From an uncultured Pelagibacteraceae bacterium (GTDB lineage: Bacteria; Pseudomonadota; Alphaproteobacteria; Pelagibacterales; Pelagibacteraceae): a stretch of DNA of 35,636 bases. Numbering within the stretch: the first letter of the stretch is position 1; each line of letters starts with the position of its first letter. The stretch covers positions 1 through 35,636 of the forward strand of contig CACJHW010000006.1 of the NCBI GenBank assembly GCA_902593285.1. The letters are read 5' to 3'. Made by a program: the position numbers and the translations under genes. Below are positions 1 through 35,636 of the stretch, in pieces. The notes under the pieces are model-generated. The model ran no database searches, was not told the origin of the DNA, and saw only the letters and a program-made list of their open reading frames with translations.

Positions 1-308
1 TTCATAATTATTTTAGTAGCCGTATGGTCAATTGGAAGTGGGTGACATAGAGGAATAAGTTCACTTGTCTTTTTTACACCCAACACAGCCGATACCTCAG
101 CTAAAGTAATAGGATCTCCTTTAGGCATCTTCTTATTTTTAATTAGATCAAAAACCTCTTTTCCAACATAAATTTTACCTGACGCAAGTGCTCTTCTAAA
201 AGTTTCTTTTTTTGAAGAAACATCAACCATATTGAAAGAGTTTTTTTGAAATATTTCTTTCGCCCAATCTTTAAGTTCTTCTTGATTTATAATTTTTAAT
301 TTTGACAT
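1..308 (-). CDS. moaC: Cyclic pyranopterin monophosphate synthase MoaC (partial, C-terminus outside window)
   Basis: MoaC converts the (8S)-3',8-cyclo-7,8-dihydro-GTP made by MoaA into cyclic pyranopterin monophosphate, in the early cytoplasmic steps of molybdenum cofactor synthesis. About 102 N-terminal residues are visible. They carry the family motif MVDVS near residue 27 and the conserved ELIPLCHPLP segment near residues 84-93, which contains an active-site region histidine. The frame is open to the window edge, so the gene is cut, not broken. The start ATG shares one base with the stop of the upstream moaA (TAATG), so the two are almost certainly co-transcribed and translationally coupled. 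I am confident because of the motif and the moaA neighbour. Confidence 0.93.
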   Translation of the reverse strand, partial: MSKLKIINQEELKDWAKEIFQKNSFNMVDVSSKKETFRRALASGKIYVGKEVFDLIKNKKMPKGDPITLAEVSAVLGVKKTSELIPLCHPLPIDHTATKIIM

Positions 309-1300
309 TAGCCACCCGTGGTAGATAAATTTTTAGTTAAACCAGTTTCGCCAAGTTCCAAGTGGTGAGATTCTTTTTTAAATTTCATTTGACCCATTAT
401 AAGATCTTGTAATTCTTCAATTTGATCATCTTTTTGTAATAAATGTCTTATACTTATTCCAGTATTTCCAAATAGGCATAATCTAAGATCTCCTCTTGAT
501 GTAATTCTTAATCTGTTACAGCTTCTACAAAAGTCTTTAGAGTAGGGCGCTATAATTCCAAATTTCCCTTTGTATTCTGGATTGATATAATTTAGTGACG
601 GCCCCGCATCTTTACCTAAGGTTTGATAAATCCAATTATTTTTATTTAAGTAATCTTTGAAAATTTTTGAAGATACATGATATTTTTTAAAATAATCTAG
701 GTTATCGCCTGTTTGCATAAGTTCTATATATCGAAAATTCACTTTGTTCTTTTTTATAAATTCTCCCCAAGACTCAAAATCTTTTTCTGATGCATTTATT
801 CCATTTAAAAGAACTGCATTAATCTTAATATTTTCAAAATTTAAATCTTGTAGAATATTAATTCCTTTTAAAATTTCTGGTAATCGATCATGACCTGTAA
901 CATTTTTAAATGTATTTCTATCTAGACTATCAATGCTAATATTAATGCCGCTTAAGCCACTATCTACTAACATCTTTGCTTTTTCATCTAAATGATAACC
1001 GTTTGTGGTAATTACAACTTTTTTTATTCCAGCTTCATTTTTTAAGATCTTGATTATATCAAAAAAATCTTTTCTTACCGTTGGTTCACCTCCAGTAAGT
1101 CTAATTTTACATACACCCAATTTTGAAAAAACTTTTGCTAGACGTCTAATTTCCTCTAAGTGAAGAAATTTTCTATTATCGCTCTTATCAATTTGATATC
1201 CATTTGGTAAACAATACCCACACTTAAAATTACATACATCAGTAATCGAAAGTCTTATATATGGAAAAGTTCTGCCAAAGCTATCTCTTAATATATTCAT
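308..1300 (-). CDS. moaA: GTP 3',8-cyclase MoaA (radical SAM)
   Basis: MoaA is a radical S-adenosylmethionine enzyme that cyclises GTP to 3',8-cyclo-7,8-dihydro-GTP, the first step of molybdenum cofactor synthesis. The 330-residue length is typical. The N-terminal SAM cluster motif CxxxCxxC is at Cys23, Cys27 and Cys30. A second cluster site near the C-terminus is at Cys258, Cys261 and Cys275, within CRSCNRLRIT and LRLCLFG. The protein ends in the Gly-Gly pair that MoaA needs for activity. The glycine-rich GGEPT SAM-binding motif is near residue 70. It lies directly upstream of moaC with a one-base overlap. Its ATG directly abuts a long hairpin (1301-1353) with no room for a normal Shine-Dalgarno outside that structure, so translation may be controlled by RNA folding. 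Confidence 0.96.
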   Translation of the reverse strand: MNILRDSFGRTFPYIRLSITDVCNFKCGYCLPNGYQIDKSDNRKFLHLEEIRRLAKVFSKLGVCKIRLTGGEPTVRKDFFDIIKILKNEAGIKKVVITTNGYHLDEKAKMLVDSGLSGINISIDSLDRNTFKNVTGHDRLPEILKGINILQDLNFENIKINAVLLNGINASEKDFESWGEFIKKNKVNFRYIELMQTGDNLDYFKKYHVSSKIFKDYLNKNNWIYQTLGKDAGPSLNYINPEYKGKFGIIAPYSKDFCRSCNRLRITSRGDLRLCLFGNTGISIRHLLQKDDQIEELQDLIMGQMKFKKESHHLELGETGLTKNLSTTGG

Positions 1301-1367
1301 TTAAGTTAAAGCTATCATAATTAATAAAATTAATCATGATAGAATTAACTTAAAAATCTAGCTTTAA
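1301..1367 (-). promoter_or_regulatory. Structured RNA leader immediately before moaA
   Basis: Between the GYD gene and moaA lies a long interrupted inverted repeat centred on 1327. TTAAGTTAA (1301-1309) pairs with TTAACTTAA (1345-1353), TATCAT (1313-1318) with ATGATA (1336-1341), and ATTAAT (1320-1325) with ATTAAT (1329-1334), with a three-base loop. A second, competing nine-base pairing is possible: TTAAAGCTA (1306-1314) with TAGCTTTAA (1359-1367), which covers the GYD stop codon. The two pairings share 1306-1309. On the minus strand the structure ends exactly at the moaA ATG, so it could hide the ribosome site. There is no terminal T-run, so it does not look like a terminator. It does not resemble the known Moco riboswitch as far as I can judge. 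Confidence 0.5.
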
Positions 1368-1690
1368 CCTGCTGGTTTATAATTAGCCATAGCCTTTGAT
1401 GCCATGCCAGCAGCTTTGCCCATATCCATTTCTTCTAATATGGTAAAATTTGTTATAGCTCCAGAAGCTTCAACTGCAAGCTTAACTGCTGCTGCACCTT
1501 CAAATCCAATACTACCACTCACAACTCCTACAAAATCATATGCTCCTCTTGTGATCATAAAAGATTCCATCTTTCCTCCTACTGCCTCTGATAAAGCAGT
1601 AGCTGCTGCAGCTCTGTCTTGGTCTGGATTACCTATAAATCCTTTAAAAGCTTGAGCTGTATAATTGCCCATTACTATAAATTTAGCCAT
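1364..1690 (-). CDS. GYD-domain small protein
   Basis: A 108-residue protein matching the GYD-domain family (PF08734), small dimeric alpha-beta proteins without an assigned reaction. It starts MAKFIVMGNYTAQAFKG and carries the signature region ITRGAYDFVGVV (GAYD at residues 49-52). I place the start at 1690 and not further upstream because AAAGGAGGT (on the minus strand, just upstream) is the strongest Shine-Dalgarno in the window. A TATAAT box sits at 1716-1721. The gene is Ala/Gly-rich and visibly less AT-rich than its neighbours, which with the strong ribosome site suggests high expression. It is upstream of moaA on the same strand, separated by a structured gap, so it may form the first gene of the moaA-moaC transcript. 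A role in molybdenum metabolism is only guilt by association. Confidence 0.8.
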   Translation of the reverse strand: MAKFIVMGNYTAQAFKGFIGNPDQDRAAAATALSEAVGGKMESFMITRGAYDFVGVVSGSIGFEGAAAVKLAVEASGAITNFTILEEMDMGKAAGMASKAMANYKPAG

Positions 1691-1715
1691 AGTTACCTCC
1701 TTTTTATAAAGTAAC

Positions 1716-1721
1716 ATTATA
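1716..1721 (-). promoter_or_regulatory. Candidate -10 box for the GYD gene
   Basis: A perfect TATAAT on the minus strand, 25 bases before the ATG at 1690 and followed by a strong AAAGGAGGT ribosome site. No good -35 is visible at 17 bases (TTTTTC), so recognition would rest on the -10. In DNA this AT-rich, TATAAT alone is weak evidence, but its position is right. Confidence 0.4.
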
Positions 1722-1898
1722 GAAGAAAAACAATTAATGAAAAAATTAAATATTAGTTATGTTGATTTTAAATATATTAATTTCAACTATTACTAGACAC
1801 TTTAGTGCATAAAATACTATAAAACTTAACTTCTATAAAAATAGTGATCCTTTTAAAGGTAAAATATTTTCAACTTTGTTTGAAAGAATTTAATTTAA

Positions 1899-2912
1899 TT
1901 AAAATATAACTTTTTCAAATTTTTTAGATTTTAAAGACCTTTTTGCACTTTCTGCTAGTATAAGAGATTTTCTACCATCTTCAAAATTAGCTAAAGGTTT
2001 AGAATTTTTTTTACAAATTTTTACTAAGTCATCCAGTTGAATTTTGTAGGCTTCAGAATATCTTTCAATAAAAAAGTTTTTTAATTGAGTTTTGTTGTCA
2101 GTTGAATTTTTTGAATACAAAACTGTTTCCAAATCTCTTTGATTATCTGAAATGATCATTCCTTTAGACCCAAAAAGCTCTATTCTTTGATCATAACCAA
2201 AACTACAATGCCTAGAATTAGTAATAATACACTGCACTCCTTTTTTAGTTTTCATAATTACAGTAGCTAAATCTAAATCATTTATTTTTTTTAGTTTTCT
2301 ATCCGAGAAACGTTGTCCGGTAGCAAATATGGACTCAAATTCATCATTTCCAGCATAAAATCTTGCTAAATCAAAATCATGAATCATCATATCTTTAAAT
2401 ATACCTCCAGATGTCTTTAAATAATTTATTGGTGGAGGCTCCGGGTCTCTGCTAGTAATAATTATTTTTTCTAATTTACCGATTCTACCCTTGAGTAAAT
2501 TATGATTTAAAGAATTATGCGCTGGGTCGTACCTTCTATTAAATCCGAGTTGAATTTTAGGTTTATATTTAGAAATTCTTTTTTTACACTTGTTAATTTT
2601 ATTTAAATCAAGGTCTAAAGGTTTTTCACAAAATACAACTTTCTTATTTACAACCGCTTCTTCAATAAATTTTAAGTGTGTGTTTGTGCTTGATGCAATA
2701 AATATACATTTGATATTTTTATCTTTAAATGCAATTTTTGGATTTTGAATATCAATAGAGTTATACTTTTTGGATAGTTTTTTTGATAATTTTTGATCTT
2801 TATCAAAAATATATTTTAGATTAAAATCTTTATGATTTATCAGGTTATTGGCGTGCATTTGACCAATTCTTCCAAGTCCAAATAGTGCAATATTAATTAT
2901 ATTTTTACCCAT
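1899..2912 (-). CDS. iolG: Inositol 2-dehydrogenase IolG (Gfo/Idh/MocA family)
   Basis: IolG oxidises myo-inositol to 2-keto-myo-inositol (scyllo-inosose) with NAD+, the first step of inositol catabolism. The protein is 337 residues, the usual length. The N-terminal Rossmann motif is GLGRIGQMHANNL (residues about 12-24). The CEKPLD motif holds the conserved lysine. GFNRRYDP and ITSRDPEPPP are highly characteristic of IolG. GGIFKDMMIHDFDLARF contains the catalytic Asp and His. Its start lies inside the 3' end of the upstream dehydrogenase gene (16-base overlap), so the two form an operon. It is divergent from iolE 1.1 kb away, and iolD is 10 kb away. The substrate assignment comes from motif similarity; another inositol isomer is possible. 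Confidence 0.88.
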   Translation of the reverse strand: MGKNIINIALFGLGRIGQMHANNLINHKDFNLKYIFDKDQKLSKKLSKKYNSIDIQNPKIAFKDKNIKCIFIASSTNTHLKFIEEAVVNKKVVFCEKPLDLDLNKINKCKKRISKYKPKIQLGFNRRYDPAHNSLNHNLLKGRIGKLEKIIITSRDPEPPPINYLKTSGGIFKDMMIHDFDLARFYAGNDEFESIFATGQRFSDRKLKKINDLDLATVIMKTKKGVQCIITNSRHCSFGYDQRIELFGSKGMIISDNQRDLETVLYSKNSTDNKTQLKNFFIERYSEAYKIQLDDLVKICKKNSKPLANFEDGRKSLILAESAKRSLKSKKFEKVIF

Positions 2913-4042
2913 CTTTTTCTTCTTGAGGAAATTTTACACGCACTAATAAATTTTGCTGTTTCTAAACCCTCATCTTCATTTGGATAAAAGTATCTTTTTT
3001 TTGTTTTGTTCTTCAAAGAATCGGCAAACTCTTTATAAATATTAGCAAACGCATCAAGGTATCCCTCTGGATGACCAAATTTTATTCTAGAGAATTGCTT
3101 TGAAAATTCTGAATTATAAAATCCTCTTTCTAATAATTTTACAGCACCTTTTTCTGGATTTAATTTAAGATAATTTGGATCATTTTGAACCCACTCTAAA
3201 CTACCTTTAGAACCAAATATTCTAATTCTTAAACCATAAACACCACCTTTGGCCATTACACTTGTCCAAAACATTCCTTTTGCGCCATTGTTAAAATTGA
3301 TCATAACCTGCGCATTATCATCCATTTTAATTTTTTTTGATATTTGCTTTATATCTGCAAAAACTGTTTGTCCTTTCAAGCCTGAAATATAAGAGGCTAG
3401 ATGGTACGCATGAGTTCCAATTTCATTTAAAACAGCGGATGCTCCAACTATTTTATTATCAATTTTCCATTTAAGTTTTCTTTTTGCATTTTTTGAATTA
3501 ATTTTTGTTCCACCAGACCAATCTTGAATATATTCAACATTAATATATTCAACTTTACCAATTTTACCCTTTTCAATTAATTTTTTTGCTTCTCTCACCA
3601 TTGGATAAGCGGAATAATTATGAGTTAGCGCATATTTTATTTTTTTATTTTTTTTAATTGATTTGAAAAGTTTCTTTGCTTGATCTAAATTTCCTGCAAA
3701 AGGTTTATCAGAAATTATATTTATATTTTTTGAAATAAATTTTTCAGCAATAATTTGATGACTTGATGGTGGTGTCATTATAGCAACTACATTAATTCCA
3801 TCTTTTCTCTTAGCTTCTTTCTCAGCCATATCTTTATAATTTGAGTAACATCTATCAGATGAAATCCCTATACTTTTTCCAAACTTAGTAGAAATTTTTA
3901 CATTTCTTGAAAAAACTCCTGCTACTATTTCATATTGATCATCAAATCTAGATGAGATTCTATGAACATGACCAATCCATGATCCAGGACCACCCCCAAC
4001 TATTCCTAAACTTAATTTTTTAGTTTTATTTGATTTAAACAT
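2897..4042 (-). CDS. Gfo/Idh/MocA-family NAD(P)-dependent sugar/inositol dehydrogenase
   Basis: A 381-residue oxidoreductase. The N-terminus LGIVGGGPGSWIGHVHR is the nucleotide-binding turn of a distinct Gfo/Idh subgroup of about 380-390 residues often found in sugar or inositol clusters. The DKPF motif supplies the conserved Lys, and THNYSAYPMVREA and NEIGTHAYHLA follow in the C-terminal domain. I chose the ATG at 4042. The frame stays open to 4120, but that extension would run over the start of the divergent iolE and lacks family similarity. It overlaps iolG by 16 bases and is divergent from iolE across 28 bases, so it belongs to the inositol group. It may act on scyllo-inositol, D-chiro-inositol or a related polyol; the sequence does not decide. 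Confidence 0.82.
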   Translation of the reverse strand: MFKSNKTKKLSLGIVGGGPGSWIGHVHRISSRFDDQYEIVAGVFSRNVKISTKFGKSIGISSDRCYSNYKDMAEKEAKRKDGINVVAIMTPPSSHQIIAEKFISKNINIISDKPFAGNLDQAKKLFKSIKKNKKIKYALTHNYSAYPMVREAKKLIEKGKIGKVEYINVEYIQDWSGGTKINSKNAKRKLKWKIDNKIVGASAVLNEIGTHAYHLASYISGLKGQTVFADIKQISKKIKMDDNAQVMINFNNGAKGMFWTSVMAKGGVYGLRIRIFGSKGSLEWVQNDPNYLKLNPEKGAVKLLERGFYNSEFSKQFSRIKFGHPEGYLDAFANIYKEFADSLKNKTKKRYFYPNEDEGLETAKFISACKISSRRKRWVKI

Positions 4043-4070
4043 TGAATATATCTTAGCAAAAAAAATATTT

Positions 4071-4973
4071 ATGTCAGTAAAATTAGGAATAGCACCAATA
4101 GCATGGAGTAATGATGACATGCCAGAACTTGGGGGTGATACACCTTTGGAACAATGTTTGTTAGAAGCAAGTCAGGCAGGATTTATTGGTATAGAGTCGG
4201 GTGGAAAATTTCCAAACAAGTCAGAGGAATTAATTCCTAAATTAAAAGAGTTTAACTTAAACCTTTGTTCTGGTTGGTATGGTGCAAATTTGAGAAAAAA
4301 TACGGTAGAAGAAGAAAAAAAAGTTATACAAGATCAGTTGAAATTATTTAAAGATTGTAAAGCACCTTGCATTGTTTTTGCAGAAGTTGCCGGATCAATT
4401 CAAGGAGATCCAAACAAAAAACTCTCGAATAGACCAAAAATGGATAAAGAAGAGTCTAAAAATTACTATAAAAAAATTTCGGAAATGGGCAAATATTTAC
4501 AAGATCAAGGCATGCCACTTGCTTACCATCATCATATGGGAACAGTTATAGAAACCGAGGAAGATACTATAAATTTGTTAGAGAATACTGATGATAGCGT
4601 AAAACTTACTTTAGACACTGGTCATATGCTCTTTGCTCAAGGTAACTCTCTTAAAATATTAAAAAATTTTAGTGATAGAGTTATTCATATGCATTGTAAA
4701 GATATTAGAAAAAGTATTTTAGATAAATCATTAAAAGAAGATTTAAGCTTTAGAGGTGCATTTTTAGAAGGTGCATTTACGGTACCTGGTGATGGTTGTA
4801 TTGATTACAAACCTTTATTTGATGTATTAAAAGAAAAAAATTATTCAGGTTGGTTGGTTGTTGAAGCAGAGCAAGACCCAGCAAAAGCAAATCCTTTTGA
4901 ATATGCAAAGATTGGTTATAAATATCTATCTGAAACCTTAAGTAGAAGTAATATCCAGATCTATAAAAATTAA
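4071..4973 (+). CDS. iolE: myo-Inosose-2 dehydratase IolE
   Basis: IolE dehydrates scyllo-inosose to 3D-(3,5/4)-trihydroxycyclohexane-1,2-dione, step two of inositol breakdown. The 300-residue TIM-barrel protein (xylose isomerase-like AP-endonuclease family 2) opens with LGIAPIAWSNDDMPELGG, nearly diagnostic for IolE, then GFIGIESGGKFP. Metal-site segments follow: LAYHHHMGT, LTLDTGHMLFA, VIHMHCKDIR and the terminal WLVVEAEQDP. It is divergent from the Gfo/Idh gene at 4042 with only 28 bases between starts, so the promoters must overlap the genes. It faces a convergent dehydrogenase gene ending at 5012. Confidence 0.9.
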   Translation: MSVKLGIAPIAWSNDDMPELGGDTPLEQCLLEASQAGFIGIESGGKFPNKSEELIPKLKEFNLNLCSGWYGANLRKNTVEEEKKVIQDQLKLFKDCKAPCIVFAEVAGSIQGDPNKKLSNRPKMDKEESKNYYKKISEMGKYLQDQGMPLAYHHHMGTVIETEEDTINLLENTDDSVKLTLDTGHMLFAQGNSLKILKNFSDRVIHMHCKDIRKSILDKSLKEDLSFRGAFLEGAFTVPGDGCIDYKPLFDVLKEKNYSGWLVVEAEQDPAKANPFEYAKIGYKYLSETLSRSNIQIYKN

Positions 4974-4976
4974 ATA

Positions 4977-5002
4977 TTAAAAACATAAGAAAGTTTTTAA
5001 TT
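4977..5002. terminator. Possible bidirectional terminator between convergent genes
   Basis: ATTAAAAAC (4977-4985) and GTTTTTAAT (4994-5002) form a perfect nine-pair stem with an eight-base loop in the 38-base gap between the convergent stops at 4973 and 5012. The stem is AT-rich and weak but supplies T-rich 3' sides on both strands. The position is its best support. Confidence 0.35.
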
Positions 5003-5011
5003 TACTAATGT

Positions 5012-5968
5012 TTATAATTTTACAATTTTAGATTTTTCCAGTTTTTCATTAAAAAAATCAATAATATTTTGAATTGTTTCTTTTCCCATCCTAGTCATAC
5101 ATTCTTCTGTGAATGCAGCAGTATGTGGACTTAAAAATACCTTATTATTTTTTAATAAAGGATTATTTGGATCAGGTGGCTCAATCTCAAAAACATCTAA
5201 ACCAGCTGCGAGAATTAAATTCTCATTTAAAGCTTTATCTAGATCAATTTCATTTATCACACCACCTCTTGAAGCATTAATTATAATGCAATTTTTTTTC
5301 ATATTTTTTAGCAAGTCATAATTGATAATATTTTTTGTTTTTTCATTAAGTGGCACATGAAGAGATATTGCGTCCATAACTTTTGAAGCTTCCTCTAAAC
5401 TATCGACTTTTATACCACCGTGCTTTTCAATTATTTCTTTAGATACAAATGGATCATACACAAAAACTTTCATTTCAAATCCCTGACATCTTTTTATTAA
5501 AGCCTGTCCAATACGACCAAATCCAGCAATCAATATATTTTTATTCCACAATTCAACAGTTTTGGGCAATTTATTTCGGTCATTGAATTTACCACTTTTA
5601 ACAGTTTCATCGTACATATTTCCTTTTTTGGAAATATTAAGCAGCATAAACATTACATGCTCAGCTACAGCTACTGCATTTGCGGTTGCCGTTATTGTAA
5701 GAGTAATGTCATTTTTTTTTGTGCTTTCTAAGTCTATATTGTCATAACCAACACCATGTCTTGAAATAATTTTAAGTTTATTTGCACTATCAATTACTTC
5801 TCCTGCTAGTTTTGCAGTTCTAATTGAAACACCATCACAGTCTTTTATTTTTGTTTTAAGAAATTCAATATCTGTATTTTCTATAACCTCAAATTCGTAA
5901 TCTGGATTATTTTTAATAAGCTCTATCCCAGCTTCATGTATAGGCTGGATTACTAATATTTTTTTCAT
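5012..5968 (-). CDS. D-2-hydroxyacid dehydrogenase (phosphoglycerate dehydrogenase-like)
   Basis: A 318-residue NAD-dependent D-isomer-specific 2-hydroxyacid dehydrogenase. It has the SerA-like N-terminal substrate domain, the nucleotide fold at ILIAGFGRIGQ and the VYDP strand. The catalytic triad is the Arg in INASRGGVINE, the Glu in FEIEPPDP and the His in SPHTAAF. It lacks the C-terminal ACT regulatory region of full-length SerA, so it is more likely a catabolic hydroxyacid or sugar-acid enzyme than the serine-pathway enzyme. I place the start at the ATG (5968); a GTG two codons upstream is equally possible, and no clear ribosome site decides. It is the last gene of a minus-strand run with two Fe(II)/2OG oxygenases and a ketopantoate-reductase-like gene, and probably processes their product. 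Confidence 0.83.
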   Translation of the reverse strand: MKKILVIQPIHEAGIELIKNNPDYEFEVIENTDIEFLKTKIKDCDGVSIRTAKLAGEVIDSANKLKIISRHGVGYDNIDLESTKKNDITLTITATANAVAVAEHVMFMLLNISKKGNMYDETVKSGKFNDRNKLPKTVELWNKNILIAGFGRIGQALIKRCQGFEMKVFVYDPFVSKEIIEKHGGIKVDSLEEASKVMDAISLHVPLNEKTKNIINYDLLKNMKKNCIIINASRGGVINEIDLDKALNENLILAAGLDVFEIEPPDPNNPLLKNNKVFLSPHTAAFTEECMTRMGKETIQNIIDFFNEKLEKSKIVKL

Positions 5969-6010
5969 AAGCACTTATACACAAATATAAGTTTTATAAA
6001 ATATTTATTA

Positions 6011-6994
6011 TTAAATTAAATTAGATAAATCTCTTTTATTATTTTTGAAAGTAGGCAGAGGATATTTAAAAGCAAATTTTCTTGGAATACATTTTTCTTT
6101 AGCTTTTTCCCAAAGAGCTAGCCATTGTTTAAAATTTTTAATTTTAAGATTTTTTTTATTTTTACTTCTAACGTAAAAATTGGGAAGGGGCTCTCGTCCT
6201 GATGGCTGTCCAGCAACATTATACCTTAGATCAGCACTTATTCTAAAATCATTTGATCTATTTGGTAAAGAACAATGTATTGAATGTTTGTGCAGAAGTA
6301 TCACATCGCCAATGTTAGCCTCTAAATAAACATGTTTCATATCATCTAACAATTCACTATTTTTTAATTCTACTTGTCCTCTGTATCCTGAAACGTGATT
6401 TAGTAATCCTATTTTATTGATCTTTTTAACAGTAATCATACATCCATTTTTTTTAGTAGTTTTAGTAAAAGGAATCCACACAGTAACCATGTCAGTTAAT
6501 TTTTGACCTTTTGTATTTAATACAGCCGCATCCTGATGCCAAGGCGTTCTTCCACTTAGACCATCATGAATTGAACTCTTTGGTAATTTTTTTTCAGGCT
6601 GTTTAATTCTAGTATTTTGAACAGGGTTAGACATTATTTCTTTTCCCAAAATATTTTCTACAACATCCAAAATATTTTTATTTGTAATTAAATTCCATAA
6701 TGATTGAGTAGCAAAATAATCACTATCTTTTTTTACGTAGTCTCTTGGTAATCGTGTATTAAAATATTGATCCAAATCATAAATATTAAGTTTGGAAATA
6801 TAAGAGTATTTTTTTTTAAAATCGAAATTAAGAACTTTTTTTATGTCTCTCTTTTTTGCATATTTTTGTATGAGACAATCCATAACAAATTCCATATCAT
6901 TTAGAATTGGTTTTAAGTCTCTTCTAAAGTTAAGTACATTTTTAACAATCAAGTACCCATTCTCATATAATTTTTTTTGAAGACTATTTGTCAT
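6011..6994 (-). CDS. Phytanoyl-CoA dioxygenase (PhyH) family Fe(II)/2-oxoglutarate oxygenase
   Basis: A 327-residue protein of the PhyH family (PF05721), which hydroxylates small molecules using Fe(II), O2 and 2-oxoglutarate. The facial triad is visible as His153-Gln-Asp155 (in TPWHQDAAV) and His240 (in SIHCSLPNRS), with Arg251 placed to bind 2-oxoglutarate. It opens with ENGYLIVKNVL, typical of the N-terminal helix and first strand of the family. The substrate cannot be read from sequence; bacterial members act on ectoine, phosphonates, amino acids and others. It is separated by 31 bases from the next oxygenase upstream and by 42 from the dehydrogenase downstream, so it is likely in one operon with both. 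Confidence 0.82.
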   Translation of the reverse strand: MTNSLQKKLYENGYLIVKNVLNFRRDLKPILNDMEFVMDCLIQKYAKKRDIKKVLNFDFKKKYSYISKLNIYDLDQYFNTRLPRDYVKKDSDYFATQSLWNLITNKNILDVVENILGKEIMSNPVQNTRIKQPEKKLPKSSIHDGLSGRTPWHQDAAVLNTKGQKLTDMVTVWIPFTKTTKKNGCMITVKKINKIGLLNHVSGYRGQVELKNSELLDDMKHVYLEANIGDVILLHKHSIHCSLPNRSNDFRISADLRYNVAGQPSGREPLPNFYVRSKNKKNLKIKNFKQWLALWEKAKEKCIPRKFAFKYPLPTFKNNKRDLSNLI

Positions 6995-7025
6995 AACTAA
7001 AATTTATTTTATCATTCACAATATT

Positions 7026-7895
7026 TCAATATTTTGGTGCTGTGGTTAAATAGTTCGCATCATGAAAAGAGGTTAACATTCTTTTTTTGGTACTAATTAT
7101 ATGCGGATAATATGAGACACCTTTGTAATTCCATATAACTGGTTTATTTAATGCATAACTTCCATAAATAAAAAAACGCTTTGGACAGTTTTTTTCTACA
7201 AAGCGCTTAACTCCATGATAGGAATTGGGAGTAGATTGAAAAAAAACAACGGTTCCTTTTTTAGGAGTAAAAGATTTGACTACTTCAAGCTCAGTTATTT
7301 TTGGAAATCTTCTAAAACTTTTTCTTAAATTTTTTTTTGCTTTTTTTCTATAGATAGTAAGAGAGCCACCATTCCTTTTTGGAATGTCTGTTAAATAAAT
7401 TAAGAAATTATATAATCTAGTTATATCATCTCGATGAGGTCTTAATCTATACCCTCCCTTTGATACTGAAAAGTCTATATCTAAATTTACTTTAGGATTA
7501 GTATAATTGTTACCCAACATTTTTTTTAATTCACTAGAATTTAATTTTTTTTTAATAGTGAACTTTTTAGGATTAAATGATTTTGGTTTATGTAAATTAA
7601 TCCATGATCCATCTTTAAAATTTTTTGTAAAAAGATTTTCAATTTTTTTGTAAAAAGACTTGCTATTAAATAGTTTAAAAAGCTTTGCAGAGTTTATTGA
7701 ATTTTTTATATATAAATTAAAATTTTTTGAGCCTTTATTAATCCTGCTTCTACCTCCCATAATCATATCATCAAATGATTTTGAGTTACTGATCTCTTTA
7801 ATTAATAAATTACAGATATTTTTTGAAACAACATTGTCTCCAACTAAAACAGGAAAGTTACTTTTTATTTTTTTTAATTTATTTGTACTGAGCAT
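7026..7895 (-). CDS. 2-oxoglutarate/Fe(II)-dependent oxygenase, prolyl-hydroxylase-like fold
   Basis: A 289-residue, Lys-rich protein with a double-stranded beta-helix oxygenase core, closest in pattern to the 2OG-FeII_Oxy_3 group (PF13640). His154-Arg-Asp156 in RPHRDDITR, distal His227 in SYHGVKRF and Arg240 in PKRFFIYGSY give a complete iron and 2-oxoglutarate site. The segment LIYLTDIPKRNGGSLTIYR is typical of the core strands. It is unrelated in detail to the neighbouring PhyH protein, so this is not a simple tandem duplication. Its ATG directly follows the stop of the ketopantoate-reductase-like gene with no gap, which argues for coupled translation. The target could be a free metabolite or a protein side chain. 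Confidence 0.72.
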   Translation of the reverse strand: MLSTNKLKKIKSNFPVLVGDNVVSKNICNLLIKEISNSKSFDDMIMGGRSRINKGSKNFNLYIKNSINSAKLFKLFNSKSFYKKIENLFTKNFKDGSWINLHKPKSFNPKKFTIKKKLNSSELKKMLGNNYTNPKVNLDIDFSVSKGGYRLRPHRDDITRLYNFLIYLTDIPKRNGGSLTIYRKKAKKNLRKSFRRFPKITELEVVKSFTPKKGTVVFFQSTPNSYHGVKRFVEKNCPKRFFIYGSYALNKPVIWNYKGVSYYPHIISTKKRMLTSFHDANYLTTAPKY

Positions 7896-8843
7896 TTAGC
7901 TGTACATACCTTCTTTCACTTTAATCATTTTGTACATCAGATCATTTAAAGGCGTTTTAATCCCATGTTTTTTTCCTATTTTTGAAACCGCACCACTAAT
8001 AAAGTCTATTTCAGTCTTTCTCTTATATTGAACATCAAAAGCCATAGATGATTTGTTAGTTTGCATTGAATCTACAATTTTATTGAACATGAATAGACAT
8101 TCATCTTCAGAAACATTTACACCATCAGCAAGTGCCACTTCTCTCGTCTCTAATATTATTTCTTTACCTAAACCTCGAGATACTTCGTTTGCTTTGTTGT
8201 TTATATATAAGTCTGTGTGATGTAGATCAAAAATTGCAGACAATGGTCCAATTGCTGTTAAAGCAAAAAGCTTCATCCATTTTCTTTTCTTTACATCTTC
8301 TGCTGCAATCATTTCAAGATTATGTACTGTAAAAGTATCAGCTATTTCTTTAATACGATCAGTAATTCCACCCTCGTACTCACCAATCCAAGATGGTAAC
8401 GAGCCATGATTCATTATATGTCCTGGTCCTAAAATGTTTGAAGCCTGAGTTGTGGTTCCCCCAATTACCTTTTCATTGCCCACAATACTTTGAATAATTG
8501 CTTCATGACCAATACCATTTTGAAAAGACATGAATACTGTTTTGTCTCCTATGATATTTATAATACTGTTTAATGCTGGTTCTAAAGCTGTAGCTTTACA
8601 CATAACTATTACAGCATCTACTTTATCCAATGAGGATGGATCTGAAGTGGCTTTAACTTTGATTACTCGATCACCACCATGTCCATCCATTTTCAAACCA
8701 TCTTTATTAATTGCATCTACATGCTCTTTCCAAACATCAATTAAAATTACATTCAAACCTTTTTCAGCAAGTAAACCGCCAAATAAACAACCCATTGCTC
8801 CTGCACCAAGAACAGCTACTTTCAAATTTTTATTAATCATCAT
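7896..8843 (-). CDS. 2-dehydropantoate 2-reductase (ketopantoate reductase)-like protein
   Basis: A 315-residue PanE/ApbA-family NADPH-dependent reductase. The Rossmann motif GAGAMGCLFGGLLA, the FQNGIG segment with its conserved Asn, the KWMKL region with the expected catalytic Lys, and DVQYKRKTEIDFISG with the conserved Glu are all present. The usual Asn in the VNxxINP strand after KWMKL is not visible (here ALTAIGP), so substrate use may differ from ketopantoate. It leads a minus-strand operon with two oxygenases and a hydroxyacid dehydrogenase and is divergent from the DUF1907 gene. A PanB-like gene is 1.5 kb away on the other strand, which could mean pantothenate synthesis or a modified pathway built from the same folds. 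A second in-frame ATG lies at the next codon. Confidence 0.8.
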   Translation of the reverse strand: MMINKNLKVAVLGAGAMGCLFGGLLAEKGLNVILIDVWKEHVDAINKDGLKMDGHGGDRVIKVKATSDPSSLDKVDAVIVMCKATALEPALNSIINIIGDKTVFMSFQNGIGHEAIIQSIVGNEKVIGGTTTQASNILGPGHIMNHGSLPSWIGEYEGGITDRIKEIADTFTVHNLEMIAAEDVKKRKWMKLFALTAIGPLSAIFDLHHTDLYINNKANEVSRGLGKEIILETREVALADGVNVSEDECLFMFNKIVDSMQTNKSSMAFDVQYKRKTEIDFISGAVSKIGKKHGIKTPLNDLMYKMIKVKEGMYS

Positions 8844-8866
8844 TATCTTATTTAAAATTATTTATG

Positions 8867-8892
8867 TATAGAAATTATATATATTATCTATA
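8867..8892. promoter_or_regulatory. Possible operator dyad in the divergent promoter region
   Basis: In the 85-base gap between the divergent starts at 8843 and 8929, TATAGA (8867-8872) and TCTATA (8887-8892) form an exact dyad centred between 8879 and 8880, with partial symmetry inside (about 11 of 13 positions pair). The winged-helix regulator encoded at 9935 is a natural candidate binder. The AT-rich background makes such dyads fairly easy to find by chance. Confidence 0.3.
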
Positions 8893-8928
8893 GACATTAT
8901 GCAAAATAAATTATAGCTTATTAACATC

Positions 8929-9906
8929 ATGCAATTAAAAATAGAAAAAGGAATTTTTAAAGATTACTCATTAGAAGATATTTCAGATGCATTAAGAAAA
9001 GGATTATCTGAAAATTTCAAAAACGTTGAAATAGAAGTAGTAGAGTGCCCTAATCTTAGAGATTGGGATTGTCCATCAGAAGGAATAAGTGGAAATCAAA
9101 AAATAATTGACGTTGGTGGAGAGCCTTATATGCATGATCCAAAATTTATTGGTGCAGAGTTTGACTATCAAGAAATATCCAAAATGATCAACTCTGAAAA
9201 ATCTTATGCTTTAGGAGCTGGATCAGGCGCAATGTCATGTTTAAATGGCCATTGTGGAGAACTAGTTATAAATGAAAATTTAATTACTGATGAGTCTAAG
9301 TCAATAATAGCAAGAGTAAGCCCAGACAAAAAATGCATTGTTGAAAAGTATTCTGCAAAAAAACACGGTGGACTTGGAAACATTTATTACACAGATGGTA
9401 AACAAGGAAAAGTTATTAAAATAAAAATCAAAGGCAGAAATGGAGAACAAGGTTCTTTGCCCCAAGCAATGAGATCTTCTTTATCAAAAAATTTAAAAAT
9501 AAAAGATAATGAACATTTGTCTCTTGCTGGCGTATTTAGAGTATTAAATGGAAAAATAAGGTCGCATGTGCAACCTGATTATAAAGATATTAAACACGAG
9601 TATTACGATCCAAAACAAATGAAATGTGTAAAGGATTTTCTTCAATTTTATGAACCTGTTGGACCAAAATTACAATGTTATACTGTTCTTTGGACTGGTG
9701 ATCCAACTGGAGGACAATTAAATCTAAGAGAGTCTGGTGAACATACCCATTTTCATTCTTATGAACATGAAAGAGATGCGGGACATTATCATTTTGATGT
9801 TTCACCTGAAGAAATAGAGTATGAAGGTTATTTTAATACAGCTACAGAGGTACATAGAGTAAATAACATTTATAAAGAGCTACTAAGTAAAAATAGTATT
9901 GAATAG
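8929..9906 (+). CDS. DUF1907 / C11orf54-like zinc-dependent ester hydrolase homologue
   Basis: A 325-residue protein matching the DUF1907 family (PF08925), whose reference member is human C11orf54 (PTD012), a zinc protein with ester hydrolase activity in vitro. Shared features run end to end: VEVVECPNL near the N-terminus, the VGGEPYMHDP turn, the LGAGSGAMS glycine-rich loop, the VEKYSAKKHGG segment, and the C-terminal zinc site. His272, His274 and one of His286 or His288 (HTHFHS ... GHYHFD) correspond to the three histidines that hold zinc in the human structure, followed by IEYEGYFNTA. The physiological reaction of the family is not settled. It begins a plus-strand operon with a winged-helix regulator and a PanB-like gene, divergent from the oxygenase operon. 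Confidence 0.85.
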   Translation: MQLKIEKGIFKDYSLEDISDALRKGLSENFKNVEIEVVECPNLRDWDCPSEGISGNQKIIDVGGEPYMHDPKFIGAEFDYQEISKMINSEKSYALGAGSGAMSCLNGHCGELVINENLITDESKSIIARVSPDKKCIVEKYSAKKHGGLGNIYYTDGKQGKVIKIKIKGRNGEQGSLPQAMRSSLSKNLKIKDNEHLSLAGVFRVLNGKIRSHVQPDYKDIKHEYYDPKQMKCVKDFLQFYEPVGPKLQCYTVLWTGDPTGGQLNLRESGEHTHFHSYEHERDAGHYHFDVSPEEIEYEGYFNTATEVHRVNNIYKELLSKNSIE

Positions 9907-9934
9907 AAAACTCAATGAGTTTAAATTTATTTAA

Positions 9935-10351
9935 ATGAAAAGACAGTTCAAGTATCCTAAGCACTTTGAAGAACAAAAAAAAATACCAAAACTTACTCAA
10001 AAAAGAATTCAATTAGCAGAAATATCCCTTGGAGATTTTGAAGGAAGATTAGCTAATGAATTATTGAATTGGTTTTCTTTAACTCCACAACATTGGATAA
10101 TGTTGCATATGGTTATGCTTGCTTATTACAAAAATAAATCAATTACTAAAAATCAATTACTTAAAGTAATCGAGAAATCATATTTAACCTCAAATGTTTA
10201 TATCGATACTGCAATTAAAAAAGGTTATTTTAGAATTATAAGAAATGAGAGAGACAAAAGATCTATATTTATATTACCTTCAGTAATCACCATTAAAACC
10301 TTTGAGGAATTTATTGATAGGCGAGATATTCTTTATAAAGGTGTCAAATGA
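9935..10351 (+). CDS. Winged-helix (MarR-like) transcriptional regulator
   Basis: A 138-residue protein with one DNA-binding domain. Residues about 46-95 form the helices (LTPQHWIMLHMVML, SITKNQLLKVIEKSYLTSNVYIDTAIKKG), followed by a wing with NERDKRSIFILPS, which resembles the basic wing and beta-hairpin of MarR proteins. Flanking helices could mediate dimerisation. It lies between the DUF1907 gene and the PanB-like gene and overlaps the latter by four bases (ATGA). It is the only evident transcription factor in the window, so it probably regulates the divergent oxygenase and DUF1907 operons; a dyad at 8867-8892 is a possible site. Family assignment is by pattern and is not certain at subfamily level. 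Confidence 0.7.
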   Translation: MKRQFKYPKHFEEQKKIPKLTQKRIQLAEISLGDFEGRLANELLNWFSLTPQHWIMLHMVMLAYYKNKSITKNQLLKVIEKSYLTSNVYIDTAIKKGYFRIIRNERDKRSIFILPSVITIKTFEEFIDRRDILYKGVK

Positions 10352-11163
10352 AGAATATCTATACATGGGCTGCCAAACCAGCAAAGCGAACTTTTACTGT
10401 TGGGGATTTAAAAGCAGCAAAAGGAAAAAGAAAATTTACACAAGTTACAGCGAATAGTATTGAAGAAGCCGAGGCAGCTGAAAAGGCAGGGTTTGATATG
10501 ATTATATCAAATGCAAAAAATGTAATTCCTGTAAGAGAAGGATCAAAAAATTTATTTTTAACAGCTGCTTTAGTATTAAATGAGTTTGTAACTGCAGATG
10601 ATATTATGCGTGGAGCTTTTAAAGCATTAGAGAATGGTGCAGATGCAGTTATGACTCCAAGAAGTATGGATATAGTTGAAATGCTGGCTAAGGAAGATGT
10701 TCCAGTGATGGGGCATTTAGGTTTAGTTCCAAGAAAATCTACTTGGATTGGTGGCTTAAGAGCCGTGGGTAAAACTGCTGATGAAGCGTACGAACTTTTT
10801 CAAAAGTTTAAAAGATTAGAAGATGCAGGTGCTTTTTCGGCTGAGTGTGAAGTCATACCTGAGAATGTAATGGGAGAAATTTCAAAGCGTACAGATATAG
10901 TTACTGTTTCATTAGGTTCAGGTAAAAACGCTGATGTAATGTATTTATTTATGGAAGATATCTGTGGCGATAAAGAAAATCCCCCAAGACATTCAAAAGC
11001 GTATGGAAATTTATTGAAACTTAGAAATGAAATAAAACTAGAAAGAGTAAAAGCTCTTAAGGCTTTTAAAAAAGATTCAATGAATGGAAAATTTCCAGGA
11101 AAGAAACAATCTTCAAATTTAGAAAAAGAACAATTTGAAGAATTTATAAATCAACTAGATTAA
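10348..11163 (+). CDS. PanB-like protein (ketopantoate hydroxymethyltransferase family) with altered active site
   Basis: A 271-residue TIM-barrel protein related to PanB, which makes ketopantoate from 2-ketoisovalerate and methylene-tetrahydrofolate. The strongest match is GHLGLVPRKSTWIGG, then GKTADEA, LEDAGAFSAECEVIPENV and VSLGSG. By hand alignment with E. coli PanB, His136 and Glu181 are kept (His123, Glu168 here). The magnesium ligands Asp45 and Asp84 align with Asn55 and Ala74, and Lys112 and Glu114 align with Met102 and Pro104. A normal PanB reaction is therefore doubtful. It may be a lyase or aldolase of the PEP mutase/isocitrate lyase superfamily. Its start overlaps the regulator stop (ATGA), and it overlaps the convergent aldolase gene by four bases. 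A Lys-rich C-terminal tail replaces the usual end. Confidence 0.7.
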   Translation: MKNIYTWAAKPAKRTFTVGDLKAAKGKRKFTQVTANSIEEAEAAEKAGFDMIISNAKNVIPVREGSKNLFLTAALVLNEFVTADDIMRGAFKALENGADAVMTPRSMDIVEMLAKEDVPVMGHLGLVPRKSTWIGGLRAVGKTADEAYELFQKFKRLEDAGAFSAECEVIPENVMGEISKRTDIVTVSLGSGKNADVMYLFMEDICGDKENPPRHSKAYGNLLKLRNEIKLERVKALKAFKKDSMNGKFPGKKQSSNLEKEQFEEFINQLD

Positions 11164-11951
11164 TAAGCTTTAGACTCTTCTTTTTTTGATGAACCTTTCA
11201 TTTTTTCTACAACTGCTTTTGCACCAGCACTTAAAGCTCTCTGATCAGCTCCAATAGTAACAAAATTAAAACCTTTACCTATCATTTTTTGTGCATATTC
11301 AGGTGTACCATTATGAATACCTGCAAATATATTGTTCTTCTTTGCATGCTCTAATATTCTTAATATTTCCGAAAAAGCCTTTGTGTTTTCTGCTCTGTCA
11401 AAACCAGGCTCTTCACCTATTGCTAAACTTAAATCAGCTGGTCCAATATAAATTCCATCAATGCCAGGTGTTGACATAATTTCATCTAGATTTTCTAAAG
11501 ATTCTTTTGTTTCTATCATTGCTAGTTTAAGCATTTCATCATTTGCATGTTTTGCATAATCTGAACCTCCATAGATTAATCCTCTAACCGGACCAAAACT
11601 TCTATAACCATGAGGAGGGTACATGCAAGCTTGAACAAATCTTTCTGCTTCTTCTTTATTACTTACCATTGGACATATAATTCCATAACAACCCGCATCT
11701 AGAATTTTCATTATTTGACCTGGCTCATTCCAGTTTACTCTAGCTAAAGGAGTTACCTCTGTTGTTGAAATTGTTTGAAGCATTGGGAGTGCATTAGTGT
11801 AATCAACTAAGCCATGTTGCATATCTATTGTTAGAGAATCCCAACCTTGATGGGCCATTACTTCAGCTGAAACGGTACTAGGTATTTGAAGCCAACCATT
11901 AATAACAGGCTTCCCTGCCTTCATCATTTCTTTAACTTTATTTTTTCTCAT
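11160..11951 (-). CDS. HpcH/HpaI-family class II aldolase
   Basis: A 263-residue metal-dependent aldolase of the HpcH/HpaI family, which splits 2-keto-3-deoxy acids to pyruvate plus an aldehyde. The active-site set is visible: His in DMQHG, Arg in LARVN, metal-binding Glu in AMIET and Asp in GPADLS. The usual GCYGIICPMV strand and PPHGYRSFGP loop are present. The substrate chain length is not predictable from sequence; relatives cleave 4-hydroxy-2-oxoheptanedioate or 2-keto-3-deoxy-rhamnonate. The gene lies two bases downstream of an aldehyde dehydrogenase on the same strand, a natural pairing in which the dehydrogenase oxidises the released aldehyde. Its stop overlaps the PanB-like gene stop on the other strand. 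The last 15 residues are a charged tail. Confidence 0.85.
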   Translation of the reverse strand: MRKNKVKEMMKAGKPVINGWLQIPSTVSAEVMAHQGWDSLTIDMQHGLVDYTNALPMLQTISTTEVTPLARVNWNEPGQIMKILDAGCYGIICPMVSNKEEAERFVQACMYPPHGYRSFGPVRGLIYGGSDYAKHANDEMLKLAMIETKESLENLDEIMSTPGIDGIYIGPADLSLAIGEEPGFDRAENTKAFSEILRILEHAKKNNIFAGIHNGTPEYAQKMIGKGFNFVTIGADQRALSAGAKAVVEKMKGSSKKEESKAY

Positions 11952-11953
11952 TT

Positions 11954-13396
11954 TTAGATTTTTAAGCCCATGTGAGTATATTTCACATTTAGATAATCTT
12001 TGATTGCACCTGACCCACCTTCACGACCATAACCAGTTTGTTTTATTCCTCCAAAAGGTGCTTCAGCAATAGCAACAACTCCAGTATTAACTGCAACACA
12101 ACCAGACTCTAGTTTTTCAGATCCAATATGAGCTTTATCCATAGAATTTGTATAAAGGTAACTGCACAAACCTAAGTCGTTATCATTTGCTCTTTCAATT
12201 ACCTCATCAAAGGTTTTAAAAGTTAATATTGGAACTAGTGGACCAAAAGGTTCTTCCTTCATTATTGTAAAATTATCTTTTACATCATCAAAAACAGTTG
12301 GTTCGTAATAATATCCTTTATTAAAACCAGAAGGTCTTTGTCCACCCATTAATACTTTTGCTCCTTCTTTTTTAGTAGTTTCAACTAGTTTTTCTATTTC
12401 TTCCAATCTTTTAGCTGTAGTTAAAGGTCCAAGATCCACACCTTCGTCCATACCGTTTCCAATTTTTAATTTTTTTGCTCTTTCAATAAAAGCATTAACA
12501 AAATCCTCTTTTCTGTTTTCTTGGATATAAAATCTATTAGGTGAGATACAGACCTGACCGTTATTTCTAAATTTACCAGTTATTGCTATATCAGCTACTT
12601 TGTTCATATCTACATCTTCACACACAATAAAAGGCGAGTGTCCGCTAAGTTCCATAGTAACTCTTTGAACTTTATCAGCTGCTTTTTTTAAAATAATTTT
12701 ACCAACTCTAGTTGATCCAGTAACTGAAACTTTTTTAATTATATCCGACTCCATTAATTCATTTGATATTTCAGCAGGATCGCCTGACAAAAGACTAACG
12801 ACACCATCTGGTACACCTGCTTCTTTGCAAATATTTACTAATTCCATTACAGCGCCAGGAGTAATTACATCTGGTTTACAAATTACTGAACATCCTGCAG
12901 CTAGGGCAGTAGAAATTTTTCTAGATGCTAAAACTATTGGGAAATTCCAAGGAACTAAAGCCGCAACAACACCAACAGGCTGATAATAAACATGAACTCT
13001 AGTATCTGGAAATCTACTTTGTTGTGTTTGACCATAAATTCTTTTTGTTTCTTCAGCATTCCACTCAAAAATATCTGCTCCACCACCAACTTCACCAACA
13101 GCTTCTGCAAGAGGCTTTCCAACTTCAAGAGTTAACCATTTTGCTATAACATCTTTTTTCTCTCTCATCATGTCTGCAATTTTTCTAAGCACGTAAGCTC
13201 TTTGCCATGGTGCAGTGTTTTTCCAAACTTCCAAACCTTTTTCTGCAGACTTTAATGCTTTTTGTACTTCAATAGATGAGGCTTTTGATGCTTTTCCAAT
13301 AACTTCTTCTGTTGCAGGGTTGATTACGTCGTAAGTTTCTTTTTTTTCTGCTTGTTGCCACTTACCATCAATGAATTGTCCAAATTTTTCGTACAT
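11954..13396 (-). CDS. NAD(P)-dependent aldehyde dehydrogenase
   Basis: A full-length 480-residue aldehyde dehydrogenase. It has the nucleotide-site segment VPWNFPIVLASRKISTALAA, the catalytic base Glu249 in MELSGHSP, the nucleophile Cys283 in NNGQVCISPNRF, and the KEEPFGPLVPI and GGIKQTGYGREGG motifs near the C-terminus. The pattern is closest to the succinate-semialdehyde or glycolaldehyde dehydrogenase group. It does not look like the CoA-acylating methylmalonate-semialdehyde dehydrogenase (MmsA/IolA) that would finish inositol breakdown. It probably oxidises an aldehyde released by the adjacent HpcH/HpaI aldolase. It is divergent from iolD across 92 bases. Confidence 0.9.
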   Translation of the reverse strand: MYEKFGQFIDGKWQQAEKKETYDVINPATEEVIGKASKASSIEVQKALKSAEKGLEVWKNTAPWQRAYVLRKIADMMREKKDVIAKWLTLEVGKPLAEAVGEVGGGADIFEWNAEETKRIYGQTQQSRFPDTRVHVYYQPVGVVAALVPWNFPIVLASRKISTALAAGCSVICKPDVITPGAVMELVNICKEAGVPDGVVSLLSGDPAEISNELMESDIIKKVSVTGSTRVGKIILKKAADKVQRVTMELSGHSPFIVCEDVDMNKVADIAITGKFRNNGQVCISPNRFYIQENRKEDFVNAFIERAKKLKIGNGMDEGVDLGPLTTAKRLEEIEKLVETTKKEGAKVLMGGQRPSGFNKGYYYEPTVFDDVKDNFTIMKEEPFGPLVPILTFKTFDEVIERANDNDLGLCSYLYTNSMDKAHIGSEKLESGCVAVNTGVVAIAEAPFGGIKQTGYGREGGSGAIKDYLNVKYTHMGLKI

Positions 13397-13488
13397 AGAA
13401 TTTATTTTTAAGTTTACTTAGTTAGGTTTTTTATTTTATAAATAGAATTATATATAAACACTATACATATTAAAAGATAAACATATTA

Positions 13489-15333
13489 ATGAAAAAAATT
13501 ACTCTCACATGTGCGCACGCGATAGTAAAATATTTGATTGCTCAGAAAATATTAATTAATGGTAAAAAAGAACCGTTATTTCCAGGTGTCTTTGGGATCT
13601 TTGGACATGGAAATGTAGCTTGTTTAGGTCAAGCACTAGAAGAAAGTAAAAAAGAACTTCCAACATATAGAGGACACCATGAACAGAATATGGCTCTTAC
13701 TGGAATTGGTTATGCTAGAGCAAAAAGACGACAACAAATTTTTGTAGCAACATCCTCTGTTGGACCTGGTGCAACAAATATGGTTACAGCTGCAGCAGTT
13801 GCTTTGAGTAACAGATTACCTATTTTGTTTCTACCAGGAGACACTTATGCAAATAGAATGCCAGATCCGGTGTTGCAACAAGTTGAGCATTTTAATAATC
13901 CTGGAATAACAGCTAATGATGCGTTTAAACCAGTTACAAGATATTTTGATCGAATAACTAGACCAGAACAGATTATTCAATCATTCCCAGCAGCAGTTCA
14001 AACAATGTTAGATCCTGCAGATTGTGGTCCAGCATGTCTTGCTTTAAGCCAAGATATACAAGGTCAAACCTTTGATTATCCAGAAGAGTTTTTTAAAGAA
14101 AGAGTACATGCAATTAGAAGACCAAGACCAGATGAATTTCAAATTAAAGAGGCAGCAGAAAAAATTAAGTCATCTAAAAATCCAATTTTAATTTCTGGTG
14201 GTGGGGTTTTTTACTCAGATGCAATGGAGGAGTTGAGTCAGTTTGCGATTAAACATAATATACCAGTTACGCAAACTGTAATGGGATATTCTACAATGAA
14301 AAGAGACCATTCTCATTTTGCAGGTCAAATTGGTGGTTTAGGTGGAAAAAATACAAATACTTTGGCAAAAGAAACAGATTTAGCAATTGCAGTTGGAACC
14401 AAACTTGCAGATTTTACAACTGGATCATGGGCAAATTTTGAAAACAAAAATTTTAAACTAGTTTCAATAAATGTATCAAGATTCGATGCTAACAAACATT
14501 TAGCGCAAGCTGTCATTGGAGATGCTAAAGTTTCATTAACAGAGCTTTCACAAGTATTAGGAAGTTGGAAAGCTGGGGAAGAATGGAATGAAAAATCTCA
14601 AATTGAACTCAAATCATGGAATGAACATATAGATAAAGAGAGTGCGCCGACAAATCAAGAAGTTCCAAGTTATGTTCAGGTAATTGGTGCAATTTATAGA
14701 AACTCTGACCCAACAGATATTGCAGTTACCGCAGCAGGAGGCTTAGTTGGTGAGGTTGTTCAAGTTTGGAGACCTAGAGAATTAAATACTCATGAAACAG
14801 AGTGGGGCTTTAGTTGTATGAGTTATGAAATTTCAGGAGCACTTGGAATAAAAATGGCAAATCCAGATAAAGAAGTAATTTCTTTTGTAGGAGATGGTTC
14901 TTATCTTCTAAATAATACAGATATTTATTCTTCAGTTATTACAAAAAACAAATTAATAATTATAGTTTGTGATAATGGTGGGTTTGCAGTTATCAATCGA
15001 CTTCAACTATTTAAAGGCGGTAAAGAATATAATAACTTATTAAAGAGCTCTAATACTCCTGGATTGGTTGATGTTGATTTTGCAAAACATGCAGAAAGTA
15101 TGGGAGCTAAATCTGAACATGTTAATTCAATTTCAGATCTTGAAGCTGCATTTAAGAGAGCAAAAGCATCTGATGTAACATACGTTATTTCAATTAAAAC
15201 TCATGCTTATAAGTGGGTAGAGGGCTCTGCTTTTTGGGATAGTCCAACACTTGAAATTCCTAAAACTAAAGAAAATGAAGAGGCTTTAAAACTTTATAAA
15301 GAAGGAAAAGATAAACAAAGACAAGGCGTATAA
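13489..15333 (+). CDS. iolD: 3D-(3,5/4)-trihydroxycyclohexane-1,2-dione hydrolase IolD (ThDP-dependent)
   Basis: IolD opens the ring of the diketone produced by IolE to give 5-deoxy-D-glucuronate. At 614 residues it has the family length and the three-domain thiamine diphosphate enzyme layout. N-terminal GVFGIFGHGNVACLGQAL and RGHHEQNMALTG include the Glu that activates ThDP. The segment FLPGDTYANRMPDPVLQQ is distinctive of IolD. The central domain has LISGGGVFYSDA. The ThDP-magnesium motif GDGSYLLNNTD starts near residue 467 and ends with VCDNGG. It starts the long plus-strand run to 21796, seven bases upstream of a Gfo/Idh dehydrogenase. IolD needs thiamine diphosphate, which this genome may obtain under control of the TPP riboswitch seen at 35590. 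Confidence 0.94.
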   Translation: MKKITLTCAHAIVKYLIAQKILINGKKEPLFPGVFGIFGHGNVACLGQALEESKKELPTYRGHHEQNMALTGIGYARAKRRQQIFVATSSVGPGATNMVTAAAVALSNRLPILFLPGDTYANRMPDPVLQQVEHFNNPGITANDAFKPVTRYFDRITRPEQIIQSFPAAVQTMLDPADCGPACLALSQDIQGQTFDYPEEFFKERVHAIRRPRPDEFQIKEAAEKIKSSKNPILISGGGVFYSDAMEELSQFAIKHNIPVTQTVMGYSTMKRDHSHFAGQIGGLGGKNTNTLAKETDLAIAVGTKLADFTTGSWANFENKNFKLVSINVSRFDANKHLAQAVIGDAKVSLTELSQVLGSWKAGEEWNEKSQIELKSWNEHIDKESAPTNQEVPSYVQVIGAIYRNSDPTDIAVTAAGGLVGEVVQVWRPRELNTHETEWGFSCMSYEISGALGIKMANPDKEVISFVGDGSYLLNNTDIYSSVITKNKLIIIVCDNGGFAVINRLQLFKGGKEYNNLLKSSNTPGLVDVDFAKHAESMGAKSEHVNSISDLEAAFKRAKASDVTYVISIKTHAYKWVEGSAFWDSPTLEIPKTKENEEALKLYKEGKDKQRQGV

Positions 15334-15339
15334 ACCTTT

Positions 15340-16494
15340 ATGAATAAAATTTTTAAGGTCGGTCTTATAGGCTGTGGTCATATCGCCGAGACATACTTTA
15401 GAGGGCAACAATATTTTAATAATTTTAAAATAATTGCTTGTGCAGATATTAATCAAAAAGCAGCTGATAAATGTGCAAAATTATACAATATTAAATCTAA
15501 AACAGTATCAGAAATTTTAAAAGACAACGAAATAGAAGTTATTTTAAATTTAACAATTCCACAATCTCATTATTCAGTATCAAAAAAAGTTTTGAACTCA
15601 GGTAAACATGTTTATTCAGAAAAACCATTAGCAACTTATTTTGCAAAAGGTAAGGAACTCGTCTCACTAGCAAAAAAAAATAAACTTTATCTTGGAAATG
15701 CTCCAGATACATTTTTAGGTGGAGGAATTCAAAAAGCGAGAGAATTAATTGATTCAGATTTGATTGGAGAGATTAAACTTGGTAATGCAATTTTCGCATT
15801 TCCTGGAGTAGAGTCTTTTCATCCAAAACCTGAGTCTTGGTATAAAAAAGAAGGAGGTCCAGTAATCGATATGGGACCATATTTTTTTACAACATTGGTA
15901 AATTTACTTGGACCTGCAAAACAAGTTCAAGGAAGAACATTAACTGCTTTTAAAAAGAGAATTTATGGAGTAGGACCTAAAAAAAACAAATCATTTAAAG
16001 TGGAAACACCTACAACATATTTAGCGACAATCCAATTTCACAGTGGTGCTATAATTCAGGTAACACTCTCATTTGATGTAATTAATCATCAAAGAAACCA
16101 TATGGAGCTTTATGGCACAAAAGGATCGATTATTGTTCCAGATCCTAATATGTTTGGGGGTTCTGTTTTTATTTCTGTTACAGAAGGTGGAAAATGGGGT
16201 GAACATAAAACAGACAAGATGCATTTAGGAAAAATTAACATAACCTCATCTAGTGGAAGATCAAATGAAGCTGCTACAAATGCAAACTACCGGAGTGTTG
16301 GTTTATCTGAAATGTTATATTCTATTCAAAAAAACAAAAAACATAGGTGTTCAGGTGATTTATCTTTACATGTATTAGATATAATCGAGTCAACCATGAG
16401 GGCAGCTAACACAGGAACTCCTCAAAAAATACAAACGAAATGTGATAGACCAAAAAAATTTACCGAAGAAGAAGTAAAAAAAATTTTAATTTAG
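15340..16494 (+). CDS. Gfo/Idh/MocA-family dehydrogenase
   Basis: A 384-residue oxidoreductase with the N-terminal Rossmann motif LIGCGHIAETYFRG, the SEKPLA motif carrying the conserved Lys, and GGPVIDMGPYFFTTLVNLLGP in the catalytic helix. The usual catalytic-helix His is replaced by the Pro-Tyr of a DMGPY subgroup common in sugar operons. The C-terminal domain reads HMELYGTKGSI. It sits between iolD and a D-2-hydroxyacid dehydrogenase whose ATG follows its stop codon with no gap, so all three are co-transcribed. It may interconvert inositols or oxidise the sugar imported by the ABC system downstream. The substrate cannot be assigned from sequence. Confidence 0.83.
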   Translation: MNKIFKVGLIGCGHIAETYFRGQQYFNNFKIIACADINQKAADKCAKLYNIKSKTVSEILKDNEIEVILNLTIPQSHYSVSKKVLNSGKHVYSEKPLATYFAKGKELVSLAKKNKLYLGNAPDTFLGGGIQKARELIDSDLIGEIKLGNAIFAFPGVESFHPKPESWYKKEGGPVIDMGPYFFTTLVNLLGPAKQVQGRTLTAFKKRIYGVGPKKNKSFKVETPTTYLATIQFHSGAIIQVTLSFDVINHQRNHMELYGTKGSIIVPDPNMFGGSVFISVTEGGKWGEHKTDKMHLGKINITSSSGRSNEAATNANYRSVGLSEMLYSIQKNKKHRCSGDLSLHVLDIIESTMRAANTGTPQKIQTKCDRPKKFTEEEVKKILI

Positions 16495-17517
16495 ATGTCA
16501 AAACCAATTGTTATATCTGATCCTTTTCCAAGAACATTGGATCTGATTTTTACAAAAAAAAAATTAAAAGAATTAAAAACAAAATATAAAGTTTTAATAG
16601 CACCTAATAAAAAAAAAAGACAATTTTATGAAAACTATATTAATAAAGCTACTTTCATTATGGGTCAGCCAGACTTAGATAAAAAAATTTTGTCAAAAGC
16701 AAAAAAATTAAAAGCAATAATAAATGTTGAAAGTAATTTTATGAATAATGTTGATTATACTTATTGTTCTCAAAAAGGAATCCATGTAATTGCAACTTCT
16801 CCAGTATTTTCAAAGCCTGTAGCAGAAATTGCATTAGGAATGACACTTTCTTTATTAAGAAATATTCATAACGCTCATTTTGATTTTGTAAAAGGTAAAG
16901 AGAAATATGGATTAGAAAGTAATTTTAAAGCATCACTTTTATCAGGAAAAAAAATTGGATTATTAGGATTTGGTGATTTAGCAAAATCGTTATATCCACT
17001 GTTGCTACCGTTTACTAAAGATATAAATGTTTATGATCCTTGGTTGTCTAAGAACAAAATTAAAAGCTTTGGATTTAATCCAGTTAGCTTAAATAATATG
17101 TTTAAAACGTGCGAAATTATTTACGTATTAGCAGCAGTAACAACTAAAAATAAAAATTTAGTAAATAAACGTTTAATTAATAAAATGAAAACAAACTCAT
17201 TATTTATATTGATGAGTCGAGCTGCAGTTGTAAATTTTAAAGACTTGATCTCGAGAGTTAAAAAGGGAGATATTTATGTAGCTACAGACGTATTTCCTGA
17301 GGAGCCAGTGAGAAAAAATGACCCAATTAGAAAAGTTAAAAATATTTTGTTTTCAGCACACAGAGCTGGAGCTTTGACAGAGGCTTTTTTTGCTATGGGG
17401 GACATAGTTTTAAAGGACATGCATTTAATATCAAAAAATTTAAAACCTAAATTTTGTAAAAAGGCTGAATTAAAGACAGTAGGATTATTAGCTTCAAAAC
17501 CTGTTGCAATTAATTGA
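16495..17517 (+). CDS. D-isomer-specific 2-hydroxyacid dehydrogenase
   Basis: A 340-residue NAD-dependent dehydrogenase. The cofactor fold is KKIGLLGFGDLAKSL followed by VYDPW; the catalytic residues are Arg in LMSRAAVVN, Glu in FPEEPVRKND and His in SAHRAGAL. It is divergent from the protein encoded at 5012 and has a longer N-terminus. It starts at the base after the stop of the Gfo/Idh gene and is followed after 22 bases by the ABC ATPase gene, so it is within the transporter operon. It likely handles a 2-keto or 2-hydroxy acid derived from the imported sugar or polyol. No closer assignment is possible from sequence. Confidence 0.82.
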   Translation: MSKPIVISDPFPRTLDLIFTKKKLKELKTKYKVLIAPNKKKRQFYENYINKATFIMGQPDLDKKILSKAKKLKAIINVESNFMNNVDYTYCSQKGIHVIATSPVFSKPVAEIALGMTLSLLRNIHNAHFDFVKGKEKYGLESNFKASLLSGKKIGLLGFGDLAKSLYPLLLPFTKDINVYDPWLSKNKIKSFGFNPVSLNNMFKTCEIIYVLAAVTTKNKNLVNKRLINKMKTNSLFILMSRAAVVNFKDLISRVKKGDIYVATDVFPEEPVRKNDPIRKVKNILFSAHRAGALTEAFFAMGDIVLKDMHLISKNLKPKFCKKAELKTVGLLASKPVAIN

Positions 17518-17539
17518 TATTTTAATAATTTTATAATTT

Positions 17540-18289
17540 ATGTCATCAACTAGCAATCCACTACTAGAAGCAAAAGGAATAACAAAATATTTTGGAACCA
17601 TAACAGCATTGGAGAACGTAAACTTAAAAGTTCACGCAGGAGAATGCTTAGGTGTTGTTGGAGATAATGGAGCTGGGAAATCAACTTTGATGAAAGTATT
17701 ATCTGGTCTTTATAAACCTAGTGCAGGCTCATTATTCTTTCAAGGCAAAGAGGAAATTTTAGAAAGTCCAAGAGACTCTCAAAACTTAGGATTAGAAATG
17801 GTTTATCAAGATCTTGCTTTAGCAGGTAATTTACCTATTGGTGAAAATATTTTTTTAGGTAGAGAGCCAACAAAAAATTTAGGATTTTTAAAACTTTTAG
17901 ATTTTAATAAAATTAAAGAGTTAACTAATGCTCATTTAGATAAGTTAAAAATAAATGTTAAAAGTGCTGATCAAAAAGTAGAGGAACTTTCAGGTGGTCA
18001 AAGACAAGCTGTAGCGATCGCAAGATCAACAGCCTTTAATGCTAAAGTAGTAATTATGGATGAACCAACTGCAGCATTAGCAATCAAAGAAGTGGGTAAA
18101 GTATTAGATTTAATTAATAGTTTAAAAAAAACAGGTGTTGGGGTGATTGTAATAAGTCATAGAATGGACGATATTTTTACAGTTTGTGATCGTGTGATGG
18201 CTTTATTCCAAGGAACTAATTTTGCAGAAGCTACTCTTTCAAATACCTCAAGAGATGAAGTAATTGGATGGATCATGGGTAAAAAATAA
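17540..18289 (+). CDS. Sugar ABC transporter ATP-binding protein (CUT2-like, single domain)
   Basis: A 249-residue ATPase with Walker A GDNGAGKST (residues 41-49), the signature LSGGQRQ (from residue 150), Walker B VVIMDEP (170-176) and the switch His207 in VISHRMD. The GVVGDNGAGKST wording and IFLGREP loop are typical of ribose, fructose or inositol importers. In most such systems (RbsA) the ATPase is a fused double domain of about 500 residues. Here it is one domain and would act as a homodimer, as in the FrcA type. It is followed by the permease gene after one base. It energises uptake with the permease at 18291 and binding protein at 19415. Confidence 0.9.
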   Translation: MSSTSNPLLEAKGITKYFGTITALENVNLKVHAGECLGVVGDNGAGKSTLMKVLSGLYKPSAGSLFFQGKEEILESPRDSQNLGLEMVYQDLALAGNLPIGENIFLGREPTKNLGFLKLLDFNKIKELTNAHLDKLKINVKSADQKVEELSGGQRQAVAIARSTAFNAKVVIMDEPTAALAIKEVGKVLDLINSLKKTGVGVIVISHRMDDIFTVCDRVMALFQGTNFAEATLSNTSRDEVIGWIMGKK

Positions 18290-18290
18290 T

Positions 18291-19304
18291 ATGGAAGATA
18301 AAGATAAAAAAATAGAAAGTTTGCATTTAAAGTTAATTCCGTACTTTGAAAAATATGGAATACTTCTTTTGTTAGTTCTTATGATTCTGGTAATGCATAT
18401 TTTGCAACCAGATGTGTTTCTTTCATGGAGAAATGTAACCAATGTTTTTAAACAAATATCCTGGCAATCAATGCTAGCTCTCGGAGTATTTATGGTAATT
18501 GTAACAGCAGGAATTGATCTTTCTGTTGGCTCTATAATGATGTTATCTCTTATGATTTTAGCTGTCGTTGCAAAAGCAGGAGCCCCCTGGTTCATTGTAG
18601 TTCTTACACCATTGATTGCAGGTTTTTTATGTGGGTTATTTAATGGTTTAGGTATTACTTTATTACGGATGCCTCATCCTTTTATAATGACTTTGGGTAC
18701 ACTTTATATATTTAGAGGTGCAGGAAATTTAATTTCAGGTGGTACTCCTATTAGTGGTTTTACAGATGAAGTTAGATATTTGGGACATGGAAGAATTGAT
18801 CTTCAATGGTTAGGGTTAGAAAAATCTCAATATTTACCTGTAAGTTTAGTATTAATTGCAATTGTTTATATAATTTTTTGGATTTTTTTAAATAAGAGTA
18901 AAACTGGTAAATGGATCTATGCAATTGGAGGCAATCCAAATGCAGCTAGAGCTTCAGGAATAAATGTAAACAAAATTTTAATTATTGTTTATTCTTTGTG
19001 TGGTTTTTTATCTGGTATTGGCGCTTTAATTTTAGCTGGAAGAACCGACTCTGGATATCCAAATGCTGGACTTCAATCAGAACTTGACGCGATTGCTGCT
19101 TGTATTATTGGTGGTGCAAGTTTTTTTGGAGGAAGAGGAACTGTATTAGGAGTTTTTGCTGGCGTTATGATAATGGGTATCTTAAGGAATGGACTAAATC
19201 TAATGGATGTTAGTTCTTTCTGGCAGCAAGTATTAATAGGTTCGATAATAGTTTTAGCGGTTTATATTGACGTCCTAAGAAGAGACATAGGTACAAGAAA
19301 ATAA
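18291..19304 (+). CDS. Sugar ABC transporter permease (BPD_transp_2, RbsC/FrcC-like)
   Basis: A 337-residue inner-membrane permease (PF02653) with about eight to ten hydrophobic segments. The conserved loop VTAGIDLSVGSIMMLSLM is near residues 73-90, and GGNPNAARASGINVNKI and CIIGGASFFGGRGTVLG are the cytoplasmic coupling region and the last conserved motif. The start is the ATG at 18291, one base after the ATPase stop. An upstream TTG in frame (18264) would overlap the ATPase gene and is less likely. It forms the membrane channel as a homodimer. It lies between the ATPase and the binding-protein gene, the latter with its own promoter-like signals. Confidence 0.9.
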   Translation: MEDKDKKIESLHLKLIPYFEKYGILLLLVLMILVMHILQPDVFLSWRNVTNVFKQISWQSMLALGVFMVIVTAGIDLSVGSIMMLSLMILAVVAKAGAPWFIVVLTPLIAGFLCGLFNGLGITLLRMPHPFIMTLGTLYIFRGAGNLISGGTPISGFTDEVRYLGHGRIDLQWLGLEKSQYLPVSLVLIAIVYIIFWIFLNKSKTGKWIYAIGGNPNAARASGINVNKILIIVYSLCGFLSGIGALILAGRTDSGYPNAGLQSELDAIAACIIGGASFFGGRGTVLGVFAGVMIMGILRNGLNLMDVSSFWQQVLIGSIIVLAVYIDVLRRDIGTRK

Positions 19305-19318
19305 TACACGTCAAAGTT

Positions 19319-19355
19319 GTTCTAATCTTACTTAGAACTGTTCTTATTAACAGTT
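19319..19355 (+). repeat. Two overlapping stem-loops before the binding-protein gene
   Basis: GTTCTAA (19319-19325) pairs with TTAGAAC (19332-19338) across a six-base loop. AACTGTT (19336-19342) pairs with AACAGTT (19349-19355), again with a six-base loop. The two share the bases AAC at 19336-19338, so full pairing of both at once is excluded. Neither is followed by a T-run. They lie in the 110-base gap between permease and binding-protein genes, upstream of or overlapping a promoter-like sequence. Possible roles are an operator, an mRNA processing site or a 3' stabiliser for the upstream transcript. Confidence 0.45.
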
Positions 19356-19382
19356 GAATTTATATCAAATTTTATATTTAAT
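19354..19382 (+). promoter_or_regulatory. Candidate promoter for the sugar-binding protein gene
   Basis: TTGAAT (19354-19359) and TTTAAT (19377-19382) are spaced by 17 bases, a reasonable sigma-70-type pair, about 33 bases before the ATG at 19415. A good ribosome site (AAGGGGAA) lies between. A separate promoter would explain how the binding protein is made in excess over the permease and ATPase. Confidence 0.4.
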
Positions 19383-19414
19383 TTATTTATAAAAAACAAT
19401 TAAGGGGAAAATAT

Positions 19415-20338
19415 ATGAAAAACTTAACAAAAATAATTAGTGTAATTATTACTTCTGTTTTTCTATTAGCAAGTTTTTCAACAGGGGCATTTGCTGGAAA
19501 AAAAATATTATTCAGCATTAAAGGACCTGGATCAGGTAATCCTTTTTGGGCATCTGTAGAAAAAGGAGCTAAAGAAGAAGCAGCAAAATTAGGTGTTGAT
19601 TTAGTTTTGGTTGCACCACCGCAAGAAGGTGATGTTCAAGCTCAAATTAACCAAGTTGAAGACCAATTGGCAAAAGGTGTTGATGCTATCGCTTTAGCGC
19701 CAGGAGATCCAAATGCTTTTGCTCCAATCGTAGACGATGCGATTAAAAGTGGTGTTCCAGTTGTATTTGTAGATACAAAAGGAATTAATGAAGGAGTAAC
19801 TTTTATTGGAACGAACAACATGAATGGTGCAGAGTTAGCTGCTAAATTTATTTGTGACAAAACTCCAAAAGGTTCAGATGTTGCAATTTTAACTGGTATT
19901 GAATCTCAATCAACAGCATTACTTAGAAGAGATGGTGCGATTAAAGGTTTTAAAAATTGTGGATTAAATATTGTTGCAACTCAAACTGCCGAGTGGGATA
20001 CTGCTAAAGGTAGATCTGTAACTGAGTCAATCATTTTAAAAAATCCTAACATCAAAGCTATATTTGCTTCAAATGATAATATGGGCTTAGGTGCTATGCA
20101 AGCTCTTAAGGATGCAGATATGAACAATGTAGTTGTTGTGGGATTTGATGCTACTCCAGATGCAGCTACAAGTATCTTAAAAGGAGAGATGACAGCAACA
20201 ATTGCTCAGTTTTCTTATAACATGGGTGCATATGGAGTTAAATATGCTCTTGAATTAGCTAATGGTGGAAGTATTGATCCAAATATCGATACAGGAACGC
20301 AATTAGTAACAAAAGAAAACGCTAACGATTTTAAATAA
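19415..20338 (+). CDS. Periplasmic sugar-binding protein of the CUT2-like ABC importer
   Basis: A 307-residue periplasmic binding protein (Peripla_BP_4, ribose-binding type). A signal peptide covers about residues 1-27 and ends FSTGAFAG. The mature protein has the fold pattern of ribose and inositol binders: GSGNPFWASVEKGAKEEAAKLGV, AIALAPGDPNAFAPIVDDA, FASNDNMGLGAMQAL and VVGFDATPDA. A strong AAGGGGAA ribosome site precedes the ATG. It is followed by a strong terminator at 20361. The downstream mutarotase and ribokinase suggest ribose or another pentose; the upstream iolD suggests an inositol. Sequence alone does not choose between them. Confidence 0.92.
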   Translation: MKNLTKIISVIITSVFLLASFSTGAFAGKKILFSIKGPGSGNPFWASVEKGAKEEAAKLGVDLVLVAPPQEGDVQAQINQVEDQLAKGVDAIALAPGDPNAFAPIVDDAIKSGVPVVFVDTKGINEGVTFIGTNNMNGAELAAKFICDKTPKGSDVAILTGIESQSTALLRRDGAIKGFKNCGLNIVATQTAEWDTAKGRSVTESIILKNPNIKAIFASNDNMGLGAMQALKDADMNNVVVVGFDATPDAATSILKGEMTATIAQFSYNMGAYGVKYALELANGGSIDPNIDTGTQLVTKENANDFK

Positions 20339-20360
20339 TCATTAGATAATAAAATATTAA

Positions 20361-20394
20361 AAAAGGGTGGAATTTAATTCCACCCTTTTTTTTT
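20361..20394 (+). terminator. Rho-independent terminator after the sugar-binding protein gene
   Basis: AAAAGGGTGGAA pairs with TTCCACCCTTTT (stem about 12 base pairs, small T/A loop) and is followed by a run of T. It starts 23 bases after the stop codon at 20338. It would end most transcripts after the binding protein, with read-through into the mutarotase and kinase genes. Confidence 0.9.
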
Positions 20395-20412
20395 ATGTAA
20401 TATAATATTTTA

Positions 20413-20874
20413 ATGTTAATAAATATTAATCCAGTTTTAAGCCCTGAATTATTATTTCATCTAAGATCTATGGGTCATGGAGAAAAATTAATTTTAGCTG
20501 ATGCGAATTTTCCTGCTAATACTTCTAATGATAAGGTAATAAGATTAGATGGAGTTGGTATTAAAGAAGCAGCCTCAGCAATCCTTTCGGTTTTTCCTCT
20601 TGATAGTTTTATTGTTACACAAGGTGGATCTCCAGCTTTGAGAATGGAAGTGGATGATCAACCAGATGAATTAACAGAGACGCATAAGGAATTTATTGAT
20701 GTAGTTAAAAATGTTTCTGGAGAAAATTGGAAAGTTGGTTCAATATCTAGGCAAAATTTTTATGAAGAAGCAAAAAAAGCATACTGCATAGTTACAACTA
20801 CAGATGCTAGACCTTTTGGGTGTTTTGTTTTAACCAAAGGTGTAATTTTACCAGACGGCAAGGTTTGGTCATAA
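20413..20874 (+). CDS. RbsD/FucU-family sugar mutarotase
   Basis: A 153-residue cytoplasmic mutarotase that interconverts sugar anomers or pyranose and furanose forms. LSPELLFHLRSMGHGEKLILADANFPA (in two parts: LSPELLFHL, then SMGHGEKLILADANFPA) carries the conserved His22 and Asp30. NFYEEAKKAYCIV and FVLTKGVI close the protein. The wording is nearer to FucU (L-fucose mutarotase) than to RbsD, so the sugar may not be ribose. It follows a terminator and directly precedes a ribokinase-like gene (10-base gap); the pair would prepare an imported sugar for phosphorylation. Confidence 0.85.
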   Translation: MLININPVLSPELLFHLRSMGHGEKLILADANFPANTSNDKVIRLDGVGIKEAASAILSVFPLDSFIVTQGGSPALRMEVDDQPDELTETHKEFIDVVKNVSGENWKVGSISRQNFYEEAKKAYCIVTTTDARPFGCFVLTKGVILPDGKVWS

Positions 20875-20884
20875 AATTTAACAA

Positions 20885-21796
20885 ATGAAATCTATTTCTA
20901 TATTAGGAGTTTTTGTAGCAGATTTATGTTTTATTGGAGATAGAATTCCCAGCAAAGGTCAAACAATTTTAGGAAAAAAACATGTAGTAGGTCCAGGTGG
21001 AAAAGGATCAAATCAAGCGATTGCAGCTGCTAGATTAAATGGAGATGTAAGTTTTATTACCAAAGTTGGTAAAGATAGTCATTCTGAAATGGCATTTAAT
21101 CTTTATAAGGAAGCTGGATTAAAAACTCATTCAATTATTCAGGATGAAAAACTTTTTACAGGAGTTGCTGGTATAATGATCGATAAAGATGGAAACAACG
21201 CAATCAATGTTGTTTCTGGAGCGGCTGAACATCTAGTTGCTGAAGATATAGATAATAAAGTTGAAACAATTAAAAATTCAGAAATATTTTTGACACAAAT
21301 GGAAACTCCTGATGAAATTACTATTTACGCATTAAAAAAAGCAAAAGAACATAAATGTATAACTATTTTAAATCCTGCCCCAGCACGTAAAATAGATGAG
21401 GATATTTTTAAAATAATAGATTTTTTTACACCCAATGAAACAGAAGCTGAATTTTATTTAAATAAAAAAATTGAAACAAGTGAAGATATAAAAAACGCAG
21501 CTAATGAGTTGTTAAAAAAGGGTATAAAAAATGTGATTATTACTTTAGGTGAAAAAGGTATTTATTTCGCAAACGGAAAAGAAAACTTTTTCCTGGAAGC
21601 TTATAAACTAAAACAACCTGTAATAGATACTACAGGAGCAGGAGACGCATTTAATGGAGCTTTTGCTGTCGGTTTAGCAAATGATCTAGATATAAAAGAA
21701 GCCTTATCATTCGCAAATAAAGTTGCAGGTATTTCAACAACAAGATTAGGTGCTGCTTCATCTATGCCTTTTGCTAAAGAACTAAAAGATAATTAA
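20885..21796 (+). CDS. rbsK: Ribokinase-like PfkB-family sugar kinase
   Basis: A 303-residue PfkB-family kinase. The N-terminal sugar-binding signature GGKGSNQAIAAARL and the C-terminal DTTGAGDAFNGAFAVG, which holds the catalytic Asp and anion hole, are both intact. NPAPARKI and FFTPNETEAEFYL are typical of ribokinase (RbsK), which makes ribose 5-phosphate from ribose and ATP. It lies ten bases after the mutarotase gene and downstream of the ABC importer. It ends two bases before the stop of the convergent PdxA-like gene. It is probably a ribokinase, but PfkB kinases change sugar readily and the FucU-like neighbour leaves room for another substrate. Confidence 0.82.
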   Translation: MKSISILGVFVADLCFIGDRIPSKGQTILGKKHVVGPGGKGSNQAIAAARLNGDVSFITKVGKDSHSEMAFNLYKEAGLKTHSIIQDEKLFTGVAGIMIDKDGNNAINVVSGAAEHLVAEDIDNKVETIKNSEIFLTQMETPDEITIYALKKAKEHKCITILNPAPARKIDEDIFKIIDFFTPNETEAEFYLNKKIETSEDIKNAANELLKKGIKNVIITLGEKGIYFANGKENFFLEAYKLKQPVIDTTGAGDAFNGAFAVGLANDLDIKEALSFANKVAGISTTRLGAASSMPFAKELKDN

Positions 21797-21798
21797 AT

Positions 21799-22794
21799 TT
21801 AATTCTTTTTATTTTCAGCCATCGATAATGCAATTTTAAAAGAATTTAAAATTGGATCTAAGTTAGCTTCATTTTTTCCTGCAATCGCAAATGCTGATCC
21901 ATGTGCAGTAGTAGTTACTGGTACAGTTAATCCACCCTGAACTGTTACTCCTCTATCGAAACCAAATGCTTTAAGACCAGATTGTAAGGCGTCATGATAC
22001 ATGCCAACCATACAATCATGGTTTTTATTTTTGTAGGCTACAACAAATGAGGTATCGCACGGTAATGGACCATCAACATTGTAACCAAGTTTTTTTGCTT
22101 CCTCAATTGCAGGAATGATTTCGTCTTTTTCTTCTGAACCAAACTCTGCATGGGGATTAAGTGCCTGAATAGCAATTCGAGGATTTTTTACACCATTTAA
22201 CTCCATAACTTCATTTATTAGTTTTATTGGCTTCATGATATTTTCTTTTGTAATATGTTGAGCAACTTCTTTTATTGGAATATGTGATGTTACTCTTGCT
22301 GTCCAAAAATTATCTATGACATTAAATTCACAACAAAAACTATTTACCTCAAGTTTCTCAGCCATAAGTTGTAATTCATCTGAATGTTTATTTCCTCCAA
22401 GTTTTAAACTTGTTTTATTCATGGGTGCAAAATTAATTGCATCAATTTTTTTTTCTTTTGCGAGTGTCAATGCTAAATCTAAAGCTTCCAATACACTTTC
22501 ACCAGATTCTTTTGATGGTTCAGCTAATTTATATTTATGATTTTTTCCTTTAGAAATATCTAATAAAAATCTATTTGCTTTATTAAAATTCACTTCATCA
22601 AAATTTTCTACAACATCTATGTTATGAGAAATTCCTGTAATACTATTTCCACTTTCAAATACTTGCTTTTCACCAATTATGACAATGTTTGCTTTTTTTG
22701 TCATCTCATCATTTAAAAGCTTTGAAATTAACTCTGGTCCAATCCCTGCTGGATCACCAAGTAGAAGAGCAATGTTAGATTTATTTTCAATCAT
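21799..22794 (-). CDS. PdxA-family 4-phospho-hydroxyacid dehydrogenase
   Basis: A 331-residue member of the PdxA family, which oxidises 4-phosphohydroxy-L-threonine in vitamin B6 synthesis or, in PdxA2 paralogues, 4-phospho-D-threonate and D-erythronate. GDPAGIGPELISKLL opens the protein. The metal histidines are visible in KHSDELQL, VTSHIPIKEV and MYHDALQSGLK. The segment GFDRGVTVQGGL followed by TTTAHGSAF is the pattern I associate with PdxA2 and not with biosynthetic PdxA. It is the only minus-strand gene between two plus-strand operons and diverges from the tripartite transporter genes, so a catabolic role on the transported acid is likely. A true PdxA remains possible. Confidence 0.82.
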   Translation of the reverse strand: MIENKSNIALLLGDPAGIGPELISKLLNDEMTKKANIVIIGEKQVFESGNSITGISHNIDVVENFDEVNFNKANRFLLDISKGKNHKYKLAEPSKESGESVLEALDLALTLAKEKKIDAINFAPMNKTSLKLGGNKHSDELQLMAEKLEVNSFCCEFNVIDNFWTARVTSHIPIKEVAQHITKENIMKPIKLINEVMELNGVKNPRIAIQALNPHAEFGSEEKDEIIPAIEEAKKLGYNVDGPLPCDTSFVVAYKNKNHDCMVGMYHDALQSGLKAFGFDRGVTVQGGLTVPVTTTAHGSAFAIAGKNEANLDPILNSFKIALSMAENKKN

Positions 22795-22863
22795 TTTTTT
22801 CTTTACGTCTTGTAGCAGATTATGTTTAAATTATTAAATATAAATTAACTAAAGAGGGAAATA

Positions 22864-23838
22864 ATGAAAAAAAGCTTTAAACTATTTTTAGCAGCTGCTT
22901 TTCTAGTAACTGAATTTTTTGTTGTAGCTCTTCCATTAATGATCACATCAGCTAAAGCTGATGGTCATCCAATACAAGCAATTACTCACGCTGGTTTTGG
23001 TGGTGGAACTGACGTTACTACTAGAATGATGTTATTAAGAGCAAGAAGAGTCCTTAAGCAGGATATGCAATTAGTAAACAAAAAAGGTGGTGGAGGAGCA
23101 ACATCTATGGATTACATGATGTCTTTACCAGCCGATGGAAATCATACTTTAACTTGGACTACAGGTCATGCTGTATCTATGGCTTTAGGTAAAACTAAAG
23201 TTAAGTTAAGTGATATGCAACCACTTGCTAGAGGAACTGATGATCCTCAATTGTTTGTTGTTAATTGTAAAGCAGACATCAAAGATGCTAAAAAGTTTAT
23301 TAGCACACAAAAATCAAAATCATTAAAATATGGAACTACTCATACTGGTGGTATTGATGATGTTAGTGCAATCGCATTTACAAAAAAAGGTGGATTAAAA
23401 GATCCAACTATTGTTGCATACAAAGGTGTTGCGCCAATTAAAACTAACCTTATCAAAGGAGATATTGATGTGGGTGTTTTAAACTTAGGTGAAGCATTAA
23501 CTGAAATTAATGAAGGCAAACTTTGTGTATCAGTTGTATTAGCAAATGAAAGAATGGCTAAAATAGGAGATTCTCCAACAGCTAAAGAATTAGGGATACC
23601 TGTTTCTTTATCTACTGTTAGAGGATTTGTAACTAAAAAAGGTGCTCCAGCAGACAGAGTAAAACAATTAGAAGCTGGAATGATGAAAGCTATGAGCCAC
23701 AACTACTACAAAAATTTCTTAACAGAAATTGGTCTTGATGAGACAAGTGTAGTTGGTGCTGACGAGTGGGGTAAGCAAATGGAAGAAATGCTTACTGAAA
23801 TGACTGCTCAGCTTAAAGCTTTAGGTTACATTAACTAA
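22864..23838 (+). CDS. tctC: Tripartite tricarboxylate transporter substrate-binding protein (TctC family)
   Basis: A 324-residue secreted binding protein of the TctC/Bug family (PF03401), which delivers a carboxylate to the TctAB membrane complex. A long signal peptide ends near SAKADG at about residue 33. The mature protein has the GGGTDVTTRMMLLRAR ligand loop, NKKGGGGATSMDYMMS, and the second-domain segments THTGGIDDVSA and GVLNLGEAL. The ribosome site AAAGAGGGAAAT is strong. It diverges from the PdxA-like gene across 69 bases. Its stop is 42 bases before a strong terminator hairpin that lies within the tctB coding start. The ligand is unknown; family members bind citrate, tartrate, terephthalate and others. 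Confidence 0.92.
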   Translation: MKKSFKLFLAAAFLVTEFFVVALPLMITSAKADGHPIQAITHAGFGGGTDVTTRMMLLRARRVLKQDMQLVNKKGGGGATSMDYMMSLPADGNHTLTWTTGHAVSMALGKTKVKLSDMQPLARGTDDPQLFVVNCKADIKDAKKFISTQKSKSLKYGTTHTGGIDDVSAIAFTKKGGLKDPTIVAYKGVAPIKTNLIKGDIDVGVLNLGEALTEINEGKLCVSVVLANERMAKIGDSPTAKELGIPVSLSTVRGFVTKKGAPADRVKQLEAGMMKAMSHNYYKNFLTEIGLDETSVVGADEWGKQMEEMLTEMTAQLKALGYIN

Positions 23839-23860
23839 TCTAATTAAAAGTACATTTGAT

Positions 23861-24367
23861 ATGAAAAATGTACAAAAATCAAAAAGGGCAAACAAAAGTT
23901 TGCCCTTTTTTTTTAAAGATGAATTTAAGGTTTCGTTTGTAATTATTTTTATATCGTTAATTCTATTACTCACAACTTTTACGTTTGATATAGTTCCTCC
24001 AATTTTAAATAGAGGAATTCAGCCAGCAACATTTCCAAAAGCATTATTAATTTTGATCATTGCTATGACATTAATTGTCTATTATTTAGCAACTAAAAAT
24101 CCTTGGAAAATTGAAAAAAAATTACCTAGATCATTTTTTTTAACATTGTTTAGTTTTATTTTGTTTGTAATAGTTTCCAAAGCTTTAGATTTCTTTTTAG
24201 CAATATCAGCCTTATCAATTTTTGTAGCTTATTATTGGGGTGAAAAAAGATTATTTTATTTATTATTGGTTGGAATTATTTTTCCAATCATTGTTTTTGT
24301 TTTTTTTGAGACGATTTTAGGTTTAAGATTTCCTCCAGGAATAATTACCAACATTTATTATAGCTAG
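23861..24367 (+). CDS. tctB: Tripartite tricarboxylate transporter small membrane subunit (TctB family)
   Basis: A 168-residue inner-membrane protein with four hydrophobic segments, the TctB layout (PF07331). PPILNRGIQPATFPKALL is the periplasmic loop after the first membrane segment, and GLRFPPG is near the end. The first 18 residues (Lys-rich, then PFFFKD) are encoded by a perfect terminator hairpin at 23881-23914. The recognisable TctB domain starts only at about residue 19. No ATG, GTG or TTG occurs in frame between the hairpin and the first membrane segment, so the ATG at 23861 is the only ordinary start that clears the hairpin, with TTG at 23900 inside it. The stop abuts the tctA ATG with no gap. 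Confidence 0.85.
   Translation: MKNVQKSKRANKSLPFFFKDEFKVSFVIIFISLILLLTTFTFDIVPPILNRGIQPATFPKALLILIIAMTLIVYYLATKNPWKIEKKLPRSFFLTLFSFILFVIVSKALDFFLAISALSIFVAYYWGEKRLFYLLLVGIIFPIIVFVFFETILGLRFPPGIITNIYYS
23881..23914 (+). terminator. Terminator-like hairpin inside the 5' coding region of tctB
   Basis: AAAAAGGGCAAAC (23881-23893) and GTTTGCCCTTTTT (23898-23910) form a perfect 13-pair stem with an AAAA loop, followed by TTTT. It begins 42 bases after the tctC stop and 20 bases after the tctB ATG. It looks like an intrinsic terminator for tctC that also encodes residues 8-18 of TctB. It should cut transcription of tctB-tctA relative to tctC. Confidence 0.88.
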
Positions 24368-25849
24368 ATGGATAATTTTCTTTTAATGTTGGCACCACTT
24401 TTTAGTTCTAAACTATTGTTAATTTTATTTTTTGGAACTTTATTTGGTTTGATATTAGGAGTATTACCTGGGTTAGGACCGACAACAGGTGGGGCATTAA
24501 TCTTGCCTTTTACAATGACACTTGATCCATTATCTGCAATTGTTTTATTAACTTCTATCTATTGTGCTGGAACCTATGGTGGTGCAATAACTGCTGTACT
24601 TATTAATACACCGGGGACCCCAGCAGCTGCAGCCACTTGTTTAGATGGCTATCCTTTAGCACAAAAAGGCGAGGCTGGAAGAGCTTTAGGTATGGCAACA
24701 GTCTCAAGTACTGTTGGAGGTATTTTTAGTGTCGTTATATTAGTTTTCTTTGCTCCTATACTAGCGCAACTTGCTTATGAGTTTGGTCAGCCAGAATATT
24801 TTGCATTAGCAATATTTGGTTTAACGATGCTTGCTTCAATAGGTGAAGGTAGTCCAATTAAAAATTTAATCGCAGGTGCATTTGGAATATTGATTTCTAC
24901 AGTTGGAAAAGATTTTATGACTTCAATCGACCGTTTTACTTTTGGGATCAATGAGTTAACTGAAGGAATAGGATTTATACCAGTAGTTGTTGGACTTTTC
25001 GCGATGAGTGAAATGTTAACTCAATCGACTTTAATCAATCAAGTGTTTAACAGAATAGCTTTAAAAGCAATTAAGCTTCCTAGCAAAGATGATTATAAGA
25101 AAACTTGGAAAACAATACTACGATCAAGTGGGATTGGATCATTTATTGGAGTTCTTCCTGCAGAAGGTGGAACAGTTGCGTCTTTAATTGGTTATTCTGA
25201 AGCAAAGAGATTTTCAAAAAATCCAGAAGAATTTGGAAAAGGATCTATTGAAGGCATTGCTGGTGCTGAGGCTGCAAATAACGCAGCAACAGGTGGCGCG
25301 ATGGTTCCGACTTTAGCGCTAGGTATTCCTGGTAGTGCAACAACAGCGGTTATACTTACAGGATTGATTATTCATGGTGTTAGACCTGGACCAGATTTGT
25401 TTAGAGAGCAGCCAGATTTCTTATACGGAATTTTTGGCGCAATGCTAATAGCTAATATCCTTTTTTTTATTTTTGGATTTTTTGGAGCAAAAATATTTGC
25501 AAGAATTACTTTAGTACCTAATAAAATCTTATGGCCAATGATATTTGCAGTTTCAGTATGTGGAACTTATTCTTTAAATCAATCCATAATAGATGTTTGG
25601 ATAATGTTATTTTTTGGAGTGCTAGGTTTCTTTATGAGAAGATACGGCTTTTCAGTAGTACCAGTTATTATTGGATTAATTTTGGGTGAGTTAGTTGAAG
25701 GAACTTTAAGACAATCTCTAGTTATATTTGATGGTAATTGGCTGATGTTTTTCACAAGACCAATTGCTTTAACATTCTTTATTTTGTCTTTAATTGCTTT
25801 GGCTTTTCCTTTAATAAGATCGAGGAAAATAAAAAAAAACAATGATTAA
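24368..25849 (+). CDS. tctA: Tripartite tricarboxylate transporter large membrane subunit (TctA family)
   Basis: A 493-residue permease of the TctA family (PF01970) with about eleven to twelve hydrophobic segments. LGVLPGLGPTTGGALILPF, TYGGAITAVLINTPGTPAAAA and DGYPLAQKGEAGRALG form the signature of the first repeat. GVLPAEGGTVASLIGYSEAK and ALGIPGSATTAVILTGLIIHGVRPGP (second half, shown in parts by key residues GIPGSAT and GVRPGP) form the repeat-symmetric site. It uses an ion gradient to import the acid supplied by TctC. It starts directly at the end of tctB and overlaps the SDR gene by eight bases, so transport and metabolism genes are coupled. Confidence 0.95.
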   Translation: MDNFLLMLAPLFSSKLLLILFFGTLFGLILGVLPGLGPTTGGALILPFTMTLDPLSAIVLLTSIYCAGTYGGAITAVLINTPGTPAAAATCLDGYPLAQKGEAGRALGMATVSSTVGGIFSVVILVFFAPILAQLAYEFGQPEYFALAIFGLTMLASIGEGSPIKNLIAGAFGILISTVGKDFMTSIDRFTFGINELTEGIGFIPVVVGLFAMSEMLTQSTLINQVFNRIALKAIKLPSKDDYKKTWKTILRSSGIGSFIGVLPAEGGTVASLIGYSEAKRFSKNPEEFGKGSIEGIAGAEAANNAATGGAMVPTLALGIPGSATTAVILTGLIIHGVRPGPDLFREQPDFLYGIFGAMLIANILFFIFGFFGAKIFARITLVPNKILWPMIFAVSVCGTYSLNQSIIDVWIMLFFGVLGFFMRRYGFSVVPVIIGLILGELVEGTLRQSLVIFDGNWLMFFTRPIALTFFILSLIALAFPLIRSRKIKKNND

Positions 25850-26591
25850 GTACGATTTAAATAATCGAGTGGCAGTTGTTACTGGTGGAGCCCAGGGGTT
25901 TGGTTTAGCAATAACTGAAAGATTTATTGAAGCAGGAGCTAAAGTTATAATTTGGGATATTGATGAGAATGCTGCTAGAGAAGCTATTGATAAAGTTAAA
26001 TCAGAAAACCTAAGTCATCAGGTAGTAGACGTAACTAATTTTGAAATAGTAAATAAAAATTTAGGAGAAGTAGAGAAAAAATATGGAAAAATAGATATTT
26101 TTGTCAATAATGCAGGTATTGCAGGCATGAATACCACTGTCGCTGAATATCCTTTAGATGAATGGAAAAAAGTAATGAACTTAAATTTAAATTCAGTTTT
26201 TTATTGTTGTAAAGCAGTTGTTCCATTTATGTTAAAAAATGATTACGGAAGAATAGTAAATATTGCATCTATTGCAGGGAAAGAGGGCAATCCTAATGCG
26301 AGTGCATATAGCACTTCTAAGGCTGGCGTTATCGGTTTAACAAAATCTCTAGGTAAAGAGCTAGCGCAAAAAAATATAGCTGTAAATTGTGTAACTCCAG
26401 CAGCAGCTAAAACAAGAATTTTTGATCAAATGACCGAAGAACATATAAATTATATGTTATCAAAAATTCCTAGAAACAAATTTGCAAAAGTTGAAGAATT
26501 AGCATCATTAGTTACTTGGTTAGCTAGTGAAGAAAATTCATTTTCGACAGCTGCAGTTTTTGATTTAAGTGGTGGAAGAGCTACATATTAG
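25842..26591 (+). CDS. Short-chain dehydrogenase/reductase (SDR)
   Basis: A 249-residue classical SDR. The cofactor motif TGGAQGFG starts at residue 14, NNAG is near residue 89, and catalytic Tyr156 and Lys160 lie in SAYSTSK with a Ser in NIASIAG upstream. The acidic residue after the second strand (WDID) suggests NAD+ preference. The C-terminal FDLSGGRATY is a form I associate with sugar-acid dehydrogenases in rhizobia, although automated annotation often calls these 3-oxoacyl-ACP reductases. The gene overlaps tctA by eight bases and precedes a ROK kinase by two, so it probably oxidises the imported acid or sugar. The substrate is not determined. Confidence 0.87.
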   Translation: MIKYDLNNRVAVVTGGAQGFGLAITERFIEAGAKVIIWDIDENAAREAIDKVKSENLSHQVVDVTNFEIVNKNLGEVEKKYGKIDIFVNNAGIAGMNTTVAEYPLDEWKKVMNLNLNSVFYCCKAVVPFMLKNDYGRIVNIASIAGKEGNPNASAYSTSKAGVIGLTKSLGKELAQKNIAVNCVTPAAAKTRIFDQMTEEHINYMLSKIPRNKFAKVEELASLVTWLASEENSFSTAAVFDLSGGRATY

Positions 26592-26593
26592 TT

Positions 26594-27496
26594 ATGCAAG
26601 TAGGTATTGATGTAGGAGCAACTAAAATTGAGAGCGTTGTACTCGAAGAGAATGGGAACGAAAAACATAGATCAAGAATATCATGTCCAAAGGAGTATAC
26701 TCAAATTGTAACTGCGATAAGAGATATCCATAGAAAATTAGAACAAGAGTTTAAAAAAGAACTTCCAATTGGTGTTTGTCATCCAGGAGTTCATTCTCCT
26801 CAAACAGGATTAGTAAAAAATGCTCCAAATATAACTTGGTTAGAAAAAAAACCATTTCAAAGTGATCTGCGTAAAGCTCTTGGAAAAGAAGTGTTCTGTG
26901 AAAATGATGCAAATTGTTTTGCTTTATCTGAAGCTATAGATGGAGCTGGTACACATTATAAAATCGTTTATGGTATTATATTAGGTTCAGGAGTTGGAGG
27001 TGGTTTAGTAATAGATAAAAAAATTATTACTGGCTCAAATGGAGTAGCAGGGGAATGGGGACACAACCAAATTCCATATTTTGCAGCTAAGAAAGAAAAT
27101 TTTGACTCAAGCAATGCCAGGGAAGCAGAGATTGAAAGTTTTTTATCTGGTTTAAGTTTAGCAAAAAGATTTAAGAAGCTTTATGGAAAAAATTTAAAAA
27201 CAAATGAAATTTTTGAATTAAATAGAAAGCATGATTTAGATGCCGAAAGATTTATAGATGACTTTAAAGTAAATTTAGCAATGTCTCTTTCAAGCATTAT
27301 AAATATTTTAGATCCTGATGCTTTTATATTTGGAGGAGGGGTTTCAAACGAAATTGATTTCTTGCATGAAATAGATTCATTGGTTAGAAAATTTGTTATT
27401 GGAAGAGAATATGAGGGTGTTTTTTTAAAACCTAGATACGGAGACGCTAGTGGCGTTAGAGGTGCCGCAAGACTAGGGAGAAGCGCGACATATTAG
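26594..27496 (+). CDS. ROK-family sugar kinase without the zinc-finger cysteines
   Basis: A 300-residue ROK kinase (repressor, ORF, kinase family) that would phosphorylate a hexose-type sugar with ATP. The phosphate motif VGIDVGATKIESVVL, catalytic Asp105 in CENDANCF, GIILGSGVGGGLV and GEWGHNQIPY are present. Normally GEWGHN is followed by a zinc site CxCGxxGCxE before the FLSG helix. Here the matching stretch is FDSSNAREAEIESFLSG and has no cysteine, so the zinc is lost. It lies two bases after the SDR gene, at the end of the tctA operon. It resembles fructokinase or N-acetylglucosamine kinase (NagK) branches; the substrate is open. Confidence 0.85.
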   Translation: MQVGIDVGATKIESVVLEENGNEKHRSRISCPKEYTQIVTAIRDIHRKLEQEFKKELPIGVCHPGVHSPQTGLVKNAPNITWLEKKPFQSDLRKALGKEVFCENDANCFALSEAIDGAGTHYKIVYGIILGSGVGGGLVIDKKIITGSNGVAGEWGHNQIPYFAAKKENFDSSNAREAEIESFLSGLSLAKRFKKLYGKNLKTNEIFELNRKHDLDAERFIDDFKVNLAMSLSSIINILDPDAFIFGGGVSNEIDFLHEIDSLVRKFVIGREYEGVFLKPRYGDASGVRGAARLGRSATY

Positions 27497-27610
27497 AACT
27501 TCAACTTTTGATTGAATTTATCCTTTTTAGTATTTTTCATATTTAAAAAAAACATTGATAATTATAGATAAAAATCAATATCAATTTTGAGTTGTATAGC
27601 TTTTTTTTAA

Positions 27611-27640
27611 TTATCATTTGGGAATTATTCTACTTATAGT
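27611..27640 (+). promoter_or_regulatory. Candidate promoter for the CUT1 importer operon
   Basis: TTATCA (27611-27616) and TATAGT (27635-27640) are spaced by 18 bases, 47 bases before the ATG at 27688. They lie in the largest gap of this operon region (27497-27687), which otherwise holds only AT-rich sequence with weak dyads and no convincing terminator. The -10 is a good match, the -35 moderate. Confidence 0.35.
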
Positions 27641-27687
27641 TTCGTTTTTAAAAAATAGTTAACTAAATAAAAAGAGGAAGAGAAGAT

Positions 27688-28944
27688 ATGAAAAAACTAA
27701 TGATAGCTTTAATTACATTAGCTTTCACATCTACTTCATCAATTGCAGGACCTAAGATCGAGGTATTGCACTGGTGGACGTCTGGTGGTGAAGCTGCTGC
27801 ACTTAAAGTTTTAAAAGATGATTTCGCTGCAAACGGTGGTGAATGGATGGACATGCCTGTAACAGGTGGTGGTGGAGACGCTGCTAACGTTGCATTAAAA
27901 GCAAGAATAGTTGCTGGAGATCCTCCATCTGCATCTCAAATTAAAGGACCTACAATTCAAGAGTATGACCAAGAAGGTGTTGTAGCTCCATATAACATTG
28001 ATGAAGTTGCTAAAGCTGAAGGTTGGGACAATTTATTAGACCCAATGATTGCAGCAATTCACAAGTGTGAAAATAATAGCGGACCTTATTGTGCTGCTCC
28101 AGTAAACATTCACAGAATTGACTGGATGTGGGCAAACAAAGCTGTATTTGATGCAAACGGTATTTCAGTTCCAACTACTTGGGATGAGTTAAATGCTGCT
28201 GCTGAAAAATTACAAGCTGCTGGTATCATTCCATTTGCACATGGTGGTCAAGCTTGGCAAGATGCTACAGTATTTGAAGCAGTTGCTATGGGTATTGGAG
28301 GAAATAACTATTACAAAAATTGTTATGTAGATCTTAAAGAAAGCTGTTTAAGAAGTGAAACAACAGTTAAAGTTTTTGATCAAATGAGAAAACTACAAGG
28401 GTTTACTGACGAAGGTAGTCCAGGGAGAGACTGGAACGTTGCTACTGGTATGGTTATTGAAGGAAAAGCTGGTTTCCAAATTATGGGTGACTGGGCAAAA
28501 GGTGAATTTACAGCTGCAGGAAAAGTTCCAGGTGTAGATTACTACTGTGCTGCCACTCCTTCAAATAATGGATACTTATATAACGTAGATAGTTTTATCT
28601 TTTACAAATCTAGCGATCCAGATAAACAAGCTGGCCAAAAGTTATTAGCTAAGCTTATGATGGGTAAAAACTTTCAAAAAGTTTTCAACCTTTATAAAGG
28701 TTCTATTCCGGCACGTTTAGACGTATCAATGGATGAATTTGACAAGTGTGCAAAAACATCTAATGCAGATATTAAAACTGCAGGTGCAAGCGGTGGATTA
28801 GTTCCAAGTTTTGCTCACGGTATGGCTCAAGGTAATACTATGAAAGCTGCCCTACAAGATATCATTACAGAGCACTTTAACTCTGATATGTCATCTGTAG
28901 ATGCTGCTAACGCTTTAGCTGACTCAGTTTTAGCTAATATGTAG
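27688..28944 (+). CDS. Extracellular sugar-binding protein, glucose/mannose type (GtsA-like)
   Basis: A 418-residue periplasmic binding protein of solute-binding family 1. The signal peptide covers about 20 residues (ends SSIAG). The mature start IEVLHWWTSGGEAAALKVL, then MPVTGGGGDAANVALKARIVAGDPP, APVNIHRIDWMWANK, AHGGQAWQDATVFEAVA and MGDWAKGEF follow the Pseudomonas glucose-binding GtsA pattern closely, so glucose or a related hexose is the likely ligand. It has six cysteines (127, 135, 212, 220, 287, 354); the last two match a conserved pair, and the first four could form two extra disulfides. The ribosome site (AGAGGAAGAG) is strong. The gene is followed by a strong terminator before the permease genes. 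Confidence 0.92.
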   Translation: MKKLMIALITLAFTSTSSIAGPKIEVLHWWTSGGEAAALKVLKDDFAANGGEWMDMPVTGGGGDAANVALKARIVAGDPPSASQIKGPTIQEYDQEGVVAPYNIDEVAKAEGWDNLLDPMIAAIHKCENNSGPYCAAPVNIHRIDWMWANKAVFDANGISVPTTWDELNAAAEKLQAAGIIPFAHGGQAWQDATVFEAVAMGIGGNNYYKNCYVDLKESCLRSETTVKVFDQMRKLQGFTDEGSPGRDWNVATGMVIEGKAGFQIMGDWAKGEFTAAGKVPGVDYYCAATPSNNGYLYNVDSFIFYKSSDPDKQAGQKLLAKLMMGKNFQKVFNLYKGSIPARLDVSMDEFDKCAKTSNADIKTAGASGGLVPSFAHGMAQGNTMKAALQDIITEHFNSDMSSVDAANALADSVLANM

Positions 28945-28956
28945 TATATAAAAATT

Positions 28957-28990
28957 AAAAGGCCACTTTTGATAAAGTGGCCTTTTTTTT
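28957..28990 (+). terminator. Rho-independent terminator between binding-protein and permease genes
   Basis: AAAAGGCCACTTT (28957-28969) and AAAGTGGCCTTTT (28974-28986) form a perfect 13-pair stem with a TGAT loop and a following T-run. It starts 12 bases after the binding-protein stop and ends 27 bases before the permease ATG. It should favour binding-protein mRNA over permease mRNA, with partial read-through. Confidence 0.93.
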
Positions 28991-29017
28991 TAAATCTAAA
29001 AATAAAAAATATTTATA

Positions 29018-29893
29018 ATGTTCAAGTGGTTAGAAAAAAATTTACCTAAAATTGTAATGGCTCCAGCTGTTGGTTTGATTGGCTGGTTTGTTTATGGGTT
29101 TGTACTTTGGACTTTATATATATCTTTTACCAATTCTAAAATTCTTCCGAAGTATGAACTTTGGGGATTTGGACAATATGAGAAACTTTGGGCATCAAGA
29201 AAATGGCTTATTGCAGTAGATAATTTGCTTATTTTTACAGCACTATTTTTAATCTTCTGTGTTGTTATAGGAATAATTCTTGCAATTTTTTTAGACCAAA
29301 AAATTAGAGCAGAAGGTTTGCTAAGAACGATTTACTTATACCCAATGGCGCTATCTTTTATCGTTACAGGAACCGCATGGAAATGGATATTAAATCCAAC
29401 TTTAGGTATCCAAAAAATGTTTAGAGACTGGGGTTTCGAGAACTTCACCTTTGATTGGTTAGTAGATAGGGAGATGGCCATTTATACTATAGTTATTGCA
29501 GGTGTTTGGCAATCTGCAGGGTTTGTGATGGCTCTATTTTTAGCTGGATTAAGGTCAGTAGAAGATGAAATCGTTAAGGCAGCAAAAATAGATGGTGCAA
29601 GTTTATTTACGGTTTACTGGAAGATTTTACTTCCAATGATGAGACCTGTATTTTTTACAAGCTTTGTAATTTTAGTTCATATATCTATAAAAAGTTATGA
29701 TCTTATCGTAGCACTGACACAAGGTGGGCCAGGCATATCAACAACTATGCCCGCTTTATACATGACTCAAACTGCATTTCATAAAAGCCAAGTTGGTTTA
29801 TCTGCTGCGAGTGCGATGATGATGTTTATGGCTGTAGCAGCTGTGATTATCCCATATTTATATTCAGAATTAAGGAGAGAAAATGCAAGATAG
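29018..29893 (+). CDS. Sugar ABC transporter permease (MalF/UgpA type)
   Basis: A 291-residue inner-membrane permease with about six hydrophobic segments. The cytoplasmic coupling loop EIVKAAKIDGASLFTVYWK leads into ILLPMMRP, the EAA motif that docks on the ATPase. TQGGPGISTTMPALYM near the C-terminus is common in glucose-type CUT1 systems. It pairs with the permease encoded at 29883 (11-base overlap) to form the channel for the binding protein at 27688. It sits just behind the terminator at 28957, so its expression probably depends on read-through. Confidence 0.93.
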   Translation: MFKWLEKNLPKIVMAPAVGLIGWFVYGFVLWTLYISFTNSKILPKYELWGFGQYEKLWASRKWLIAVDNLLIFTALFLIFCVVIGIILAIFLDQKIRAEGLLRTIYLYPMALSFIVTGTAWKWILNPTLGIQKMFRDWGFENFTFDWLVDREMAIYTIVIAGVWQSAGFVMALFLAGLRSVEDEIVKAAKIDGASLFTVYWKILLPMMRPVFFTSFVILVHISIKSYDLIVALTQGGPGISTTMPALYMTQTAFHKSQVGLSAASAMMMFMAVAAVIIPYLYSELRRENAR

Positions 29894-30788
29894 TTTAAAA
29901 TCTTCTTCTTATCAGCAGTTAGAACAAAAATCTAAATATACAAATATGTTTTTGAGATGGTTTTTGTATTTTATTTTAATTCTTTTTGCTTCTTATTTTA
30001 TTTTTCCACTTTACGTAATGGTTGTTACTTCGTTAAAGACAATGGAAGAGATCCGTCAAGGAACACTTTTAAGTTGGCCAAGTGGATTAAATTTGGAATC
30101 TTGGGCTGTAGCGTGGGGTGGTCGAGGATATGGAGCTGGTGACACTTTTTTAAGACCATATTTTTGGAATTCAATCAAGATGGTTGTACCAGCAGTATTT
30201 TTTTCAACTTTTATTGGAGCTATGACAGGTTATGTTTTAACTAAATGGAGATTTAAAGGAGATCAGTGGGTTTTCCTTTTTTTATTATTTGGATGTTTTA
30301 TACCTTTTCAAGCAATATTGTTACCAATGGCTAGAACTCTTGGAGTGTTAGGAATATCAAATTCTGTTGTTGGGTTAGTTTTGGTTCATACAGTTTACGG
30401 AATTCCTTTTACCACATTATTTTTTAGAAATTATTATATTTCTGTTCCAACAGAATTAGTTAAAGCCGCAAGAATTGATGGAGCAGGTTTCTTTAAAATA
30501 TTTTTCAAAATTTTACTACCAATATCTGCACCGATTATTGTTGTAACTGTAATTTGGCAATTTACACAAATATGGAATGATTTTTTATTTGGATCAACTT
30601 TCTCTTTTGGTGAGGCAGCACCAATTCAAGTTGCTTTAAATAATATGGTTTTATCAAGTACAAGTGTGAAAGAATATAATGTAGATATGGCTTCAGCTAT
30701 CATAGCCGGTATTCCAACACTTATAGTTTATGTATTGGCAGGTAAATATTTTATTAGAGGATTAACTTCAGGAGCAGTGAAAGGATAA
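29883..30788 (+). CDS. Sugar ABC transporter permease (MalG/UgpE type)
   Basis: A 301-residue inner-membrane permease, second channel subunit of the CUT1 importer. It has about six hydrophobic segments, the MalG-type opening with FPLYVMVVTSLKTMEEI, and the coupling loop ELVKAARIDGAGFFKIFFK followed by ILLPISAP. QIWNDFLFG after it is also typical. Its start overlaps the preceding permease by 11 bases, and an AGGAGA-like ribosome site lies within that gene's end. The ATPase gene follows after two bases. The predicted substrate follows the binding protein (hexose). Confidence 0.93.
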   Translation: MQDSLKSSSYQQLEQKSKYTNMFLRWFLYFILILFASYFIFPLYVMVVTSLKTMEEIRQGTLLSWPSGLNLESWAVAWGGRGYGAGDTFLRPYFWNSIKMVVPAVFFSTFIGAMTGYVLTKWRFKGDQWVFLFLLFGCFIPFQAILLPMARTLGVLGISNSVVGLVLVHTVYGIPFTTLFFRNYYISVPTELVKAARIDGAGFFKIFFKILLPISAPIIVVTVIWQFTQIWNDFLFGSTFSFGEAAPIQVALNNMVLSSTSVKEYNVDMASAIIAGIPTLIVYVLAGKYFIRGLTSGAVKG

Positions 30789-30790
30789 CA

Positions 30791-31885
30791 ATGAAAACGT
30801 TAAAAATTGAAGAACTATCAAAAAACTTTGGATCGACTGAGGTTTTGAAAAAAATTAATTTAGAAATAGATGAAGGAAATTTCCTAGTTCTTTTAGGACC
30901 ATCTGGATGCGGAAAATCAACTTTATTAAATATTATTGCAGGATTAGAAACAATTAATGAGGGCGATGTTTTTATTGATGATTATAATGTTAGCAAAGTA
31001 GAACCAAAAGACCGTAATATTGCGATGGTTTTTCAATCTTACGCTTTATACCCTTCAATGAATGTTAGAGAAAATATGATTTTTGGTCTTAAACAGGCAA
31101 AAACATCAAAAGAAAAAATACAAGAACAGTTAGAAAAAGTCTCAAAATTTCTACAGGTAGATCAATTGTTAGAAAGAAAACCTTCTCAATTATCTGGAGG
31201 ACAACGACAACGTGTTGCTATTGGTAGAGCTTTAGTGAGGGAGCCAAGAATATTTTTGTTTGACGAACCCTTATCTAACTTAGATGCAAAGCTACGGGTT
31301 GAAATGAGGAGAGAAATAAAAAAACTTCATCAACAGCTAAAAACAACAGTTGTTTATGTGACCCATGATCAAACAGAGGCAATGAGTTTGGGTACTAACA
31401 TTGCAATTATGAATCATGGATTAATTCAACAAAATGATACTCCTGAAAAGATTTATAATAAGCCAAGCAATACTTTTGTTGCAGACTTTATTGGATCCCC
31501 ATCAATGAATCTTATTAAGGGAATCTTAAAAGAAAATTCAGGAGACTTATTATTTACAGTGAGTGGGTCAAATTTAGAAATTCCAATAAAAGATTATGAT
31601 TTTAAAGATAAATCAAATTTAAATAATAAAGAAGTTTACTATGGTATTAGACCAGAACATATTTTCTTTAAAAAATTTAATGAAAGTGATTTTGAAATTA
31701 ATTTAAGAGCAGATCTTAGTGAGTACATAGGTCATGAGCAAATAATGACATTCGATTATGCAAATCAAGAAGTTTTAGCTAAATTTCCTTCTACAATTAA
31801 AATAGATCTGGGAAAACAAACAAAATTATACTTTGATTTAACACAAGCATCTTTATTTGACGCTCAAACAGAGGAAAGAATATAG
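30791..31885 (+). CDS. Sugar ABC transporter ATP-binding protein (MalK/UgpC type)
   Basis: A 364-residue ATPase. Walker A is GPSGCGKST (36-44), the Q-loop is in MVFQSYALYPSMNVREN, the signature LSGGQRQR starts at residue 134, Walker B is IFLFDEP (154-160), and switch His192 is in VTHDQTEAMSLG. A C-terminal TOBE-type regulatory domain of about 120 residues follows (GSPSMNLIKG, YGIRPEH). This domain structure is normal for MalK/UgpC homodimers that power CUT1 sugar importers. It follows the permease after two bases, and the next gene starts one base after its stop, so the transport and metabolic genes are one operon. Confidence 0.95.
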   Translation: MKTLKIEELSKNFGSTEVLKKINLEIDEGNFLVLLGPSGCGKSTLLNIIAGLETINEGDVFIDDYNVSKVEPKDRNIAMVFQSYALYPSMNVRENMIFGLKQAKTSKEKIQEQLEKVSKFLQVDQLLERKPSQLSGGQRQRVAIGRALVREPRIFLFDEPLSNLDAKLRVEMRREIKKLHQQLKTTVVYVTHDQTEAMSLGTNIAIMNHGLIQQNDTPEKIYNKPSNTFVADFIGSPSMNLIKGILKENSGDLLFTVSGSNLEIPIKDYDFKDKSNLNNKEVYYGIRPEHIFFKKFNESDFEINLRADLSEYIGHEQIMTFDYANQEVLAKFPSTIKIDLGKQTKLYFDLTQASLFDAQTEERI

Positions 31886-31886
31886 C

Positions 31887-32648
31887 ATGAAAGTAAAATA
31901 TTCAGATTTAAAAAATAAAAGAATATTTATAACTGGTGGAGGATCAGGAATTGGGGCATCAATTGTTGAGCATTTTTGTGAGCAAGGAAGTGAAGTTTAT
32001 TTTGTTGATATTGATTTAAAAGAAACAAAAAAATTATTAAATAAAATAAAAAAAAATAAATTTAGATTACCAACATTTATTGAATGTAATTTATTAGATA
32101 TTAATAAATTAGAAAAAATTATTAAAAAAATTATTTCTACCAAAGGACCTATACATGCTTTAATCAATAATGCAGCGAACGATGATAGACATTCTACAGA
32201 TCAAGTTGATGAAAAATACTGGCAAAACAGAATGGATGTTAATTTAAAACATTATTTCTTTGCTGCTAAGGCAGTCATAAAAGGAATGAAAAAAATTAAA
32301 GCAGGGTCTATCGTAAATTTGAGTTCAGTCTCATGGATGTTAGGAGAAGGAGATAAAGTAGTTTATGAAACTGCTAAGTCTGCTGTTGTAGGTTTAACTA
32401 GATCTTTTGCACAAGAGTATGGAAAATATAATATCAGAACCAACTCAGTAGTCCCTGGATCCATAGCTACTGAGAGACAAATAAAACATTGGTTAACACC
32501 AAAATATAAAAAGCTTATCTTGGACAGCCAAGCTTTAAAAAGACAGTTAAAACCTTACGATGTAGCTCAGTTAGTAATGTTTTTAGCATCAGATCAATCA
32601 TCTGGATGTACAAAACAAAGCTTTATTGTTGATGGTGGTATAACTTGA
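31887..32648 (+). CDS. SDR-family aldose 1-dehydrogenase (xylose/galactose dehydrogenase-like)
   Basis: A 253-residue classical SDR with the cofactor motif TGGGSGIG, an acidic residue in VDID favouring NAD+, NNAANDDRH, and catalytic Tyr160 and Lys164 in VYETAKSA. The run NNAANDDRH, then LSSVSWMLGEGD, SVVPGSIATERQ and WLTP closely follows Caulobacter xylose dehydrogenase XylB and rhizobial galactose dehydrogenase, which oxidise an aldose at C1 to its lactone. The ATG at 31887, one base after the ATPase stop, is preferred to an upstream in-frame start inside the ATPase gene. With the glucose-type importer and the epimerase next to it, direct oxidation of an imported aldose is likely; which aldose is not certain. 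Confidence 0.85.
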   Translation: MKVKYSDLKNKRIFITGGGSGIGASIVEHFCEQGSEVYFVDIDLKETKKLLNKIKKNKFRLPTFIECNLLDINKLEKIIKKIISTKGPIHALINNAANDDRHSTDQVDEKYWQNRMDVNLKHYFFAAKAVIKGMKKIKAGSIVNLSSVSWMLGEGDKVVYETAKSAVVGLTRSFAQEYGKYNIRTNSVVPGSIATERQIKHWLTPKYKKLILDSQALKRQLKPYDVAQLVMFLASDQSSGCTKQSFIVDGGIT

Positions 32649-32653
32649 TCTAG

Positions 32654-33622
32654 GTGAAAGTTGAAAGTTCTACAATTCAAAATAAATTTATAAGAGTTCA
32701 AACTCTTAATTACGGTGCTAGTCTATTTGAAGTTTATCACAAGAAAAAGAAAATAAATTTAATTTTGAATTTAGGATCAAAAGAAAACTATCGGTACAAG
32801 CATCCAAGTGTTGGATCTACTTGTGGACGATATGCTGGCAGAATTTCTAATTCAAAATTTAAGATAGGTAATAAAAAATTTAATTTAAGTGCAAATGAGG
32901 GGAAAAATATACTTCATGGTGGTAAAATTGGTTTTTCTATTCTTCCATGGAAAAAGTTAAATCAAAAAAAAGATAAAATAGTATATCAACTTTATTCAGT
33001 AAATAACGATCAAGGCTTTCCAGGAAATCTTGTTGTCAATTGTACTTATCAATTAAGAAATAAATTTCTAATTATAAAATATGAATATAAATCTGATAAA
33101 AGTACTCATGTTAATTTAACTAATCATAGTTATTGGAATTTAGAAAAAAATAAAAAAAATATGATTTATAATCATGAGCTAAAATTAAACTCATCTAAAT
33201 ATCTTCAAATAAATAAAAATTTAATCCCAACTGGTAGATTTAAAAATGTAAAAAAATCTATTTATGATTTTTCAAATTTTGAAAACATCGGTAAAAAATT
33301 AGTTTTTTTTAGAAACAAAAAGATTAATACTAAATTTAAAGGTTTCGATAACACCTTTGATGTAAAAAAAAATATAAGAAATTATGTTGGAACTTTAAAA
33401 AATAAAAATTCTAATATTAAAGTTGATTTTTTTTCAAATTTACCTGGAGTTCAACTTTATTCAGCGCAAAATCTGAATTATAAAAAGAAATTATTTCCTT
33501 ATCAAGGCATTTGTTTAGAAACACAATATTTTCCTGATGCACCTAATAAAAAAAATTTTCCAAGCACTTTAATTAAACCTAATAAAAGGTATACATGCTT
33601 TACAAAAATCAAGATTAATTAG
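32654..33622 (+). CDS. galM: Aldose 1-epimerase (mutarotase)
   Basis: A 322-residue GalM-type enzyme that interconverts alpha and beta anomers of aldoses in the cytoplasm. GRYAGRISNSKF, NILHGGKIGFS with the conserved His, NLTNHSYWNL with the catalytic His, and the C-terminal CLETQYFPDAPN with the catalytic Glu are all present. The start is a GTG five bases after the SDR stop, without a clear ribosome site, so translation is probably coupled. The protein is very rich in Lys and Asn, more than its neighbours. It would supply the anomer used by the SDR dehydrogenase just upstream. Confidence 0.88.
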   Translation: MKVESSTIQNKFIRVQTLNYGASLFEVYHKKKKINLILNLGSKENYRYKHPSVGSTCGRYAGRISNSKFKIGNKKFNLSANEGKNILHGGKIGFSILPWKKLNQKKDKIVYQLYSVNNDQGFPGNLVVNCTYQLRNKFLIIKYEYKSDKSTHVNLTNHSYWNLEKNKKNMIYNHELKLNSSKYLQINKNLIPTGRFKNVKKSIYDFSNFENIGKKLVFFRNKKINTKFKGFDNTFDVKKNIRNYVGTLKNKNSNIKVDFFSNLPGVQLYSAQNLNYKKKLFPYQGICLETQYFPDAPNKKNFPSTLIKPNKRYTCFTKIKIN

Positions 33623-33625
33623 TTT

Positions 33626-34663
33626 ATGAGTAAAAAAATTAATATTTCAATTGTTGGAACAGGATTAATGGGTTTACAACACATAAAAGCTATTCAAAAA
33701 TCAAAGAAAGCAAATCTTCATTCAATAGTAGATATTAGTAATAATGCTAAAAATTTATCAAAAAAATACAAAATTCCATTGTATTCAAATGTATCAGAGC
33801 TTTTAAACTCAAAAAAATTTGATGCTGTAATAGTTGCTACCCCTAATCAATTGCATGAAAAACATACTTTAAGTTTTTTAAAAAATAAAATACCTGTTTT
33901 GTTAGAAAAACCTATTTCAGACAACATTCAATCTGCAAAAAAAATTATAAGTAGCGCTTACAAGAATAAAACTCCATTGCTAATTGGATATCATCGTAGA
34001 CACAATTCAATAGTTTCTAAAGTAAAAGACGTTATTAATAAAGGTAAATTAGGTAAAATTGTTTCTGCAAACGTTTTGTGTTGGCTGTATAAACACAAAG
34101 CATATTACAAAGAAAAGTGGAGAGTTAGTAAAGGTGGTGGACCTTTAGGTATCAATTTAGTTCATGACATTGATATGATTTGTTATTTATTGGGTTCAAT
34201 AAAATATGTTCAAGCATTTACAACAAATATAACCAGAAAATTTAAAGTAGAAGATACAGCTACAATAAGCTTGATCTTTAATTCAGGAGCACTTTGTACA
34301 CTAAATTTGTCAGATACAATTGTTGCACCATGGAGTTATGAATTAACTGCTGGAGAAAATCCTGTATACCCAATTACAAACCAATCTGCATATATGATTG
34401 GAGGCACAAAAGGTTCTTTACAGTTTCCTAATCTTAAATATTGGTTCTATAAAAAAGAACGAAGCTGGTGGAACAAAATCTTTGTTAATGAAGATAAAAA
34501 CAAAAAAGATGACAATACATTAGTAAACCAAATTGACCATTTTGCTGATGTAGTGACTAAAAAAGCTAAACCAAAAGTGAATGGTAATGATGGTTTAATT
34601 TCTCTCAAAATTTTTGCAGCAATAACTAAAAGTGCAAAAACTGGTAAAAAAGTAAGAATATAA
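33626..34663 (+). CDS. Gfo/Idh/MocA-family dehydrogenase
   Basis: A 345-residue oxidoreductase with the Rossmann motif IVGTGLMGLQHIKAIQ, the LEKPIS motif with the conserved Lys, and GGGPLGINLVHDIDMICYLLG containing the catalytic His-Asp region. The C-terminal domain includes GGTKGSLQFPNLKYW. It is the last gene of the CUT1 importer operon, three bases after galM. This branch often acts on sugars or sugar derivatives such as inositols, glucose or levoglucosan-like compounds; sequence does not decide. It is the fourth Gfo/Idh paralogue in the window and belongs to a different subgroup from the other three. Confidence 0.83.
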   Translation: MSKKINISIVGTGLMGLQHIKAIQKSKKANLHSIVDISNNAKNLSKKYKIPLYSNVSELLNSKKFDAVIVATPNQLHEKHTLSFLKNKIPVLLEKPISDNIQSAKKIISSAYKNKTPLLIGYHRRHNSIVSKVKDVINKGKLGKIVSANVLCWLYKHKAYYKEKWRVSKGGGPLGINLVHDIDMICYLLGSIKYVQAFTTNITRKFKVEDTATISLIFNSGALCTLNLSDTIVAPWSYELTAGENPVYPITNQSAYMIGGTKGSLQFPNLKYWFYKKERSWWNKIFVNEDKNKKDDNTLVNQIDHFADVVTKKAKPKVNGNDGLISLKIFAAITKSAKTGKKVRI

Positions 34664-34724
34664 AATTTTTATTAAAATTTAAATCATTCATTGTTTTGAC
34701 ATATTTTATTTGTTAACTTTTTAT

Positions 34725-35234
34725 ATGAAAAAAATTATCTTACTTGCTTTATTTAGTTTGTTATTTTTTACAAATTCAAATGCTGCATGCGATGATCCTT
34801 TAACAGAAGGTGTTGATTATTCTAATTGTAGATTTTCAGACTCACAAGATTTGCAGGGAAGTTATCTTCCAAATTCAAACCTATCTTTTGCAAGTTTTAT
34901 TCAAGTGAACTTTGATAAAAGTATCATGATGACTTCAAATCTATCGTTTGGAACTTTTCCAGAGTCTACTTTTGTAAGAGCTAATCTTTACGAGTCTGTT
35001 TCAATTGGTGCAAATTTTGAAAAAACTAATTTTACTGGTGCTAACTTAACTAGAGTTGATTTTATGGGAGCAACTTTAATCGAAGCAAATTTTCAAAACT
35101 CTAATTTAATGGAAGCAAACTTTACTTCTTCTAACATCACCAATGCTAATTTTGATGGAGCTAATTTAACCGGAGCAACGTGGACTAATGGTCAAACTTG
35201 CGGTCCAGAATCTATTGGTACCTGTAAACAATAA
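34725..35234 (+). CDS. Secreted pentapeptide-repeat protein
   Basis: A 169-residue protein with a signal peptide (MKKIILLALFSLLFFTNSNAA, about 20 residues). It is followed from about residue 40 by pentapeptide repeats of the A(N/D)LxX or SFxxx type: SNLSF, ANLYE, ANFEK, ANLTR, ANFQN, ANFTS, ANFDG, ANLTG. Such repeats fold as a right-handed quadrilateral beta-helix. A few cysteines near both ends (CDDP, NCRF, TCGPESIGTC) may be disulfide-bonded in the periplasm. I use the ATG at 34725, which starts the signal peptide; an upstream in-frame ATG at 34710 would add a short non-signal stretch. The function is unknown. It starts after a 61-base gap and is followed by a small gene after three bases. 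Confidence 0.85.
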   Translation: MKKIILLALFSLLFFTNSNAACDDPLTEGVDYSNCRFSDSQDLQGSYLPNSNLSFASFIQVNFDKSIMMTSNLSFGTFPESTFVRANLYESVSIGANFEKTNFTGANLTRVDFMGATLIEANFQNSNLMEANFTSSNITNANFDGANLTGATWTNGQTCGPESIGTCKQ

Positions 35235-35237
35235 TAA

Positions 35238-35531
35238 ATGAATACTTCAGTTAATACTGATGACGTTATCTTTAATTTTTTTAAACAAATTTGTGATGAA
35301 AAAGATGATCAAAAATGTGTTGAGCTTGGAAACGAATGGATAAAGGCAATGGAAACCAATTTATCCGAAATGGAGAAAAATCTAAACGGGGCTGATTATA
35401 TTAAACATAAAGATGACATTCAAAGTAACAGAAACCATCTTAATAGCTTAAAAAACAAAAACTCATCTGAATGGAGAGAGTACGCAACTCAATGCATGAT
35501 TGAAATAATGAATCATAAGAGTCAAAAATAA
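35238..35531 (+). CDS. Small helical protein of unknown function
   Basis: A 97-residue acidic protein I do not recognise. It has no signal peptide or membrane segment. Residues about 30-75 are predicted helical by eye (ELGNEWIKAMETNLSEME, KHKDDIQSNRNHLNSLKN), with three cysteines (CDE, KCVE, QCMIE). It begins three bases after the stop of the pentapeptide-repeat gene, so the two are probably co-transcribed. The codon use matches the neighbours, and the reading frame is intact with a clear stop. I judge it a real gene from length, position and composition, not from family similarity. Confidence 0.6.
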   Translation: MNTSVNTDDVIFNFFKQICDEKDDQKCVELGNEWIKAMETNLSEMEKNLNGADYIKHKDDIQSNRNHLNSLKNKNSSEWREYATQCMIEIMNHKSQK

Positions 35532-35571
35532 TTTAAGAAATAAATTTTAAATCACTAGCTATATCGATTAA

Positions 35572-35577
35572 TATAAT
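35572..35577 (+). promoter_or_regulatory. Candidate -10 box upstream of the TPP riboswitch
   Basis: A perfect TATAAT at 35572-35577, placing transcription start at about 35584, a few bases before the first paired element of the riboswitch. No good -35 is visible at 17 bases. Position relative to the riboswitch is the main support. Confidence 0.45.
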
Positions 35578-35589
35578 ATAAAAAATATA

Positions 35590-35636
35590 AGAAGGGGTGT
35601 CTTAACAGACTGAGATCATACCCTAAGAACCTGTCC
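35590..35636 (+). ncRNA. TPP riboswitch (THI element), truncated by window end
   Basis: The conserved thi-box order is present: GGGGTG (35594-35599), a P3 stem GTCT/AGAC (35599-35602 with 35607-35610), CTGAGA (35610-35615), ATACCC (35618-35623) and GAACCTG (35627-35633). The expected GGATAATGCC part and the closing stem lie beyond the window. It senses thiamine diphosphate and represses the gene downstream. In known SAR11 genomes such an element precedes a thiamine-precursor uptake gene, so that is the likely target. Confidence 0.93.

Follow-up and report, generated by a model that had tools for sequence, protein, structure and literature searches.

A six-gene unit with two Fe(II)/2-oxoglutarate oxygenases and a DUF1907 protein, lying in a SAR11 inositol cluster, probably breaks down a sugar-acid-like compound

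What is the role of a locus that pairs two unlike Fe(II)/2-oxoglutarate (2OG) oxygenases with a DUF1907 protein and homologs of the pantothenate enzymes PanE and PanB? We addressed this question in a stretch of 35,636 nucleotides (the window) from an uncultured Pelagibacteraceae bacterium (contig CACJHW010000006.1), where a sequence-only reading had proposed a module of seven genes. All seven ORFs are open as placed, and their families match by profile search. Judged from gene neighborhoods, the unit is six genes (6011-11163), in which phyH-2og-panE runs divergently from duf1907-regulator-panB, and it probably breaks down a likely methylated, sugar-acid-like compound. Our main reading, to which we assign a probability of roughly 0.4, is that the cassette would act on a methylated hydroxy acid by oxidative demethylation, oxidation, and decarboxylation. 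The features are as follows.

4071..4973, plus strand: IolE, flank (TIGR04379, 402.7 vs 290)
5012..5974, minus strand: D-2-hydroxyacid dehydrogenase (D2HDH), inositol-cluster flank and non-member; adjoins hpaI in module-less genomes
6011..6994, minus strand: PhyH-type Fe(II)/2OG oxygenase, core member (PF05721, 68.1 bits vs a cut-off of 22)
7026..7895, minus strand: 2OG-FeII_Oxy_3 oxygenase, member in genera g1 and g5 (PF13640, 43.3 bits vs 27)
7896..8843, minus strand: PanE/ApbA-like NAD(P) dehydrogenase, core member (PF02558/PF08546; TIGR00745, 234.9 vs 141.35)
8844-8928: shared promoter gap, 85 bases
8864..8897, no strand: predicted palindromic operator within the promoter gap (20-nt arms, 80% complementary)
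8929..9906, plus strand: core member, a DUF1907 protein predicted to be a zinc beta-keto acid decarboxylase (PF08925, 204.5 bits vs 25)
9935..10351, plus strand: small SarA/Rot/MarR-like regulator, class tentative (SarA matches weak, under the cut-off)
10348..11163, plus strand: PanB-like TIM-barrel protein without the PanB metal ligands (PF02548, 121.9 bits vs 28.7)
11160..11951, minus strand: HpcH/HpaI-type aldolase (hpaI), inositol-cluster flank (PF03328)
11954..13396, minus strand: aldehyde dehydrogenase (ALDH), inositol-cluster flank (PF00171); next to hpaI where the module is absent
13489..15333, plus strand: IolD, flank (TIGR04377, 799.1 vs 715)

By comparison with related genomes, the six genes are a cassette lying between hpaI and d2hdh of a SAR11 inositol cluster. 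HpaI is found at 75-83% in 8/20 DUF1907-negative genomes, with one more at 30%, and in all six of these eight that were read d2hdh lies directly beside hpaI, the spot that the six genes occupy in the window. This empty site ruled out D2HDH, HpaI, and ALDH as module members. D2HDH, previously counted as the seventh member, is placed outside the module because it adjoins hpaI in the inositol cluster of the module-less genomes; beside the module in many relatives, its place holds a 34-36% version or nothing. The 85-base promoter gap was measured as described. The close gene spacing also stood, with contacts ranging from a 4-base overlap to approximately 40 bases rather than from 0 to 42 bases.

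The presence of the module genes was compared in 41 SAR11 genomes hand-picked from listings, of which 21 are DUF1907-positive and 20 negative. PhyH (E 1e-20) and the PanE-like protein (at least 75% identity) are present in 21/21 positive and 0/20 negative genomes, and the PanB-like protein (at least 68%) in 20/21 and 0/20. Strong matches to the 2OG oxygenase occur in the positive genomes of g1 (15/15) and g5 (3/3) and in none of g6 (0/3); the copy of G088 carries a stop, and the negative genomes hold two weaker paralogues. In the other two genera, g5 and g6, these families are arranged differently and lie within a HAAT transporter locus, where an EamA-type transporter is linked to the module and CoA-ligase and enoyl-CoA-hydratase genes are also found. 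A conserved linked unit had been claimed, with scattering set beforehand as the refuting test; the genes are unscattered, and their presence is in lockstep with DUF1907 across the 41 genomes.

A further set of 141 loci was reduced to 122 distinct DUF1907 genes because two fetches overlapped, and all counts were redone on distinct loci, which remain related to each other, a dependence that the Fisher values disregard. DUF1907 and hpaI share a locus in 84 of these, with iolD as well in 77/84, and the PanB-like gene is absent from 8/84 (11/100 with repeats). The dN/dS values against five chosen loci were 0.01-0.18 where dS was unsaturated. Given this range and the recurrence of the families together in other genomes, the module is more than a chance arrangement. 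The contig scan kept 80/255 relatives and is uninformative on DUF1907 elsewhere in bacteria, because its patterns were SAR11-specific and all relatives kept were Pelagibacteraceae. A plasmid search returned no records for DUF1907 and the 2OG oxygenase, eight weak records for PhyH, 464 records for the PanE-like protein (best identity 36%), and 274 matches at E 1e-30 or better for the PanB-like protein.

The regulator is weakly assigned to a SarA/Rot-like class, below both curated cut-offs. Every distinct locus that has the regulator gene (71/71) also has the palindrome core in the promoter gap, and none of those lacking the gene does (0/11; 86/86 and 0/11 with repeats). In whole genomes the palindrome was found in 3/3 with the regulator at the locus and 0/6 without. 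The palindrome at 8864-8897 is thus predicted to be the operator of the module's own regulator, and this co-occurrence supports the proposal of a co-regulated unit. Both g5 loci having the regulator carry a further copy between LivK and LivF. Four genomes (G030, G116, G141, and G020) have one in a TRAP operon that also encodes an IlvD/Edd-type dehydratase, in the interval from D2HDH to DctP, and G103 has one in its PdxA|TctC gap. Extra copies occur in 5/10 module genomes scanned, two of the five at the 3-mismatch limit. The operator weight matrix was trained on four distinct sites, and its shuffles preserve only neighboring two-base content. The window's own genome was scanned, including its PdxA|TctC gap, and has no extra copy. 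A catabolic role, as proposed earlier, is likely because the predicted operator also precedes solute-uptake systems in some relatives. A search of 4900-13600 for RNA elements gave no Rfam match above the gathering score.

Both oxygenases have intact iron sites, as the sequence-only reading had claimed. The HxD...H...R motif of PhyH (iron triad and 2OG-binding Arg) is intact in the window and in 82/83 proteins of distinct loci, and the corresponding residues of the 2OG oxygenase in the window and 83/84. Of the two exceptions, one (L074) differs at a non-ligand position and the other (L059) is a truncated ORF. A role in phage defense was considered and rejected, PADLOC having returned only a generic 2OG model match.

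The DUF1907 match covers positions 1-285 of the PF08925 model (204.5 bits vs a gathering cut-off of 25), and PDB entry 1xcr is matched with E 8.8e-40. The suspected zinc His cluster was borne out: the HTHF...GHYH motif aligns with 1xcr and is intact in 122/122 distinct loci. Three of these histidines would bind the zinc. The AlphaFold models were too poor to use (pLDDT 52 for DUF1907 and 39 for the PanB-like protein). The family, C11orf54/PTD012, was identified in 2025 as a beta-keto-sugar-acid (beta-ketogulonate) decarboxylase (PMC12435205), and the SAR11 protein is predicted to be a zinc beta-keto acid decarboxylase. The ester or lactone hydrolysis previously suggested for DUF1907 is replaced by decarboxylation because of this family activity.

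The PanB-like and PanE-like proteins had been suspected to be other than ordinary pantothenate enzymes; this is what we found for the PanB-like protein, and it is probable for the PanE-like protein. The window PanB-like protein falls under both NCBIfam PanB cut-offs (PRK00311, 108.4 vs 272; TIGR00222, 89.8 vs 207.55), while a separate PanB in the same genome passes them (304.7 and 288.4). The Mg ligands of PanB, which we take to be Asp45, Asp84, and Glu114 in E. coli numbering, are lost: the window protein has Ala in the Asp45 and Asp84 columns and no Glu at the Glu114 site. Among 11 PanB-like sequences, the Asp84 or Glu114 residue is retained in none (the two alignments differ in the Glu114 register), the Asp45 column holds Ala/Ser/Pro in eight and Asp in three from roseobacters, and His123 and Glu168 are retained in all. 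R. etli CFN42 carries on p42e a second panB gene, which is reported not to complement a panB mutant (PMC3082293); from its plasmid, annotation, and length we infer that it is the PanB-like gene of locus L210. C-C cleavage by the PanB-like protein is unproven, with metal ligands absent in the window protein and the gene absent in some loci. The PanE-like protein is the sole PanE match in its genome; of the 20 DUF1907-negative genomes, 15 match the PanB family (28-33% identity) but show no PanE match. In G141, a second PanB-like gene lies back to back with another PhyH gene.

Outside SAR11, PanB-like genes were read in 11 rhizobial or roseobacter loci hand-picked from listings. They cluster with a membrane hydroxylase in 11/11, and a Rieske-type ferredoxin and a reductase are also present in 7/11, forming a MocDEF-type (rhizopine) set. 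The MocD-like gene lies 1.6-2.2 kb from the PanB-like gene on the same strand in 10/10 records common to both listings. MocDEF would catalyze demethylation, a reaction that the paper checked for it does not mention. A purU gene follows the PanB-like gene in L189, the sole locus with a confirmed one-carbon gene.

We propose a pathway that begins with uptake of a polyhydroxy compound that is acidic and probably methylated on O or N. Hydroxylation of this substrate would fall to the Fe(II)/2OG oxygenases, which most likely remove methyl groups as formaldehyde and would thus play the part of the MocDEF-type oxygenases that stand beside the PanB-like protein in rhizobia. The metal-less PanB-like protein may deal with the one-carbon or hydroxymethyl product, as a helpful but dispensable partner. 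The PanE-like dehydrogenase would then oxidize a beta-hydroxy acid to a beta-keto acid, which DUF1907 would decarboxylate to a ketose or ketone, mirroring the human pair of L-gulonate 3-dehydrogenase and C11orf54. An abundant compound of phytoplankton is a possible substrate; a mycosporine-type methoxylated cyclohexenone acid is pure speculation. Homarine was rejected as a candidate, nothing among the literature matches listed fitting this gene set.

Several observations count against this pathway: the PanB-like gene is missing in 8/84 loci and the 2OG oxygenase in 3/3 g6 genomes, only half of the scanned module genomes have an extra operator copy, the transporter linked in g5/g6 is of the EamA type, and 4/11 non-SAR11 loci have neither ferredoxin nor reductase, with the one-carbon gene confirmed in a single locus. 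The CoA-ligase and enoyl-CoA-hydratase genes of g5/g6 fit poorly with simple sugar-acid chemistry. The unit, its predicted operator, the operator copies before uptake systems in some relatives, and the separateness from pantothenate synthesis are read directly from sequence comparison. A broader reading, which we regard as unlikely but plausible, is an undescribed SAR11 regulon through which a methylated metabolite of the sugar-acid or cyclitol-acid type would be oxidatively demethylated and decarboxylated, with a general one-carbon role of PanB-like proteins beside demethylating oxygenases in SAR11 (Fe/2OG) and in rhizobia and roseobacters (MocDEF-type).

The cassette may instead be a branch of inositol catabolism that strips and opens a modified cyclitol, whether methyl-inositol, a compound resembling rhizopine, or an acid derived from inositol, and supplies the neighboring iol genes. 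The window module lies between IolE and IolD, both above curated cut-offs, and most distinct loci with DUF1907 and hpaI have iolD too. PanB-like relatives are found near an "inosose isomerase" with MocDEF-type genes or beside an "inositol oxygenase family protein" that has no Pfam match at E 1e-5, and the authors of PMC3538637 infer inositol-derivative catabolism for genes beside mocDEF. However, the g5/g6 loci read are HAAT transporter loci in which no iol gene was seen, and the inositol cluster is present without the module in 6/6 genomes read. With uptake systems of the HAAT, TRAP, and Tct types, an acidic substrate is more to be expected than a neutral cyclitol. We consider this branch unlikely.

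A biosynthetic or export module, in which the oxygenases tailor a secreted metabolite, is improbable. Natural-product pathways often contain two unlike 2OG oxygenases, PhyH matches 1-deoxypentalenic acid hydroxylase best among PDB entries (E 2.9e-8), and the EamA-type transporter of g5 and g6 would fit export; however, the operator copies of relatives precede binding-protein-dependent uptake systems, and genes of the decarboxylase and dehydratase/aldolase types have a catabolic character. The scheme of the sequence-only reading, in which seven genes including D2HDH perform hydroxylation, ester or lactone hydrolysis, redox, and C-C cleavage steps, is distinctly improbable. Its gene families and conserved linkage are real and PTD012 hydrolyzes p-nitrophenyl acetate (PMC12435205), but D2HDH is part of the inositol cluster and the DUF1907 family decarboxylates beta-keto acids.

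A scheme in which PanE- and PanB-like steps run in reverse to degrade pantoate or some other branched hydroxy acid would explain why both homologs share one unit, but it is very improbable given the lost metal ligands of the window PanB-like protein and the Rhizobium relative that is reported to be non-functional in pantothenate synthesis (PMC3082293), and it leaves DUF1907 and the oxygenases without a role. Ordinary pantothenate genes beside unrelated genes are hardly credible despite the annotation of PanB-like relatives as 3-methyl-2-oxobutanoate hydroxymethyltransferase and the lack of another PanE match in the genome, and we reject a pantothenate role on the basis of the separate PanB, the lockstep with DUF1907, and the failed complementation by the R. 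etli relative.

The analysis delimits a unit of six genes and provides a predicted operator and regulon, named transporters that would be co-regulated, and a testable order of enzymes. For C11orf54, a newly identified decarboxylase family, a bacterial branch is set in a pathway context, and a PanB-like subfamily annotated as a pantothenate enzyme gains a testable role next to oxygenases; if true, this would be a general, unrecognized role as a one-carbon-handling partner of demethylating oxygenases.

The module shares features with three known systems. Pantothenate PanB and PanE belong to the same fold families, but the PanB-like protein lacks the metal ligands and fails models passed by the genome's other PanB, and the PanE-like protein has no counterpart at 75% identity in 20/20 DUF1907-negative relatives tested. 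The human glucuronate-xylulose pair consists of L-gulonate 3-dehydrogenase (CRYL1) and the beta-keto-L-gulonate decarboxylase C11orf54/PTD012 (DUF1907); the SAR11 set likewise has DUF1907 with the zinc His motif and a linked dehydrogenase, comparable to the rotifer fusion of DUF1907 with a dehydrogenase domain (PMC12435205). In contrast to the human pair, the SAR11 dehydrogenase is of the PanE/ApbA type rather than 3HCDH, and the bacterial set, known from its sequence, adds two 2OG oxygenases and the PanB-like protein. In the MocDEF-PanB-like clusters of Rhizobium and Sinorhizobium, for catabolism of rhizopine (3-O-methyl-scyllo-inosamine), a PanB-like member is linked to an oxygenase as in SAR11, and inositol genes are near the SAR11 module in genus g1. 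Unlike those clusters, the SAR11 module has Fe(II)/2OG oxygenases in place of the MocD hydroxylase, MocE ferredoxin, and MocF reductase, which are absent from its six genes and the flanking genes scanned, and has DUF1907 and the PanE-like dehydrogenase in addition.

Six genes of the window form a divergent module, with phyH-2og-panE on the minus strand and duf1907-regulator-panB on the plus strand, and the panE and duf1907 start codons lie 85 bases apart:

6011-6994, minus strand, PhyH oxygenase (open reading frame, family match)
7026-7895, minus strand, 2OG-FeII_Oxy_3 oxygenase (open reading frame, family match)
7896-8843, minus strand, PanE/ApbA-like protein (open reading frame, family match)
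8929-9906, plus strand, DUF1907 protein (open reading frame, family match)
9935-10351, plus strand, small regulator (open reading frame, weak SarA/Rot matches)
10348-11163, plus strand, PanB-like protein (open reading frame, Pfam PF02548)

The sequence-only reading had counted seven genes, adding a D-2-hydroxyacid dehydrogenase (5012-5974, minus strand); all seven reading frames are open, and profile matches place all of them in the families it named. Its description of the metal sites also holds. Over distinct loci, PhyH retains its iron motif in 82 of 83 cases and the 2OG oxygenase in 83 of 84, and DUF1907 retains its zinc motif in all 122. The module genes are under selection: compared with five chosen loci, they give dN/dS values of 0.01-0.18 when only unsaturated dS is used. 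The window, which is probably SAR11 DNA, makes up contig 6 of a 1.04 Mb genome with a completeness of 79%.

Within the order, 61 of 297 genomes, belonging to three of 11 genera, have DUF1907. Draws of 385 genomes from the class and 398 from the phylum, which include few SAR11, contained no DUF1907 beyond the window's own genome. The family is well known from eukaryotes, and a transfer from a eukaryote into SAR11 is possible. Neighbourhoods were compared at 60 further loci and then at 80 named ones, overlapping sets that give 141 loci with 122 distinct DUF1907 genes. Loci of the window's genus (g1) repeatedly show the arrangement phyH-2og-panE, duf1907-regulator-panB, followed by hpaI. The g1 flank on the other side of phyH (about 1-5974 in the window) is highly variable, carrying alternative transporter, Gfo/Idh and dehydrogenase sets, and resembles a hot spot of gene exchange.

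Co-occurrence was examined in 41 genomes of our choosing from the survey of the order, 21 with DUF1907 and 20 without, the latter all from g1 and at least 96% complete. PhyH and the PanE-like protein (at least 75% identity) were each found in 21/21 positive and 0/20 negative genomes, and the PanB-like protein (at least 68% identity) in 20/21 and 0/20; the module genes are thus not scattered in relatives, the outcome that would have refuted the proposed unit. The 2OG oxygenase is present in the positives of g1 (15/15, one copy with a stop) and of genus g5 (3/3) and in none of those of genus g6 (0/3), and two weaker paralogues occur among the 20 negatives (G060:C3:119089-119850 and G040:C2:123216-123968, the latter with stop codons). 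Therefore, the core families common to g1, g5 and g6 in the genomes tested are PhyH, PanE-like, DUF1907 and PanB-like. The position of the PanB-like protein in this core is weakened by its absence from 8 of 84 distinct loci that have both DUF1907 and hpaI, where the surrounding genes have closed up. Five DUF1907-negative genomes (G022, G042, G046, G052 and G058) are exactly those without a PanB match, and the same five have a remote PanE homologue (27-33%).

HpaI occurs in all 21 positives but also in eight of the 20 negatives at 75-83% identity, plus one at 30%. Six of these eight were read as empty sites. In all six, iolE, d2hdh, hpaI, aldh and iolD are contiguous without the module, with hpaI and d2hdh spaced by 18 or 24 bases; compared with this arrangement, the six genes of the window lie exactly between the hpaI and d2hdh positions. 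Because of this empty site, we assign the D-2-hydroxyacid dehydrogenase, the HpaI aldolase and the aldehyde dehydrogenase to the inositol cluster, and the dehydrogenase, which adjoins hpaI where the module is missing, is no longer a member of the unit. IolE and IolD of the window both score above curated cut-offs.

In the g5 loci read, the module families lie within a HAAT (LivFGHMK-type) transporter locus, with the partial order LivK-2og-LivM-LivG-phyH-EamA plus panB-duf1907. On the opposite side of the DUF1907 start are an HpaH-like hydratase, an SDR and sometimes an HDAC-type hydrolase. The g5 panE adjoins LivH and is followed by an acyl-CoA ligase, an enoyl-CoA hydratase-type protein, an enolase-superfamily dehydratase-like protein, a CitE-like lyase and Gfo/Idh proteins. 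Three g6 loci have the same long locus without the 2OG gene; their PhyH is 52-54% identical to the other PhyH proteins of the set, and PhyH and PanB-like lie approximately 15 kb from DUF1907.

A palindrome at 8864-8897, inside the 85-base gap, is the predicted operator. In the 97 loci where panE and duf1907 diverge, its core is present in 86/86 with the regulator gene and 0/11 without (71/71 and 0/11 on distinct loci). Whole-genome scanning placed it at the module locus in 10/10 g1 module genomes and in 0/3 genomes without DUF1907; a second scan gave 3/3 genomes with the regulator at the locus and 0/6 DUF1907-positives without it there, and a reversed control pattern had zero matches in both scans. 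Since palindrome and regulator gene co-occur, the regulator presumably binds this DNA; profile searches with the protein returned weak SarA/Rot matches only.

Extra copies suggest other genes under the same switch. In both g5 loci that have a regulator, the palindrome lies between LivK and LivF of the HAAT transporter, with a score of 23.5 against 3.9 for the best of 20 shuffled windows. Four of ten g1 genomes (G030, G116, G141 and G020) have a copy with 1-3 mismatches that separates a D-2-hydroxyacid dehydrogenase gene from the DctP gene of a TRAP operon, which also holds an IlvD/Edd-type dehydratase. G103 has a copy in its PdxA-TctC gap. At the latter place, weaker copies beside PdxA were found in six loci (scores 10-22). 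The window's genome belongs to the remaining five of the ten g1 genomes, in which no extra copy reaches this stringency; the PdxA-TctC gap of the window also lacks one. The dehydratase, dehydrogenase and TRAP set (L202:2725-8563 in G030; same place in G116, G141 and G020) is perhaps part of the module's diet.

Ester or lactone hydrolysis had been proposed for DUF1907. This proposal is not sustained by the family's identified activity: in 2025 the human protein C11orf54/PTD012 was recognised as a 3-dehydro-L-gulonate (beta-keto-L-gulonate) decarboxylase, and its older esterase label derived from p-nitrophenyl acetate (PMC12435205). According to the same commentary, its fold is related to that of acetolactate decarboxylase, rotifer proteins exist in which it is fused to a dehydrogenase domain of the 3HCDH type, and the family, well conserved among eukaryotes, is "also found in some bacteria" (PMC12435205). 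The alignment of the SAR11 protein to 1xcr (E-value 8.8e-40) includes the His motif. Given this family activity and alignment, beta-keto acid decarboxylation is the likeliest step for DUF1907, a chemistry supported by the family. The PanE-like protein may be the dehydrogenase that produces the beta-keto acid; it keeps the aligned Lys and Glu, the catalytic residues of the PanE family, and neighbouring Asn positions are changed.

The PanB-like protein passes Pfam PF02548 and fails the NCBIfam PanB models, which another PanB of the same genome passes. Asp45, Asp84 and Glu114 (E. coli numbers) are the Mg ligands of PanB. In the alignment, the window protein has Ala in both Asp columns and lacks the Glu. 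Among 11 PanB-like sequences of SAR11, rhizobial and roseobacter origin, the Asp84 and Glu114 residues occur in none, two alignments differing in the Glu114 register; Asp45 is retained in the three roseobacter sequences, and the His136 and Glu181 positions are conserved in all 11. Outside SAR11, the subfamily is found on rhizobial and roseobacter plasmids (34-59% identity among the matches listed). The second panB of Rhizobium etli CFN42, on p42e, is reported to lack a metal-binding domain and to fail in complementing a panB mutant (PMC3082293). Together with the failed models and the separate PanB, this bears out the view that the gene is not an ordinary pantothenate gene.

Judged by plasmid, annotation and length, locus L210 probably holds this p42e gene, which sits there downstream of MocDEF-type genes. 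We read 11 non-SAR11 PanB-like loci picked from match listings, some of them near copies (L186/L187; L184/L210). A membrane hydroxylase gene shares the cluster in all 11; the three that were scanned belong to the FA_desaturase or FA_hydroxylase family. A Rieske-type ferredoxin and a reductase accompany it in seven, with the MocE model passed in the three scanned, and four are without adjoining ferredoxin and reductase genes. When 60 of 274 PanB-like and 60 of 275 MocD-like plasmid records were compared, all 10 records common to both had the two genes in the same orientation and separated by 1.6-2.2 kb. These neighbours, the lost metal ligands and the R. etli result make PanB-like look like an oxygenase companion rather than a pantothenate enzyme. 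In Sinorhizobium locus L189, a PurU-type formyltetrahydrofolate deformylase (8943-9830, above cut-off) directly follows the MocDEF-type genes and PanB-like; a similarly placed gene in a twelfth locus, L190 (9046-9933, Sinorhizobium), was judged by reading-frame size alone. A Phaeobacter inhibens plasmid (L188:6343-8825) has a row of "inositol oxygenase family protein", membrane hydroxylase and PanB-like, the first with no Pfam match at E 1e-5. A further PanB-like gene of G141 diverges from another PhyH and an FAD monooxygenase-like gene (L176:9542-10360, minus strand, and 10453-12821, plus strand) within a TRAP/SDR/dehydrogenase neighbourhood.

At the level of sequence, these comparisons establish a conserved unit with a predicted operator and a non-pantothenate nature. 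We propose a pathway in which an acid would be taken up and attacked by the oxygenases, probably by demethylation. The PanB-like protein may handle the released one-carbon or hydroxymethyl group, the PanE-like protein would oxidise the product, and DUF1907 would decarboxylate what PanE-like yields. Demethylation and the identity of the substrate are guesses. The MocDEF oxygenase presumably removes the O-methyl group of rhizopine.

We found no published description of this gene set or of the link between PanB-like and MocDEF among the openly available papers listed for DUF1907, for SAR11 with PhyH and PanB or with inositol, for rhizopine genes and for PanB with moc genes. Every gene family is already known; the combination, the predicted operator and the regulon are new to us. 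The MocDEF genes belong to rhizopine catabolism, and one cited title mentions a ferredoxin oxygenase complex.
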